This document shows positions 1 to 64,000 of a stretch of 64,000 bases of DNA, piece after piece. How positions within the stretch are numbered: the first letter of the stretch is position 1; each line of letters starts with the position of its first letter. Under the pieces are notes generated by a model, which was given only the letters and a program-made list of their open reading frames with translations, did not search any database and was not told the DNA's origin. This DNA comes from Pseudomonas asgharzadehiana. GTDB taxonomy: Bacteria > Pseudomonadota > Gammaproteobacteria > Pseudomonadales > Pseudomonadaceae. The position numbers and the translations under genes were made by a program. The DNA lies in assembly GCF_019139815.1 (NCBI RefSeq), contig NZ_CP077079.1:3534001-3598000 (forward strand), given 5' to 3'.

Positions 1-755
1 ATCAACGCACACAAGGGTTGCTGGTGATGGCGGCACTGTGCGTACAACAGGTGCGCATGTTCGAAAAACGCGCGGCGATTCATCAAGCCGGTCAGCTCGT
101 CGGTTTGGGCCGCACGCGTGGAAATATTGTGGGCACGCTCCATTTGCCGGGTCAGGCGAAAGGCTTTTTCCAGGGCATCGGAGAGTTTGCGTGTAGCGCT
201 GACCACAAACGTGCTGAACACCAACACCGCGATCGCTACCCCCACCTGCATCGAGGACGGCTGGAACAGCAGCCACACCGTACAGGGCAGCAGCACCAGC
301 GCAATCGACAACAGCGTCATGTTGCGATAGGCCGAATAGCACGAGACCGCGCTCACCGACATGCCCACGGTGAACAGCATCACCAGCACTTGGGACAAAC
401 GGTCATCGGCGGGCATCACCGCAAACGCGCCGGCGCCCCAGATACTGGCCGAGAGCGTCAGGGTGATCCAGTAGCGGCGCTCCCAGCGGTCCGGCGTGCG
501 TTCGCTGTTGGGGCAGCGAAACCAGTCCATGAACATCTTGATCCGCAGCATCGACGAGGCCGTCAGCAGCACCAACCAGCCCAGCATGACGGTGTGGTCG
601 AAGCGATCCCAGCACAGCCAGCAGAGCATCGCTGCCGCCAGATAACTGCCGAAAATGGCCGCAAATGACTGCCGAAACAGTTGGTGCAGACGGTCGGTGC
701 GCACCTGCTCTTCTATAAAGCAATCCTGGTCCTGCTCACGCCCAAGGCCATTCAT
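1..755 (-). CDS. Membrane-bound diguanylate cyclase (GGDEF), C-terminus outside window
   Basis: Partial gene; the 3' end lies beyond the left edge. Reading the minus strand from the ATG at 755 gives MNGLGREQDQDC followed by a hydrophobic N-terminal half with several membrane segments (roughly residues 30-160), then a short helical linker and the conserved opening of a GGDEF domain (TDELTGLMNRRAFFE, near residue 215). This is the layout of a membrane-anchored cyclase making c-di-GMP from two GTP. The GGDEF signature itself is not in the window, so activity cannot be judged. The ATG is preceded only by a weak AGGCGA. The gene points away from the glg operon and is separated from it by about 90 bases. 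Confidence 0.8.
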   Translation of the reverse strand, partial: MNGLGREQDQDCFIEEQVRTDRLHQLFRQSFAAIFGSYLAAAMLCWLCWDRFDHTVMLGWLVLLTASSMLRIKMFMDWFRCPNSERTPDRWERRYWITLTLSASIWGAGAFAVMPADDRLSQVLVMLFTVGMSVSAVSCYSAYRNMTLLSIALVLLPCTVWLLFQPSSMQVGVAIAVLVFSTFVVSATRKLSDALEKAFRLTRQMERAHNISTRAAQTDELTGLMNRRAFFEHAHLLYAQCRHHQQPLCAL

Positions 756-845
756 GAAATTCGCCTGATTCGACTGCCGCGACAAAGGTGCCATTGTGGC
801 ACCCTGCCAGCACCGCGGACAACCGAATCCCTCACAGCAGAGCCT

Positions 846-3083
846 TCAACGCGCTTCAGGCCGCAGAATCAATACCCCCAGCGGCGGCAAGTTCAGCGAC
901 AACGACACCGGCTGACCATGGCGCGGCTCGTCCTGGGTGAACACTTCGCCACCGTTGCCGAAATTGGAGCCGGCATAGGTGTCCGCATCACTGTTGATCA
1001 CCTCGCTCCAGCGCCCGGCAAACGGCACACCCACGGCGTAGGCTTCGCGCGGCACCGGGGTGAAGTTGGCCACCACCAGTACCGGCTTGCCGTCCTTGCT
1101 CCAGCGCAGCCAGGCATAGACGCTGTTGATCGCGTCATCGCCGATCAGCCACTGGAAGCCCTGGGGCGCATCGTCCTGTTCGTGCAACGCAGGCTCCTCG
1201 CGGTACAGGCGGTTCAAGTCACCCACCAGTTTTTGCACGCCCTGGTGTTCCTGGTACTGCAACAGGTACCAATCCAGCTGCTGGTCGTGGTTCCACTCAC
1301 GCCACTGGCCGAACTCGCAGCCCATGAACAGCAGCTTCTTGCCGGGGTGCATCCACATGAACGCCAGGTAGGCACGCAGGTTGGCAAACTTCTGCCAGCG
1401 GTCGCCCGGCATCTTGTCGATCAGCGAGTGCTTGCCGTGCACCACTTCATCGTGGGAGATCGGCAGGATAAAGCGCTCGGACCAGGCATAGACCAGGCCG
1501 AAGCTCAGCTCGTTATGGTGATGGGCGCGGTACACCGGGTCGTGCTGGATGTAATGCAGGGAGTCGTGCATCCAGCCCATGTTCCATTTGTAATTGAACC
1601 CCAGGCCGCCCTGTTGGGTGGGCTGGCTCACGCCGGGCCAGGCCGTGGACTCCTCGGCGATCACCAGCGCACCGGGGGCCTCCAGCGCCACGACGTCGTT
1701 CAAGTGCCGCAGAAAATCGATGGCTTCCAGATTCTCGCGCCCGCCATGACGGTTGGGCACCCATTCGCCGGCCTTGCGCGAATAGTCGCGATACAGCATC
1801 GAGGCCACCGCATCAACGCGCAGGCCGTCGACGTGGAAGTGCTTGAGCCAGTGCAACGCCGAAGCCAGCATAAAGCCGTGCACCTCGGTGCGGCCCAGGT
1901 TGTAGATCAGCGTGTCCCAGTCCTGGTGAAAGCCTTCCAGCGGGTTGGCGTATTCGTACAGCGCGGTGCCGTCGAACTGCGCCAGGCCGTGGGTATCGGT
2001 AGGGAAATGCGCCGGCACCCAGTCGAGGATCACGCCGATATCGGCCTGGTGCAGCGCGTTGACGAAATACGCGAAATCTTCCGGCGAGCCAAAACGCGCG
2101 CTCGGGGCAAACTGCGACAACGCTTGATAGCCCCACGAGCCGCCAAACGGGTGCTCCATGATCGGCATCAGTTCGATATGGGTGAAGCCCAGTTGCTGCA
2201 CATAGGGAACAAGCCGTTCGGCCAGCTCGCGCCAGCCATATTGCCGGGCCACTTCACCGGCCTCATCCAGCTCGCACTGCCAGGAACCGACGTGCAATTC
2301 ATAGATCGACAGCGGCGCCGTGGACTTCTGTTTTTCGCCGCGTGACTGCATCCATTCGTGGTCTTGCCAGTCCACCCGCAAAGGCGGCGCGACTTTCGAC
2401 GCGGTGTCCGGCGGCAGCTGGGTGGCCAGCGCCATGGGGTCGGCCTTGAGCGGCAGGATGCCGTTGGCGCCGAGGATCTCGTATTTGTAAGCCGCACCCG
2501 GTTGCAGGCGCGGGATAAAGATTTCCCACACGCCGGAGGGATGGCGCAGGCGCATCGGGTGGCGGCGACCGTCCCAGATATTGAAGTCGCCCACCACCGA
2601 CACGCGCCGCGCATTCGGTGCCCACACGGCAAAACGCACCCCGTCCACACCATCGACGTTAGCCACCTGGGCGCCCAGGCAACTGCTGAGGTCGCGATGG
2701 TTGCCTTCGGCAAACAGGTACAGGTCCATCTCGCCCAGCAGCAACTGACTGAAACTGTACGGGTCTTCGGTGATCTGCTCGCCACCGGCCCACTGGATCT
2801 TCAGCAGGTACGCCTGGCGATGGTTGAAGTGCCCGACAAACAAACCCGGCACCTGGGTGGCATCCAGGCTGCCGATCGGCTCACCACTGTCGCGCGCCAG
2901 TACGTGAACGCTCAGGGCCTCCGGCAGGAACGCGCGGATAAATTGCCCGCCCTGCTCATCATCGTGCGGCCCGAGAATAGAGAACGGGTCATGGTGCTCG
3001 GCGCGCACCAGCGCATCGACGTCCCTGGACGCCGGCATTGCCGTCAGCTTGGGCTGCAGCGGTTCTTTATATGTAAAACTCAT
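846..3083 (-). CDS. glgB: 1,4-alpha-glucan branching enzyme GlgB
   Basis: Introduces alpha-1,6 branches into alpha-glucan; cytoplasmic. The 745-residue product has the normal GlgB layout: N-terminal CBM48 domains (about 20-220), a GH13 barrel with [10 protein letters not shown] (nucleophile Asp) and [10 protein letters not shown] (acid/base Glu), then a C-terminal beta domain. It is the last gene of glgE - treS/maltokinase - glgB. Its ATG overlaps the stop of the preceding gene by four bases (ATGA), so translation is probably coupled. In this pathway GlgB branches the linear chains made by GlgE. Length and motifs are ordinary for the family. Confidence 0.96.
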
Positions 3084-6000
3084 GACGTCTCCCCACCGCG
3101 TGCATGCTTGGATTTAGGTAACAACTCGCTCAACAGGTTATGCAGGCCCTGTAACGGCACCGGCAACCAGGTCGGGCGATTTTCCGCCTCGTAGGCCACT
3201 TCGTACGCGGCCTTCTCCAGGCTAAACAACGTCAGCGCGGCGTCCTGGCCTTTGGCATCCTGCCAGTCATGCGCCAGTGTAGACGTAGCCGCCTGATAAG
3301 CCTGGATAAATGCCAGGCGTGCTTCTTTCAGGTAGCGATCAGTCACGCGCTTGCGTGCCTGGTCGGCCTGTTCGGAGTGATCCACGCCCTGCTCATTGAG
3401 GGCCATGGCCGCCGCGTAATCGAACGAGCGCAGTACACCGCTCACGTCTTTGTACGGGCTGTGCTTGCCGCGACGCTCATGCAGCGGCCTGGCCGGCTCG
3501 CCTTCGAAGTCGATCAGGTAAGCATCACCCTTCACCACCAACACCTGGCCCAGATGCAAATCACCGTGAACGCGAATACGCAGCCCGCCCAAAGTGGCCT
3601 TGGCCAACGCCTGGACGTGCTCGCGGATGGCTTTTTTGTGCGCCAACAAATCAGTGACCAACGCCTGATCCGCCGGGTTCAATTGGTTTTGCTGCAGCTT
3701 GAGCAGATGCAGGGCGCGGTCGATCTGGGCACCGACATCCTTGCTCCAGGCTTGGGTGTCCTTGGCGGTCGTGACCTCAGGCTGGAAGTCCTTGTTGGCG
3801 GTTTTCGCCCCGAGCACCAGGTGCATCTCGCCCAGGCGCCGGCCGAGCAGGCCGGCAAAGTCCGCCAGTTCGCCCAGCGCGTTGTAGTGCTGTTCCTGCT
3901 CGGAAATGGCCTCGGCCAGTTCGTCGCGAATCGCGCGTTCGAGGTTGTTCTGGGTCCAGCTCCAGGCGTCGCCCTGGTTGCTCAGGTAGCCCTGGGCGAT
4001 CATCAGCAGGTTGTCTTCGCCATTGCCATCGCGACGGATCACGGCGCCCATCAGCGGCGAGATATTCGGGTAATCGGCGGCGGTCAGGTAGGCGCTCATC
4101 TCCAGCTCCGGGTGTACGCCGGCACTGACCTTGCGGATCAACTTGAGTACCAGGCACTCCCCCACCACCACCGAGCTGTTGGACTGCTCGGCCGACAAAT
4201 AGCGCACCGGCGTTTCGTCGCTCAGTGGCAGCTCGGCCAAGTGGGGCGTGGCCTCAAAGCGCAGGTCGCCGTCGCTGGAATTCAACACCGTGCCGGCTTG
4301 CAGGCCCTGGATCACCGCGCGCACAAAGTGCTCCAGGCTGAAGGCGTCGGTCACCAGCCCTACCTGGCGCGTACGCCGCACGCGGGCCAGGGCCAGTTGT
4401 TGGGGCAAGGCGCTGGTGAACTGGTCTTCAGCCAGGAAACCGAACGGCAACTGGTAACGACTGACCTGCCCGGCGGCGCTCACCTCCAGCTCGCTGAGCA
4501 ACACCGGATGCTGCGGGTCGCCAAACCGTACGCCGTAGACAATGCGGACGCTGTCGATGGCCACGTCCTTGCCGGCAAACCAACGCCGCTTGGGCAGCCA
4601 GGCCGGCAACGACGTTTGCTCAAGGGTGGTGCGGCCAGGTTCTTCAAGCAGTTCTTCCATGCGTTTTTTCAATACCAGAGTGGTGAAATCGGGAATGCTT
4701 TGCGCCGGCTCCACATGCCAGCTGGGCATACGGTTTTCCGCCGCCAGTACAAACCAGTAGAAGCCGTACGGCGCCAGGGTCAGCAGGAAATTCAGTTGGC
4801 CGATCGGTGGGAAGGCGTTACCGCCGAGCATCTCCACCGGCACCATGCCGGCGAACGCCGACAGGTCCAACTCAGCCGCCTGGGCACTGCGGGACACGTT
4901 GGCCACGCACAGGATGATCTCGGTGTGCCCATCCTCGCCGGTGTACTCACGGGTATACGCCAGGATGCGGCGGTTGGTCGGCGAGAGCATTTTCAAGCTG
5001 CCACGGCCGAATGCCTTGGATTGCTTGCGCACCGCCAGCATGCGTCGGTTCCAGTTGAGCAGCGAATGTGGGTCTTGGGTCTGGGTCTCGACGTTGACCG
5101 ACAGGTAGCCGTAGAGCGGGTCCATGATCGGCGGCAGCACCAGGCTGGCCGGGTCGGCGCGGGAGAACCCGCCGTTGCGGTCGATGGACCACTGCATGGG
5201 CGTGCGCACGCCATCACGGTCGCCCAGGTAGATATTGTCGCCCATGCCGATTTCATCGCCGTAATACAGGGTCGGCGTGCCCGGCATCGACAGCAGCAGG
5301 CTGTTGAGCAACTCCACGCGGCGGCGGTCGCGCTCCAGCAAGGGCGCCAGGCGCCGGCGAATCCCCAGGTTGATCCGCGCGCGGCGGTCGGCGGCGTAGT
5401 AATTCCACAGGTAATCGCGCTCTTTGTCGGTGACCATTTCCAGGGTCAGTTCATCGTGGTTGCGCAGGAAAATCGCCCATTGACAGTTAGCGGGGATCTC
5501 CGGCGTTTGCCGCAGGATATCGGTGATCGGGAAGCGATCTTCCTGGGCCAGCGCCATGTACATGCGCGGCATCAGCGGGAAGTGGAAGGCCATGTGGCAT
5601 TCGTCGCCGTCGTCGCCCTTGCGATCGCCGAAATACAGCTGTGTGTCTTCGGGCCACTGGTTGGCTTCGGCGAGCAGCATGCGGTCCGGGTAATTGGCGT
5701 CGATCTCGGCACGGATCTGCTTGAGCACGTCGTGGGTTTCGGCCAGGTTTTCGTTGTTGGTGCCGTCGCGCTCGATCAGGTACGGAATGGCGTCCAGGCG
5801 CAGGCCGTCAATGCCCATGTCCAACCAGTAGCGCATCACCGACAGCACGGCCTTCATGACTTGCGGGTTATCGAAATTGAGGTCGGGCTGGTGGGAATAG
5901 AAACGGTGCCAGAAGTACTGGCCGGCGACCGGGTCCCAGGTCCAGTTGGACTTTTCGGTATCGAGGAAGATGATGCGGGTGCCGTCGTATTTCTGGTCGT

Positions 6001-6427
6001 CATCGGACCACACGTAGAAGTCCCGCGCGGCCGAGCCGGGCTTGGCCTTGCGCGCGCGCTGGAACCAGGGGTGCTGGTCGGACGTGTGGTTGATCACCAG
6101 CTCGGTGATCACCCGCAGCCCGCGTTTGTGGGCTTCGGCAATAAAGCGCTTGGCATCGGCGAGGGTCCCGTAGTCGCTGTGCACGCCGCGATATTCGGCA
6201 ATGTCGTAGCCGTCATCGCGACGGGGCGAGGGGTAGAACGGCAGCAGCCAGATGGTGTTCACGCCCAGGTCGGCGATGTAGTCGAGCTTGGCGATCAGGC
6301 CGGGAAAGTCGCCGATGCCGTCGTTGTTGGAGTCGAAATAGGATTTGACGTGAACCTGGTAGATCACCGCGTCCTTGTACCAGAGCGGGTCTTTGATAAA
6401 GGTGGCAGCCTTGGGTTTCTTCGCCAT
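3080..6427 (-). CDS. treS: Trehalose synthase-maltokinase fusion (TreS-Pep2)
   Basis: Bifunctional 1115-residue protein. Residues 1 to about 545 are a GH13 trehalose synthase ([30 protein letters not shown] with the nucleophile Asp, DEIGMGDN). The remainder is a maltokinase with a kinase-like end ([25 protein letters not shown]). TreS interconverts trehalose and maltose; the kinase makes maltose 1-phosphate for GlgE. The start at [10 protein letters not shown] is chosen because AGGAGTTTCCA precedes it; an open frame extends 76 codons further upstream through a REP sequence into glgE and is unlikely to be translated. The fusion is common in pseudomonads. It lies between glgE (83-base gap) and glgB (4-base overlap). 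Confidence 0.95.
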
Positions 6428-6464
6428 TGGAAACTCCTGAAATTCAGCAGGCAGAATGCAGTCA

Positions 6465-6494
6465 ATGTGGGAAGGGGCTTGCTCCCGCCCACAT
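6465..6494. repeat. REP sequence in the glgE-treS gap
   Basis: ATGTGGG and CCCACAT ends flank an inner GGGGCTTGCTCCC core, matching the REP consensus seen at several other places in this window. It fills most of the 83-base gap between glgE and treS, so it will form a hairpin in the polycistronic mRNA and may affect stability of the glgE segment. Confidence 0.8.
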
Positions 6495-6510
6495 GTGATG
6501 TGCGCAAGAC

Positions 6511-8499
6511 TCAGGAAGCAGTGATGCGCCAAACCCCAAACGGCATTTTCGGCTCCAGCCGCGTCCACTGGGTCTTGCCATACCACGTCCAGCGATGGCC
6601 GTTCATCAGGTCCTCGCCCTGGGTCTGGGCATCGTCCGGCAGGCCCATCTCCCACAGCGGCAGTTCAAAATGCGCCTCCTGGGCATTGAACGGGTCCAGG
6701 TTGACCGCCACCAGGATGAAGTTGCTGCCGTCCTCGCTGCGCTTGCCGAAGTACAGGATGTTGTCGTTCCACGCGTTGTACAGCTTGAGCCCCAGGTGCG
6801 TGTGCAATGCCGGGTTCTGCCGGCGGATGCGGTTGAGCTGGGCGATTTCGGCAATGATGTTGCCCGGCGCGGCGAAGTCCCGTGGGCGGATCTCGTATTT
6901 CTCCGAGTCCAGGTATTCCTCTTTGCCCGGTACCGGCGCGGCTTCGCACAATTCGAACCCTGAATACATGCCCCACAGGCCCGAGCCCAGGGTGGCCAGC
7001 GCGGCGCGGATCAAAAAGCCCGCGCGCCCGGACTCGTGCAGGAAGCCGGGGTTGATATCCGGTGTATTGACGAAGAAGTTCGGGCGGTAGCACTCACGCC
7101 ACGGCGACTGGTTCAACTGGGTGAAATACTCGCTCAACTCAGCCTTGGTGTTGCGCCAGGTGAAATAGGTGTAGCTCTGGGAATAACCGACCTTGCCCAG
7201 ACGCGCCATCATCGCCGGGGTGGTGAAGGCCTCGGCGAGGAAGATCACCTCCGGGTGCTTGGCGCGCACGTCGCTGATCAACCATTGCCAGAACGGCAGC
7301 GGCTTGGTGTGAGGGTTGTCGACGCGAAAGGTCTTCACGCCCTCTTCCACCCAGCCCACCACGATGTCGCGCAGTTCTGTCCATAAGCCCGGAATGGCAT
7401 CGGCCGCGTAGAAATCGACGTTGACGATGTCCTGATACTTCTTGGGTGGGTTTTCCGCGTATTTGATCGTGCCGTCCGGACGCCAGTTGAACCAGCCCGG
7501 GTGCTGCTTGAGCCATGGATGGTCCTGGGAGCACTGGATGGCGAAGTCCAGGGCGATTTCCAGGCCATGCTCGGCGGCGGCTTTGACCAGTCGACGGAAG
7601 TCTTCGCGGCTGCCCAGTTGCGGGTGGATGGCCTCGTGGCCGCCCTCCTCGCTGCCAATCGCGTAAGGGCTGCCGGGATCGTCGGGGCCTGCGGTCAGCG
7701 CGTTGTTCTTGCCCTTGCGATGGCTGCGGCCGATGGGGTGGATCGGCGGGAAGTACAGCACGTCAAAGCCCATGTCGTGGATCATCGGCAGGCGCGCATG
7801 CACATCGTTGAAGGTGCCGTGGCGCGCGGGATCGTCGGTGATCGAGCGCGGAAACAGCTCGTACCAGCTGGCGAATTGCGCGCGTTCGCGCTCCACATCC
7901 ACCGGGTACAGGGTGCTGACACTCAAGTAAGCGCGGTGGTCGGCCTGGGTCATCAGGTGTGCACTGTCTTCGTGCAGGAACAGCGCGACCTGCTCGGTTT
8001 CCAGCAGGCCGGAGAGTTCATGGTGCAGCAACATCAGGCGGTCGCGCAGTTCATTGTCACTGCGCTCGGCGGCCTGCAATACCAGGCTGCGGCCTTCCTG
8101 CAACTCCAGGCTGACCGGCACGCCGGCCTCATGCTTTTTGCGCAGTTCATAGCAAAAGCTGGCGAAGGTATCGATCCAGGCTTCGATGCAATACTCGTGC
8201 GGCCCAACGGCGGTGACGGTAAACGCGCCCTCCCAGCCATTGTTACCCACGTCAGTCATCACCACGCTGTGCCAGCTCTCGTCCTTGAGCGCACGCCAGC
8301 GGACCAGTACGGCGAGCTTGTCGTGGCCGTCGGCGAACACCTTGCTGGTGACGTTGACCCGTTGGCCAACCACGGCCTTGACGGCAAATTCGCCGCCGTC
8401 GATCACCGGCATGGTGCTTTCGATTGCGATCCTGGGCAGCAACAGCGCCTGGGACAGCGGTAACAAGGCGTCGTCTGGAACCTGTGTTTCAGCAGTCAT
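6511..8499 (-). CDS. glgE: Alpha-1,4-glucan:maltose-1-phosphate maltosyltransferase GlgE
   Basis: Transfers maltosyl units from maltose 1-phosphate to the end of an alpha-1,4-glucan. The 662-residue product has an N-terminal domain (1 to about 200) and a GH13-type catalytic domain with YFPPIHPIGRSHRKGKNN, then FRVDNPHTKP (nucleophile Asp near residue 393) and FLAEAF (Glu), which are diagnostic for GlgE rather than for an ordinary amylase. The ATG has AAGGGGAAG upstream. It is the first gene of the operon, followed by the kinase that makes its substrate. Such clusters are usually linked to osmotic or desiccation tolerance in pseudomonads; no promoter is clear in the 200 bases upstream. Confidence 0.95.
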   Translation of the reverse strand: MTAETQVPDDALLPLSQALLLPRIAIESTMPVIDGGEFAVKAVVGQRVNVTSKVFADGHDKLAVLVRWRALKDESWHSVVMTDVGNNGWEGAFTVTAVGPHEYCIEAWIDTFASFCYELRKKHEAGVPVSLELQEGRSLVLQAAERSDNELRDRLMLLHHELSGLLETEQVALFLHEDSAHLMTQADHRAYLSVSTLYPVDVERERAQFASWYELFPRSITDDPARHGTFNDVHARLPMIHDMGFDVLYFPPIHPIGRSHRKGKNNALTAGPDDPGSPYAIGSEEGGHEAIHPQLGSREDFRRLVKAAAEHGLEIALDFAIQCSQDHPWLKQHPGWFNWRPDGTIKYAENPPKKYQDIVNVDFYAADAIPGLWTELRDIVVGWVEEGVKTFRVDNPHTKPLPFWQWLISDVRAKHPEVIFLAEAFTTPAMMARLGKVGYSQSYTYFTWRNTKAELSEYFTQLNQSPWRECYRPNFFVNTPDINPGFLHESGRAGFLIRAALATLGSGLWGMYSGFELCEAAPVPGKEEYLDSEKYEIRPRDFAAPGNIIAEIAQLNRIRRQNPALHTHLGLKLYNAWNDNILYFGKRSEDGSNFILVAVNLDPFNAQEAHFELPLWEMGLPDDAQTQGEDLMNGHRWTWYGKTQWTRLEPKMPFGVWRITAS

Positions 8500-8702
8500 C
8501 GAGCATCTTCCCCTTACGCCCTATGGACGCTCTTTGCTTGATCCGAATTGTTCAACCGGCCGCGTTTTCCCTGAACGGGCCGCTATAGGTCCGAGCGCGA
8601 GCGCCAGTCAAAAGTTCAGGTGAATGTGCCGCCACTGAGCGGGAATCAAACCTGCCCCGTGGTTGTCCACCGCTAGAGCAAAGCACAAAGGAGGCCACAC
8701 CG

Positions 8703-8879
8703 ATGAATATCCCGATCCCGGCTGAGACGCCTGACCCGAATATCGATAACCCGACACTGCCGCCCACCGAACCCGAGCCGATCCCCGAGAAAGAACCTCC
8801 GGAAAACCCGTCGCCACCGGTGCAAGAGCCGCCGACGACCATGCCGCCAGTGATCGTCAGTCCTTGTCCAGCCGCTTGA
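8703..8879 (+). CDS. Small proline/glutamate-rich protein
   Basis: A 58-codon ORF starting MNIPIPAETPDPNID and ending VIVSPCPAA. It is very rich in Pro, Glu and Thr with PTEP/PEPIPEKEPPENP runs and is probably disordered. An excellent Shine-Dalgarno sequence (AAAGGAGG, 9 bases before the ATG) supports real translation. No signal peptide or membrane segment. Its last 23 bases overlap the 3' end of the mgtC-like gene on the other strand. Similar short Pro-rich ORFs occur in Pseudomonas genomes without assigned function; none is proposed here. Confidence 0.7.
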   Translation: MNIPIPAETPDPNIDNPTLPPTEPEPIPEKEPPENPSPPVQEPPTTMPPVIVSPCPAA

Positions 8880-9357
8880 CGATCATCGGCATCACGCTGA
8901 ACACCGCAAGCGCCAACAAGGTGCTGAGCACCGCCGTCGATTCACGGCCCAACCCCGCCGCCACACCAATGGCGGCGGTCATCCATAAGCCGGCGGCAGT
9001 GGTCAGCCCCTTTACGTGTTGACCTTCTTCATCTTCCTTGCCTTTAAGAATGGTGCCAGCGCCCAGAAAGCCGATCCCGGCAATCACCCCCTGTACGACT
9101 CGGCTCATGGCATCCGCCTGGTTGCCCGACATCTGCGGCACCATCACAAACAATGCGGCGCCCATTGCCACCAGCATATGGGTGCGCACGCCGGCGGCCT
9201 TGCCCTTGTGCTCGCGTTCAAAGCCAAGAATGCCACCCAGCAAGGCGGCGATCAGCAAGCGTACGGTGATTTGCGTGAGCTGCCGGGCGTCGCCAAGGTC
9301 GGCAAATTCGGCCTGCAGCGTCAGCCACACTTCATGCCACCAAGCGTCCATCAGCAT
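8857..9357 (-). CDS. MgtC/SapB family membrane protein
   Basis: 166-residue inner-membrane protein. After a short N-terminal stretch comes LIAALLGGILGFEREHKGKAAGVRTHMLVAMGA cut here into the two MgtC hallmarks GFEREHKGKAAGVRTH and GIGFLGAGTILK, spread over about four membrane segments. MgtC-type proteins act in adaptation to low magnesium and in modulating membrane ATP synthase; the short form without a C-terminal ACT-like domain is widespread and less well defined. It converges with the small proline-rich ORF. No riboswitch or magnesium-sensing leader is recognisable upstream. Confidence 0.88.
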   Translation of the reverse strand: MLMDAWWHEVWLTLQAEFADLGDARQLTQITVRLLIAALLGGILGFEREHKGKAAGVRTHMLVAMGAALFVMVPQMSGNQADAMSRVVQGVIAGIGFLGAGTILKGKEDEEGQHVKGLTTAAGLWMTAAIGVAAGLGRESTAVLSTLLALAVFSVMPMIVKRLDKD

Positions 9358-9472
9358 CGTCCTTTGTCATTGTTGGTAAAGCATGGACAGCCGCGACCGC
9401 CAGTCAGTTGCCTGGAACACCCGGCCCTGGGCGGGGGCCTAAGCATCACCACCCCATGAAAAGGAGATCACC

Positions 9473-9712
9473 ATGCCCGTACGTATCGAAAATCAAACGT
9501 GCTATTTCACGGTCAACGACGACGGCCAGGAACAGCGCCTGCCGGCGACCGCGGTGACGGTGAATACGGACATCGCCAAGGCCATGTCCTATGTCGACGT
9601 GAACGGTGACAAGGTTTACATCACTGAGCAGCAAGCCGATGCCCTGACAGTGGCCGGTGCCACCGATGGGCGCCGGCATAAGAAAGCCACCGAGCCTGGT
9701 TCGGCGATTTAG
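9473..9712 (+). CDS. DUF3203 family protein
   Basis: 79-residue cytoplasmic protein (MPVRIENQTCYFTVNDDGQ...), with no signal peptide. It resembles the Pseudomonas-restricted DUF3203 family in length and in the repeated VNxD and TAVTVNTDIAKAMSYVD stretch. AAAAGGAG precedes the ATG at good spacing. Function unknown. It stands alone between the divergent mgtC-like gene and ccoG. Confidence 0.7.
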   Translation: MPVRIENQTCYFTVNDDGQEQRLPATAVTVNTDIAKAMSYVDVNGDKVYITEQQADALTVAGATDGRRHKKATEPGSAI

Positions 9713-9829
9713 CTGACCTGTATCAGCCTATGTTCACTATTGCTGTACCGCAGGCGGCCTGGGGTGCAGCAAGTTGTCACAGAGGGTGCCCACCGGCGCA
9801 TCTGATCCGCTTTTAATCGCCATACCTGA

Positions 9830-9848
9830 GTCTGTTCTGCAAACAGAC
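9830..9848. promoter_or_regulatory. Inverted repeat upstream of ccoG
   Basis: GTCTGTT-ctgca-AACAGAC, perfect 7-base arms around a 5-base spacer, about 50-65 bases before the ccoG ATG. It could be an operator; the cognate regulator is unknown. Confidence 0.4.
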
Positions 9849-9896
9849 CGGCGCTCATAGTTGATTGGCCTGATGGAGGCTGATGAGCGAACGACC

Positions 9897-11306
9897 ATGA
9901 GCGAACGAATCCCAACCGTGGAAACCTTTGAGCCCCTGCACCCAAAGAAGGTGAAGGCCAAACCCGGCGACAACTTGATCCATACCCGCAGCTTCACCGG
10001 CCTGTTCCGCACCTTGCGCGTGGCGGGTGCGGGCCTGCTGTTCCTGGCGTTTTTCGGCACCGTGTGGCTGAACTGGGGGGGACGCCAGGCCGTGCTGTGG
10101 GACTTGGCCGAGAGTAAATTCCACATTTTTGGGGCCACGTTCTGGCCCCAGGATTTCATCCTGCTGTCGGCGCTGCTGATCATCTGCGCGTTCGGCCTGT
10201 TTGCGATCACGGTGTTTGCCGGCCGTGTCTGGTGCGGCTACACCTGCCCGCAAAGCTCGTTCACCTGGCTGTTCATGTGGTGCGAGAAAGTCACCGAAGG
10301 CGAACGCAACCAACGCATCAAACTGCACGCCGCGCCCTGGAGCCTGAACAAGCTGGCGCGGCGCTCGGCCAAACACATCTTATGGCTGGGCATCAGCGTG
10401 CTGACCGGGCTGACGTTCGTCGGCTACTTCACACCGATTCGCCCGCTGGCGGGCGAATTGCTGACCTGGCAGTTGGGCGGCGTCAGCTTGTTTTGGGTGC
10501 TGTTTTTTACCGCGGCCACCTACATCAATGCCGGCTGGCTGCGTGAAGCGGTGTGCATGCACATGTGCCCGTATGCGCGGTTCCAGAGCGTGATGTTCGA
10601 TAAAGACACCCTCACCATCTCCTACGACAGCGCCCGAGGCGAGCGCCGTGGCCCGCGCAAACGTGAAGTGATGCCGTCCGAGGTCGGCCTGGGTGATTGC
10701 ATCGACTGCCAATTGTGCGTACAGGTGTGCCCCACCGGCATCGACATCCGCGACGGCATGCAAATGGAATGCATCGGTTGCGCGGCGTGCATCGATGCCT
10801 GTGATTCGATCATGGACAAAATGGGCTACGCCCGCGGCCTGGTGAGCTATACCAGCGAGCATCAGTTGCAAGGGGGCAAGACCCAACTGCTGCGACCGCG
10901 CCTGATCGGCTACAGTGCCGTGCTGCTGGTGATGATTGCCGCGCTGGTCGTGGCGTTGGTGGAGCGGCCGATGGTGTCGCTGGACGTGACCAAGGACCGG
11001 GGTCTGTTCCGGGAGAACGCCCAGGGCCTGATCGAGAACATCTACAGCCTCAAGGTCATCAACAAGACCCAACAACGCCAGGACTACCGCTTGGCGCTGG
11101 TGGAGGCCGAGGGGTTCCAACTGCAAGGCAACACCCGGATCAGCCTGGCGCCGGGGGAAATTGTGGATGTGCCGGTGTCGGTGGCGTTGCTGGCGGATAC
11201 ACCGGCGAGCAGTTCGCAGACTCTGCGGTTCAAGGTGACGGATGTGGATGAACCGTGGATCCATACGGCAGCCGAAAGCCGGTTTGTCGCACCGCTGAAC
11301 CGCTGA
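9897..11306 (+). CDS. ccoG: Cytochrome oxidase accessory protein CcoG (RdxA/FixG-type)
   Basis: Integral membrane iron-sulfur protein that helps assemble cbb3-type cytochrome oxidase, proposed to act as a Cu(II) reductase. From the ATG at 9897 it has 469 residues, five or so membrane segments, an early WCGYTCPQ motif, an 8Fe-8S ferredoxin-like region (CIDCQLCVQVCP and CIGCAACIDACD) and a C-terminal FixG-type Ig domain (about 360-469). Family members start MSERIP, so this ATG is preferred over in-frame TTG (9861) and ATG (9873) codons. The start region is odd: ATGAGCGAACGA occurs twice, 14 bases apart, the first copy out of frame. No cco genes are adjacent. Confidence 0.93.
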   Translation: MSERIPTVETFEPLHPKKVKAKPGDNLIHTRSFTGLFRTLRVAGAGLLFLAFFGTVWLNWGGRQAVLWDLAESKFHIFGATFWPQDFILLSALLIICAFGLFAITVFAGRVWCGYTCPQSSFTWLFMWCEKVTEGERNQRIKLHAAPWSLNKLARRSAKHILWLGISVLTGLTFVGYFTPIRPLAGELLTWQLGGVSLFWVLFFTAATYINAGWLREAVCMHMCPYARFQSVMFDKDTLTISYDSARGERRGPRKREVMPSEVGLGDCIDCQLCVQVCPTGIDIRDGMQMECIGCAACIDACDSIMDKMGYARGLVSYTSEHQLQGGKTQLLRPRLIGYSAVLLVMIAALVVALVERPMVSLDVTKDRGLFRENAQGLIENIYSLKVINKTQQRQDYRLALVEAEGFQLQGNTRISLAPGEIVDVPVSVALLADTPASSSQTLRFKVTDVDEPWIHTAAESRFVAPLNR

Positions 11307-11333
11307 AATTTATCTGGAGAAAGGCAGACTCAT

Positions 11334-11421
11334 ATGGGAGGGGGCTTGCTCCCGATAGCGGTGGGTCAGCACCGATTCTGCTGACGGTTACACCCTATCG
11401 GGAGCAAGCCCACTCCCACAC
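11334..11421. repeat. REPIN: two inverted REP sequences
   Basis: TGGGAGGGGGCTTGCTCCC at the left and its inverted partner GGGAGCAAGCCCACTCCCA at the right. The inner arms CTTGCTCCCGATAG and CTATCGGGAGCAAG are perfect complements, and GTCAGCA/TGCTGAC inside them extends the hairpin. It is the classic doublet unit mobilised by RAYT transposases; no RAYT gene is in the window. It sits between ccoG and the MocR-type gene and may end ccoG transcripts. Confidence 0.9.
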
Positions 11422-11463
11422 TTTACCCTGTGTACCGACTGAAAAATCTGTTCAAGGCCACTC

Positions 11464-12873
11464 ATGAAACGCTACGAAAAATTCGCCGACGACATCGCAG
11501 AACTGATCCGCTCCGGCGTCCTCGGGCCCGGCCAGCGCGTGCCGTCGGTGCGTTATGCCAGCCAGACCTACGGCGTCAGCCCGTCCACGGTGTTCCAGGC
11601 GTATTACCTGCTGGAGCGCCGAGGCCTGATCCGTGCGCGGCCGCGTTCCGGCTACTTCGTCAACACCCATGCGCCAAGCCCGTTTTCCGAGCCGGTGGTG
11701 AGCGAGCAGGTGCATGAGTCCACCGAGGTGGATGTGAGCGAGTTGGTGTTCTCGGTACTCGACTCGATCAAAGACCCCAACACCGTGCCGTTCGGCTCGG
11801 CGTTTCCCAGCCCTATGCTGTTCCCGCTGCCACGCCTGGCCCGCTCCCTGGCCAGCGCGAGCCGTGAAATGGACCCACGGCTGGTGGTCACCGACATGTC
11901 GCCCGGCAACCCGCAGCTGCGTCGGCAAATTGCCCTGCGCTATATGGTCGGTGGCCTGATGCTGCCGATGGAAGAACTGCTGATCACCAACGGTGCCCTG
12001 GAAGCGCTGAACCTGTGCCTGCAAGCCGTCACCGAACCCGGCGACCTGGTGGCCATCGAAGCCCCGGCGTTCTACGCCTGCCTGCAAGTACTGGAACGCT
12101 TGAAGCTCAAGGCGGTGGAGATCCCCGTGCACCCGCGCGACGGCATCGACCTTAACGCCTTGGCACAAACCCTGGAACGCTACCCGATCAAGGCCTGCTG
12201 GACCATGACCAGTTTCCAGAACCCCATGGGCGCCACCTTGCCGGAAGCCAAGAAACAGGCATTGGTGGAACTGCTGCGCAGCCATCAGGTACCGCTGATC
12301 GAGGACGATGTGTACGCCGAGCTGTATTACGGGCAACAGGCACCCAAGCCGGCCAAGGCCTTTGATACCGAGGGCCTGGTGATGCACTGCGGCTCGTTTG
12401 CCAAGAGCCTCGCGCCGGGTTATCGCGTCGGCTGGGTGGCGGCCGGGCGTTACGCGCAAAAGGTCGAGCGCCTGAAGTTGATGACCTCGTTATGCCCCTC
12501 GATGCCGGCCCAGGCCGCGATCGCCGACTACCTGCAACATGGCGGCTATGACCGGCACTTGCGCAAACTGCGCTATGCCCTGGAAGAACAACAAAGCGCC
12601 ATGCTCGCCGCCATCGCCCGGTACTTCCCGGCGCAGACCCGCGTCAGCCAACCGGCCGGCGGCTATTTCCTATGGTTGGAATTGCCGGAACAGACCGACT
12701 CGCTGAAGTTATTCCAGATGGCCCTGGCCCAAGGCATCAGCATTGCGCCGGGCCCGATCTTTTCGGCGACCCGGCGCTTTCGCAATTGCATTCGTTTGAA
12801 CTATGGCAGCCCATGGACCGAGGCGTCGGAGAAGGCGATGGAGACGCTGGGACGGATTGTGCGTTCGTTCTAA
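11464..12873 (+). CDS. MocR-type regulator: GntR HTH fused to class I aminotransferase
   Basis: 469 residues. The first 75 form a winged-helix GntR domain (MKRYEKFADDIAELIRSG, then RVPSVRYASQTYGVSPSTV). Residues from about 110 onward are an aminotransferase-like domain with the PLP lysine in SFAKSLAPGYRVGW and the usual NPMG and DDVYAELYYG motifs. MocR proteins bind PLP or its amino-acid adducts and act as transcription factors rather than enzymes. The target is unknown: the next gene (an SDR) is convergent, and the start has only a weak AAGG upstream. It follows a REPIN, so is probably transcribed alone. Confidence 0.9.
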   Translation: MKRYEKFADDIAELIRSGVLGPGQRVPSVRYASQTYGVSPSTVFQAYYLLERRGLIRARPRSGYFVNTHAPSPFSEPVVSEQVHESTEVDVSELVFSVLDSIKDPNTVPFGSAFPSPMLFPLPRLARSLASASREMDPRLVVTDMSPGNPQLRRQIALRYMVGGLMLPMEELLITNGALEALNLCLQAVTEPGDLVAIEAPAFYACLQVLERLKLKAVEIPVHPRDGIDLNALAQTLERYPIKACWTMTSFQNPMGATLPEAKKQALVELLRSHQVPLIEDDVYAELYYGQQAPKPAKAFDTEGLVMHCGSFAKSLAPGYRVGWVAAGRYAQKVERLKLMTSLCPSMPAQAAIADYLQHGGYDRHLRKLRYALEEQQSAMLAAIARYFPAQTRVSQPAGGYFLWLELPEQTDSLKLFQMALAQGISIAPGPIFSATRRFRNCIRLNYGSPWTEASEKAMETLGRIVRSF

Positions 12874-12933
12874 TGGCCACCGGTGCAGGGCAAAAGCCAG
12901 GCGGCATGCCCTTGCACAGCGTTGGCTATCGAC

Positions 12934-13680
12934 TCAACGGCCGCCGCCCAGGTCCAGAAAAGTACCGGTGGCATAAGAAGCCTTGTCCGACAACAACCAG
13001 ATAATCGCCTCCGCCACTTCATCCGGTCGCCCGCCACGGGCCATGGGGATACCGGACTCCAGTTTGCTGACGCGGTCGGGGTCACCGCTCAGGGCATGGA
13101 AGTCGGTAAAGATATAGCCGGGGCGCACCGCATTCACGCGAATGCCCTCGCCCGCGACTTCCTTGGCCAAACCAATGGTGAAGGTATCGAGTGCGCCCTT
13201 GGAGGCCGCATAGTCGACGTATTCACCCGGCGAACCGAGGCGCGCCGCCACCGAAGACACGTTGACAATGCTACCGCCCTGCCCGCCATGCCTGGGCGAC
13301 ATGCGCAGTACCGCGTGCTTGGCACACAGGATCGGCCCCAGCACGTTGGTCTTCATGATTTTAAGGATGCGGAATTCAGACATCTCATCGACCCGCGATT
13401 TGTGGCCCACGGTGCCGGCATTGTTGACCAGTGCCGTGACGCGGCCCAATTCGGCGTCGACACGATGGAACAACGCAATCACTTCATCCTCGATGCTCAC
13501 ATCGGCGCGCACGGCAATCGCCTGGGCGCCAAGCGCACGAACCTGTTCGAGCACACGATGGGCGGCGTCTTCGTCCGATTGGAAGTTGATACAGATGCGA
13601 TAGCCTTGGCGAGCGGCCAGTAACGCCGTCTCGGCGCCAATCCCCCGACTGCCCCCGGTGATGATGACGACTTTGTCCAT
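12934..13680 (-). CDS. SDR-family oxidoreductase
   Basis: 248-residue classical short-chain dehydrogenase. It shows the NAD(P) motif TGGSRGIG near residue 8, NNAG, the catalytic Ser in VNVSSVAARLG, and YVDYAASKG (Tyr-x3-Lys). The MDKVVII start has AGGAGATCGCACGC upstream and is preferred to an upstream in-frame start 20 codons earlier. The C-terminus YATGTFLDLGGGR is typical of FabG/glucose-dehydrogenase-like SDRs. The substrate cannot be told. Arg residues after the first strand (NFQSDED lacks Arg/Lys right after the strand) do not decide between NAD and NADP. Confidence 0.88.
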   Translation of the reverse strand: MDKVVIITGGSRGIGAETALLAARQGYRICINFQSDEDAAHRVLEQVRALGAQAIAVRADVSIEDEVIALFHRVDAELGRVTALVNNAGTVGHKSRVDEMSEFRILKIMKTNVLGPILCAKHAVLRMSPRHGGQGGSIVNVSSVAARLGSPGEYVDYAASKGALDTFTIGLAKEVAGEGIRVNAVRPGYIFTDFHALSGDPDRVSKLESGIPMARGGRPDEVAEAIIWLLSDKASYATGTFLDLGGGR

Positions 13681-13736
13681 GCGTGCGATCTCCTGATTCA
13701 ACCTGGTGTGTATAGGATCGGATCCAAGAATACCCG

Positions 13737-15833
13737 TCATGTATCGCGTTTGTCAGGCTCCTGCGTCGCTTCGGCGCGCCGAATATCCGCCATGAAGCCT
13801 TCGGCCGGCAACGGGTGGCCCAACAGGTAACCTTGCAGCGAGTTACACCCCAGGCGCGTAAGGAAACGCTGCTGCATATCGGTTTCCACCCCCTCGGCAA
13901 CAATGCGTAGCCCAAGGGCCTGGCCGAGGGCGACGATGGCAGAGACGATTGCCGCGTCGTCGCTGTCGTGCTCCAGGTCACGCACAAAACCACGGTCGAT
14001 CTTCAGTTCATTGGCCGGCAGGCGCTTGAGGTACATCAGGCTGGAATAACCGGTGCCGAAATCATCGATGGACAGGTCGACGCCCATGTCCGAGAGCTGT
14101 TGCAACACCATCATGCTTGCATCGGCATCGCTCATGGCGGTGGTCTCGGTGATCTCCAGCGTCAGGTTGTTGGCCGGTAACCGGTGGCGACCCAAGGCCG
14201 TGGCCACGCTGTTGACCAGCTCGGCGTGACAAAACTGCAGCGCCGACAAGTTCACGGCGATGCGCCAGTTTTCATAGCCCTGGGCGTACCACAGGCTCAT
14301 TTGGCGACAGGCTTCATTGAGCACCCATTCACCGATGGGAATGATCAAACCGGTCTTTTCCGCCAGCTCGATAAATACCGCTGGCAACAACAGGCCTTGC
14401 AGCGGGTGCTCCCAACGCAGCAACGCTTCGGCCCCCACCGGGAGACCGCTGACTGCGTCGAACTTGGGTTGGTAGTACAGGCGAAACTGTTGCTGCTCAA
14501 CCGCCGTGCGCAGGTCCTGCAACAACTGCAATTGCTTGCGCGCGTTAGTGTTCATCGAGACATCGAAGAAGCTGTAGCCGTTTTTGCCCATGCCCTTGGC
14601 GTGGTACATCGCGGCGTCGGCGTTCATCAGCAGTTCCTGCGGGCTATTACCGTTGCCCGGGAACATCGCGATGCCGACGCTCGCGGAGATTTTCAACTCA
14701 TGCTCAGCCACCTGGAACACCCGGTTGATCAACACCACCTGACGCTCGGCAAGACCCAGGGCATCGTCCGGCTGCGTGAGTTGCACCAGCAGCACAAACT
14801 CATCACCGCCGATACGGGCCAGTGTGTCGTGGCTGCGCAGGTCTTCGCGCAGGCGCAGGCCGACTTCGCGCAGCAACTGGTCGCCCAAATGGTGACCAAA
14901 GGCATCGTTGACCGGTTTGAAGCCGTCCAGGTCGATGAACATCAGCGCAAAGCAACCGCCCTGCTCCTTGACCGCCTGTATGGCCTGTTGAATTCGGTCG
15001 GCGAGCAAGGTGCGGTTGGGCAGGCCGGTGAGCATGTCGTGCAGCGCCAAGTGGGTCAGTTCCTGGTTGGCTTGGCTCAGGGAGTCGGCGAGCACTGCGG
15101 TGCGGGCCTCCAGGCGTGCGTCGAGCAGCGATGTCAACAAGGCAATGGCGAGCACCGCCAGGGTCGTCACCAGCACCAGGTTATCCAGGCCCTTGCCGGT
15201 CAAGCCATCCAGCGCGGCGGCGCAATAGCTTTCATCGGCAAAGCGTGCCGCCGCCATACCGGTGTAATGCATGCCGACGATGGCAAACCCCATCACCACC
15301 GCCGCCCCGCCGCGCGCCAGGCGCACATAGGGCGTGTTGCGGCGCAGGTTGAACGCGATCAACAACGCGGCACCCGACGCCACCACCGCGATTAGCAACG
15401 AGGCGCCAAACAAGGTGGGGTCGTAGTCGATGCCCGGCGTCATGCGCATCGCGGCCATGCCGGTGTAGTGCATGCTGGCGATGCCGGTGCCCATGATCAA
15501 GGCGCCAAGTGCCAACTGCCAGGCCGGCAAGCGTGGCTGGCTGACCAGCCAGAGTGCAAAGCCGCAGGAAATCACCGCGATCAACAACGACAGCGCGGTT
15601 ATCCCCATGTCAAAGCCCAGGGCAAACGGCAGGCGCAGCGCCAACATGCCGATGAAATGCATGGACCACACGCCAACCCCCATCGCCAACGCGCCGCCGG
15701 CCATCCACAGGTAAACGGCACGGCCCGTGGCGGTCGCGATGCGCCCGGCGAGGTCCAGCGCGGTATAGGACGCCAGGATCGCGACGAACAGGGAGATCAC
15801 GACGAGGGAGGTTGAATAGCTGCCGATAAGCAT
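13737..15833 (-). CDS. MHYT-GGDEF-EAL c-di-GMP signalling protein
   Basis: 698 residues. The first 230 are a seven-segment MHYT sensor with three or more MHYTG/MHFIG repeats, a domain proposed to sense O2, CO or NO through copper. Next is a GGDEF domain (about 260-420) with an intact active site RIGGDEFVLL and an upstream inhibitory I-site RSHD five residues before it. The C-terminal EAL domain (about 435-690) keeps EALLRW and DDFGTGYSS. Both cyclase and phosphodiesterase sites are therefore intact. The layout matches MucR and NbdA of P. aeruginosa; the window does not say which is the closer orthologue. Its ATG lies in an isolated transcription unit ahead of the SDR gene. Confidence 0.93.
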   Translation of the reverse strand: MLIGSYSTSLVVISLFVAILASYTALDLAGRIATATGRAVYLWMAGGALAMGVGVWSMHFIGMLALRLPFALGFDMGITALSLLIAVISCGFALWLVSQPRLPAWQLALGALIMGTGIASMHYTGMAAMRMTPGIDYDPTLFGASLLIAVVASGAALLIAFNLRRNTPYVRLARGGAAVVMGFAIVGMHYTGMAAARFADESYCAAALDGLTGKGLDNLVLVTTLAVLAIALLTSLLDARLEARTAVLADSLSQANQELTHLALHDMLTGLPNRTLLADRIQQAIQAVKEQGGCFALMFIDLDGFKPVNDAFGHHLGDQLLREVGLRLREDLRSHDTLARIGGDEFVLLVQLTQPDDALGLAERQVVLINRVFQVAEHELKISASVGIAMFPGNGNSPQELLMNADAAMYHAKGMGKNGYSFFDVSMNTNARKQLQLLQDLRTAVEQQQFRLYYQPKFDAVSGLPVGAEALLRWEHPLQGLLLPAVFIELAEKTGLIIPIGEWVLNEACRQMSLWYAQGYENWRIAVNLSALQFCHAELVNSVATALGRHRLPANNLTLEITETTAMSDADASMMVLQQLSDMGVDLSIDDFGTGYSSLMYLKRLPANELKIDRGFVRDLEHDSDDAAIVSAIVALGQALGLRIVAEGVETDMQQRFLTRLGCNSLQGYLLGHPLPAEGFMADIRRAEATQEPDKRDT

Positions 15834-16026
15834 GGGATTCTCGCGGGCAACGGGCTTGAAAACACCCGTGCCAAGTGGAAAAGCCGCGGATTGTAGCGAG
15901 AATAATTCTTCGACAGTTGATTAATTATCAGAGGGCCATCACCGGTGTCTTTGACGTCAATCCGCTGGCTTCAAAAGCCGCGTGCAGGCGGCTGGACAGG
16001 GTCAAGGGAGTCGCTGTCCGCCCCCG

Positions 16027-17499
16027 CTAATCTTCTTTGGCGCTGACCTGGGTTTGCCCGTCCCAGCCGCCGCCCAATGCGGCGATCAGTTGCACGCTGG
16101 CCACCAACCGCGACTGCAGCAAGGTCAATACGGTGCGTTCATTACTCAGCGCGGTCGCCTGCACGGTCACCACATCCAGGTAGGCGATCAACCCGGCCTT
16201 GTACTGGTTCTGGGTCAAGCGCAGCGATTCACGCGCCGCTTCCAGCGCTTGGTTGCTGACCACCGCCTCGTCTTCCAGCACCTTGAGCTGCACCATGTAG
16301 TTTTCCACTTCGCGAAAGCCATCCAGCACGGTCTGGCGATACTTGGCCACTGTCTCGTCATAGCTGGCAACGGTGCGGTCGACCTCCGCCGACCGCTGGC
16401 CGCCGTCGAACAGGGTCATCGCCAGTTTCGGCCCTACCGACCAGAACCGATTCGGCAGGCTGATCCAATCGGCATAGGTGCTGCTGGAATAACCCCCGGC
16501 CAGACTCAGGCTCAGGTCCGGGTAATACGCAGCCTTGGCCACGCCGATATTGGCGTTGGCGGCGATCACCGAGCGCTCGGCCGAGGCGATGTCCGGGCGG
16601 CGCTCCAGCAGTTGCGACGGCAGGCTCACCGGGATCTGCGGCAACGCCGGAATGTCCTTGCTGACGGCCAGGTTGAAGTTGGCCGGCGCCTCGCCGATCA
16701 GCACGGCGATGGCGTTTTCGAGTTGGGCGCGCTGCCAGATCAGGTCGATCAGGCTGGCCTGGGTGGTCTTGAGCTGGGTTTGCGCCTGGGCTACCGCGTC
16801 CTTGCCGGAGACACCGGCACGGTACTGGTTTTCGGTCATTTGCAGGGAGCGCTGATAAGTGTCCAGCGTGGCTTGCAACAGACGGGTCTGCTCGTCCATC
16901 ACCCGCAATTGCAGGTAGCTTTGCACCAGCTCCGACTGCTGGCTCAGGCGCATGGCCGCGAGGTCCGCCGAGCTGGCTTCGGCGCTGGCCTCGTTGGCTT
17001 CCAGGCCGCGGCGCAATTTACCCCAGATATCGGCCTCCCAGCTCACACCCAACTGCGCGTTGAGGGTGTCACGGATGCCGCTGCTGGAACTGCTCAAGCT
17101 GGCGCTGCTGCTGCCGGTGCCCTGGCTGGCGCGGGTTTTTCCGGCGCTCAGGTCGACGGTGGGGTAGAACGCCCCGCGCGAGCTGCGCACCAATGCCTGG
17201 GCCTGGCGAAAACGCGCTTCGGCCTGGGCCACGGTTTGGTTGGCGTTGTTCAGGCGCACCACCAGGTCATTGAGCTGACGGTCACCGTACAACTCCCACC
17301 AGGCGCCACGGGCCAGGGAATCACTCGGCGTGGCCTGGCGCCACCCCTGGGCCTCCTTGAATTGCGCCGGTTCGACAACGTCGGGGCGCTTGTAGTCGGG
17401 GCCGACAGCGCAGGCGCTGAGTAACACGCCGCAGAACAGCAGGCTCGCCATGCGAGAACCACGAGACATGGCCAATCGAGCAAAGGTTGAATCGGTCAT
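16027..17499 (-). CDS. opmB: Outer-membrane efflux lipoprotein (OpmB/NodT family)
   Basis: 490-residue TolC-like channel. The N-terminus has a lipoprotein signal ending LLSAC (acylated Cys), followed by VGPDYKRPDV, the hallmark of OprM-type factors. Two OEP repeats follow, with LPSQLLERRPDIASAER and YPDLSLSLAGG near the second. The start MTDSTFARL overlaps the end of muxC by four bases; a longer open frame upstream is within muxC and ignored. As the last gene of a four-gene operon it supplies the outer-membrane exit duct for the two-pump RND system. The symbol follows the P. aeruginosa muxABC-opmB arrangement. Confidence 0.9.
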   Translation of the reverse strand: MTDSTFARLAMSRGSRMASLLFCGVLLSACAVGPDYKRPDVVEPAQFKEAQGWRQATPSDSLARGAWWELYGDRQLNDLVVRLNNANQTVAQAEARFRQAQALVRSSRGAFYPTVDLSAGKTRASQGTGSSSASLSSSSSGIRDTLNAQLGVSWEADIWGKLRRGLEANEASAEASSADLAAMRLSQQSELVQSYLQLRVMDEQTRLLQATLDTYQRSLQMTENQYRAGVSGKDAVAQAQTQLKTTQASLIDLIWQRAQLENAIAVLIGEAPANFNLAVSKDIPALPQIPVSLPSQLLERRPDIASAERSVIAANANIGVAKAAYYPDLSLSLAGGYSSSTYADWISLPNRFWSVGPKLAMTLFDGGQRSAEVDRTVASYDETVAKYRQTVLDGFREVENYMVQLKVLEDEAVVSNQALEAARESLRLTQNQYKAGLIAYLDVVTVQATALSNERTVLTLLQSRLVASVQLIAALGGGWDGQTQVSAKED

Positions 17500-20400
17500 A
17501 GCGCAGTGTCCAGGGCAGCGTCGGTACGCACACCGCGCCAGGCGTTGAAGCGATGGCGCGCGCGGTCGAGATAAAGGTAAACCACCGGGGTGGTGTAAAG
17601 CGTCAGGACCTGGCTGAACACCAGGCCACCAATGATAGTCAGGCCGAGGGGGCGACGCATTTCCGCGCCGTCGCCAGCGCCGAGCAGCAAGGGCAAGGCG
17701 CCGAGGATGGCCGCCAAGGTGGTCATCAGGATCGGTCGCAACCGCAGCAGGCACGCGCTGCGAATCGACTCCAAGGGGCCGAGGCCGTCATTGCGTTCCA
17801 GTTGCAAGGCCAGGTCGATCATCAGGATCGCGTTCTTCTTTACCACGCCGATCAACAGGAACAGGCCCAGCAGGGAGATCAGGCTGAACTCGCCGCCGGT
17901 CAGGTAGATGGCAAGCATGGCGCCGACACCGGCCGAAGGCAGGGTCGAAAGGATCGTCAGCGGGTGAATGTAGCTCTCATACAGAATGCCCAACACCAGA
18001 TACACCGCCACCAGCGCGCCGAGGATCATGAACGGCTGGCCTTTCTGCGTGGCGGCGAAGGCATCGGCGGTGCCGGCCATCTTGGCGATCACGTCTTCGG
18101 GCAAGCCGACCTTGGCAATTGCCCGCTCGATGGCGGCGGTGCCCTGCTCTACGGTTACGCCCGGCGCCATGTCGAAGGCGATGTTTTCCGAGGCGAACTG
18201 GCCTTCATGGCTGACCCGGTCATCGGCCAGGCTGTTCTCATAGTGGGCAATGGTCGACAACGGCACCCGCGCGCCATCGGCGGTGATGACCTGCATCTGG
18301 TTGAGGGTGATCGGGTCCTGGGCGTACCTGGGGTTGACCTCCATCACCACTTGGTACTGATTGAGGCTGTCGTAGATCGTCGAAATCTGCCGCTGGCTGT
18401 AGGCGTTGTTGAGCACCGCCGTGACCATGTCCATGTCGATGCCCAGGCGCTTGGCCTGGTCGCGGTCGACAATCAAGGTCACCTGGGCCGCACCGTGACC
18501 TTCGCGGGCGTCGATGGCGGTGAGTTCCGGCAGCTCGCGCAGGGCAGCCACCACCTTGGGGTACCACAGGCGCAGCGCGGCCAAGTCACCGCTTTGCAGG
18601 ATGTAGGAATATTGCGCGCTGGTCTGGTCTCGGCCGCCACCAAATTGCAGGTCCTGGTCGGCCATCAGGAACAGGCGCCCGCCCGGCACCAGTGGCACGT
18701 CCTTGCGCAGCCGCTCGATCACCGCCTGGGCCGAGACCTTGCGTTCACTGATGGGTTTGAGGCGTACCAGCATCACCGCATTGTTGGTGCCGTTGTTGCC
18801 GCCGATAAAACCGGCCACGCTGAGCACCGCGGGGTCCTTGAGCACAGCCTTGCGAAACGTCTCCATCTTCGGCTGCATCACGCTGAACGACAGGCCATCG
18901 TCACCGCGCACAAAGCCGATCAACTGGCCGGTGTCCTGCTGGGGCATAAAGGTCTTGGGCACCACCACGTACAACGCCACGTTCATGCCGATGGTCAGCA
19001 ACAGGCTGAGCAAGGTCAGGCGCTTATGGCGCAGTACCCAGTCCAGGCTGGTGGCGTAGCCCGCGACCATGCGGTCGTTGATCTTCTGGCTCCAGCGCTG
19101 CAAACCGGTCATGCGCCCTTTGACATGGGGCTTGAGCCAACGGGCGCAGAGCATCGGGGTCAAGGTCAGCGAGACGATCAACGACACAATGATCGCGGCC
19201 GACAAGGTGATGGAAAATTCGCGGAACAGGCTGGTGACGATGCCGCCCATGAACAGGATGGACAGGAACACCGCCACCAGCGACACGTTCATCGACAACA
19301 AGGTGAAGCCGACTTCCTGCGCCCCCAGGTACGCGGCCTTCATCGGCGGCACGCCCTCGTCGATGTGCCGGGAAATGTTCTCCAGCACCACAATGGCATC
19401 ATCCACCACCAGGCCGGTGGCCAGGATCAGCGCCATCAGCGAGAAGTTGTTCAACGAAAACCCGTACAGGTACATCACGGCAAACGTGCCCACCAGTGAC
19501 ACTGGCACCGCCAGGGTGGGAATCAACGAGGCGCGAAAGTTGCCGAGGAACAGGTAGACCACCAGGACCACCAACCCTACCGCGATCAACAGCGTCATCT
19601 CGGCTTCATGCAAGGTCGCGGTGATCACGGGCGAACGGTCCATGGCCAGGCTCAGCTTGACGCTGGACGGCAACACCGCCTGCAACGCCGGCAGCTGGGC
19701 CTTGATCTGCCGGACGGTCTCGATGATGTTGGCGCCGGACTGGCGGTTGATCACCAACAGGACCGCCGAATCGTTGTTGAAAAAACCGCTGTTGTAGCGG
19801 TCTTCGACACCATCGCTGATCTTCGCCACATCCGACAGGCGCAGGGCCGCGCCATTCTGGTAGCGAATCAGCAACGGCTCGTAGTCCTTGGCTTTTTCCA
19901 GCTGGTCGTTGGCCTGAATCTGCCAGTTGCGCTCGCCGTCTTCCAGCGAGCCCTTGGGCCGGCGCTGGTTGGCATTGGCGATGGTGTTGCGCACATCGTC
20001 CAGGGCCACGCCGTACTGGTCGAGGGCCTTGGGTTGCAGCTCGATACGCACCGCCGGCAGCGAGCTGCCGCCGATCTGCACCTCGCCGACACCAGGCACC
20101 TGGGACAGGCTTTGCGAAAGGATGGTGGAGGCCAGGTCGTAGAGCTGGCCCTTTGGCAACACGTCCGAGGTCAGCGACAGCACCATGATCGGCGCCTGGG
20201 ACGGGTTGATCTTCTTGTAGGTGGGCATGCTGCGCATGCCGCTGGGCAACAGGCTGCGCGAAGCGTTGATGGCCGCTTGTACTTCCCGCGCCGCGCCGTT
20301 GATATCACGGTCGGCGTCGAACGCCAGGATCACTCGGGTGGAGCCCTGGCTCGACGAACTGCTCATGGTGGTGATGCCGGCAATCGAGCCGAAGGAACGC

Positions 20401-20603
20401 TCCAGCGGCGTGGCCACCGTCGAGGCCATTACCTCAGGGCTCGCTCCCGGTAAATTCGCCGAGACCACGATCACCGGGAAGTCGATCTGCGGCAATGGCG
20501 ACACCGGCAGCAGGTTGAAGCTGACCCCGCCCAGCAACATGATCGCCAGACTCAACAGCAGCGTGGCGACCGGCCGGCGAATGAAAGGTCCGGACAGGTT
20601 CAT
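17496..20603 (-). CDS. muxC: RND multidrug efflux pump, MdtC/MuxC type
   Basis: 1035-residue proton-driven inner-membrane pump with the standard 12 membrane segments and two large periplasmic loops. Visible marks include [14 protein letters not shown] at the start, [14 protein letters not shown] (proton-relay Asp pair in TM4) and [13 protein letters not shown] (TM10 Lys). Starts and stops overlap by four bases with both neighbours. MdtB/MdtC-type pumps work as a heterotrimer, which explains two adjacent RND genes sharing one adaptor. In P. aeruginosa the related MuxABC-OpmB exports novobiocin, aztreonam, macrolides and others; the substrates here are unknown. Confidence 0.93.
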
Positions 20604-23600
20604 GACTCAAGCGGCTCCAGGCGTTGCGGCTCTTTGCGCCAGCGGCGGCCAAGGCGATCGAAGTACAGGTAGATCACCGGGGTGGTGAACAGGGTCAACA
20701 CCTGGCTCACCAGCAGGCCACCGACCATTACCAGGCCCAGGGGCTGACGCAATTCCGCGCCGGAGCCGGTGGCCAGCATCAACGGCACCGCGCCGAACAA
20801 GGCCGCCAGGGTGGTCATGAGGATCGGCCGGAAACGCAGCAACGCCGCCTGGTAGATCGCGGTCTGCGGGTCGAGGCCCTGGTTGCGTTCGGCGTCCAGG
20901 GCGAAGTCGATCATCATGATCGCGTTCTTTTTCACGATGCCGATCAGCAGGATGATGCCGATGATCGCGATCATGCCCAGGTCATTGCCGCTGAGCAGCA
21001 ACGCCAGCAGGGCGCCCACCGCCGCCGACGGCAATGTCGACAGAATGGTGATCGGGTGGATATAGCTCTCGTACAGCACACCCAGCACGATATACATGGT
21101 GACCACCGCCGCCAGGATCAACAGCAAGGTACTCGACAGCGAGGCTTCGAACGCTTGGGCCGCGCCCTGGAACTGGGTCTGCACGCCCAGCGGCATGCCG
21201 ATGTCTTTCTGCGCCTGGTTGATCAGTTCCACGCCTTTGCCCAGCGCCACGCCGGGGGCCAGGTTGAACGACATCATCACCGCCGGGAACTGGCCGATAT
21301 GCGCGACGGCCAACTGCGCCTGGCGTTGCTCGACACGGGCCAGACTCGACAGGCGCACCTGGCCGCCATCGGTGGTTTTCACATGGATCTGGTTCAGGGC
21401 CTGGGGCCCAAGGGTTTCGCCGGACTGGGCCTGCAACACCACGCGGTATTGGCTGGCCTGGGTGTAGATCGTCGAGATCTGGCGCTGGCCGAACGCGTCG
21501 TACAGCGCATCGGTGATGGTCGACACGCTGACGCCCAGGCGCGAGGCCGCATCGCGGTCGATCACCAGGTACACCTGCAGGCCCTTGTCCTGCAAGTCGC
21601 TGGCGACGTCGGTAAGCTCCGGCACCTGGCTCAGGGTGTGCACCAGTTTTTCGCTCCACAGCGCCAGCAGCTCGGCGTCCGGTGACGACATGCTGAACTG
21701 GTACTGGGTGCGGCTCACGCGGTCTTCGATGGTCAGGTCCTGCACCGGCTGCATGAACAGGCGGATACCCACCAGCCTGTCGATTTGCGGCTGCAAGCGG
21801 GTAATCACCTGGGCCGCGCTCAAGTCGCGCTGGCCGTGGGGCTTGAGGTTGATCAGCAAGCGGCCACTGTTGAGGGTGGCGTTGTCGCCGTCCACGCCGA
21901 TGTAGGACGACAGGCTCTCCACCGCCGGGTCGGCCAGGATGATTGTGGCCAGTTCCTGCTGGCGCTGGCTCATGGCGGCAAACGAAATCGACTGCGGCGC
22001 TTCGGAAATGCCCTGGATCACCCCGGTGTCCTGCACCGGGAAAAACCCCTTGGGCACCACCAGGTACAACACCACCGTAAGGCCCAGGGTGGCGATGGCC
22101 ACCAGCAGGGTCAGCGGCTGATGCTTGAGCACCCACTGCAACTTGCGCCCATAGGCTTCGATCATCCAGTCGATCCAGGCGCCGCTGGCCTTGTAAAAGC
22201 GGCTTTGTTGTTCTTCCTTGGGTTCACGCTTGAGCAACCGCGCGCACATCATCGGCGTCAGCGTCAGGGATACCACCAGGGAAATCAGGATCGCCACCGC
22301 CAGGGTGATGGCGAACTCGCGGAACAGACGCCCCACCACATCAGCCATGAACAGCAGCGGGATCAATACCGCGATCAGCGACAGGGTCAGGGAAACCAGG
22401 GTAAAGCCGATCTGCTTGGCGCCCTTGAGGGCAGCGGCCAGCGGCGTCTCGCCTTCTTCGATATAGCGGGAGATGTTCTCCAGCATCACGATGGCATCGT
22501 CCACCACGAAGCCGGTGGCGATGGTCAAGGCCATCAACGTCAGGTTGTTGATGGAAAACCCGGCCAGGTACATCACGCCAAAGGTGCCCACCAGCGACAG
22601 CGGCACGGCAATCGACGGAATGATCGTGGCGCTGACCCGGCGCAGGAACAGGAAAGTGACCATCACCACCAGGGCAATGGCGATCAGCAATTCGTGCTGC
22701 ACGTCTTTCACCGAGGCGCGGATGGTCTGGGTACGGTCGGTCAGCACGGTGACATCGAGGCCGGCCGGCAGGTTGTCGGTGATGCTCGGCAGCAGCGCCT
22801 TGATGCGGTCCACCACCTCGATCACGTTGGCGCCCGGCTGGCGCTGGATATTGAGCAGCACGGCCTGGTTTTCGTTGGCCCAGGCGGCAAGGCGTTCGTT
22901 TTCGGCGCCGTCGACGATTTGCGCGACATCCTTGAGGCGCAAAGGCGCGCCGTTGTTGTAGGCGAGGATCAGTTCGGCATATTGCTGGGGCGAGACCAAC
23001 TGGTCGTTGGCATCGAGCATCGACACCCGGGTGGGGCCGTCGAAGTTGCCCTTGGGCTGGTTGACGTTGGAGGCGGCGATCAGGGTGCGCACATCCGACA
23101 GGTTCAAGCCGTTGGCCGCCAGGGCCTCGGGGTTGACCTTGATACGCACGGCCTGGCGCTGGCCACCGGCGATGCTGACCATGCCGACCCCGCTGATCTG
23201 GGCAATTTTTTGCGCCATGCGCGTGTCCACCAAGTCATTGAGCTTGGGCAGCAGCATGGTCTTGGAGGTGATGGCCAGGGTCAGCACCGGGGTATCCGCG
23301 GGGTTGACCTTGTTGTACACCGGCGGCGCCGGCAAATCCTTGGGCAACAGGTTGGTGGCGGCGTTGATCGCGGCCTGCACCTGTTGCTCGGCGACATCCA
23401 TGTTGATGTCGAGGTTGAACCGCAGGGTCAACACCGACGCCCCGCCGGAGCTGGTGGACGCCATCTGGGTGAGGCCGGGCATTTGCCCGAACTGGCGCTC
23501 AAGAGGTGCGGTGACCGCGCTGGTCATTACGTCGGGGCTGGCGCCGGGGTACAGGGTCATCACCCGGATGGTCGGGTAATCCACCTGGGGCAAGGCCGAC

Positions 23601-23701
23601 ACCGGCAACAGGCGGTACGCGATGATCCCGGCCAGCACGATGGCCAGCATGCTCAGCGTGGTGGCGACCGGACGAAGAATAAACAGCCGCGACAGGTTCA
23701 T
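20600..23701 (-). CDS. muxB: RND multidrug efflux pump, MdtB/MuxB type
   Basis: 1033-residue RND transporter, paralogous to the next gene. It starts [16 protein letters not shown], has [14 protein letters not shown] in TM4 and [16 protein letters not shown] in TM10. It is the first of the two pump subunits in the operon and overlaps muxA and muxC by four bases each. The two pumps share the [14 protein letters not shown] and related segments but differ throughout the porter loops, as expected for subunits of one heterotrimer rather than a recent duplication. Confidence 0.93.
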
Positions 23702-24996
23702 GAACCGACCTTTTGCGCCTTGCCGGCGCTGGCGCCGGTCTCCCCTTTAGCGGCGGGCTTGCCTTGCAAGTGTTCGGTCGGGGTAGTCGGGACTTCGCTG
23801 CTGTCGTTGACCACTTCGATTTCACTGCCGTCTTTGAGGCGGTCGGTACCTTCGAGTACGACGCGGTCGCCGGCGACCAGGCCTTCCTTGATCACGGTGT
23901 TGTCGCCATCGGTGTCGCCGACGACCAGGGGCTGGACCTTGACCTTCTTGTCACCGTCGAGTTTGTAGACAAAGGTGCCGGCGTTGCCGAACTGGATCGC
24001 GGCGGACGGCACCAGCACCACGTTGTGCAGGGTGTCGGCCAGCAGATGCACGTTGACGAACTGGTTGGGGAACAGCGCCTGATCCTTGTTATCGAAGCGC
24101 GCCTTGAATTTCAGGGTGCCGGTGGTGACGTCGATCTGGTTGTCGAGGCTTTGCAATACGCCAACCGCCTGTTTCTTCACGTCGCCACGGTCCCAGGCTT
24201 CGACGGGCAACTTGTTGCCGGCCCGATAACGGGCAAGCACGGTGTCCAGGGTGTTTTCCGGCAGGGTAAAGGCCACGCTGATGGGTTGGGTCTGGGTGAT
24301 AACGGCAAGGAAGGTGGTGTCGTTGGCCGCCACCAGGTTGCCCACGTCGACCTGACGCAGGCCTACGCGGCCGCTGATGGGCGCGCGGATCCTGGTGAAT
24401 TCAAGGTTGAGCTTGGCGTCGTCCACGGCGCCCTGGTTGGTCTTGACCGTGCCCTGGTATTGCAAAACCAGTGCTTCGGCGGTGTCCAGGGTTTGCTTGG
24501 CGATGCTGTCCTGGGCGTAGAGGCCACGATAGCGCTCGACGTCGACCTGGGCGTTTTTCAGCTGGGCCTGGTTCTGCAACAAGGTGCCCTGGGCCTGGAG
24601 CAAGGCGTTCTGGTAGCTGCGCGGGTCGATCTCCGCCAACAGGTCGCCGGCCTTGACCATCTGCCCTTCTTCAAAGGCGATCTTCACCAGCTCGCCGCCC
24701 ACCCGGCTGCGCACATTGATGGTGTTCAGTGCAGTGACCGTCCCCAACGCCTTGTAGTACACCGCAAACTCGCCGAGTACCGCAGGGGCTACGCGCACGG
24801 GCACCGGGCCGGTCGAGCCGCCAAACCCTGGGCGCGCCATGCCGGTCTTGCTGGCATGGCCGGCCGGTGCGTCTTTGTGGGCCGCGCCGCTTGGCCAGAA
24901 TTTCCAGCACAGGCCGGCGATAACCAGCAGCACAAGCAGGCCGAACAGCCAGCGACGGGAGTTGCGGGGGGAGGATTGCATGGAGTGATCAACCAT
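23698..24996 (-). CDS. muxA: RND periplasmic adaptor, MdtA/MuxA type
   Basis: 432-residue membrane-fusion protein. A single N-terminal membrane anchor ([16 protein letters not shown]) is followed by the lipoyl half-motifs, an alpha-helical hairpin, and the beta-barrel region with NQFVNVHLL. The Lys/Gly-rich C-terminus ([19 protein letters not shown]) is low-complexity. It opens the muxABC-opmB operon. The start is uncertain: the ATG used here gives MVDHSMQSS, and a second ATG lies five codons later; neither has a clear Shine-Dalgarno sequence. Two copies of an 11-base direct repeat lie upstream. Confidence 0.92.
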
Positions 24997-25065
24997 TGGG
25001 CGCGAAAGCTTCTACTTGGGGAGGCTGAAAGATAAGCACTGGAGCGCATTAAGAAAAGCGCCTTT

Positions 25066-25126
25066 ACCGGCTATTTACCTTGGGCTTACAACTTTTAACC
25101 GCGGCGGCTTAGTCCACCGGCTATTT
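25066..25126. promoter_or_regulatory. Two direct repeats ACCGGCTATTT upstream of muxA
   Basis: Identical 11-mers at 25066-25076 and 25116-25126, 50 bases apart, 70-130 bases before the muxA start. Possible paired regulator sites; no regulator gene is adjacent. Confidence 0.4.
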
Positions 25127-25154
25127 CGCTAAGCATTTGAGCTGTAAATGAAAA

Positions 25155-25176
25155 CGGCCTGGACTAGGCCAGGCCG
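25155..25176 (-). terminator. Rho-independent terminator of tpx
   Basis: Perfect 8-base stem CGGCCTGG/CCAGGCCG around a 6-base loop; on the minus strand it is followed directly by TTTTCATTT. It sits about 50 bases after the tpx stop. Confidence 0.85.
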
Positions 25177-25228
25177 CAATCATGTATCACGCGTGTTACT
25201 GCAAAACGACAGTAATGCGCCGAAACAG

Positions 25229-25729
25229 TTACTTCAGAACAGCCAGGGCCGCTGCGTAGTTCGGCTCTTCGGCGATTTCCTTGACCAACTCGCTGTGCAG
25301 CACGTTGTCGTTTTCGTCCAGCACTACAACGGCACGAGCAGTCAGGCCTTTGAGCGCGCCGTCGGCGATCGCCACACCGTAATCAACGGCGAAATCCGAA
25401 TCACGGAAGTCCGACAGGTTCTTCACGTTTTCCAGGCCTTCGGAGCCGCAGAAACGCGCCTGAGCGAATGGCAGGTCGGTGGAGATGCACAGCACCACGG
25501 TGTTTTCCACATCGTTGGCCTGGGCGTTGAACTTGCGCACCGAAGTCGCGCAGGTTGGGGTGTCGACGCTTGGGAAGATGTTCAGCACTTTGCGCTTGCC
25601 GGCGAAAGTGGCCAGGGTGGCGTTGGACAGATCGCCGGCGGTCAGGGTGAAGTCTGCAGCTTTGTCGCCGACTTTCGGCAATTGGCCTTCAACCTGGACA
25701 GGGTTGCCTTTAAGAGTGACTTGAGCCAT
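25229..25729 (-). CDS. tpx: Thiol peroxidase Tpx
   Basis: 166-residue atypical 2-Cys peroxiredoxin that reduces H2O2 and alkyl hydroperoxides using thioredoxin. The peroxidatic Cys60 is in [14 protein letters not shown] and the resolving Cys94 in ARFCGSEGL, matching Cys61 and Cys95 of E. coli Tpx. An extra Cys81 lies in the hydrophobic strand between them. Length and ends are normal. It is a single-gene unit: a strong terminator follows it and the glycosyltransferase gene diverges upstream. Confidence 0.96.
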
Positions 25730-25888
25730 GAACGGAATCCTTATGCTGGGTTTTGGTTAAACGAATTCGAGAGGCGGAAGTTAACCACAAACCAAGGGAG
25801 CTACCTACCGCCGGACGCAAATTGTCATGCCGGCCGGTTGTGGTTTAATTGCGCGCTTTTCGCCTCTCCTTAAAGGAAGCCATTGTTG

Positions 25889-27178
25889 ATGAAGCCGCGC
25901 GCCACCAAAGTCCTGGTCATTGGTTACGTCTGGCCGGAACCCCGTTCCTCGGCGGCGGGCGGGCATATGATACAAATCCTTGAGACCTTTCTCACGCAAG
26001 GCTGGGACATTACCTTCAGCAGCCCCGCCGCACTCGGCGAGCACAAGGCTGACCTGCTCAGCCTGGGTATCGCCGAATGCGCCATCGAACTCAATAACAG
26101 CAGTTTCGACGATTTTATCCGTGAACTCGCCCCGGATATTGTGTTGTTCGACCGTTTCATGATGGAAGAGCAATTCGGCTGGCGCGTGGAAAAGCACTGC
26201 CCCGATGCCCTGCGCGTGCTGGAAACCAGCGACCTGCAAAGCCTGCGCGACGCACGCCATCAACGCCTCAAGGACCACGTCAAGGCACACCCGGGCAGCG
26301 ACGACTTCGGCACGCTGTTCGCGCCCGCCCTGGAGCAAGAGTTCCAGTTGATGGCCGAGACCGACCTGGCCAAGCGCGAAATCGCCGCGATTTACCGCTG
26401 CGACATCAGCCTGATGATCTCCGACGTGGAAATCCGCCTGCTCACTGAGCAGTTCAAGGTGCCGGCCGCCCTGCTCCACTGGTGCCCTTTGATGATGGTG
26501 CCGCCGACCACGGCGTTCGCGCCTTATGAAGACCGCGCGCACTTTCTCAGTATCGGTAATTTCCGCCATGCGCCCAACTGGGATGCGGTGCTATGGATGA
26601 AAAGCAGCCTGTGGCCGCTGATTCGCCAGCAACTGCCGGGCGCGCAGTTGCATGTCTATGGCGCCTACACCCCACCCAAAGCCACCGCCCTACACAACCC
26701 GGCCCAGGGTTTTCACGTGATGAATTGGGCCGAAGACGCGCTGCAGGTGATGACGGCCGCCCGTATCTGCCTCGCACCCCTGCGCTTTGGTGCCGGCATC
26801 AAGGGCAAGCTGGCGGACGCGATGCTGTGTGGCACGCCCAACATCACCACACCGATTGGCGCCGAAGCCATGGGCGATGCACAGCCATGGCCGGGCGCAA
26901 TCGAACAGAGTGCCCCTGCCCTGGCGGCGGCTGCGGTGGCCTTGTACCAGGATCGCGAACGCTGGAACCAGGCCCAGGAACACGGGCGCCACTTGCTTGC
27001 CCGACGCTACGACCAGTCGGCCCACGGCCCGGCCCTGCTGGCGTGCCTGGAGCACTGCTGGCGCAACCTTGCCGCCCATCGACGTACCAACTTCACCGGC
27101 AGCATGCTGCGCCACCATGCCCATAAAAGTACCCAGTACATGTCACAGTGGATCGAAGCCAAAAACCGCACCCTCTGA
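25889..27178 (+). CDS. Glycosyltransferase, GT-B fold (group 1-like)
   Basis: 429-residue cytoplasmic protein with an N-terminal Rossmann segment (KVLVIGYVWPEPRSSAAGGH) and a C-terminal nucleotide-sugar-binding half (HFLSIGNFRHAPNWDAV, LHVYGAYTP, APLRFGAGIKGKLADAML, then an acidic GAEAMG). This is the layout of GT4-like enzymes. ATG at 25889 is used; two in-frame TTG codons just before it are also possible, with AAAGGAAG 8-14 bases upstream. The donor and acceptor are unknown, and no polysaccharide cluster surrounds it. It is divergent from tpx and ends 72 bases before mtlR. Confidence 0.8.
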   Translation: MKPRATKVLVIGYVWPEPRSSAAGGHMIQILETFLTQGWDITFSSPAALGEHKADLLSLGIAECAIELNNSSFDDFIRELAPDIVLFDRFMMEEQFGWRVEKHCPDALRVLETSDLQSLRDARHQRLKDHVKAHPGSDDFGTLFAPALEQEFQLMAETDLAKREIAAIYRCDISLMISDVEIRLLTEQFKVPAALLHWCPLMMVPPTTAFAPYEDRAHFLSIGNFRHAPNWDAVLWMKSSLWPLIRQQLPGAQLHVYGAYTPPKATALHNPAQGFHVMNWAEDALQVMTAARICLAPLRFGAGIKGKLADAMLCGTPNITTPIGAEAMGDAQPWPGAIEQSAPALAAAAVALYQDRERWNQAQEHGRHLLARRYDQSAHGPALLACLEHCWRNLAAHRRTNFTGSMLRHHAHKSTQYMSQWIEAKNRTL

Positions 27179-27250
27179 ACACCGAGGCTGGCAGGGCCGC
27201 CCGCAAGGGGGCATTATTCGGGGCGCAACCAACAATAAAGCGACGGCAGC

Positions 27251-28156
27251 ATGACCCGAGCAACGCGAATCACCGACCCTTCCTACGAGCTGATGGACGA
27301 TCACAACGGTCTGTCCATCATCTATCGCCAGCACGGCTTCCCCTGCCCCCTGGTGCGCTGGCATTTCCACAAGGAATACGAACTGCACCTGATCGTCGCC
27401 AGTTCCGGCAAGGTGTTCATCGGCGACTACATCGGCAACTTCTACCCCGAAAGCCTGTTTCTCACCGGCCCCAACCTGCCCCATAACTGGATCAGCCAGG
27501 TGGAGGAGGACGAAGTGGTGCCCAAGCGCGACATGTTGGTGAACTTCACCGAGGAACTGCTCGAAGGTGGCAGCCAGATCTTCACCGAACTCAAAAGCCT
27601 GGCGCCGTTGCTTGAACGCGCGCCATACGGCATCGAATTTCGCTGTAAAAAAACCATCGCCCAGGCCATGACCTTGATGCAACGCATCGAGGACGCCCAA
27701 GGCATGGCGCGCCTGGGGCACTTTTTTATCCTGCTGGAGGTGCTCAGTGCCTGCGAGGATTACCAACTGTTGTCCGGCGTGACGACGCCGCAACTGGCCG
27801 ATGAACACAGCATCGACCGCACCAACCGCGCGGTCGATTACATTTTTGCCCACTATGCGCGGGAGCTTTCGCTGGAAGAAGTGGCCGAGCACCTGGGCAT
27901 GAAGCCGACGTACTTTTCGCGGGTGTTCAAACAGGCCACCGGGCGCACGTTTATCGAGTTCGTCAATCGGCTGCGCATCAGCAAGTCCTGCGAGTTGCTC
28001 GCCGATGGCGATAAGGCCGTGACGGACGTGTGCTTTGAGTCGGGCTTCAATAACATCTCCAACTTCAACCGACGCTTCCAGCAGCTCAAAGGCATGACGC
28101 CTTCGCACTACCGACGCCTGGCGGTACAGCGGCTCACTGAGCAGAACCTGGCTTAA
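27251..28156 (+). CDS. mtlR: AraC-family activator of the mannitol operon MtlR
   Basis: 301 residues: an N-terminal cupin-like effector domain (HFHKEYELHLIVASSGKVFI) and a C-terminal double HTH (SLEEVAEHLGMKPTYFSRVF, then VTDVCFESGFNNISNFNRRF). It lies directly upstream of mtlE in the same orientation, as in the P. fluorescens mannitol operon where MtlR activates mtlE transcription with mannitol, sorbitol or arabitol. No strong Shine-Dalgarno sequence precedes its ATG, which fits low-level expression of a regulator. Confidence 0.93.
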   Translation: MTRATRITDPSYELMDDHNGLSIIYRQHGFPCPLVRWHFHKEYELHLIVASSGKVFIGDYIGNFYPESLFLTGPNLPHNWISQVEEDEVVPKRDMLVNFTEELLEGGSQIFTELKSLAPLLERAPYGIEFRCKKTIAQAMTLMQRIEDAQGMARLGHFFILLEVLSACEDYQLLSGVTTPQLADEHSIDRTNRAVDYIFAHYARELSLEEVAEHLGMKPTYFSRVFKQATGRTFIEFVNRLRISKSCELLADGDKAVTDVCFESGFNNISNFNRRFQQLKGMTPSHYRRLAVQRLTEQNLA

Positions 28157-28216
28157 CGCTTCCAGCGCCCCAGTGACCGAGTGCAAAAAAGTATCAGTCC
28201 AAGTGTTCCCAAGGAT

Positions 28217-28245
28217 TTGTCACCCGGTCTGTAGAAGGCTGTAAT
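28217..28245 (+). promoter_or_regulatory. Putative mtlE promoter with MtlR-site region
   Basis: TTGTCA, 17-base spacer, TGTAAT, giving a start near 28252 and an 80-base leader before mtlE. The 30 bases before the -35 (AAAAAAGTATCAG, AAGTGTTCCCAAGG) hold A-rich half-site-like repeats where an AraC-type activator would bind next to the -35 box. Promoter elements are seen; the MtlR site is inferred. Confidence 0.6.
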
Positions 28246-28335
28246 CAACGCACACTCTTCCTGACTCTCTGTAGGAAGACACAACAACAATAACTGTCCT
28301 TCTGTAGCCCCCTGGGCGCGGAAATGGAGTGCGCG

Positions 28336-29658
28336 ATGAAGTTCACAGCAAAAGCACTGCTTGTCTCCACCTGCATGACTACCTGCATGACCCTCAGCGC
28401 CGTCAGCTTTGGCGCGCAAACACTGACCATTGCCACCGTCAACAACAGCGACATGATCCGCATGCAAAAGCTCTCGAAAACCTTCGAGGCCGAGCACCCG
28501 GAGATCAAGTTGAATTGGGTGGTGCTCGAAGAAAACGTGCTGCGCCAGCGCCTGACCACCGACATCGCCACCCAGGGCGGGCAGTTCGATGTGTTGACCA
28601 TCGGCATGTACGAAGCCGCACTCTGGGGTGCCAAGGGCTGGCTGGAGCCAATGAAGGACCTGCCGGCGTCCTACGACCTCGATGATGTGTTCCCTTCGGT
28701 ACGTGATGGTTTGTCGGTCAAGGGTTCGCTGTATGCCCTCCCGTTCTACGCCGAAAGCTCGATCACTTACTACCGCACCGACCTGTTCAAAAACGCCGGG
28801 CTGAGCATGCCCGAGCACCCGACCTGGAGCCAGATCGGCGAATTCGCCGGCAAACTCACCGACAAGTCCAAAGAGCAATACGGCCTGTGCCTGCGTGGCA
28901 AAGCCGGTTGGGGCGAGAACATGGCGCTGATCACTACCCTGGCCAACGGCTACGGAGCGCGCTGGTTCGATGAGAAATGGCAGCCGCAATTCAACGGCCC
29001 TGAGTGGAAGGATGCGCTGAACTTCTACGTCGACAACATGAAAAAATCCGGCCCGCCGGGTGCTTCCAGCAACGGTTTCAACGAAAACCTGGCGCTGTTC
29101 AACAGCGGCAAATGCGCGATCTGGGTGGATGCCAGCGTGGCGGGCTCCTTCGTCACCGACAAGACCCAAAGCAAGGTAGCGGACCACGTCGGCTTTACGT
29201 TTGCACCGCACGAGAAAACCGACAAGGGCACCTCATGGCTGTACTCCTGGAGCCTGGCGATCCCGACCAGCTCCAAGGCCAAGGACGCCGCCAAGGTGTT
29301 CACCACCTGGGCGACTTCCAAGGAATACGGCGCCCTGGTCGCCAAGACCGACGGCATCGCCAACGTACCGCCGGGCACCCGCACCTCGACCTACAGCGAC
29401 GACTACATGAAAGCCGCGCCGTTCGCCAAGGTGACCCTGGAATCGCTGAAAGTCGCCGACCCGACCAAACCGACGCTTGAGCCAGTGCCGTATATCGGTA
29501 TCCAGCTGGTGACCATTCCTGAATTCCAGGCGATCGGCACCCAGGTCGGCAAGTTCTTCTCCGGTGCGCTAACCGGCCAGCAGACGGTCGATGCGGCATT
29601 GACGGCGGCGCAGACCACCACCGAGCGGGAAATGAAGCGGGCCGGTTACCCCAAATAA
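28336..29658 (+). CDS. mtlE: Polyol ABC transporter substrate-binding protein MtlE
   Basis: 440-residue periplasmic binding protein of the carbohydrate family 1 type. MKFTAKALLVSTCMTTCM starts a Sec signal peptide with likely cleavage after FGA. Start chosen at 28336 because GGAG lies 5 bases upstream; an ATG four codons earlier is less likely. It delivers mannitol and related polyols to MtlFG/MtlK. First structural gene of the operon; a perfect hairpin follows its stop, consistent with higher mRNA level for the binding protein. Confidence 0.95.
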   Translation: MKFTAKALLVSTCMTTCMTLSAVSFGAQTLTIATVNNSDMIRMQKLSKTFEAEHPEIKLNWVVLEENVLRQRLTTDIATQGGQFDVLTIGMYEAALWGAKGWLEPMKDLPASYDLDDVFPSVRDGLSVKGSLYALPFYAESSITYYRTDLFKNAGLSMPEHPTWSQIGEFAGKLTDKSKEQYGLCLRGKAGWGENMALITTLANGYGARWFDEKWQPQFNGPEWKDALNFYVDNMKKSGPPGASSNGFNENLALFNSGKCAIWVDASVAGSFVTDKTQSKVADHVGFTFAPHEKTDKGTSWLYSWSLAIPTSSKAKDAAKVFTTWATSKEYGALVAKTDGIANVPPGTRTSTYSDDYMKAAPFAKVTLESLKVADPTKPTLEPVPYIGIQLVTIPEFQAIGTQVGKFFSGALTGQQTVDAALTAAQTTTEREMKRAGYPK

Positions 29659-29676
29659 CCGGGGCCTCACCGCAGT

Positions 29677-29713
29677 TCAATGTGGGAGGGGGCTTGCCCC
29701 CCTCCCACATTGA
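29677..29713. repeat. Perfect REP hairpin between mtlE and mtlF
   Basis: 16-base perfect arms (TCAATGTGGGAGGGGG and its complement) around the loop CTTGC. No T-tract on the plus strand, so more likely an mRNA stabiliser or attenuating barrier than a full terminator. Confidence 0.88.
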
Positions 29714-29752
29714 CCCCACTCCGATCCTTGCTCCGCACTGGCCTTGATTATC

Positions 29753-30643
29753 ATGAATAAGCCCCGCAAAAACCGCCTGGCCAACCCCGGCTGGTTCCTT
29801 GTCACGCCCTCGGTCGCCATGCTGCTGGTCTGGATGATCGTGCCGCTGGGCATGACCCTGTACTTTTCGCTTATCCGCTACAACCTGCTCTACCCCGGCG
29901 AAAACCAATTCGTGGGGCTGGAGAACTTCACCTATTTCATCACCGACTCGGGCTTCCTGCCCGGCGCCACCAATACCCTGTTGCTGGTGGGCAGCGTGCT
30001 GCTGATCAGCGTGGTGTTCGGCGTGTTGATCAGTGCCCTGCTGGAGGCCAGTGAGTTTTTGGGTCGCGGCATCGTGCGGGTGTTGTTGATTTCACCGTTC
30101 TTCATCATGCCCACCGTGGGCGCGCTGATCTGGAAGAACCTGATCTTCCACCCGGTGTCGGGGATTCTCGCCGCCGTGTGGAAGCTGTTCGGCGCCGAGC
30201 CGGTGGACTGGCTGGCGCACTACCCGTTGCTGTCGATCATCATCATCGTGTCATGGCAGTGGCTGCCCTTCGCGATCCTGTTGCTGATGACCGCCATGCA
30301 GTCCCTGGACCAGGAACAAAAGGAAGCCGCGCGCCTGGACGGTGCCGGCGCCATCGCGATTTTCTGGCACCTGACCCTGCCCCACCTGGCCCGCCCGATT
30401 GCCGTGGTGGTGATGATCGAAACGATCTTTTTGCTCTCGGTGTTCGCCGAAATCTTCACCACCACCAACGGTGGCCCCGGCTACGCCTCGACCAACCTCG
30501 CCTACCTGATCTACAACCAGGCACTGGTGCAGTTCGACGTGGGCATGGCCTCGGCCGGCGGCTTGATTGCCGTGGTCATCGCCAATATCGCGGCGATCAT
30601 CCTGGTGCGGATGATCGGCAAAAACCTGACTGACAAGCCTTGA
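29753..30643 (+). CDS. mtlF: Polyol ABC transporter permease MtlF
   Basis: 296-residue MalF-like permease with six membrane segments and the cytoplasmic EAA motif that docks on the ATPase ([20 protein letters not shown]). Start taken at MNKPRKNRLANPGW; a TTG three codons upstream is possible. The Shine-Dalgarno sequence is weak, as in many mtl genes here. It pairs with MtlG, whose gene begins 10 bases after its stop. Confidence 0.94.
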   Translation: MNKPRKNRLANPGWFLVTPSVAMLLVWMIVPLGMTLYFSLIRYNLLYPGENQFVGLENFTYFITDSGFLPGATNTLLLVGSVLLISVVFGVLISALLEASEFLGRGIVRVLLISPFFIMPTVGALIWKNLIFHPVSGILAAVWKLFGAEPVDWLAHYPLLSIIIIVSWQWLPFAILLLMTAMQSLDQEQKEAARLDGAGAIAIFWHLTLPHLARPIAVVVMIETIFLLSVFAEIFTTTNGGPGYASTNLAYLIYNQALVQFDVGMASAGGLIAVVIANIAAIILVRMIGKNLTDKP

Positions 30644-30653
30644 GGGCCGCGCC

Positions 30654-31484
30654 ATGACGCTTCAACAATCCCGCCGCCTGCAGAGCCTGTTGCTCGGCAC
30701 ACTGGCCTGGGCCATCGCGATCCTGATCTTCTTCCCGATCTTCTGGATGGTGCTGACCAGCTTCAAGACCGAAATCGATGCGTTCGCCACGCCGCCGCAG
30801 TTCATCTTCACGCCGACGCTGGAGAACTACCTGCACATCAACGAACGCAGCAACTACTTTGCCTATGCGTGGAACTCGGTGCTGATTTCGTTCAGCGCCA
30901 CCGCGCTGTGCCTGCTGATCTCGGTGCCGGCCGCCTACTCCATGGCGTTCTACGAAACCCAGCGCACCAAGGGCACGCTGCTGTGGATGCTGTCCACCAA
31001 GATGCTGCCGCCGGTGGGCGTGCTGATGCCGATCTACCTGCTGGCCAAGAGCTTTGGCCTGCTGGATACGCGCATTGCGCTGATCATCATCTACACGCTG
31101 ATCAACCTGCCGATCGTGGTCTGGATGGTTTACACCTACTTCAAGGACATCCCCAAGGACATCCTCGAAGCCGCGCGCCTGGACGGCGCCACCCTGTGGC
31201 AGGAAATGGTCCGCGTGCTGCTGCCGATCGCCAAGGGCGGCCTGGCCTCCACGGTGTTGCTGTCGCTGATCCTGTGCTGGAACGAGGCGTTCTGGTCGTT
31301 GAACCTGACCTCGTCCGCCGCCGCGCCGCTCACCGCGCTGATCGCCTCTTACTCCAGCCCCGAAGGCTTGTTCTGGGCCAAATTGTCCGCCGTCTCGACC
31401 CTGGCCTGCGCGCCGATCCTGATCTTTGGCTGGATCAGCCAGAAACAGTTGGTGCGCGGGTTGTCCTTCGGCGCCGTTAAATAA
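30654..31484 (+). CDS. mtlG: Polyol ABC transporter permease MtlG
   Basis: 276-residue MalG-like permease. Six membrane segments and the EAA loop [20 protein letters not shown] are visible. N-terminal [15 protein letters not shown] is typical of the second permease of sugar importers. It forms the membrane channel with MtlF. Confidence 0.95.
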
Positions 31485-31507
31485 AAATTCCTAGCGGAGG
31501 GCCCATC

Positions 31508-32611
31508 ATGGCCAACCTGAAAATCAAGAATCTGCAAAAAGGCTTCGAAGGTTTCTCGATCATCAAGGGCATCGACCTGGAGGTGAACGACAAAGAGTTC
31601 GTGGTGTTTGTCGGCCCGTCGGGCTGCGGCAAATCCACCCTGCTGCGCCTGATCGCCGGCCTGGAGGAAGTCAGCGACGGCACGATCGAACTCGATGGCC
31701 GCGACATCACCGAAGTCACCCCAGCCAAGCGCGACCTGGCGATGGTGTTCCAGACCTACGCGCTGTACCCGCACATGAGCGTGCGCAAGAACATGTCGTT
31801 TGCCCTGGACCTGGCCGGGGTCGATAAAAAGCTGGTGGACAGCAAAGTCAGCGAAGCCGCGCGCATCCTGGAGCTGGGCCCGTTGCTGGAGCGCAAGCCC
31901 AAGCAACTCTCCGGCGGCCAGCGCCAGCGCGTGGCGATCGGCCGGGCGATTGTGCGCAACCCGAAGATCTTCCTGTTCGACGAACCACTGTCCAACCTCG
32001 ACGCCGCCCTGCGCGTGCAGATGCGCCTGGAACTGGCGCGCCTGCACAAGGAACTGCAGGCGACCATGATCTACGTCACCCATGACCAGGTCGAAGCCAT
32101 GACCCTGGCCGACAAAGTCGTGGTGCTCAACAGCGGCCGCATCGAACAGGTCGGCTCACCACTGGAGCTGTACCATCAGCCGGCCAACCTGTTTGTCGCG
32201 GGCTTCCTCGGCACGCCAAAAATGGGTTTCCTCAAGGGCAAGGTCACACGGGTCGAGTCACAGAGCTGCGACGTGCAACTGGACGCCGGTACCTTGATCA
32301 ACCTGCCGCTCAGTGGCCCGACCTTGAGCGCGGGCAGCGCCGTGACCCTGGGCATTCGCCCGGAACACCTGGAAATCGCCACGCCCGGCCAGACCACCCT
32401 GACCGTGACCGCCGACGTCGGCGAACGCCTGGGCAGCGACACCTTCTGCCACGTCACCACCCGCAACGGCGAGCCGTTGACCCTGCGTATCCGTGGCGAC
32501 ATGGCCAGCCAATACGGCGAAACGCTGCATCTGCACCTGGACCCGGCGCACTGCCATCTGTTCGACACCGACGGCGTGGCCGTAGCCCGCCCACTGCGCG
32601 CTGCCGCCTGA
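31508..32611 (+). CDS. mtlK: Polyol ABC transporter ATPase MtlK
   Basis: 367 residues of the MalK/UgpC type: Walker [10 protein letters not shown] (36-44), signature [14 protein letters not shown], Walker [14 protein letters not shown]-loop VTHDQ, then a C-terminal TOBE regulatory region (about 240-360). Cytoplasmic ATPase driving mannitol, sorbitol and arabitol import. GGAGGGCCCATC precedes its ATG. Confidence 0.96.
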
Positions 32612-32629
32612 TTTCGCGAGTACTACGTT

Positions 32630-34111
32630 ATGAAGCTCACTACACAGAACCTGACCCAACTGGCGCCGCTGGTAAAAATCCCGGCCTACACCCTTGCCAG
32701 CACCTCCCAGGGCATCGCCCATATCGGCGTCGGTGGTTTCCACCGCGCGCACCAGGCGTATTACACCGATGCCTTGATGAACACCGGCGAAGGCCTGGAT
32801 TGGAGCATCTGCGGCGTCGGCCTGCGCGCCGAGGACCGCAAGGCCCGCGACGACCTGGCCGGCCAGGACTACCTGTTCACCCTGTATGAACTGGGCGACA
32901 CCGATGACACCGAAGTGCGTGTGATCGGCGCGATCAGCGACATGCTGCTGGCCGAGGACGGCGCCCAGGCGCTGATCGATAAACTGGCTGACCCGGCGAT
33001 TCGCATCGTCTCGCTGACCATCACCGAAGGCGGCTACTGCATCGACGACAGTAACGGCGAGTTCATGGCCCACCTGCCGCAGATCCAGCACGACCTGGCG
33101 CACCCCGGCGCGCCGAAAACCGTGTTCGGGTTTATCTGCGCCGCCCTCACCAGGCGCCGCGCCGCCGGCACTCCGGCGTTCACCGTGATGTCCTGCGATA
33201 ACCTGCCGCACAATGGCGCCGTCACGCGCAAGGCCCTGCTGGCGTTCGCCGCCCTGCACGACGCCGGGCTGCATGATTGGATCAAGGCCAACGTGAGTTT
33301 CCCGAATGCCATGGTCGACCGCATCACGCCAATGACCAGCACCGCGCACCGCCTGCAACTGCACGACCAGCACGGCATCGATGATGCCTGGCCGGTGGTG
33401 TGCGAGCCCTTCGTGCAGTGGGTGCTGGAAGACAAATTCGTCAACGGCCGCCCGGCCTGGGAAAAGGTCGGCGTGCAATTCACCGACGACGTGACGCCCT
33501 ACGAAGAGATGAAAATCGGGTTGCTCAACGGCAGCCATCTGGCGCTGACCTACCTGGGGTTTCTCAAGGGTTACCGGTTTGTGCACGAGACCATGAACGA
33601 TCCGGTCTTCGTCGCCTATATGCGTGCCTACATGGACCTGGACGTCACGCCGAACCTGGCGCCGGTACCCGGCATCGACCTGACGACGTACAAGCAGACG
33701 CTGGTGGAGCGCTTCTCCAACCAGGCGATTGCCGACCAGTTGGAGCGCGTGTGTTCGGATGGCTCGTCGAAGTTTCCCAAATTCACCGTACCGACCATTA
33801 ACCGCTTGATTGCGGATGGGCGTGAGACTGAGCGCGCGGCGTTGGTGGTGGCTGCCTGGGCGTTGTACCTCAAGGGTGTGGATGAGAATGGCGTGACCTA
33901 CACGATTCCCGACCCGCGTGCCGAGTTCTGCCAGGGGCTGGTGAGCGATGATGCGTTGATCAGCAAACGCCTGTTGGGCGTGGAAGAGATTTTCGGCACG
34001 GCTATTCCCAACTCGCCTGCGTTTGTGGCAGCTTTCGAGCGGTGTTTTGTGAGCTTGCGTGATAACGGGGTCACAGCGACCCTGCAAAACCTCCTGAAGA
34101 AACCGGTTTAG
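32630..34111 (+). CDS. mtlD: Mannitol 2-dehydrogenase MtlD
   Basis: 493-residue NAD-dependent polyol-specific long-chain dehydrogenase that oxidises mannitol to fructose (also arabitol to xylulose, sorbitol to fructose). The catalytic residues known from the P. fluorescens enzyme are at the same positions: Lys295, Asn300 and His303 in EEMKIGLLNGSH, and Asn191 in SCDNLPHNG. N-terminal HIGVGGFHRAHQ is the nucleotide-binding start. No zinc site is needed in this family. Its product fructose goes to MtlZ. Confidence 0.97.
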   Translation: MKLTTQNLTQLAPLVKIPAYTLASTSQGIAHIGVGGFHRAHQAYYTDALMNTGEGLDWSICGVGLRAEDRKARDDLAGQDYLFTLYELGDTDDTEVRVIGAISDMLLAEDGAQALIDKLADPAIRIVSLTITEGGYCIDDSNGEFMAHLPQIQHDLAHPGAPKTVFGFICAALTRRRAAGTPAFTVMSCDNLPHNGAVTRKALLAFAALHDAGLHDWIKANVSFPNAMVDRITPMTSTAHRLQLHDQHGIDDAWPVVCEPFVQWVLEDKFVNGRPAWEKVGVQFTDDVTPYEEMKIGLLNGSHLALTYLGFLKGYRFVHETMNDPVFVAYMRAYMDLDVTPNLAPVPGIDLTTYKQTLVERFSNQAIADQLERVCSDGSSKFPKFTVPTINRLIADGRETERAALVVAAWALYLKGVDENGVTYTIPDPRAEFCQGLVSDDALISKRLLGVEEIFGTAIPNSPAFVAAFERCFVSLRDNGVTATLQNLLKKPV

Positions 34112-34113
34112 AA

Positions 34114-34134
34114 ATGTGGGAGGGGCGGGTTGCC
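34114..34134. repeat. REP half-site between mtlD and mtlY
   Basis: ATGTGGGAGGGGCGGGTTGCC immediately after the mtlD stop matches the 5' half of the local REP consensus, but lacks the complementary half; a decayed single element. Confidence 0.6.
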
Positions 34135-34167
34135 AATCCTAAAAATAATTCTGCTGAGCAAATCATC

Positions 34168-35649
34168 ATGACCCAGCAAAACCTGTTCCTCGGCATCGAC
34201 TGCGGCACCCAGGGCACCAAGGCCATCGTCCTCGATGCTTCCAGCGGCAAGGTCCTTGGCCTGGGCGCCGCCGCGCATACATTGATCAGCGGCGCCAATG
34301 GGCGGCGTGAACAGCATGCCCATGAGTGGCTGGACGCGTTCACCGAGGCCACCCATCGCGCCCTGCAACAGGCCGGCGTGGATGGCCAGGATATTCTCGG
34401 CATCGGCGTTTCCGGCCAGCAGCACGGGCTGGTTCTGCTTGATGAGCAGGGCCAGGTGCTGCGCCCGGCCAAACTGTGGTGCGACACCGAAACCACGCCC
34501 GAGAACGAGCGGCTGCTGCAACACCTGGGCGGCGAAAGCGGTTCCCTGGAGCGCCTCGGCGTGGCCATCGCGCCGGGCTACACCGTGTCCAAACTGCTGT
34601 GGACCCGCGAACAGCACCCGGACCTCTTCGCGCGCATCGCCCATGTGCTGCTGCCCCACGACTACCTCAACTATTGGCTGACCGGCCGCGCTGTCGCCGA
34701 ATACGGCGATGCGTCGGGCACCGGCTATTTCAATGTGCGCAGCCGTGAATGGGATGTGGCGTTGCTCCGGCACATCGACCCGAGCGGTCGCCTGGAGGCG
34801 GCGTTACCCGAGCTGATCGAAGCCGATCAGGCCGTGGGTACCATCCTACCGGCCATCGCCGAACGCCTGGGCATCAACCCCAACGCCAGGGTCGCCAGCG
34901 GCGGCGGCGACAACATGATGGGCGCCATCGGCACCGGCAATATCGCACCGGGCGTGATCACCATGAGCCTGGGGTCGTCCGGCACGGTCTACGCGTTCGC
35001 CGACCAACCCAACGTGAGCCCCCAGGCGTCGGTGGCGACGTTCTGCTCCTCCAGCGGCGGTTGGTTGCCGTTGATCTGCACCATGAACCTGACCAATGCC
35101 ACCAGCGTTATCCGCGAGTTGTTCGAACTCGACCTGAACACCTTCAACGCTTTGGTCGAGCAAGCGCCGATTGGCGCAGACGGCGTCAGCATGCTGCCGT
35201 TTCTCAACGGCGAGCGCGTACCCGCCCTGCCCCACGCCACCGGCAGCCTGCATGGCCTGACCATGACCAACCTGACCCGCGCCAACCTGTGCCGCGCCGT
35301 GGTCGAAGGCACCACGTTCGGCCTGCGCTACGGCCTCGACCTGCTGCGCCAGACCGGCCTGCAAAGCCTGCGCATCCGCCTGATCGGCGGCGGCTCGAAA
35401 AGCCCGGTATGGCGGCAGATGGTCGCCGATATCATGAACACCGAAGTGATCTGCACCGAACAAAGCGAAGCCGCCGCCCTGGGCGCGGCGATCCAGGCGG
35501 CGTGGAGCCAGTCCGGCGAGCCCCTGAGCAGCCTGTGCGACAAATGCGTGAGCGTGGACCCCACCAGCCGCACCCTGCCGGTGGCGGCCAATGTCAGCGC
35601 CTATCAACAGGCTTACGAACGTTATCAACAGCTAGTGGCAACCCTTTAA
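34168..35649 (+). CDS. mtlY: Xylulokinase MtlY
   Basis: 493-residue FGGY-family kinase: NLFLGIDCGTQGTKAIVLD at the start (phosphate loop 1), GVSGQQHGLVLLD, and IRLIGGGSKSPVWRQ near the adenosine site. It phosphorylates D-xylulose formed from arabitol by MtlD. Start MTQQN used; a GTG-initiated extension through the REP half-site is dismissed. No strong Shine-Dalgarno sequence is seen (CTGAGCAAATCATC). Confidence 0.94.
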   Translation: MTQQNLFLGIDCGTQGTKAIVLDASSGKVLGLGAAAHTLISGANGRREQHAHEWLDAFTEATHRALQQAGVDGQDILGIGVSGQQHGLVLLDEQGQVLRPAKLWCDTETTPENERLLQHLGGESGSLERLGVAIAPGYTVSKLLWTREQHPDLFARIAHVLLPHDYLNYWLTGRAVAEYGDASGTGYFNVRSREWDVALLRHIDPSGRLEAALPELIEADQAVGTILPAIAERLGINPNARVASGGGDNMMGAIGTGNIAPGVITMSLGSSGTVYAFADQPNVSPQASVATFCSSSGGWLPLICTMNLTNATSVIRELFELDLNTFNALVEQAPIGADGVSMLPFLNGERVPALPHATGSLHGLTMTNLTRANLCRAVVEGTTFGLRYGLDLLRQTGLQSLRIRLIGGGSKSPVWRQMVADIMNTEVICTEQSEAAALGAAIQAAWSQSGEPLSSLCDKCVSVDPTSRTLPVAANVSAYQQAYERYQQLVATL

Positions 35650-35661
35650 GAGCGAACGACT

Positions 35662-36600
35662 ATGTATCTGGTGTGTGGTGAAGCGCTGTTTGATTTCTTC
35701 AGCGAGGAGGACGCCAGCGGGCTGGCATCCAAGCTCAATTACAAGGCGATTGCCGGCGGCTCGCCGTTCAACGTGGCGGTGGGCCTGCGCCGCCTGGGCA
35801 TCGAGGCCGGATTTTTCGCCGGTATCTCCAACGATTACCTGGGGCGTCGGCTGTTGCAGGTGCTCAAGGACGAAGGGGTGAGCGAGCAGTTCCTGGTGGA
35901 GTTCGTCGCGCCGACCACCCTGGCGATGGTCGCCGTGGGCGCCAATGGTTCGCCGCAATACAGCTTTCGCGGCGAAGGCTGCGCCGACCGGCAACTGCAA
36001 GTGGCGCATCTGCCCACGCTGGGCGATGACGTTCGCGGTGTGCATATCGGCTCGTTCTCGCTGGTGGTGCAGCCGATCGGCGATACGCTGCTCAACCTGG
36101 TCAAGCGTGAAAGCGGCAAGCGCCTGATCAGCCTCGACCCCAATGTGCGGCTCAACCCGCAACCGGACATCCAGCGGTGGCGCGACCGCGTCGCGGAACT
36201 GGTCCAGCATGCCGACCTGATCAAAGTCAGCGACGAAGACTTGCACCTGCTCTACCCCGGCCAGGCGCCGGAAAGCGTGCTGCAAGGCTGGCTGCAGCAC
36301 CGTTGCCAATTGGTGTTCCTGACCCGTGGCGGCGATGGCGCCAGCGTGTTCAGCCGCCAGCATGGCAACTGGTCCGCACCGGCGGTCAAGGTGCAGATGG
36401 CGGATACGGTGGGCGCCGGGGATACCTTCCAGGCCGCGTTGATTGCCTGGCTGACCGAGCAACGGTTGGATTCGGTAGAGGGTCTGCAACAGCTCACGCG
36501 CGCGCAGATCGACGCCATGCTGGGCTTCGCCATCCGTGCCGCGGCCTTGACCTGCACCAAGACCGGGCCGGACTTGCCGTACCGCCGACAGTTGGGCTGA
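35662..36600 (+). CDS. mtlZ: Fructokinase MtlZ
   Basis: 312-residue PfkB/ribokinase-family enzyme: GGSPFNVAVGLRRLG near residue 33 and the catalytic DTVGAGDTFQAALIAWL near residue 250. Phosphorylates fructose from mannitol or sorbitol to fructose 6-phosphate. Last gene of the mtl operon, 12 bases after mtlY. The C-terminus (KTGPDLPYRRQLG) resembles other fructokinases. Confidence 0.94.
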   Translation: MYLVCGEALFDFFSEEDASGLASKLNYKAIAGGSPFNVAVGLRRLGIEAGFFAGISNDYLGRRLLQVLKDEGVSEQFLVEFVAPTTLAMVAVGANGSPQYSFRGEGCADRQLQVAHLPTLGDDVRGVHIGSFSLVVQPIGDTLLNLVKRESGKRLISLDPNVRLNPQPDIQRWRDRVAELVQHADLIKVSDEDLHLLYPGQAPESVLQGWLQHRCQLVFLTRGGDGASVFSRQHGNWSAPAVKVQMADTVGAGDTFQAALIAWLTEQRLDSVEGLQQLTRAQIDAMLGFAIRAAALTCTKTGPDLPYRRQLG

Positions 36601-36700
36601 ACGCCGCGTTTGATGAAGGTTTTGTCAGGCTCGCCATCATTAATCGATGGTTAATCGCGCAAGTCGACAGTGAAGTCGAACCCACTTGCGGAGCACTGCC

Positions 36701-36958
36701 ATGAAATTGCGCACTTTGATGCTCGCCGGCGCCCTGGCGCTGGCGGCAACCTGCGGCCTGGCCCAGGCCGACGATCAGAAACCGGTGCCGTACCAGTACG
36801 GCATGCCGATGAATATCAAGCATGTAATTGCCATGAACGAAACGCCGACAGACGAATGCAAGGTCATCGATGCCGATATCAAGTTCGTGGACAAGGCCGG
36901 GAAAATCGAAGATGTGGGTTATCGAAAACTGTCCGAGGCGTGCAGCTTGCAGAATTGA
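36701..36958 (+). CDS. DUF2790 family small secreted protein
   Basis: 85 residues with a clear Sec signal peptide (MKLRTLMLAGALALAATCG, cleavage after AQA) and a compact mature part with two Cys (TDECKVIDADI, LSEACSLQN) that may form a disulfide in the periplasm. The pattern YQYGMPMNIKHVIAM matches the Pseudomonas DUF2790 family. GGAG precedes the ATG. Function unknown; it lies 100 bases after mtlZ but probably has its own promoter. Confidence 0.8.
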   Translation: MKLRTLMLAGALALAATCGLAQADDQKPVPYQYGMPMNIKHVIAMNETPTDECKVIDADIKFVDKAGKIEDVGYRKLSEACSLQN

Positions 36959-36975
36959 GAGCTCGTGCAAAACAC

Positions 36976-36999
36976 TGGGCCCGGCATATGCCAGGCCCA
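36976..36999. terminator. Near-perfect hairpin between convergent small genes
   Basis: TGGGCC-C-GGCAT and ATGCC-A-GGCCCA form a 12-base stem with one mismatch and essentially no loop. It lies between the ends of the convergent DUF2790 and DUF1652 genes, so it can end both transcripts, though it lacks T-tracts. Confidence 0.55.
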
Positions 37000-37017
37000 T
37001 CGGGTCGCACGGTCAAC

Positions 37018-37290
37018 TCACGAGTAGTAAGCGCGCCCTCCTGCTCGTTGCAGGACTGGCGTGTGCGTTTGTTTAAGGTCTTCACGCAACCCGGTAATCA
37101 GGTTGCAAATGGCTCGACTGCTGTCGAGTTTGTCCGCGTTGATACCCTTGACTTCCAAATCCACCCGGTCACGGTCGCGGTCGTCATAAACTTTGATCGT
37201 CAGCGAAGCATCTTCGGCTTTGGTGCATTCGCACCGTTTGGGCAGGAAACTTCCTTCAATAATGCTGCGTAGTTCCAGTTCCGAAAGCAT
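37018..37290 (-). CDS. DUF1652 family protein
   Basis: 90-residue cytoplasmic protein starting MLSELELRSIIEGSFLPKRC. This N-terminus and the CECT pattern fit the Pseudomonas DUF1652 family. A strong AAGGAGAGG lies before the ATG at 37290, which decides against a start 14 codons further upstream. Function unknown; single-gene unit. Confidence 0.82.
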   Translation of the reverse strand: MLSELELRSIIEGSFLPKRCECTKAEDASLTIKVYDDRDRDRVDLEVKGINADKLDSSRAICNLITGLREDLKQTHTPVLQRAGGRAYYS

Positions 37291-37536
37291 GGTCAACCTC
37301 TCCTTTTTTTGAGACTGCCAACAGATTTTCATGTGCCTGACAGGCGCGTGCCTGCGCCGTCTTACCGACCTTGGAAGACACCTTCAACACCCAAGCGTAC
37401 TCGGCAAAACCGCCTTGTGTTGTAACTTTTCCTCATAAGCAACCCAGTGTTTTATAGACACTAAATTTGAACTTAACAGCGCCGTTTAAAACATCGGCGA
37501 ACGGCGTCGATTAAACGTTTAATCCAGCGCTTGCGG

Positions 37537-38547
37537 TTAAACAGCTGCGCGGGCCGCCACTCTTTCAGCAACATGTCGCAAACTATCGAAGTTGATATTC
37601 GCCCCGGAATTAACCGCCACCAGGGTCTGTTCGCGCACGCCGCGTTCAGCCACATATTTGCGGATGCCCGCCACCGCCAGTGCACCGGAAGGTTCGGTGA
37701 TAGAGCGGGTATCGTCGTAGATCAGCTTGATGGCGCTGCACAGTTCGTCGTTGCTCACGGTGATGACCTCATCCACCCAGTGCCGGCAGATCTCAAAGCC
37801 ATGGGCGCCGATCTGCGCGACCGCCGTGCCATCGGCAAAACCGTCGACACCGGGCAACACCACGCGCTCCCCGGCGCGCAGCGCAGCCAGCAGGCAACTG
37901 GAGCCTTCGGATTCGACGCCGACGATGCGCACTTCAGGGCGCAGGTATTTGACATACGCCGCAATCCCGGCGATCAGGCCGCCCCCGCCCACCGGCACGA
38001 AGATCGCGTCCAGCGCACCTTGCTGCTGGCGCAGGATTTCCATGGCCACGGTGCCTTGGCCGGCGATGACGTCCGGGTCGTCGAACGGCGAAACGAAGGT
38101 GCAGCCCGATGTATCGGCCAACTGCAGCGCATGGGCCAAGGCAAACGGAAAGCTCTCACCATGCAACACCGCGTCGGCCCCTCGGGAGCGCACGCCCAGC
38201 ACTTTGAGTTCCGGCGTGCTGCACGGCATGACGATGCGCGCGCGAATCCCCAACTCTCGCGCCGCCAGCGCCACGCCTTGCGCATGATTACCCGCCGACG
38301 CCGTTACCACGCCCCGGGCCTTTTGCTCGGCGGTGAGTTGCATCAACTTGTTGTAGGCGCCACGGATCTTGAAGGAGAACGTCGGTTGCAGGTCTTCGCG
38401 CTTGAGCAGCACCTTGTTACCAAGCAACACCGACAACGCCGGTGCCGCTTGCAGCGGCGTGCGCACCGCCAGGTCGTAGACCGGGGCGGCGAGGATCTTT
38501 TTTACGTAATGTTCAAGCAGTCCCGTGTCGTGGGGTTGGGCGCTCAT
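37537..38547 (-). CDS. Threonine dehydratase, catalytic domain only (IlvA-like)
   Basis: 336-residue PLP enzyme that deaminates threonine (or serine) to 2-oxobutyrate, the committed step to isoleucine. PLP lysine Lys60 is in TFSFKIRGAYN (E. coli IlvA Lys62); SAGNHAQGVA and VGGGGLIAG complete the site. It lacks the C-terminal ACT-like domains of full IlvA (about 500 residues), so feedback inhibition by isoleucine should be absent or different. The MSAQPHDTG start has CCAGGAGACACCG upstream. A leader ORF with Ile codons and an attenuator-like terminator precede it, pointing to a biosynthetic rather than catabolic role. Confidence 0.9.
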   Translation of the reverse strand: MSAQPHDTGLLEHYVKKILAAPVYDLAVRTPLQAAPALSVLLGNKVLLKREDLQPTFSFKIRGAYNKLMQLTAEQKARGVVTASAGNHAQGVALAARELGIRARIVMPCSTPELKVLGVRSRGADAVLHGESFPFALAHALQLADTSGCTFVSPFDDPDVIAGQGTVAMEILRQQQGALDAIFVPVGGGGLIAGIAAYVKYLRPEVRIVGVESEGSSCLLAALRAGERVVLPGVDGFADGTAVAQIGAHGFEICRHWVDEVITVSNDELCSAIKLIYDDTRSITEPSGALAVAGIRKYVAERGVREQTLVAVNSGANINFDSLRHVAERVAARAAV

Positions 38548-38584
38548 CGGTGTCTCCTGGCTGTGTACAGAGCCCTGGAGACGG

Positions 38585-38614
38585 AAAAACAAAACCCGCC
38601 TCTAGGGCGGGTTT
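38585..38614 (-). terminator. Leader terminator (attenuator) before the threonine dehydratase
   Basis: On the minus strand AAACCCGCC-ctaga-GGCGGGTTT, a perfect 9-base stem, is followed by TGTTTTTCC. It lies upstream of the gene, about 40 bases before its ATG, so it would stop transcription in the leader. GGCGGG in the preceding leader ORF (38634-38639) can pair with its 5' arm and prevent it forming. Confidence 0.8.
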
Positions 38615-38629
38615 GGGTACAGCCGAGCG

Positions 38630-38695
38630 CTATCCCGCCAAATAAGGAATGGCGGTAATAATGCTCGGCTGGCTGCGGAAGGCTTGAAATGTCAT
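38630..38695 (-). CDS. Isoleucine/threonine leader peptide
   Basis: 21-codon ORF, MTFQAFRSQPSII then TAIPYLAG. Codons 12-16 are ATT ATT ACC GCC ATT (Ile Ile Thr Ala Ile). CCGCC across codons 14-15 can pair with GGCGG at the end of the ORF, giving segments 1 and 2 of a classic four-segment attenuator; segments 3 and 4 form the terminator. No Shine-Dalgarno sequence precedes it, and the predicted transcription start is within a few bases of the ATG, so it may be read as a leaderless message. Confidence 0.65.
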   Translation of the reverse strand: MTFQAFRSQPSIITAIPYLAG

Positions 38696-38702
38696 GTCAC
38701 GA

Positions 38703-38731
38703 AATTAACCGGCGGCGACGCGGCAAGTCAA
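38703..38731 (-). promoter_or_regulatory. Sigma70-type promoter of the leader/threonine dehydratase unit
   Basis: On the minus strand TTGACT, a 17-base spacer and TTAATT. The expected start is about 6-7 bases after the -10 box, which is almost at the leader-peptide ATG (38695). Confidence 0.6.
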
Positions 38732-38780
38732 TGGCAAACCGCCATTTAGCGGCGCGGGGTTTACGGAGAGCATACGAAAC

Positions 38781-38797
38781 ATATACGCTTTGTATAT
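38781..38797. promoter_or_regulatory. Inverted repeat upstream of the parD-like gene
   Basis: ATATAC-gcttt-GTATAT, perfect 6-base arms, 22 bases before the ATG. A ribbon-helix-helix antitoxin-like protein encoded just downstream could autoregulate here. Confidence 0.45.
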
Positions 38798-38818
38798 TCC
38801 ATTATCACAGTGAACCCC

Positions 38819-39019
38819 ATGGGCATCGTCAAGATCACCGACCAATTACACGAACAACTGCGCCTGGCCAGCGCCGCGATGGACCGTTCCATCAACGCCC
38901 AGGCCGAGTTCTGGATCAAGATCGGCCTGCTCGCCGAACTCAATCCCCACCTGCCCTACAACGAACTGATCAACAAACTGTTGCTCGATAAACCCGACTT
39001 GATCCGGGGGCGCAGTTGA
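38819..39019 (+). CDS. ParD-like antitoxin-family protein
   Basis: 66 residues beginning MGIVKITDQLHEQLRLASAA with MDRSINAQAEFWIKIG, a pattern of the ParD-like family, whose N-terminal ribbon-helix-helix part binds DNA. There is no ParE-type toxin; the partner is a methionine aminopeptidase gene whose ATG overlaps its stop (TGATG). An in-frame GTG three codons earlier is less likely. This pairing recurs in proteobacteria, so it may be a regulator of the adjacent enzyme rather than an antitoxin; that is inference. Confidence 0.78.
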   Translation: MGIVKITDQLHEQLRLASAAMDRSINAQAEFWIKIGLLAELNPHLPYNELINKLLLDKPDLIRGRS

Positions 39020-39771
39020 TGATCAAGACGCCCGCACAACTGGCAATCATGCGCGAATCCGGGCGCCTGCTGGCCCAGGTCTTTACGATGCTCGACGGTT
39101 TTGTCGCCGCCGGCCGTTCCACCCTTGAGCTGGACGCTGCTGTCGAAGCCTTTATCCGCAACGAGTTGAAAGCCCGCCCGGCCAGCCTCGGGCAATATGA
39201 CTACCCGTTCTGCATCAACACTTCGATCAACGAGGTGGTGTGCCACGGCATGCCCAGCGCCAAGGACATCCTCAAGGACGGCGACATCATCAACATCGAC
39301 ATCACCCTGGAAAAAGGCGGCTACATCGCCGACTCCAGCAAGATGTACATGGTCGGCAATGTCGCCCCCAAGGCCAGGCGCCTGGTCGAGATGACGTTTG
39401 AAACGATGTGGGCCGGTATCCGCCAGGTCAAGCCCGGCGCGCGGTTGGGCGACATCGGCCATGCGATCCAGAGCCACGCCCAGGCCAACGGCTACAGCGT
39501 GGTGCGTGAATACTGCGGCCATGGCATCGGCAAACAGATGCATGAAGAGCCGCAGGTCCTGCACTTCGGCCGCCCCGGCACCGGGCTCGTACTGCGCGAA
39601 GGCATGGTGTTTACCGTAGAGCCCATGCTCAACCAGGGCGGCGCCAAAACACGCAGCCTCAAGGACGGCTGGACGGTGGTGACCCAGGACAACAGCCTGT
39701 CGGCGCAGTGGGAACATACCGTGGCGGTGACGGCAGACGGGTTTGAGGTGTTGACCCTGCAACGGGGCTGA
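39019..39771 (+). CDS. map: Type I methionine aminopeptidase
   Basis: 250-residue cytoplasmic metalloprotease that removes N-terminal Met. Metal ligands are in NIDIT (Asp), DSSKMY (Asp in IADSS), CGHGIGKQMHEEP (His), FTVEPML (Glu) and SAQWEHTVAV (Glu). It is co-translated with the ParD-like gene. It is probably an additional map copy, since the housekeeping gene normally lies by rpsB in pseudomonads; that cannot be seen here. Confidence 0.92.
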   Translation: MIKTPAQLAIMRESGRLLAQVFTMLDGFVAAGRSTLELDAAVEAFIRNELKARPASLGQYDYPFCINTSINEVVCHGMPSAKDILKDGDIINIDITLEKGGYIADSSKMYMVGNVAPKARRLVEMTFETMWAGIRQVKPGARLGDIGHAIQSHAQANGYSVVREYCGHGIGKQMHEEPQVLHFGRPGTGLVLREGMVFTVEPMLNQGGAKTRSLKDGWTVVTQDNSLSAQWEHTVAVTADGFEVLTLQRG

Positions 39772-39830
39772 CGCATGCCCGGCGCCCCGCCCCGGCATCA
39801 CCAGGTCGGGGCACCGTCAAGCGTGTGGAG

Positions 39831-40850
39831 TCAGCCTTTTTCTAGGTGACGCAGGCGGTCCTGAAGCTTGATACGCTCGGTGGTTACCCGCTCCGGGTAA
39901 CAGCGCATGAACATATTGGTAAAGTGCGTGCCGTAATGAATGCGCTCACCGTTGAGCGGATCCAACAAGGGCCGGGCCGAAGCGTTGAAAGCGGGCTCGT
40001 GAAAATAGGCCATGGCGAAGCGTTCGCGGGTGTTGAGCGTTACCTTGTGCGGCGTCGATAGCAGATAACCGTGGGTCATGAACTGCAAAATATCACCGGG
40101 AAATACGGTGAATACGCGTGGCACCGGTTTGACGAATGTCCAGGGTTCGTCATTTTCGAATAACCCCGCGGTACTTTCGCCAGGCAGCCAGTTGCGCTTG
40201 CGCTGCTCGCCTTCGACCGGGGGGCGAATGTATAAACCACCCACCTCATCCTGTGTCGCAATGACCAACATGCCATAGTCGGTATGGGCGCCAATCCCAC
40301 GGTGGGTATGTGCCGAGCTGGCAGGGAAGCGCAGCACGCGCATATGATGCCAGCCATCCCGACTCAGGGCTGTTAACGCGTTTATCTCCAATTCCAGGCC
40401 CAGCGCCACCAACTTGAGCAACTTCTCGCCGGTCACATCCAGTTCCGCCAGTAACGCTTTCATGCTGTCGCGGTACTCGTCGTTGGGCCACGGCACAGGA
40501 CCGTGGCACGGCCAGCCGTCCTTGACGCGTTGATCATCCAGCGGCAGGTCTTTGCAGAGGGTGAAGATTTCCGATTGATCCTGCTCACCGGCGGTGACCT
40601 CTTCGCCAGAGGCGACATACCCGGCATAGGTCAGTTCGCTGACCCAGCGCGACTTGTCTTGTCTGGGCTGCTTGAAAAAAGCCTTGCTGGCGGCCATGGC
40701 CCTCTGGACCTTCTGGTCCTGTTCGTCATGGGTGCCGACCTGGAAAATACCGTCAGTGCGCCATGCCTCAATGAGCTTGCGGCCCAGTTGGTGATCGGCG
40801 TGGCTGCCGGTTACGGCTTCAGGCAGGGTGAAGGTGGTTAACTCAGTCAT
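39831..40850 (-). CDS. efe: Ethylene-forming enzyme (EFE) homologue, 2OG/Fe(II) oxygenase
   Basis: 339 residues, recalled to align without gaps to the P. syringae/savastanoi EFE, which converts 2-oxoglutarate to ethylene plus CO2 and hydroxylates L-arginine in a side reaction. Iron ligands His189, Asp191 (GIGAHTDYG) and His268 (STPHKV), 2OG-binding Arg277 (NTRERF) and Phe283, and arginine-site residues Glu84, Arg171 (WHHMRVLRFP) and Arg316 (FMRCYP) are all at the family's numbering. WPCHGPVPWPN and GLYIRPPVEGE are near-identical to EFE. AAGGAGACACGAC precedes the ATG at 40850. It uses more A/T-ending codons than its neighbours, suggesting transfer. It may be co-oriented with sfnG, but 285 bases separate them. 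Ethylene production is inferred. Confidence 0.9.
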   Translation of the reverse strand: MTELTTFTLPEAVTGSHADHQLGRKLIEAWRTDGIFQVGTHDEQDQKVQRAMAASKAFFKQPRQDKSRWVSELTYAGYVASGEEVTAGEQDQSEIFTLCKDLPLDDQRVKDGWPCHGPVPWPNDEYRDSMKALLAELDVTGEKLLKLVALGLELEINALTALSRDGWHHMRVLRFPASSAHTHRGIGAHTDYGMLVIATQDEVGGLYIRPPVEGEQRKRNWLPGESTAGLFENDEPWTFVKPVPRVFTVFPGDILQFMTHGYLLSTPHKVTLNTRERFAMAYFHEPAFNASARPLLDPLNGERIHYGTHFTNMFMRCYPERVTTERIKLQDRLRHLEKG

Positions 40851-40902
40851 GTCGTGTCTCCTTAAATCCATTAAAGAGACGTGCATTCACGGATGTGACG
40901 CT

Positions 40903-40986
40903 GAACTGCTCCATCAACGGAACTGCTCCAGGCCCGGCATTGCAGGCCTGGATCATGTACGTCGTGTATGTTCCCGTGCGGGAACA
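40903..40986. promoter_or_regulatory. Repeat-rich control region upstream of efe
   Basis: Contains GAACTGCTCCA twice (40903-40913, 40920-40930; 17-base period), an inverted repeat CCAGGCC/GGCCTGG (40928-40951), and TGTTCCCG-tg-CGGGAACA (40969-40986), a near-continuous 18-base palindrome. These lie 50-140 bases before the efe ATG. Likely regulator sites and/or the end of the sfnG transcript. Confidence 0.5.
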
Positions 40987-41135
40987 GTCCTTATAGACCC
41001 CGGCAGCGGGCCTGAAAATAACCAGCTGTCGACTTTACTCGGGGCGCGTCAATGGCCCGATAACTGGGGACAGCGGCAGGCCTCCCTGCCCACACGATGA
41101 TTTGAACCAGGCGCTGCGGGGCGGCAACCGATGGA

Positions 41136-42221
41136 TCAGGCCACTTGCCTGATCCCCGCCTTGGCCTCCAACTCACGCACCAGCGGCAGCACGCGCTTGC
41201 CGAAGTACTCCACTTCTTCCTGAAAATGCAGGAACCCCGCCAGCACCAAGTCCACGCCCACCGCCTTGAGCGCAACGATGCGTTCGGCGATCTGCTGCGG
41301 GGTGCCGATCAGGTTGGTCTTGAAGCCGTCGTTGTACTGCACCAGGTCTTCAAAGCTCGATTTGGCCCAATTGCCCTCGCCTTCAGGTGAAGCCTTGCCG
41401 GCCTGTTTAGCCGCGTCGCCAAAGGCGTTGACCGCTTCCGGGTCGGCCTTGTCGATGATCTCGGCCAGCACGGCGCGGGCTTCTTCTTCGGTGTCGCGGG
41501 CGATCACAAAGGCATTCACGCCGACTTTGACCGAATGGTTATTCGCCGCCGCCTTGGCGCGAATATCGTCGACCTGGGCCTTGATGCCCTCCGGCGTGTT
41601 GCCGTTGGTGAAGTACCAGTCCGAAACGCGTGCCGCCATGTCCCGCGCGGCCCGTGAGCTGCCGCCCTGGAACACTTCCGGCCGGCCCAGGGGTTTGGGC
41701 TTGAGGGTGTAGTTGTTGAAGCGGTAGAAGTCGCCCTTGAAGGTGAAATCGTCCTGGGTCCAGATGCCTTTGAGGGCGCGGATGAATTCTTCGGAGCGGC
41801 GATACCGCTCATCGTGTTCCAACCAGTGTTCGCCGATGGCCTGGAATTCGCCCTTGAACCAGCCGCTGACGATATTCACGGCGATGCGGCCGTTGGTGAG
41901 CTGGTCGATGGTCGCCAGTTGCTTGGCCGCCAGCGCCGGTTGCCAGGGGCCCGGCAGGATCGCGGCGATCACTTTAAGCGTGGTGGTCGCGGCCAGCAGC
42001 GCGTGACTGAACGCCACCGACTCATGCTGGTTGTCGGCACCGTAGCCGGCGGTGAACCGGATCTGGGTCAGGCCATATTCAAAGCCGGCGGCTTCGGCCA
42101 GTTGCGCCAGTTTGCGGTTGTAGTCGATGCCCCAGTGGGTGCGTTGCTCGATCTTGCTGACCACCAGCCCACCGCTGACGTTGGGCACCCAATAGGCAAA
42201 TTTCACGGCTTGCTGACTCAT
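41136..42221 (-). CDS. sfnG: FMNH2-dependent dimethyl sulfone monooxygenase SfnG
   Basis: 361-residue bacterial luciferase-like flavin monooxygenase that turns dimethyl sulfone into methanesulfinate, used for sulfur scavenging. KFAYWVPNVSGGLVVSKIEQR, NGRIAVNIVSGWFKGEF and YFTNGNTPEGI are typical of SfnG rather than SsuD. It needs FMNH2 from a separate reductase, not in this window. A good sigma54 promoter sits 40 bases upstream, in line with control by the SfnR enhancer-binding protein known in P. putida. Confidence 0.93.
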   Translation of the reverse strand: MSQQAVKFAYWVPNVSGGLVVSKIEQRTHWGIDYNRKLAQLAEAAGFEYGLTQIRFTAGYGADNQHESVAFSHALLAATTTLKVIAAILPGPWQPALAAKQLATIDQLTNGRIAVNIVSGWFKGEFQAIGEHWLEHDERYRRSEEFIRALKGIWTQDDFTFKGDFYRFNNYTLKPKPLGRPEVFQGGSSRAARDMAARVSDWYFTNGNTPEGIKAQVDDIRAKAAANNHSVKVGVNAFVIARDTEEEARAVLAEIIDKADPEAVNAFGDAAKQAGKASPEGEGNWAKSSFEDLVQYNDGFKTNLIGTPQQIAERIVALKAVGVDLVLAGFLHFQEEVEYFGKRVLPLVRELEAKAGIRQVA

Positions 42222-42260
42222 CGAACGCTACCTCATGTACAGGGATGTACCCAGCACTTG

Positions 42261-42276
42261 AGCAGCAAGCGTGCCA
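42261..42276 (-). promoter_or_regulatory. Sigma54 promoter of sfnG
   Basis: TGGCACGCTTGCTGCT on the minus strand: GG at -24 and GC at -12 with 10 bases between them; transcription start expected near 42250. Confidence 0.75.
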
Positions 42277-42374
42277 GCCATGGGCAAACGCCCGTGCCAT
42301 GGGCGCTGCGGCGAAAAAACCGCCCCTGGCGCAGGTAAAGGTCAATGTCAGGGATCGGGCCGGTTTGTCGAATC

Positions 42375-42394
42375 GCTGTTGCTGCAGCAACAGC
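42375..42394. promoter_or_regulatory. 20-base perfect palindrome between divergent sigma54 promoters
   Basis: GCTGTTGCTGCAGCAACAGC reads identically on both strands. It lies about 40 bases from the -24 box of the rightward promoter and 100 bases from that of sfnG, so it may be a shared enhancer-type site for SfnR or a related activator. Confidence 0.55.
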
Positions 42395-42433
42395 AAGCGC
42401 ATTGAACCCCCTGTAAACATTGGCCCTGGTACC

Positions 42434-42449
42434 CGGCACGGACTGTGCA
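42434..42449 (+). promoter_or_regulatory. Sigma54 promoter of the acyl-CoA-dehydrogenase-like gene
   Basis: CGGCACGGACTGTGCA: -24 GG and -12 GC with 10 bases between, start near 42460, 30 bases before the ATG. Confidence 0.7.
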
Positions 42450-42490
42450 ACCCCCCCTGTACATTCACCCTTGCCCCCGGAGCCTTGCCC

Positions 42491-43729
42491 ATGACCGAAC
42501 ACCACGTCATCAACCCGCTGTCCATCGGCGTCGACTACCCCACGCTGGCCGCGCGTTTCCGGCCGATCTTCCAGCGCATCGCCGACGGCGCGGTGCAGCG
42601 CGAACTCAGCCGCACCCTGCCCCATGAGCCGATCCAATGGCTCAAGCAAGCCGGTTTCGGCGCGGTGCGCGTGCCGGTGGAATACGGCGGCGGCGGCGCG
42701 TCCCTGCCGCAACTGTTCCAGTTGCTGATCGAACTGGCCGAGGCCGACTCCAACGTGCCCCAGGCCCTGCGCGGGCATTTTGCTTTTGCCGAGGACCGCC
42801 TGAATGCACCGCCGAGCGCCGGGCGTGACCTGTGGTTCAAGCGCTTTGTCGAGGGCGACATCGTCGGCTGCGCCTGGACCGAAATCGGCAACGTGGCCAT
42901 CGGCGACGTGGTGACTCAGGTCAGCCCCGACGGCGATCAGTGGAAGCTCAACGGTGAAAAGTTCTACAGCACCGGCAGCATTTTCGCCGATTGGATCGAC
43001 GTGTACGCCCAACGCAGCGACACCGGCGCCGACGTGATTGCCGCCACCCGCGCGCGTCAGCCTGGGGTGGTACACAGCGACGACTGGGACGGGTTTGGCC
43101 AGCGCACCACCGGCAGCGGCACGTCGCGCTTTACCGATGCGGTGGTAGAGGCGGATAACGTGATCGATTTTGCCACCCGCTTCAAATACCAGACCGCGTT
43201 TTACCAGTTGGTGCTGCTGGCCAGCCTGGCCGGCATCGGCCGCGCGGCGTTGCGCGATGTGGCCCATCAAGTGCGCAGCCGCAAGCGCATCTACAGCCAC
43301 GGCAATGCGCCGCATGTAAGCCAGGATGCACAGGTGCAACAGGTGGTGGGCGAAGTGGCGGCGCTGGTGTACGCCGCCGAGGCCAGTGCGTTGCGGGCGA
43401 CGCTACCGGCCCAACAGGCCTACGTGGCGCGGTTTGGCGGCGACGATGCCGCAGAGCGCGAAGCCAATGTGGCGGCCGAGATTGAATCGGCGACGGCGCA
43501 GGGGGTGGTGTCGGACTTGATCCAGCGCGCCACCAGCCAGTTGTTCAATGCGCTGGGGGCGTCGGATGTCCGCCAGGGCAAGGCGCTCGACCGGCATTGG
43601 CGCAACGCGCGTACCGTGTCGTCGCACAACCCGGTGATCTACAAGGCGCGCATTGTCGGCGATTGGGTGATCAATGGGACCGAGCCGCCGTTTGTATGGC
43701 AGATCGGCAATGGCCCGGGCAAAGACTGA
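42491..43729 (+). CDS. Acyl-CoA-dehydrogenase-fold flavin oxidoreductase, sulfur scavenging (SfnB/DszC-like)
   Basis: 412 residues of the acyl-CoA dehydrogenase/DszC monooxygenase superfamily: helical N-domain with RVPVEYGGGGAS, a beta domain (GCAWTEIGN, WKLNGEKFYSTGS) and a C-terminal helical domain ending with GDWVINGTEPPFVWQIG. The catalytic Glu of true acyl-CoA dehydrogenases is not evident, which favours a flavin monooxygenase acting on sulfur compounds. It is divergent from sfnG with its own sigma54 promoter. Start at 42491 (CCGGAGCCTTGCCC upstream); the frame is open further upstream but would run through the promoter region. Confidence 0.85.
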   Translation: MTEHHVINPLSIGVDYPTLAARFRPIFQRIADGAVQRELSRTLPHEPIQWLKQAGFGAVRVPVEYGGGGASLPQLFQLLIELAEADSNVPQALRGHFAFAEDRLNAPPSAGRDLWFKRFVEGDIVGCAWTEIGNVAIGDVVTQVSPDGDQWKLNGEKFYSTGSIFADWIDVYAQRSDTGADVIAATRARQPGVVHSDDWDGFGQRTTGSGTSRFTDAVVEADNVIDFATRFKYQTAFYQLVLLASLAGIGRAALRDVAHQVRSRKRIYSHGNAPHVSQDAQVQQVVGEVAALVYAAEASALRATLPAQQAYVARFGGDDAAEREANVAAEIESATAQGVVSDLIQRATSQLFNALGASDVRQGKALDRHWRNARTVSSHNPVIYKARIVGDWVINGTEPPFVWQIGNGPGKD

Positions 43730-43733
43730 ACAG

Positions 43734-43757
43734 GTGGGGCTTGCTCCCTCCCACATT
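43734..43757. repeat. Truncated REP sequence
   Basis: GTGGGGCTTGCTCCCTCCCAC resembles the REP core with an AGGG deletion in the left arm; lies between the convergent oxidoreductase and TauE/SafE genes. Confidence 0.65.
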
Positions 43758-43802
43758 GGCGGTATTTCAAGGCTGGGATTTCAGGTTTGGACCGCGAACG
43801 GC

Positions 43803-44588
43803 TCAAAACGCGAGTTTGTACCCGACCGCCATCAACATGACCGCCAGGCACGGGCGCAATACGCCGTCCGGGATTTTGCCGGTCATGTGGCTGCCGATGT
43901 AGATGCCCGGCAGCGAGCCCATCAACAGAAAGCCCAACAGTTGCCAGTCCATATTGCCCATGCCCGCATGGCCAAGGCCCGCCACCAGGGTCAAGGGCAC
44001 GGCGTGGGCGATTTCGGTGCCCACCAGGCGGCGCGTGGCCAGGAACGGATAGAGGATAAACAGCGCCACGGTGCCGAGGGCGCCGGCGCCGATGGAGGTC
44101 AGGGCGACCATGGTGCCGAGGATGGCGCCGGTGAGCACCGTCAGCGCGTTCAGGTTGCGCGGGTTCATATGGTAGCTGTCGCCCGCATGCCGCTGGGCAA
44201 AGGCCAACAGGGTTTTCTTGAACAGGATCGCCAGGGCGGTCAACAGCAGCACCACGCCGAGGGCCTGCTTGATCACCGCGTTCATCGCGCTGGGGTCGGT
44301 ATGCAGGCTGGCGAGGAACCACAGGGTCAGCAGCACCGCAGGCACACTGCCGAGGGTCAGCCAGCCGGTGATGGTCCAGTCGATGTTCTTGTTCTTGCTA
44401 TGCACCAGCACGCCACCGGACTTGGTGATCGCGGCGTACAACAGGTCGGTGCCCACGGCGGTGGCCGGGTTGATGCCGAACCACAGCAGAATCGGGGTCA
44501 TCAGCGAGCCCCCGCCGACACCGGTCATGCCGACGATAAAACCTACGATCAGGCCGGCGATCACAAAACCAAAATTACCCACTTCCAT
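43803..44588 (-). CDS. TauE/SafE-family anion exporter
   Basis: 261-residue inner-membrane protein with about eight membrane segments in two halves. GMTGVGGGSLMTPIL near residue 20 and GAILGTMVALTSIGAGALG in the second half are the family hallmarks. These proteins export sulfite, sulfoacetate or related organic anions. Its neighbours release sulfite from organosulfur compounds, so a sulfite-export role fits but is inferred. Upstream (44640-44662) lies an A/T-rich inverted repeat TATAA-gtcg-TTATA of LysR-site type, possibly a CysB-like target. Confidence 0.88.
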   Translation of the reverse strand: MEVGNFGFVIAGLIVGFIVGMTGVGGGSLMTPILLWFGINPATAVGTDLLYAAITKSGGVLVHSKNKNIDWTITGWLTLGSVPAVLLTLWFLASLHTDPSAMNAVIKQALGVVLLLTALAILFKKTLLAFAQRHAGDSYHMNPRNLNALTVLTGAILGTMVALTSIGAGALGTVALFILYPFLATRRLVGTEIAHAVPLTLVAGLGHAGMGNMDWQLLGFLLMGSLPGIYIGSHMTGKIPDGVLRPCLAVMLMAVGYKLAF

Positions 44589-44834
44589 TAACGCTACCCG
44601 CGGCCTTATAAAATTCTGGCGGCAGGATAGCGATTTTTCTTATAACGACTTATACCAATATGATCTGACTTTATGCCTTTTACGTCAGTCGATGGCAGCA
44701 CTAGGCTTGAGTCTGGTAGGGAAAAGCCGCTTTGGACGTAAGTGCCGGCCTGAGCGGATGCGTGCATAGCGGTCATGGCCAATCTCTCTTCGGACAAAAC
44801 GGGGGCACAGTGCGCGCCTTCGCGCAGCGGTTTT

Positions 44835-46139
44835 CTAATCGGCTGCCGTCGGCAACCACACCCGGAACCGTGCACCGCCCAGCGGTGACGCCAGCGCGGT
44901 CAAGGTCCCGCCCTGGGCTTGCAGGGCACGGCGGCTGATGGCCAGGCCCAGGCCAAACCCGCCGGTGCTGCGGTCGCGACTGCGGTCGAGACGGTAGAAC
45001 GGTTCGAAGATACGCTCGCGCTGGTCCAGCGGAATGCCGATACCATCGTCATCCACCCAGATCTCACAGCCCTGCGGGCATACCTTGACCCCCACCTGGA
45101 TACGCGCGTCACAGTAACGCGTGGCGTTGCGCAACAGGTTCTGCAAGGCGCGGGCGGTGAGACGTGGGTCGAGATTGAAGCGCTCCACGGCGCAATCGAG
45201 CACCACATCAATGACGATTTCGGGGTTTTCCAGTTCATCGTCGACGCTGCCCAGCACGCTGTCGATAAACTCGTTGAGCACCACATCGACCCGTTCCGGC
45301 AGTTGCGCCGGATTTTGCAGGCGGCTGTAAGACAGCAGTTCCAGCACCAGCTCATCCAGCTCACGGATGTGCGCCACCAGACCGTGCAGGCGCTCGCGGC
45401 TGGCCTCGGGCAAGTCTTCGGACAGCGCCAGGGCCAGGCCAAAATCCAGGCGTGTCAGCGGGGTGCGCAGTTCGTGGGAAACCGCATTGAGCAAGTCGCG
45501 CTGTTGGTTGAGCAGGTGCTCGATGTCGTCGGCCATGGTGTCGAATACCGAGGCCAGGCTGCCGATGCTGGAGTTGGCGGGAATATGCGTGCGTTCAGCC
45601 AGGTTGCCCCGGCCCAGTTGCCCGGCGGTGCTTTTCAAGCGTTCCAGGTCTCGCCAGTGCGGGCGCAGCCAAACCAGCAAGCAAGCCAGCAGCGCCGCGC
45701 CGATCAGCACGTTGATGGCCCAGTAGAGTACGTTCATGTCCATCGGGTCGGGCGGTATCGTCAGCTTGACCACGAACTGGTCGTTGATCGGCGAGCTGAT
45801 TTCCTCCATCCAGCCCCACTCCCCCAGGCGCACCACGGGCTTGCCTTGCTCCAGCAGGTGTTCTTCTTCAGGGGTGAAGCTGGCGTCCTGGCGCAACAGC
45901 AATTGCACCTTTTGCGGCGCAAACTCGCGGCCCAGTTGTTCGGTGACCTGGGACCAACGCTCCACCGGTGCCCGCAGGTATTGCTTGACGATGAGCGTTT
46001 GCTGGCCGCGGGACTGCTCGACGTTGTAGTTCAGGTAACGGTGTTCGAACAGCTGGATCACCAGCTTGGGAATCAGATAGATCGCCGCGCTGTAGGTGAC
46101 GATGGTGATCAGGTAGAGACGCAGCAGCACTCGAAACAT
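44835..46139 (-). CDS. Sensor histidine kinase (RstB-like)
   Basis: 434 residues: N-terminal membrane segment (RLYLITIVTYSAAIYLI), periplasmic sensor (about 30-135), second membrane segment (140-158), HAMP, H-box LNAVSHELRTPLTR with His222, and an HATPase domain (LLRNATRY, DDDGIGIP, GFGLGLAI). Gene starts 3 bases after the regulator's stop. Overall layout resembles RstB-type kinases. Its likely target is the divergent RND pump. Confidence 0.92.
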   Translation of the reverse strand: MFRVLLRLYLITIVTYSAAIYLIPKLVIQLFEHRYLNYNVEQSRGQQTLIVKQYLRAPVERWSQVTEQLGREFAPQKVQLLLRQDASFTPEEEHLLEQGKPVVRLGEWGWMEEISSPINDQFVVKLTIPPDPMDMNVLYWAINVLIGAALLACLLVWLRPHWRDLERLKSTAGQLGRGNLAERTHIPANSSIGSLASVFDTMADDIEHLLNQQRDLLNAVSHELRTPLTRLDFGLALALSEDLPEASRERLHGLVAHIRELDELVLELLSYSRLQNPAQLPERVDVVLNEFIDSVLGSVDDELENPEIVIDVVLDCAVERFNLDPRLTARALQNLLRNATRYCDARIQVGVKVCPQGCEIWVDDDGIGIPLDQRERIFEPFYRLDRSRDRSTGGFGLGLAISRRALQAQGGTLTALASPLGGARFRVWLPTAAD

Positions 46140-46142
46140 GGC

Positions 46143-46844
46143 TCAGCATTCCCACTCGGAACGGCTGAACAGGTAGCCCTTGCCCCACACGGTCTTGATT
46201 TTGCGCGCCTCGCCCGCATGGTCGTCGAACTTGCGGCGCAGCTTGGAGATGGCCACGTCCACCGAGCGATCGGTACCGTTGAACTCGATGCCACGCAAGC
46301 GTTGCAGGATCTGGTCGCGGCTGAGCACTTCACCGGCGTGACGCGCCAGTACCACCAGCAGGTTGTATTCACCGCTGGACAGCTCCACCGCCTGGTCGCG
46401 CCAGGTCACGGTGCGTTCCGACAGGTCGATGCACAGGTTGCCCATGATGATCTGGTCGTTGGCCACCTGCGGCTCGGACAGACTGCTGCGGCGCAGCAAG
46501 GTACGGACGCGGGCAAGCAGTACACGGGGCTCGCAGGGTTTGGTCACGTAGTCGTCGGCGCCCATCTCCAGGCCCAGCACCTGGTCGTGGCTGTCATCGC
46601 GGGCGGTGAGCATCAGGATCGGCAGGCCGGCCGAATCGTCGCGCAACAGACGGCACACTTGCAGGCCGTCCAGTCCCGGCAGCATCAGGTCGAGGATCAC
46701 CAGGTCCGGCGGGTTGAGGCGGGCACGTTCACGTACCTGGTCACCCCGACTGAGCACACTGACGTGGTAGCCATTGCGCTCCAGGTAGCTGGCAATCAGC
46801 TCGGAGAGTGCGGCGTCGTCTTCCACCAGGAGGATGTTGGGCAT
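46143..46844 (-). CDS. OmpR/PhoB-family response regulator (RstA-like)
   Basis: 233 residues: receiver with phosphorylated Asp52 (VILDLMLPG), conserved Lys near 102 (YVTKP), and a winged-helix DNA-binding domain (about 130-230) with RSVDVAISKLRRK. The start MPNILLVEDD is chosen at 46844 because the receiver begins there. Divergent from the RND genes by 206 bases; repeated TTCACA/TACACA motifs in between are candidate binding sites. Confidence 0.93.
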   Translation of the reverse strand: MPNILLVEDDAALSELIASYLERNGYHVSVLSRGDQVRERARLNPPDLVILDLMLPGLDGLQVCRLLRDDSAGLPILMLTARDDSHDQVLGLEMGADDYVTKPCEPRVLLARVRTLLRRSSLSEPQVANDQIIMGNLCIDLSERTVTWRDQAVELSSGEYNLLVVLARHAGEVLSRDQILQRLRGIEFNGTDRSVDVAISKLRRKFDDHAGEARKIKTVWGKGYLFSRSEWEC

Positions 46845-46883
46845 TAAGGTGTTCCATGAAATACAGTTATGAGTAGTGCATAA

Positions 46884-46902
46884 ACCCCCTCCCACAGGGG
46901 GT
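46884..46902. repeat. REP-like hairpin upstream of the response regulator
   Basis: ACCCCCT-cccac-AGGGGGT, 7-base arms; on the minus strand it contains GTGGGAGGGGG, a degenerate REP. Confidence 0.55.
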
Positions 46903-46961
46903 CTTTGGTGTTTACGCGATTTTGTAAGGATATACGTCCCGGGCGGACGATAGGTGCCGCC

Positions 46962-46997
46962 TTACATTTCTTCACACACGAGCTACACAGCTTCACA
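46962..46997. promoter_or_regulatory. Tandem TTACA/TTCACA repeats before the RND adaptor gene
   Basis: TTACAT (46962), CTTCACA (46970), CTACACA (46983) and CTTCACA (46991); the two exact CTTCACA copies are 21 bases apart, two helical turns. Such phased direct repeats are typical for OmpR-family regulators. Confidence 0.5.
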
Positions 46998-47050
46998 GCA
47001 CCACGGCGCAGGTGCCCTTAGGATGCGCCAGTCATTATTGGGATAAGAGC

Positions 47051-48205
47051 ATGTCGAAGAATCTGTTGGCGCCGTTTGGCCTGTTGGCCCTCACGCTGGC
47101 GCTGAGCGCGTGTGGCCCGTCCACCGAGCAAACGCCGCAAGTGCCCCTGGCCAAGGTGCGGGTCGAGACCCTGCAAGCCAAACCGCTGTCCATCACCAGT
47201 GAACTGAGTGGGCGCATCGCCGCGCCGCGCATCGCCCAAGTGCGCGCACGGGTGGCCGGGGTGGTGATGCAACGGGTGTTCAAGGAAGGCCACGATGTGA
47301 AACAGGGCGACGTGCTGTTTCGCATTGACCCGGCGCCCTTCAAGGCGGACCTGGACAGCGCGCTGGCCAACCTGAGCAAGGCCCAGGCCAATGCATTCCA
47401 GGCGCGCCTGCAGGAGCAGCGCTACAGCCAGTTGGTGGAAGGCAACGCGATCAGCGGCCAGGACTACGACAACGCGCGCGCCAACCTGCGCCAGACCAAC
47501 GCCGAAGTCGCCGCCAATAAAGCCGCCGTCGAGCGCGCCAGGTTGAACCTGGGCTACGCCACGGTCACCGCGCCGATTTCCGGGCGCATCGGCCGCGCGC
47601 TGGTGACCGAAGGCGCGCTGGTCGGACAGAACGAAGCCACACCGTTGGCGATCATCCAGCAACTGGACCCGATCCACGCCGACCTCACCCAGTCCACCCG
47701 CGAGCTGAATGACCTGCGCCGCGCCTTCCGTGCCGGCAGCTTGAAGCAGGTGGGCCAGGATCAGGCCAAGGCCACCTTGATCCAGGACGATGGCAGCCTG
47801 TATCCATTGCCGGGCAAATTGCTGTTCGCCGAGATCAGCGTCGACCCCGGCACCGGGCAGATCATCCTGCGCAGCGAGTTCCCCAACCCGGACCTGGACC
47901 TGTTGCCCGGCAGTTTCGTGCGCGTGCGCCTGGAGCAAGCGGTCGACAAGCAAGGCCTCAGCGTGCCGCAACGTGCCATTACGCGTGACAGCGCCGGCAT
48001 CCCGATGGTGCTGCTACTGGACGCCGAGCAGACCGTCAGCCTGCAACCGGTCGAACTGGGCCCGGTGATCAATGATCGCTGGGTGGTCAGCCATGGCCTC
48101 AAGGCCGGTGACCGCATCGTCGTCGAAGGCCTGCAACACGCGCGCCCCGGTGACAAAGTCGAAGTGGACGACAGCCCCGCCTCCGGCCAGCCCGTAAAGG
48201 AATAA
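47051..48205 (+). CDS. RND periplasmic adaptor lipoprotein
   Basis: 384 residues with a lipoprotein signal ending LALSAC, then a membrane-fusion architecture: lipoyl halves (RIAAPRIAQVRARVAGVV, ARLNLGYATVTAPISGRIG), alpha hairpin, and beta-barrel with LPGSFVRVRLEQ. AcrA/MexA class. Start at MSKNLLAPFG; a longer frame is open upstream but has no signal. Co-transcribed with the pump gene 6 bases downstream. Confidence 0.92.
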   Translation: MSKNLLAPFGLLALTLALSACGPSTEQTPQVPLAKVRVETLQAKPLSITSELSGRIAAPRIAQVRARVAGVVMQRVFKEGHDVKQGDVLFRIDPAPFKADLDSALANLSKAQANAFQARLQEQRYSQLVEGNAISGQDYDNARANLRQTNAEVAANKAAVERARLNLGYATVTAPISGRIGRALVTEGALVGQNEATPLAIIQQLDPIHADLTQSTRELNDLRRAFRAGSLKQVGQDQAKATLIQDDGSLYPLPGKLLFAEISVDPGTGQIILRSEFPNPDLDLLPGSFVRVRLEQAVDKQGLSVPQRAITRDSAGIPMVLLLDAEQTVSLQPVELGPVINDRWVVSHGLKAGDRIVVEGLQHARPGDKVEVDDSPASGQPVKE

Positions 48206-48211
48206 CCCGCC

Positions 48212-51200
48212 ATGCCGCAGTTCTTTATTGACCGCCCGGTCTTCGCCTGGGTGGTTGCCCTGTTTATCCTGCTGGCCGGCTTCCTCGCCATTCCGCAGTT
48301 GCCTGTGGCGCAATACCCCGACGTCGCGCCGCCGAAAGTGGAAGTTTACGCGGTGTACCCCGGCGCGTCGGCGCAGACCCTGGATGAAAGCGTGGTGAGT
48401 CTGATCGAGCAGGAGCTCAACGGTGCCGATCACTTGCTGTATTTCGAATCCCAGAGCAGCCTCGGCTCGGCCACCATCACCGCGACGTTCCAGCCGGGCA
48501 CCAACCCGGAAATGGCCCAGGTGGACGTGCAAAACCGCCTCAAAGCGGTGGAGCCGCGCCTGCCCCAGGCCGTGACCCAGCAAGGCTTGCAGGTGGAAAA
48601 AGTCTCCGCCGGTTTCCTGCTGCTGGTGACCCTCACCTCCAACGACGGCAAGCTCGACGACGTGGCGCTCAGCGATTACCTGGCGCGTAACGTGATGAAC
48701 GAACTCAAGCGCCTGGACGGTGTGGGCAAGGCCCAGTTGTATGGCGCCGAACGTGCCATGCGCATCTGGATCGACCCGCAGAAACTGATCGGTTTCAACC
48801 TGACCCCGGCCGATGTCAACGCCGCGATCAGTGCGCAAAACGCCCAGGTGTCGGCGGGCAGCATCGGTGACTTGCCGGGCCCCCAGACCCAGGAAATCAC
48901 CGCCGCGATCCTGGTCAAGGGGCAACTGTCGACGCCGGCGGAATTCGCCGACATCGTACTCAAGGCCAACCCGGACGGCTCCACGGTGCGTATCGGCGAT
49001 GTGGCGCGGGTGGAAATCGGCAGCCAGGAATACCAGTTCTCCACGCGCCTGAACGGCAAGCCGTCCACCGCCGTCAGCGTACAACTGGCGCCGGGGGCCA
49101 ACGCGCTGAACACGGCGACCCTGGTGCGCGCGAAGATGGATGAGCTGTCGCGCTATTTCCCGGCCAATGTGGAATACAAGATCCCGTACGACACCTCGCC
49201 GTTCGTCAAAGTCTCGATCACCAAGGTGGTCTACACCTTGCTTGAGGCCATGGCGCTGGTGTTTGCGGTGATGTTCCTGTTCCTGCAGAACGTGCGCTAC
49301 ACCTTGATCCCCACCCTGGTGGTGCCGATTGCGCTGATGGGCACCTTCGCCACCCTGCTGTTGCTGGGCTTCTCGATCAACGTGCTGACCATGTTCGGCA
49401 TGGTGCTGGCCATCGGCATTCTGGTGGACGATGCGATTGTGGTGGTAGAGAACGTCGAGCGCATCATGGCGACCGAGGGCCTGTCGCCCAAGGACGCCAC
49501 GCGCAAAGCCATGGGCCAGATCACCGGCGCCATCATCGGGATTACCCTGGTGCTGGTGGCGGTGTTTTTGCCGATGGCGTTCATGCCGGGTTCGGTGGGG
49601 GTGATCTACCAGCAGTTCTCACTGTCGATGGCTACCTCGATCCTGTTCTCGGCGTTCCTCGCCCTGACCCTCACGCCGGCCCTGTGCGCCACCTTGCTCA
49701 AGCCCATCGCCCAGGGCGAGCACCATGCCAAGGGCGGTTTCTTCGGCTGGTTCAACCAGCGCTTCGAGCAACTGACCAACCGTTACGAAGGCTGGGTGGC
49801 CTATGCGCTCAAACGCAGCGGCCGTTACCTGCTGATCTATCTGGTGCTGCTGGCAGGGCTGGGCTGGTTGTTCACGCGCCTGCCCGCCTCGTTCCTGCCG
49901 GTGGAAGACCAGGGCTACACCATCACCGATATCCAGTTGCCGCCGGGCGCGAGCAAGAACCGCACGGTGCAGGTCGCCGAGCAGATCGAAGCGCACAACG
50001 CGGGTGAGCCGGGGGTGGGCGATACCACCATGATCATGGGCTTCAGTTTCTCCGGCTCGGGGCAAAACGCCGCGCTGGCGTTTACCACGCTCAAGGACTG
50101 GTCGCAACGCGGCAGCGACGATTCCGCGGCGGCCATTGCCGAGCGCGCCAACATGGCCTTCAGCGAACTCAAGGACGCGATGGCCTACGCGGTGCTGCCG
50201 CCGCCGGTGGACGGCCTGGGCACCTCCAGCGGGTTTGAATTTCGCCTGCAGGATCGCGGCGGCGTCGGCCATGCGGCCTTGATGGCGGCGCGTACCGAGT
50301 TACTGGCAGCCGCCGCGAAGAGCCCAGTGCTGGCCAATGTGCGCGAAAGCGCGCTGGCCGAAGCGCCGCAGGTGCAGCTGGAAGTGGACCGCAAGCAAGC
50401 CAACGCACTGGGTGTGTCGTTCGCAGACGTGGGCAGCGTGCTGTCTTCGGCGGTTGGCTCGGCCTATGTCAATGACTTCCCCAACCAGGGTCGCATGCAG
50501 CGCGTGGTGGTGCAGGCCGAAGGCGATCAGCGCAGCCAGGTGGCGGACTTGATGAAGATCAACGTGCGCAACAAGGCCGGCAACATGGTGCCGCTGTCGG
50601 CGTTCGTCAAAGCCAAATGGACCCAGGGCCCGGCGCAGTTGACCCGTTACAACGGTTACCCGGCGATTGCCATCAGTGGTGAAGCCGCCCCCGGACACAG
50701 CACCGGTGAGGCGATGGAAGAGATTCAGCGCCTGGTCGGCCAACTGCCGGCCGGCCTGGGCCAGGAATGGACCGGCCTGTCGCTGCAGGAGCGTTTGTCG
50801 GGTGCCCAGGCGCCGTTGCTGCTGGGGCTGTCGCTGCTGATTGTGTTCCTGTGCCTGGCCGCGCTGTATGAAAGCTGGTCGATCCCGACCTCGGTGCTGC
50901 TGGTGGTACCCCTGGGCGTGCTTGGCGCGGTGTTGGCCGTGAGCTTGCGCGGCATGCCCAACGATGTGTTCTTCAAGGTGGGCTTGATTACCATCATCGG
51001 GCTGTCGGCCAAGAACGCGATCCTGATCATCGAGTTCGCCAAGGACCTGTATGACCAGGGCGAAGACCTGATCGACGCCACCTTGAAAGCGGCGCGGTTG
51101 CGCCTGCGGCCGATCATCATGACCTCACTGGCGTTTATCCTCGGCGTGGTGCCGTTGGCGATTGCCACCGGGGCCAGCTCGGCCAGCCAGCAGGCGATCG

Positions 51201-51310
51201 GCACCGGCGTGATCGGCGGGATGATCACCGCGACACTGGCGGTGGTGTTTGTGCCGGTGTTCTTTGTGGTGGTGATGAAGCTGGTGCGCAAGCGTCACAA
51301 GACAGGCTGA
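48212..51310 (+). CDS. RND efflux pump, HAE1 (AcrB/MexB) type
   Basis: 1032-residue proton-driven drug exporter. Starts MPQFFIDRPVFAWVVAL (HAE1 type), TM4 has GILVDDAIVVVENVERI (Asp pair), TM10 has GLSAKNAILIIEFAKD. No outer-membrane factor follows; it must borrow one, as in the mexVW or mexXY cases of P. aeruginosa. A REP unit follows the stop. Exact substrates are unknown; specific subfamily not assigned. Confidence 0.93.
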   Translation: MPQFFIDRPVFAWVVALFILLAGFLAIPQLPVAQYPDVAPPKVEVYAVYPGASAQTLDESVVSLIEQELNGADHLLYFESQSSLGSATITATFQPGTNPEMAQVDVQNRLKAVEPRLPQAVTQQGLQVEKVSAGFLLLVTLTSNDGKLDDVALSDYLARNVMNELKRLDGVGKAQLYGAERAMRIWIDPQKLIGFNLTPADVNAAISAQNAQVSAGSIGDLPGPQTQEITAAILVKGQLSTPAEFADIVLKANPDGSTVRIGDVARVEIGSQEYQFSTRLNGKPSTAVSVQLAPGANALNTATLVRAKMDELSRYFPANVEYKIPYDTSPFVKVSITKVVYTLLEAMALVFAVMFLFLQNVRYTLIPTLVVPIALMGTFATLLLLGFSINVLTMFGMVLAIGILVDDAIVVVENVERIMATEGLSPKDATRKAMGQITGAIIGITLVLVAVFLPMAFMPGSVGVIYQQFSLSMATSILFSAFLALTLTPALCATLLKPIAQGEHHAKGGFFGWFNQRFEQLTNRYEGWVAYALKRSGRYLLIYLVLLAGLGWLFTRLPASFLPVEDQGYTITDIQLPPGASKNRTVQVAEQIEAHNAGEPGVGDTTMIMGFSFSGSGQNAALAFTTLKDWSQRGSDDSAAAIAERANMAFSELKDAMAYAVLPPPVDGLGTSSGFEFRLQDRGGVGHAALMAARTELLAAAAKSPVLANVRESALAEAPQVQLEVDRKQANALGVSFADVGSVLSSAVGSAYVNDFPNQGRMQRVVVQAEGDQRSQVADLMKINVRNKAGNMVPLSAFVKAKWTQGPAQLTRYNGYPAIAISGEAAPGHSTGEAMEEIQRLVGQLPAGLGQEWTGLSLQERLSGAQAPLLLGLSLLIVFLCLAALYESWSIPTSVLLVVPLGVLGAVLAVSLRGMPNDVFFKVGLITIIGLSAKNAILIIEFAKDLYDQGEDLIDATLKAARLRLRPIIMTSLAFILGVVPLAIATGASSASQQAIGTGVIGGMITATLAVVFVPVFFVVVMKLVRKRHKTG

Positions 51311-51332
51311 CCCGGCGGAACACGATGCAGTT

Positions 51333-51360
51333 GTGGCGAGGGAGCAAGCGCCCTCGCCAC
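51333..51360. repeat. REP hairpin, GTGGCGAGGG type
   Basis: Perfect 10-base arms GTGGCGAGGG/CCCTCGCCAC around AGCAAGCG, 20 bases after the RND stop. A second REP family, different from the GTGGGAGGGG type elsewhere. Confidence 0.8.
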
Positions 51361-51436
51361 GCGTTATCGGTCACCTTCATCATTGGGTACAACCGTATAA
51401 GCTATGGTGCTCTGAACTACCCAGTCGTGAACCACC

Positions 51437-52078
51437 ATGCCCTTGCTCGCCCGCACCCACCCTCGCCTTTCGACCGCCGCCGTGCTCGGCCTTGCCGTGG
51501 GTATCCTGGCCCCAGCCGATACGCTGATCAGCAAAATCCTCATCGGCTGGAATGCCGGCGTCTGGACCTACCTGCTGCTGATGTTGTGGCTCACCAGCCG
51601 CTCGCGCGCCGACGATGTAAAGCGCATCGCCGAGATCGAGGATGAGAACGCCGGCCTGGTGTTGTTCATGGTGTGCATCGCGGCGATCGCCAGCCTGGCG
51701 GCCATCACGCTCAACCTGATAGGCATCAAAGACCTCGACCGCTCCGCACGCCTGCTTCACTACGGTTTCACCGCACTGACGGTAATCGGTTCTTGGCTGC
51801 TGATCGGGGTGATCTTCAGCGTGCACTATGCCCGCCTGTTCTACACCTGGGACGGTGACGAACCTGCGCTGCGTTTTGCCGAAGGGTTGCGCACCCCCAA
51901 CTATTGGGACTTCCTGTACTTCTCGTTCACCATCGGCGTGGCGGTGCAAACGGCCGATGTGGGGGTGGCCACGCGCAGTATGCGCAAGGTAGTGCTGGGG
52001 CAGTCGCTGATTGGCTTTTTGTTCAATACGGCGATCCTGGGTTTCTCGATCAATATAGCCGCCGGGCTGTTCAGTTAA
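51437..52078 (+). CDS. DUF1345 membrane protein
   Basis: 213 residues, about five membrane segments. [21 protein letters not shown] near residue 155 is the family hallmark and resembles a pore-loop region of small ion channels. Function unknown. Single-gene unit between the RND operon and the accessory block, with a bidirectional terminator after it. Confidence 0.82.
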
Positions 52079-52152
52079 AGCTGCATGTTTTTTCGCCGGC
52101 AGCGGGCGAACATCATCTTATAAGCAGGGAAACTGTTGAACAGCGCCTACAA

Positions 52153-52184
52153 AAAAAGCCCTGATCTTTCGATCAGAGCTTTTT
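52153..52184. terminator. Bidirectional terminator
   Basis: AAAAAGC-C-CTGATC-tttc-GATCAG-A-GCTTTTT; one internal mismatch, A-tract and T-tract at the ends, so it serves both the DUF1345 gene and the convergent autotransporter gene. Confidence 0.88.
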
Positions 52185-52199
52185 GTACAACTTGTTTAT

Positions 52200-54461
52200 T
52201 TAGAAGGCATAACGCAGGCCAACGTTCACTGCCGCTTTCTGCTTGATTTTGTCACTGGTACTGGTTTCAACGTCGGCGTGCATTTGCAGATCCTGCGTAA
52301 ACTTCACCGCCACACCGGCACCATACTTGGTACGCGAGCCCGACAAATCATTGTTAAACGCCTGATTATTGATCAGGACCTTGTTGTTGTCGGCAAACTC
52401 GTGGACCACGGCCATACGCAAGTAAGGTTTAATAAGTGTGCCGTCGTCGAGCTGGAACTCATGCCCAACGGTCGCACCGGCCTCGGCTGTCCTTGAGCGG
52501 GTACGCTCACCTTCCACTTGCAAACCATTTTTCAGGCTGTATGTTCCGCCCTGAACCACGATGGTCGACAGTCGGCCGTAAGGTTCAATATAGGAACTTT
52601 CCCCGAGTGTGATATGACGGCCGAACTCCGCCGACAGACCACCGCCCACATTGCTGTAGTTGCCCTTGGTGGAGGTGTTATCACTGAGGGTTGCCTTGAC
52701 TTCATTCTGGAACCGGTTGGCTTTGGCAACCGCATCAAAGTAGAAACCGCTTTCTTCATCCATCCAGGTTGCATAAGTACCCAGGAAGTAACTCTTGACC
52801 GTACCGGAGGAGCCGCGAACCGGGTTCACGTCGGAATTACTGTGACCACCAAATACACCTACCTTCCATTGGCTATCGCCCAGCGGCATATCGGCACCCA
52901 GGGAGAAACCTTGCAAGTTCTGCGTGTAGCCGGTCCCTGAGCTCTGGGATACCTCATATTTGCTGCCGAAACCACGGATCCACAGGCCTGTGCTCTTCGG
53001 GGAGTAGCGCAATTCGCCCATCCGCGCGCGCAACGAGCCCTCTTCCGCGGTCATGATGGTCACCGGGGTGTTGAACAATGCCGTCACCACGCGGGCGCTG
53101 CGGCTCATGACTCGGGTTTGGGTATCCAGGAACCAGTCATTGCCTTCCTTTTTCAGGTTGTAGGCATAGGCGCCCATGTCAACCGGACCGTCCTTGAGGG
53201 CAAAGGCCGCATCACCGCCACCGGTGTGCACAACCTGGGTTTTGACCAATTCGGCACCACTGGCCGACAGCGCCAGGCTGTGATTGCCCGTAGCTTGGCC
53301 GGTCACATTGATGAAGTCCGTCTTGCCTTGGTCAAAGTCGGTGCCCATGACGAACGTGCCGTCGCCGGACAGTGTCGAGAGGTTCAGTTGATAAAACTCA
53401 TTCGGCGCGCCCATGGTCACGGTGCCACCGGCCATGTTAAGCGCACCCACCTGACTGTCACCGGTCATGTTCCAGTTGGAAGCGGCGCCCACGTTCAAGC
53501 TGGAGACATTCTGCAATTGGCCTGTCAGCTCGGCGTTGTTCTGCAGGCTCAAATGGACAGTGCTGGTGGCGTCGGCAACCACATTGCCGACCAGATTCCG
53601 GCTGTTATCCACATTCATCGTCGCCGTGGCACCGCCAGAAACGCTCAGCAGATTGCCATTGCCGCCCTTCAATGTGGAGCCATTCAACACATCGATGGCT
53701 ACCACCGGAACTCGGTTTGGCGTACCCCTGACGGAGATAGCCGAACCAATAGCTCCCTCGACCATGGAGTTGTCCAGAACCAGTTTGCCATCTGTTGTAT
53801 CTGCACGACCGCGGGTGAACGATACCCCATGACCGGCGCCGAGAATGGTGCTTTGGCTGGCTGTCGCCGTGCCCCCGGACAGGGCGAGCCCGAATGCCCC
53901 GGTTCCCGTACCCTGCACCACAGTGCCCCGTTCGAAGTGCAACTCGCTGCCGCTGCTGGCTTCCGCGCCGCCAATAGCTCCGCTGATCGTACTGTTGGCG
54001 ACCTGAACCGATGAACCATTTGACGTACCCAACACACCAAACGCCTGCAAGGCTACGCCGCGACTATTGGTAATCGTACTGTCGTTGATAAAAGCGTTAC
54101 TGCTTTCAAGACGCACGGCGCCCAGAATAGGGTCGCTCGAAGAAACCTGTGCTGAGTTGATATTGACGGTAGAACCGCGTTCAGCACGAATACTGTTCGC
54201 CACGCTGCCACTGTTCATGTTTAACGTGGAGGTTGTCAGGCCAATGTCTGTTGCTGTCGCGCGATTCATATTCAGCGTCGACTGGCCCGACAATTGCCAA
54301 TCCGTTGACTGCGTAGTGTCATCAATGGTTCTTTGCTCACCGTTACCCACCTGCACCGCCTGTGCCTGACCCTGCAGCGCGGCAAACAAACAGAATGTAA
54401 CGGTGGGGATTTTCATCATCGCACTCAATGGCTTGAGCTCGAACGTATTCAGTGCCGACAT
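52200..54461 (-). CDS. Autotransporter with beta-helix passenger (type Va secretion)
   Basis: 753 residues from ATG 54461. A signal peptide lies near residues 15-37 (MMKIPTVTFCLFAALQGQAQA); the true start may be that internal ATG. A Ser/Thr/Asn-rich repetitive passenger (about 40-480, motifs such as STLNMNSGSV, NSTISGA) suggests a right-handed beta-helix. The last 265 residues are a pertactin-type barrel ending in Phe (GLRYAF). No protease triad is seen. Third gene of a minus-strand run after two modular proteins; a separate promoter is possible because 235 bases intervene. Confidence 0.9.
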   Translation of the reverse strand: MSALNTFELKPLSAMMKIPTVTFCLFAALQGQAQAVQVGNGEQRTIDDTTQSTDWQLSGQSTLNMNRATATDIGLTTSTLNMNSGSVANSIRAERGSTVNINSAQVSSSDPILGAVRLESSNAFINDSTITNSRGVALQAFGVLGTSNGSSVQVANSTISGAIGGAEASSGSELHFERGTVVQGTGTGAFGLALSGGTATASQSTILGAGHGVSFTRGRADTTDGKLVLDNSMVEGAIGSAISVRGTPNRVPVVAIDVLNGSTLKGGNGNLLSVSGGATATMNVDNSRNLVGNVVADATSTVHLSLQNNAELTGQLQNVSSLNVGAASNWNMTGDSQVGALNMAGGTVTMGAPNEFYQLNLSTLSGDGTFVMGTDFDQGKTDFINVTGQATGNHSLALSASGAELVKTQVVHTGGGDAAFALKDGPVDMGAYAYNLKKEGNDWFLDTQTRVMSRSARVVTALFNTPVTIMTAEEGSLRARMGELRYSPKSTGLWIRGFGSKYEVSQSSGTGYTQNLQGFSLGADMPLGDSQWKVGVFGGHSNSDVNPVRGSSGTVKSYFLGTYATWMDEESGFYFDAVAKANRFQNEVKATLSDNTSTKGNYSNVGGGLSAEFGRHITLGESSYIEPYGRLSTIVVQGGTYSLKNGLQVEGERTRSRTAEAGATVGHEFQLDDGTLIKPYLRMAVVHEFADNNKVLINNQAFNNDLSGSRTKYGAGVAVKFTQDLQMHADVETSTSDKIKQKAAVNVGLRYAF

Positions 54462-54642
54462 GGTCAATCACTCTTAATATGAGGCCAACAAAATCGGTTC
54501 GGCTCGCTACCTGCGAATAGGGCCTTACCTCTGCGGCGCCAGAATAAAAATTAAACGCTTTCTTTTATGTAGGAAAAATCTGCACTCCCACGGTTAAACC
54601 GCTGTGAGCGGAGTGATCTATCAAATGCAATATGATCAGAAT

Positions 54643-54672
54643 GTTCCCCCTCCCACGAAAGAAAGGGGGAAC
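54643..54672. terminator. Hairpin after the second modular protein gene
   Basis: GTTCCCCC/GGGGGAAC with a 14-base loop, 25 bases beyond the stop; no T-tract on the minus strand, so weak as a terminator. Confidence 0.4.
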
Positions 54673-54696
54673 CTGCCGCTATCTGACTAACAAGCC

Positions 54697-56742
54697 CTAA
54701 GGACCGACAACTGGAGACAAGTCGCAATAACTCGTCGACAGCGTCGTACGTATGTTGACGGCGGCCTCACCGCGCCCGGTAGTGCCGTCGTCCAACGCCA
54801 CCGTGACAACCGCCTCCGCGCGCCCGAGGCGAGCTTCTTTAAGAAAACTGAACGGTATATTGAAGGTATGACCGTTGTCCTTGATGACTCTTGTGACAGT
54901 CACGCTGTAAGTCTGCTTGCGGTCGTCAATCGGAGTGCCGGTACGAGGTCGGAACAACCGCAGCTCCAGCTTCAATTGTTGACCCTCGGCCATCCTCGTA
55001 TCCGCCGGCACAAAGATCTGTCCTACAAACGTGTTTGGCGTCGTCAACGGAAGGACCCTTAACGAATCGCAGTTCCATTGTTCAGTTAGCCCTGTTCCCC
55101 GGACCCCCAAATATCGAGGCGCTACCAGCGTAGACGTCACGGCGTCTATAACCTCGACCGGTGTATCCGGCGAACGATTGCGGTTATCGGCCGCCGTTGG
55201 GACAGGCGTTGATGCAATGAAATAATGGACATTTTTAATGCCGTTCCCTGCCGCAGCTACATAGCTCCAAGGGAATTCCCACCTGACGATTGCGCCTTCT
55301 GCTTGAGTGGTAATTTCAAAGGGAGGAGCCACTAAACTGCCGTCGCTCCATACCAGGTGAATCCACATGCCAGGTGCCGGCACGTCAGCGCCGACCCATA
55401 ACTCAACCTCAGCAGTGACAGGGTTGCCGGCGTGCGCAAATCTCAGCGTGTTGAGCTCAGTCGACCCCTGACCAAAAATCTTCACAGGGAGCAGTCTGGT
55501 GTTCGGGCTGCCGGGTGTTCCGGGGTTGTCCGGCCCTGTGACACTGAAATCCACATTGATCGTTGTGGTCGGGCCGTCGATAACCTCACCGTCTCGGCGC
55601 AGGTTATATTTCACAGCGGTCGGTTTCGGCCCTTTTGTCGTCCCGTAGTCAGCCAGGGCCAGTGGGGTCAGGAGGGCTTGATTGAGCGTGATGGGGAACT
55701 GGGTAACAGGGAACCACTGGCTCGCTGGCTGCCCGCCCCATATGATCTGATATTGGTCTTTGGTCAGGTCGAAGTTTGTGTAGGCTGCAAGGCTTCCCGT
55801 AGGGCCTGGGGTAAGGTCGGCAATATTGAGCAAGTTATCAATAAGGTCCGGGGCCTGGTCAATAATGATCGGCTGTAGATTCTCTGGTGCCGGCGCCAAC
55901 GCTACGGTGAAAGGCCTGGAAGCCACTGATGGCAAGCCGGGCCGGTCCATCCGGTCACTGATTGTATAAATAAGCTTGTATTCACCACTTTGGGTGATAG
56001 CACTTGCAGGCAATGTAAAGACGTTACCGGTTTGCAGCATCGGCCGTGGTGGAACGAGCCCTCCAACTTCTTCCGCGTCCAGCGCCGTATCGCCTTTGGT
56101 CCAGTAAAAGCGGATGACATCGCCCGGATGCCACTTCCCGCTTTCAATCGCATAAGCGTTGTCGGGAATGCTAAATGGCAGACCGCCCGCCGTGGCGAGG
56201 TGAGCAGCCGTAACCGGAGCACCCGCCGGCAATGACCCCGTGTATTGCGGTGCGGGTGGCCGCACCTTATTGCCGATGCTTTCATAGGCAGTATATTGGT
56301 CGAACTCCACCTTCACTTCTGGCGAGTACTCCCCCACGTCAGAGGGTCTGTCCACGCTGCCTGGAATGCTCGGGTCCGCAAAGTCGTTAACAAACAATTG
56401 ATGACGGAGCCGTCTTTTACCATGCGGAAATCCGCCCGAGCCTGCCGGTGCATCAATCACTACAGAAATATTGCCGCCTGCGGTCGCACCGAAAAACTGT
56501 ACGGGACCAAATATTCTGGTCCAGGCGTCGGGTAGTGAACTGTCCGGGTCTCGCGAGAAAATTTCGATCCAATCACCGTCCTCTGAAAAGTCGCCGGAAG
56601 GGCATAACAGCCTCAGGCTGCTAGTCGCCGCCACCCTTGAAACAAGGCCTATGGCAGTATCAATTACATCTTGGACCTCGATAACTTCCAAGGTAGGCGA
56701 GCCGCCAATAATTACCGCCTTTGTAGAAATTTTATCTATCAT
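54697..56742 (-). CDS. Large modular protein of unknown function (Ig-like repeats), copy A
   Basis: 681 residues, no recognised family, signal peptide or membrane segment. At least three modules of about 130-150 residues repeat a beta-sandwich-like pattern: a Trp-containing strand (DVIRFYWTKGD, QYQIIWGGQP, WIHLVWSDG), a Pro/Trp strand (TLPASAI, WEFPWSYVAAAGNG), an aromatic strand (KLIYTISDR, VKYNLRRDG, VHYFIASTP), then a Pro-rich linker such as VTGPDNPGTPGSPN. An N-terminal unit of about 115 residues and a C-terminal one (ending STSYCDLSPVVGP) differ. GGAGAACATGAA precedes the ATG. It pairs with a similar protein upstream. Codon use is visibly less GC-rich than that of the core genes. Confidence 0.65.
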   Translation of the reverse strand: MIDKISTKAVIIGGSPTLEVIEVQDVIDTAIGLVSRVAATSSLRLLCPSGDFSEDGDWIEIFSRDPDSSLPDAWTRIFGPVQFFGATAGGNISVVIDAPAGSGGFPHGKRRLRHQLFVNDFADPSIPGSVDRPSDVGEYSPEVKVEFDQYTAYESIGNKVRPPAPQYTGSLPAGAPVTAAHLATAGGLPFSIPDNAYAIESGKWHPGDVIRFYWTKGDTALDAEEVGGLVPPRPMLQTGNVFTLPASAITQSGEYKLIYTISDRMDRPGLPSVASRPFTVALAPAPENLQPIIIDQAPDLIDNLLNIADLTPGPTGSLAAYTNFDLTKDQYQIIWGGQPASQWFPVTQFPITLNQALLTPLALADYGTTKGPKPTAVKYNLRRDGEVIDGPTTTINVDFSVTGPDNPGTPGSPNTRLLPVKIFGQGSTELNTLRFAHAGNPVTAEVELWVGADVPAPGMWIHLVWSDGSLVAPPFEITTQAEGAIVRWEFPWSYVAAAGNGIKNVHYFIASTPVPTAADNRNRSPDTPVEVIDAVTSTLVAPRYLGVRGTGLTEQWNCDSLRVLPLTTPNTFVGQIFVPADTRMAEGQQLKLELRLFRPRTGTPIDDRKQTYSVTVTRVIKDNGHTFNIPFSFLKEARLGRAEAVVTVALDDGTTGRGEAAVNIRTTLSTSYCDLSPVVGP

Positions 56743-56911
56743 TTCATGTTCTCCATTATCACCGGCATGCTCTGCTCATCGAGCAAATACATACATTCAA
56801 AGAGAGTTCGGTTTTTTCATACAAACTACTTGTCAACGCATTTACATACGACACGCATAACACACACAACTCCGGTTACCGCCCGGACGTTCAATACACC
56901 GAGGAATACTT

Positions 56912-58840
56912 TTATTCAGACCCGGTACCCGATGGCCCACAAAAGCCCCCTGCTCCATTCTTGCGGTCAATTGGCACATATTTGGTATCTGAATACCCTA
57001 TCTCAACACCATTTCGCACCACAGAGTATTTTGCCGACCCTGCGGAATAATCACGTAACGGCTTGATCAGGTTTTCATAGTCCGTTATCTGGAACGTATG
57101 AGATGTTTCACCTGCTTGCCATACATGACTCATGGTATGAGCCGTCGAGAGAATGGCATCTTCATTTAGATATCTCCGAAACCCCTGCCATGTCAGCACC
57201 ACCAGATCCCCTGGCTTCAATACATTCGGCGCCGGATTGACCACCACGTTCACCACCTGCCAAATAGGTGGTTGAGTATCACAATTAAGAAATCTGCTTG
57301 AGTGTAGAAACGACTGAGGAAAACTCGGTTTTGAGTAAACAACAGGCGTAATAAGGTTGACCGCAACTATTTGGTCAGGCGACGACTGTTGATTGACGCC
57401 ATTATCTGTTTGGTAATACACCAACGTTGTCGAATTGCTGCCGGCGGCTTGGATCACCGGCCAGGGAATCGGATTATCAAATTCAACAACCGCCCCTGCT
57501 TGATCATTGAGCTTCACGGTATAAGTCGCAACGGGTGCCGCCTGGCCTGGCCAGAAAAGATTTACTTTCTGACCCTCAACCGGTTTATCGAACAACGTGA
57601 AGTAAGCTCTCACCGGCCCAACGGAATCGCGGCTATCCAGGACATTGGGAACGTTGGAAACCTGGCCCTGTATGTTAACCAAGGCCAATTGACTGTTCAG
57701 CAATGCGGGCGCCAGCGGGTTTTCCTGGCCTGCGATCGTCATGTCCACCGTCACCTGTTTAGGTCGGGAACGCACGCCTTGGCCCGTATCCCCTGCACGG
57801 CGAATGTAGTAACGCACCGGTAAGTCAATGATCCGGCGCAGGTTCGCGCCCTTGGCAATTAATACACTCCACGGCACGGGAACCGTGAGAGGCAACGTGT
57901 TGACAGGCACGGCAGGAAGCAAGCTACCGTCCCACTCAACCACACACTGGTCATCAGGCATGGCGTTGTCATACTGACGCACCCTGACCGAAACAACAGC
58001 GCGTGCATCTGCCCGATTAACCAGCAGATCCGAGTCATACGCCGGCACCTCAGGCATCGACAAATTGGCTGGCGGCGCGGTCAAATCAATTGGTACATAG
58101 CCAACTAGCGAATTGCCAGAAGTATTACCGGCGCGGTCCCGTAACTTATAAAATAAATAAAGTATGGGGAAGCCGGCAAACTTCCGAATCTCCGCTACTG
58201 GAATATTCACAATCATTGGCCCACTGATGGGGGCAAAGGCTTGCCTGTGAATGTCCAGTCCTGTGGGTGGCGTGTCACTGCCTCTCAAAAAACATAACAC
58301 GGTGTCTCCCGTCTTGCGATCTAGGTAATCGCCCGGCACTTCCACTTCCACCGACAGTTGGTTGCTTAAGGCGGACTCGGTAATCGGATTAATCAGAAAC
58401 TTTGCGGGATTCAGGACCTGACCAGCACCCGGTGGATTTTTATCGATAATGATAGTGCGGGTAAATGAAGTCTCGTACACTTGGCTGTCTGAAAACTCGT
58501 TTCTGATACGATAAAAAATCTCAACTGTCGCGCTAGTTTGAAAGTAATCTGAAGAAATGAATATTGAGTAAGGAAAATCAGCGTCCGTAATCGGCCCCTT
58601 CAACTCCACTGTTAGAAATTCATCACCGGCGGCTCCCTTAACGTCCCAAACGAACGTAATCCAATCACTCGTACCACTAGGAGGCAGCTGCGACCAAGGA
58701 GTCGTTATTTGAATCTCCAAGTCCGAAAACAAATATTTTACGGGAAGCAATCCGTCTGGCTGCAAGTTGACAACTTCAAGTGCCGGAAGCGTCGGTGTGT
58801 CGTTAGTGTTAATCGCATTACCCGTTGAAGTCGTGTCCAT
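56912..58840 (-). CDS. Large modular protein of unknown function (Ig-like repeats), copy B
   Basis: 642 residues from ATG 58840 (GGCGGGAAAATC upstream; frame open further upstream but without a plausible start). About five modules of 110-130 residues with the same pattern as copy A: WITFVWDVKG, CVVEWDGSL, NLFWPGQAA, VVLTWQGF as the Trp strand; IPVAEI, VPWSVLIAKGAN, IPWPVIQAAGSN as the middle strand; VRYYIRRAGD, LVYYQTDNG as the aromatic strand. No signal peptide. LLPVKYLFSDLE near residue 32 echoes LLPVKIFGQG in copy A. 169 bases separate the two genes. Function unknown. Confidence 0.65.
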   Translation of the reverse strand: MDTTSTGNAINTNDTPTLPALEVVNLQPDGLLPVKYLFSDLEIQITTPWSQLPPSGTSDWITFVWDVKGAAGDEFLTVELKGPITDADFPYSIFISSDYFQTSATVEIFYRIRNEFSDSQVYETSFTRTIIIDKNPPGAGQVLNPAKFLINPITESALSNQLSVEVEVPGDYLDRKTGDTVLCFLRGSDTPPTGLDIHRQAFAPISGPMIVNIPVAEIRKFAGFPILYLFYKLRDRAGNTSGNSLVGYVPIDLTAPPANLSMPEVPAYDSDLLVNRADARAVVSVRVRQYDNAMPDDQCVVEWDGSLLPAVPVNTLPLTVPVPWSVLIAKGANLRRIIDLPVRYYIRRAGDTGQGVRSRPKQVTVDMTIAGQENPLAPALLNSQLALVNIQGQVSNVPNVLDSRDSVGPVRAYFTLFDKPVEGQKVNLFWPGQAAPVATYTVKLNDQAGAVVEFDNPIPWPVIQAAGSNSTTLVYYQTDNGVNQQSSPDQIVAVNLITPVVYSKPSFPQSFLHSSRFLNCDTQPPIWQVVNVVVNPAPNVLKPGDLVVLTWQGFRRYLNEDAILSTAHTMSHVWQAGETSHTFQITDYENLIKPLRDYSAGSAKYSVVRNGVEIGYSDTKYVPIDRKNGAGGFCGPSGTGSE

Positions 58841-58919
58841 GATTTTCCCGCCGCGTCGGTGAGTCACTATTACGAACTGCGTTAAAACAGAGTGAATACC
58901 CAATGCCGCTCTACCGATA

Positions 58920-58935
58920 CTGTCAAAGTTGACAG
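58920..58935. promoter_or_regulatory. 16-base palindrome upstream of copy B
   Basis: CTGTCAA-ag-TTGACAG, 80 bases before the copy B ATG and 140 before ptxS. Distinct from the PtxS operator; candidate operator for the modular-protein block. Confidence 0.45.
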
Positions 58936-59024
58936 GTGACGCTGCCGTTCGTCGGGCGAGGGCACCGGCGATTTCCACGTTTTCACGCAAATACACTTGA
59001 CGTTTTCAGGTTGTTGCGGTTTCC

Positions 59025-59038
59025 TGAAACCGGTTTCA
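59025..59038. promoter_or_regulatory. PtxS operator 1
   Basis: TGAAACCGGTTTCA, perfect 14-base palindrome, 37 bases before the ptxS start; identical to the PtxS target described in P. aeruginosa and P. putida. Indicates autoregulation. Confidence 0.9.
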
Positions 59039-59074
59039 ACGCTTCACAACTTCCAATAAGAAAGGCCTGCCAAC

Positions 59075-60088
59075 GTGACCACTTTTTCTGCCGCCCAGCG
59101 CAGCCGTGTGACGATGCTTGATGTGGCCGAGCGCGCCGGCGTATCCAAGGCCAGCGTGTCGCGCTTCATCGGGGATGACCGTGCATTGCTCTCTGACGCC
59201 ATCGCCCTGCGCATCGAACAGGCCATCAGCGAACTTGGCTACCGCCCCAACCAGATGGCCCGTGGTTTGAAACGCGGGCGCACCCGCCTGATCGGCATGC
59301 TCGTGGCCGACATCCGCAACCCCTATTCCATTGCCGTGATGCACGGCGTCGAAACCGCCTGCCGCCAACACGGCTACAGCCTGGTGGTGTGCAACACCGA
59401 CCGCGATGACGCGCAGGAGTCCCAGCACCTCGCCGCGCTGCGGTCGTACAACATCGAAGGGCTGATCGTGAACACGCTCGGCCACCACCTCGACCAATTG
59501 CTGGAACTGCAACGGGAAATGCCGCTGGTGCTGGTGGACCGCAAGGTCGAGCCGCTGCACAGCGACCTGGTGGGGCTGGACAACCCGGCGGCGGTGCGCA
59601 TGGCGGTGGAACATCTTGAGCAACAAGGTTATCGCGAGGTGTTACTGGTGAGCGAAGCCACCGATGGCACCAGCTCACGCCTGGAGCGCCTGGCCAGCTT
59701 CAAGGCTGAAATCGCCGCGCGCCAAGGCTTGAGCGGCGCGGTGTTGGAACTGGATGACGCGCTGCCTATTCATCTGCAGGCTTTTCTCGCAAAACCCGGC
59801 GCCAAGGCGTTGTTCTGCGCCAACGGCGTCGCCGCCCTGGCCTGCACCCGCGCGCTCAAAGCCTTGGGCGTTGAGCTGTTTGCCGACGTCGGCCTGATCG
59901 CCCTGGATGACCTGGATTGGTACCCGCTGGTGGGCACCGGCATCACCGCCCTCGCCCAGCCCACCGAGGCGATTGGCGCCAGCGCCTTCGCCTGCCTGCT
60001 CAAGCGCTTGCGCGGCGACACTGCGCCGACACGCACCCTGGATTTTTTACCGGAGCTGATGATTCGCGGCTCGACTCAGCCCATTTAA
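59075..60088 (+). CDS. ptxS: LacI-family repressor PtxS
   Basis: 337 residues: N-terminal LacI HTH (VTMLDVAERAGVSKASVSRFI with the hinge helix YRPNQMARGLKRG) and a periplasmic-binding-protein-like effector domain. Regulates 2-ketogluconate metabolism; 2-ketogluconate releases it from DNA. GTG start supported by AAAGG 11 bases upstream and by the family N-terminus. Two perfect operators flank the gene. Located directly before kguE as in other pseudomonads. Confidence 0.95.
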   Translation: MTTFSAAQRSRVTMLDVAERAGVSKASVSRFIGDDRALLSDAIALRIEQAISELGYRPNQMARGLKRGRTRLIGMLVADIRNPYSIAVMHGVETACRQHGYSLVVCNTDRDDAQESQHLAALRSYNIEGLIVNTLGHHLDQLLELQREMPLVLVDRKVEPLHSDLVGLDNPAAVRMAVEHLEQQGYREVLLVSEATDGTSSRLERLASFKAEIAARQGLSGAVLELDDALPIHLQAFLAKPGAKALFCANGVAALACTRALKALGVELFADVGLIALDDLDWYPLVGTGITALAQPTEAIGASAFACLLKRLRGDTAPTRTLDFLPELMIRGSTQPI

Positions 60089-60104
60089 ATTTTTTGCACA
60101 AAAA

Positions 60105-60118
60105 TGAAACCGGTTTCA
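60105..60118. promoter_or_regulatory. PtxS operator 2
   Basis: Second perfect TGAAACCGGTTTCA, 14 bases before kguE; controls the kgu operon. Confidence 0.92.
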
Positions 60119-60131
60119 GAGGTAAACAACA

Positions 60132-60914
60132 ATGCACAAATACCCCGTCTCCATCAGCCTTTCCAGCTACGGCGCCGAGTTGGTTCGCCAGCAAGGCCAG
60201 TTGAGTTTTGTCCCGTTGCTCGCCAGCGCCGGTGCCCAGCGCATCGAATGGCGTGAGGAGCTATTGACCGTCGAGCAACCCACTGAGCTGGCCCAGGCTG
60301 CGGCCGATCAGGGCCTGGAAGCCGTGTTCTCATCACCGCTGGAGCTGTGGGTGGCCGGCCGTGCCCAGCCGAACGCCGAGCTCGCCGCCACCCTGGATCG
60401 CGCCGGGGCCTTCGGCGCGCGCTGGCTGAAAGTCTCCCTGGGTTACTTCACCGACACCAACGACCTGGGCAGCCTGCACGCGTTGCTCAACCGCCACCCG
60501 GTGCAGTTGCTGGTGGAAAACGACCAGACCCTGCACGGCGGGCGCATCGAACCGATGCAGCGTTTCTTCAGCGAAGTCGAACGCCTGGGCCTGCCGGTAA
60601 AAATGACCTTCGATATCGGCAACTGGCAGTGGCAGGACCAGTCCGCCATCACCGCTGCGCGCCTGTTGGGCCGGCATGTCGACTACCTGCATTGCAAGGC
60701 CGTGGCGCGCCGCCCGGACGGCAAGCTGGTGGCGCTGCCGCCCGGCGCCACCGACCTGCATCTGTGGGAACAACTGCTCAAGCACATGGCCCAAGGAATT
60801 ACCCGCGCGGTGGAATTCCCACTGCAAGGCGACGACCTGGTCGACGTCACCGCGCGACAGGTCGCCACCCTCGCCCGCCTTGGCCAACCCCATGGGGAGA
60901 ATGCCCATGTCTGA
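60132..60914 (+). CDS. kguE: KguE, epimerase-like protein of 2-ketogluconate use
   Basis: 260 residues of the xylose-isomerase-like TIM-barrel family ([15 protein letters not shown] at the start, [11 protein letters not shown] and [12 protein letters not shown] later, Glu/Asp/His metal-site style). Proposed epimerase in the kgu pathway; the exact reaction is not settled. First gene of the operon; overlaps kguK by 8 bases. Confidence 0.9.
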
Positions 60915-61848
60915 GATCGATATCCTTTCGTTTGGCGAAACCATGGCGATGTTCGTGGCCGAGCAGACCGGCGACCTGGCCCACGTGGCGCAGTTTGATA
61001 AACGCATTGCCGGCGCCGACAGCAACGTTGCGATTGGTTTGTCGCGCCTGGGTTTCAAGGTCGCCTGGCTGAGCCGGGTGGGCAATGATTCCCTGGGGCG
61101 CTTTGTGGTCGATACGCTCACGCAAGAAGGGCTGGATTGTCGCCACGTGGCCGTCGACCCGCTGCACCCCACGGGTTTTCAGCTCAAGTCCCGCGAAGAC
61201 GCCGGCGCCGACCCGCAAGTGGAGTACTTTCGCAAAGGCTCCGCCGCCAGCCATTTGTCTGTCGCGGCCATCAGCCCTGCACTGCTGCAAGCGCGCCACC
61301 TGCACGCCACCGGCATTCCGCCAGCCTTGTCCGCCGCCACCCAGGAGCTGTCCCGCGAGCTGATGACGCAGATGCGCAAGGCCGGGCGCAGCGTCTCGTT
61401 CGACCCCAACCTGCGCCCTTCGCTGTGGGCCAACGAGCAGCAGATGATCCGCGAAATCAACGCCCTCGCCGGCCTGGCCGACTGGGTATTGCCGGGCCTG
61501 GGCGAAGGCCGTTTGCTCACGGGTTTTGACGACCCGGCCGACATCGCCGCGTTCTACCTTGACCAGGGCGCCGAAGCCGTGGCCATCAAGCTCGGCGCCG
61601 ACGGCGCCTACTACCGCACTCACCTCGACCAGGGCTTCGTCGCCGCCGTGCGCGTAGACAAGGTGGTGGACACCGTCGGCGCCGGCGATGGGTTTGCCGT
61701 GGGCATGATCAGCGCCCTGCTGGAAAACTCAAGCTTCCCCGAGGCGGTGCGGCGCGGCAATTGGATCGGCAGCCGCGCCGTGCAAAGCCGTGGCGATATG
61801 GAAGGCCTGCCGACCCGCGCCGAACTGACCACCCGATCCGTCGCATAA
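60907..61848 (+). CDS. kguK: 2-Ketogluconate kinase KguK
   Basis: 313-residue PfkB-family sugar kinase: [16 protein letters not shown] near residue 35 and [15 protein letters not shown] near 255 with the catalytic Asp. Phosphorylates 2-ketogluconate to the 6-phosphate. ATG at 60907 inside the end of kguE (ATGTCTGA overlap) signals coupled translation. Confidence 0.94.
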
Positions 61849-61893
61849 CCGATTCCCTGTTGCCACAACTACAACAAGCTCAGGAGCACTCTT

Positions 61894-63186
61894 ATGGAAA
61901 CCGTGAAACTCGCCACCCGCCGCTGGTGGTACATCATGCCCATCGTGTTTATCACTTACAGCCTGGCGTACCTGGACCGTGCCAACTACGGGTTTGCCGC
62001 CGCCTCCGGGATGGCCGAAGACCTGATGATCACGCCGGGCATGTCCTCGTTGCTCGGCGCGCTGTTCTTTCTCGGCTACTTTTTCTTCCAGGTGCCGGGG
62101 GCGATCTACGCGCAAAAGCGCAGCGTCAAAAAGCTGATTTTCGTCAGCCTGATCCTCTGGGGCAGCCTGGCCACCCTGACCGGCGTGGTGTCCAACGCCT
62201 ACATGCTGATCGCCATTCGCTTCATGCTCGGGGTGGTCGAGGCGGCGGTGATGCCGGCGATGCTGGTGTACCTGTGCCACTGGTTCACCCGTGCCGAACG
62301 TTCGCGCGCCAACACCTTCCTGATCCTCGGCAACCCGGTGACCATGCTGTGGATGTCGGTGGTGTCGGGCTACCTGGTGCAGCATTACAGCTGGCGCTGG
62401 ATGTTTATCATCGAAGGTTTGCCGGCGGTGTTGTGGGCGTTTATCTGGTGGCGCCTGGCCGATGAGCGGCCAAAAGACGCCAAATGGCTGAGCGACGCCG
62501 AGAAACAGTCACTGGAAACCGCCCTCGCCGCCGAACAGGTAGGCATCAAGGCAGTCAAGAACTATGGCGAAGCGTTCCGCTCGCCCAAGGTGATCATCCT
62601 GGCCTTGCAATTTTTCTGCTGGAGCATCGGCGTGTACGGCTTTGTATTGTGGCTGCCGTCGATTCTCAAGGCCGGCTTGAAGATGGACATGGTCGAAGCC
62701 GGCTGGCTCTCGGCGCTGCCTTACCTGGCGGCCGTGATCGGCATGCTGGTGGTGAGCTGGGGTTCGGACAAGCTGCAAAAGCGCAAACGCTTTGTGTGGC
62801 CGCCGCTGCTGATCGCCTCGATTGCGTTCTACGCGTCCTACGTGCTCGGTGCAGAACATTTCTGGTGGTCCTACACCCTGCTGGTGATTGCCGGGGCGTG
62901 CATGTACGCGCCTTATGGGCCGTTCTTCGCCATCGTGCCGGAAATCCTGCCGGCCAACGTCGCCGGTGGCGCCATGGCGCTGATCAACAGCATGGGCGCG
63001 CTCGGCTCGTTCGGCGGCTCGTACCTGGTGGGTTACCTCAACAGCAGCACCGGCTCACCCGGCGCTTCGTACCTGCTGATGAGCGGCGCGTTGATGCTGT
63101 CGGTGGTGCTGACGATGTTCCTCAAGCCCGGCGCCAGCGACCGCTCGCCGGCCCCCACTCTGGAGTTGAAGGTAAAGACCTCATGA
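61894..63186 (+). CDS. kguT: 2-Ketogluconate transporter KguT (MFS)
   Basis: 430-residue major facilitator of the anion:cation symporter (ACS) family with 12 membrane segments. TYSLAYLDRANYGFAAA at TM1 and the DERPKDAKWLS central loop are typical for that group. Imports 2-ketogluconate. CAGGAGCACTCTT precedes the ATG; stop overlaps the kguD ATG by four bases. Confidence 0.93.
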   Translation: METVKLATRRWWYIMPIVFITYSLAYLDRANYGFAAASGMAEDLMITPGMSSLLGALFFLGYFFFQVPGAIYAQKRSVKKLIFVSLILWGSLATLTGVVSNAYMLIAIRFMLGVVEAAVMPAMLVYLCHWFTRAERSRANTFLILGNPVTMLWMSVVSGYLVQHYSWRWMFIIEGLPAVLWAFIWWRLADERPKDAKWLSDAEKQSLETALAAEQVGIKAVKNYGEAFRSPKVIILALQFFCWSIGVYGFVLWLPSILKAGLKMDMVEAGWLSALPYLAAVIGMLVVSWGSDKLQKRKRFVWPPLLIASIAFYASYVLGAEHFWWSYTLLVIAGACMYAPYGPFFAIVPEILPANVAGGAMALINSMGALGSFGGSYLVGYLNSSTGSPGASYLLMSGALMLSVVLTMFLKPGASDRSPAPTLELKVKTS

Positions 63187-64000
63187 AAAAGTCTGTGGTG
63201 TTGTACAAAACGCTCTCCGCGCCGCTGATGGCCCGCCTGCACGAACACGCCGAGGTCACGCTGATCGAGGCACTCGATGCCGGCGGCCTGGCCAAACTGC
63301 GCGACGCCCTGCCCGGCGCCCATGGTTTGTTGGGCGCCAGCCTGCGCCTGGATGCGCAATTACTTGACCTGGCGCCGCAGTTGGAAGCGGTGGCCAGCGT
63401 GTCCGTGGGCGTCGACAACTACGACATCGACTACCTGACCGGGCGCGGCATCCTGCTGAGCAATACCCCGGACGTGCTCACCGAAACCACCGCCGACACC
63501 GGTTTTGCGCTGATCCTGGCCACCGCTCGACGCGTGGTCGAGCTGGCCGACATGGTGCGCGCCGGCCAATGGAACAAGAACATCGGCCCGGCGCACTTCG
63601 GCAGCGATGTGCATGGCAAGACCCTGGGCATCATCGGCATGGGCCGCATCGGCGAAGCCCTGGCCCAGCGCGGGCACTTTGGCTTCGGCATGCCGGTGAT
63701 CTACCACAGCCATTCGCCCAAGCCACAGGTAGAACAACGCTTTGGCGCGCAGTACCGCAGCTTGCAGGCATTGCTTGAAGAAGCCGATTTTGTCTGCCTG
63801 ACCCTGCCGCTCACCGCTGAAACCGAGAAGCTGATTGGCGCCGAGGAATTCGCGCGGATGGGCCCGGAGACGATCTTTATCAATATCTCGCGCGGCAAAG
63901 TGGTGGATGAAGCCGCGCTGGTCGAGGCGTTGCAACACCGCGTAATTCGCGCAGCGGGGCTGGATGTGTTCGAGAAGGAACCGCTGGATCACGGCTCGCC
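63183..64000 (+). CDS. kguD: 2-Ketogluconate-6-phosphate reductase KguD (partial)
   Basis: 272 codons up to the window edge; the C-terminal part is missing. D-isomer-specific 2-hydroxyacid dehydrogenase fold: VSVGVDNYDIDYL, Rossmann motif GIIGMGRIGEALA, and INISRGKVVDEAALVEAL (catalytic Arg region), then GLDVFEKEPL. Reduces 2-keto-6-phosphogluconate to 6-phosphogluconate with NAD(P)H. Completes the kguEKTD operon. Confidence 0.94.
   Translation, partial: MKKSVVLYKTLSAPLMARLHEHAEVTLIEALDAGGLAKLRDALPGAHGLLGASLRLDAQLLDLAPQLEAVASVSVGVDNYDIDYLTGRGILLSNTPDVLTETTADTGFALILATARRVVELADMVRAGQWNKNIGPAHFGSDVHGKTLGIIGMGRIGEALAQRGHFGFGMPVIYHSHSPKPQVEQRFGAQYRSLQALLEEADFVCLTLPLTAETEKLIGAEEFARMGPETIFINISRGKVVDEAALVEALQHRVIRAAGLDVFEKEPLDHGS

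Follow-up and report, generated by a model that had tools for sequence, protein, structure and literature searches.

Does a chromosomal locus of Pseudomonas asgharzadehiana encode a working ethylene-forming enzyme (EFE), and how would such a gene have come to be there and be controlled? A bacterium that releases ethylene makes direct use of a plant hormone. We analysed a window of 64,000 nucleotides (the whole stretch of DNA under study), which carries an intact efe gene (Table 1). From sequence comparison and a predicted structure we infer both enzyme activity and ethylene release, and consider it highly probable (about 0.93) that the gene encodes a working EFE.

Table 1. Features at the efe locus (positions in the window)
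Feature	Position	Strand	Remark
map, type I methionyl aminopeptidase	39016..39771	+	left neighbour of efe; TIGR00500
Stretch absent from genome G004 between map and sfnG (efe, leader and promoter)	39772..41112	.	right border approximate
efe, 339 aa, intact	39831..40850	-	2-oxoglutarate- and arginine-dependent ethylene-forming enzyme
Conserved 5' leader, 109 nt	40857..40965	-	also before efe in L100 and L102; weaker likeness in L101
Ribosome-binding site AAGGAG	40858..40863	-	7 nt before efe ATG; read from sequence
Hairpin TCTTTAA-TGGAT-TTAAGGA pairing the ribosome-binding site	40859..40877	-	pairing probability 0.998 in the window
3' arm ATGCACGTC of proposed long-range stem P1	40878..40886	-	
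Hairpin P2 of leader (CCAGGCC / GGCCTGG)	40928..40951	-	
5' arm GACGTACAT of proposed long-range stem P1	40955..40963	-	
Promoter-like pair TTTTCA-17 nt-TATAAG	40990..41018	-	by eye from alignment
sfnG, dimethylsulfone monooxygenase	41136..42221	-	right neighbour; TIGR04021, 618.5 bits, cut-off 382.95

The efe frame runs on the minus strand from an ATG at 40850 to a stop codon that ends at 39831, and is under purifying selection. An alternative ATG at 40886, which would add 12 codons, was set aside because, by eye, its frame stops in L102 (the efe locus of genome G040) and is out of frame in L101 (a locus with an efe of the PK2 type); the AAGGAG (40863-40858) that lies 7 nt before the 40850 ATG also speaks against the upstream start. 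The product aligned without gaps to residues 1-337 of the PK2 EFE chains in PDB (22nw, 6vp4 and 5v2t; E ~4e-165) and was identical to the PK2-type protein of L101 at 238 of 339 residues. The L101 protein, in which we noticed one residue difference from the PDB sequence, served as reference for the residue check.

His189, Asp191, His268, Arg277, Phe283, Glu84, Arg171 and Arg316 were all present at the reference numbering, placing the 2-His-1-Asp iron site and the 2-oxoglutarate arginine at PK2 positions 189, 191, 268 and 277. The window EFE carried 23 of the 23 ligand-site residues listed in PMC9101411. Its arginine site (Glu84, Val85, Thr86, Arg171, Phe314, Arg316 and Cys317) and hydrophobic 2-oxoglutarate pocket (Leu173, Phe175, Ile186, Val196, Ala198, Ala279, Ala281 and Phe283) were complete, and the long loop with Glu215 is present in the gapless alignment. 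Six of 36 compared positions differed from the reference: P93S, F159L, T163S, L194M, W247F and C280M. Ser93, a proline in PK2, is carried by 46 of 47 rows of the EFE clade; according to PMC12329707, C280M and C280L left PK2 activity unchanged (given there as unpublished observations), and Phe stands at the W247 position in an active ancestor. The protein matched the Pfam domains DIOX_N and 2OG-FeII_Oxy, and a search of NCBIfam models with it returned no match. Its predicted model adopts a double-stranded beta-helix fold like that of PK2 EFE, with pLDDT below 50 at residues 187-189, an iron ligand among them.

A protein search and tree placed the window EFE within the clade of measured ethylene formers, in which two sequences (L004 and L005) were tied to tested enzymes through their strain names and a residue 85 that agrees with the paper, instead of through accessions. 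Support deep within the clade was weak (18 of the 44 inner branches were drawn open); the Pseudomonas EFEs formed one clade, with a five-row clade including P. brassicacearum subsp. neoaurantiaca at 100/94. A sequence-only reading of this DNA had proposed a complete EFE gene, aligned without gaps to PK2 with its named active-site residues in register and belonging among ethylene formers; the intact frame, site residues, tree and predicted fold bear this out. Its view that EFE is known chiefly from some plant-pathogenic lines and Ralstonia finds no support in the search, in which 45 of 72 loci lay at 58-76% identity and spread over four phyla, or in the five further ethylene formers measured from cyanobacteria, Myxococcus and Ralstonia (PMC9101411). 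A wide spread was already known, as PMC9101411, PMC12329707, PMC3946592 and PMC10467617 record, and with the window EFE this well-known family gains a further member. Among pseudomonads, efe has been reported from P. cannabina pv. alisalensis (PMC3610874) and was sought but not found in P. corrugata and P. mediterranea (PMC4528175). Our literature search, which most subscription papers fell outside, found no description of a chromosomal efe in this group; it also found no activity test for the EFE of the nearest named relative, P. brassicacearum. Among 398 genus genomes, themselves a draw from a larger group, an EFE at E <= 1e-60 occurred in four (the window's own, G153, G383 and G040), and searches from other centres, with overlapping draws, gave no Pseudomonas efe loci beyond these.

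The enzyme would bind iron through His189, Asp191 and His268, with 2-oxoglutarate on the iron within the hydrophobic pocket and its carboxylates presumably held by Arg277 and Arg171; L-arginine would sit near Glu84-Thr86 and Arg316. The chief O2-dependent reaction would turn 2-oxoglutarate into ethylene and CO2, and a minor one would hydroxylate arginine to give guanidine and P5C, with succinate, following the EFE chemistry set out in PMC10467617. The ratio of ethylene formation to arginine hydroxylation is not readable from sequence. Guanidine might leave the cell through an SMR-family exporter of 104 aa, encoded downstream of a guanidine-II riboswitch in the same genome (L107 2229-2616; G000:C1:2099228-2099615, minus strand), a genus-wide arrangement that is not specific to efe. 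A search for a guanidine-I riboswitch found none.

The chromosomal location proposed in the sequence-only reading holds: the genome is a single 6.107-Mb contig with one EFE, its next-best match being 29% identical. The same reading had taken AT-richer codons as a mark of acquisition, and here the composition disagrees, with an efe GC of 0.581 against 0.615 +/- 0.033 for same-genome ORFs (14th percentile, n=194), a GC3 z of -0.43 and a CAI-like z of -0.35; 14 sampled stretches contributed 154 of the 194 ORFs and the window the other 40, efe itself included. Recent acquisition as read from codon bias was accordingly dropped, these scores being typical of the host. Carriage by phage was rejected, as six peptide patterns of the query matched no stretch of viral contigs, and so was carriage by plasmid, all 188 of 188 PLSDB records with a match falling below 60% identity (best-ranked, 42.5%).

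The spot between map and sfnG is variable, since the gap measures ~0.3 kb and holds no efe in G004, and measures ~3.2 kb with GNAT-, RimK-like- and CorA-family genes in G017. The PK2-type efe of G383 shares its contig with genes for a replication initiator and ParB. An HMGL-like gene and an AMP-binding enzyme gene flank efe both in L102 and in L100 (the P. brassicacearum subsp. neoaurantiaca locus); in L102 the HMGL-like gene is separated from efe by a 1699-aa ORF (2613-7712, minus strand) that carries ToxA_N, leucine-rich repeat and NEL domains. These flanks lie 12-144 bp apart without efe in at least 8 of 38 relatives, and among the matches listed the window's genome has ~5.2 kb of other DNA at that site. 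Thus efe sits at at least two different places besides a plasmid-like setting, and its different settings mean that the trait moves. We propose that a ~1.3-kb unit comprising efe, its leader and its own promoter-like site either entered this chromosome between map and sfnG or persisted there after relatives had lost it; neither the other efe locations nor the single relative lacking the gene is enough to tell gain from loss.

Several other features of the window and genome were recorded. Beside sfnG, an sfnB-like dehydrogenase (42245-43729, plus strand) scored 259 bits against a TIGR04022 cut-off of 430.9 and may therefore be a divergent relative. A Pseudomonas sRNA P9 (RF00624) matched at 38591-38665 (minus strand) with 85.2 bits. 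A low-GC stretch (0.49-0.60) at 52200-58996 (minus strand) holds an autotransporter with a pertactin domain (52200-54467) and two ORFs of ~690 aa (54697-56742 and 56912-58996) without a Pfam match at E <= 0.001. Elsewhere in the genome, an hrcV-type type III secretion gene (L126; G000:C1:982588-984591, plus strand) scored 825.5 bits, above the curated cut-off of 692.25, and the strain may therefore have a lifestyle beyond that of a soil commensal. For ACC deaminase, there was only a match below the cut-off (235.8 against 392 bits).

Upstream of efe, about 110 nt between the promoter-like pair and the start codon were conserved among the window, L100 and L102, with identities of 92/107 (window-L100), 75/102 (window-L102) and 68/100 (L100-L102). 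Four-fold degenerate efe sites agreed at 53 of 125 (window-L100) and 55 of 116 (window-L102), and the window and L100 showed no similarity in the 300 nt beyond the promoter-like site or the 300 nt after the stop. The leader is very likely under selection, because it is non-coding yet more conserved than synonymous sites, and at unrelated places. In L101, the pairwise likeness scored 49 to the window (maximum 36 in 500 shuffles) and 46 to L100 (maximum 44); the L102-L101 pair was aligned without a shuffle comparison. The L101 likeness rests on these pairwise scores because R1, a covariance model of the three leaders, matched only those three among 30 sources and missed L101; blastn at E 0.1 likewise joined none of the three to L101. 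Across the 398 genus genomes, R1 found its own three leaders and one 27.5-bit match in G148, which was taken as chance, lying between ORFs in a genome without an EFE. Rfam 15 covariance models gave no family match at E <= 5 over 40800-41150, and our literature search, with most subscription papers outside it, found no leader element and no account of native efe expression control.

The best-supported element of this leader is the hairpin at the ribosome-binding site. The site was paired with probabilities of 0.998, 0.998 and 0.990 in the three conserved leaders, against a background mean of 0.59 over 70 genes (the three efe copies included); a smaller first comparison (53 genes, mean 0.53) gave the same picture, and L101, having no recognised ribosome-binding word, was unscored in both. 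Similar hairpins occur in L100 and L102 and a shorter one in L101, and in the window two more outer pairs are possible, using bases of stem P1. Pairs were counted in a hand alignment fitted to the structure, since in the MAFFT alignment the hairpins of L102 and L101 fall out of register. In it, 3 of the 7 hairpin pairs showed both-side changes that keep pairing, two of the three being broken in one sequence each; P1 had one pair with compensating changes and one position mismatched in three of four leaders. The full four-leader count was made for these two elements. RNAalifold on three sequences returned stem P1 (GACGTACAT with ATGCACGTC), inner hairpins and the ribosome-binding-site hairpin, with both-side change in 5 of 40 pairs and a slightly unfavourable covariation term (+0.91). 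P1 covaries little because its ATGCACGTC arm is invariant in three leaders; P2 has a different sequence in L102, where pairing is possible in its own register. The loop of the ribosome-binding-site hairpin reads AUGGA in three of four leaders (window, L102 and L101; not L100). RsmA/RsmE targets typically carry GGA within a hairpin loop at the ribosome-binding site, and the AUGGA loop is reminiscent of such sites.

Other accounts of the enzyme and of its history deserve weight. A 2-oxoglutarate oxygenase of other specificity, one that hydroxylates arginine or another substrate and, in the manner of PaIPNS or Arabidopsis Din11, releases at most traces of ethylene, seems very improbable, even granting that distant family members of this fold yield traces only (PMC12329707 Table 1) and that most hits of the protein search are named 'isopenicillin N synthase-like dioxygenase' or similar at source. 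It is unlikely, if less so, that the enzyme forms ethylene in the tube while its role in the strain is arginine or nitrogen chemistry (P5C and guanidine), ethylene being a side product or expression of the gene a rare event. Such a role would fit the guanidine-II riboswitch with its exporter, and also the pairing of the ribosome-binding site in the leader, which may make expression conditional. The riboswitch, however, is general in the genus, occurring in 23 of 25 genomes (this one among them); it is therefore not tied to efe and was rejected as evidence for it. Against that role also stands the output of PK2 EFE, 570 nmol ethylene against 167 nmol P5C in Table 1 of PMC12329707. We regard an ancestral presence of efe in this part of the genus, with loss in the relatives in place of a gain, as quite improbable: a single Pseudomonas clade and host-typical codon use are in its favour, set against an efe in only four of 398 genomes, two different settings on large contigs plus one beside replication and partition genes, and a second site left empty in the relatives noted above.

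With a working EFE as the preferred reading, its expression invites two accounts of the leader. The leader probably controls efe translation by pairing the ribosome-binding site. A fuller version, possible at less than even odds, is that Pseudomonas efe travels with its own control RNA, a conserved, structured leader of ~110 nt that persists at unrelated sites and can still be recognised ahead of the PK2-type gene. Its hairpin would mask the ribosome-binding site and open on a signal, which might be a metabolite (such as arginine, 2-oxoglutarate or guanidine) or the release of an Rsm-type protein. If true, a costly, 2-oxoglutarate-draining enzyme would be translated only in the right setting. 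Also tentative is the account in which conservation of the leader reflects promoter and operator DNA recognised by a protein regulator, and the RNA hairpins are by-products. It would explain the promoter-like pair at the leader's upstream edge, with comparable pairs at much the same position in L100 and L102, although we infer this promoter, since it was read by eye and a consensus scan reported none. It would also suit the inverted repeat TGTTCCCG..CGGGAACA (TGTTCCCGTGCGGGAACA) at 40969-40986, just downstream of that site (TGTTCCCGTGCGGGAACA has a single place in the window within 3 mismatches, seen on both strands, and is partly kept in L100), the near-invariance of P1, and the folding of L101 and L102 no better than shuffles (z -0.13 and -0.37). 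An operator fits less well with conservation that runs past the likely transcription start to the ribosome-binding site, with a hairpin kept through changed pairs in L102 and L101 (hand alignment), with pairing of that strength (0.99) in only 1 of 67 other genes, and with window and L100 leaders that beat shuffles (z -5.24 and -2.93).

An intact chromosomal efe, closer to that of P. brassicacearum than to the P. syringae type, widens the set of pseudomonads to check for hormone output. The gene's rarity and differing settings are of mild interest; the constrained leader would be the new part if borne out, and as a conserved stretch it offers a concrete candidate element for control of efe expression.

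Set against known systems, the window EFE shares fold and iron and 2-oxoglutarate ligands with PaIPNS of P. aeruginosa (6JYV) and the ancestral Anc357 (9OVH), at 28-29% identity over the aligned part, whereas those proteins have different arginine-site residues and yield trace ethylene only (PMC12329707). The guanidine-II riboswitch (RF01068) is an RNA element of the same genome linked to an EFE product; it lies elsewhere, and the efe leader had no RF01068 match at E <= 5. Two cyanobacterial EFEs with activity given in PMC9101411, from Nostoc sp. ATCC 43529 and Scytonema sp. NIES-4073, are 69 and 67% identical to the window EFE with 22 and 23 of 23 site residues, but fall outside the Pseudomonas clade and give no leader match at E <= 5. 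PK2 EFE of P. savastanoi pv. phaseolicola (UniProt P32021; PDB 5V2Y, 6VP4) aligns without gaps at 70% identity, with all 23 listed ligand-site residues in common and the same fold as predicted for the window protein, which differs in C280M, W247F, P93S and a shorter C-terminus; the PK2-type gene of L101 sits beside replication-initiator and ParB genes, whereas the window efe is chromosomal, between map and sfnG. The EFE of P. brassicacearum subsp. neoaurantiaca (L003/L100) has M85 where the window has V85, and its gene occupies another site, between the HMGL-like and AMP-binding enzyme genes; at 76% identity it belongs to the same five-row clade, and the two genes have their 5' leader in common.
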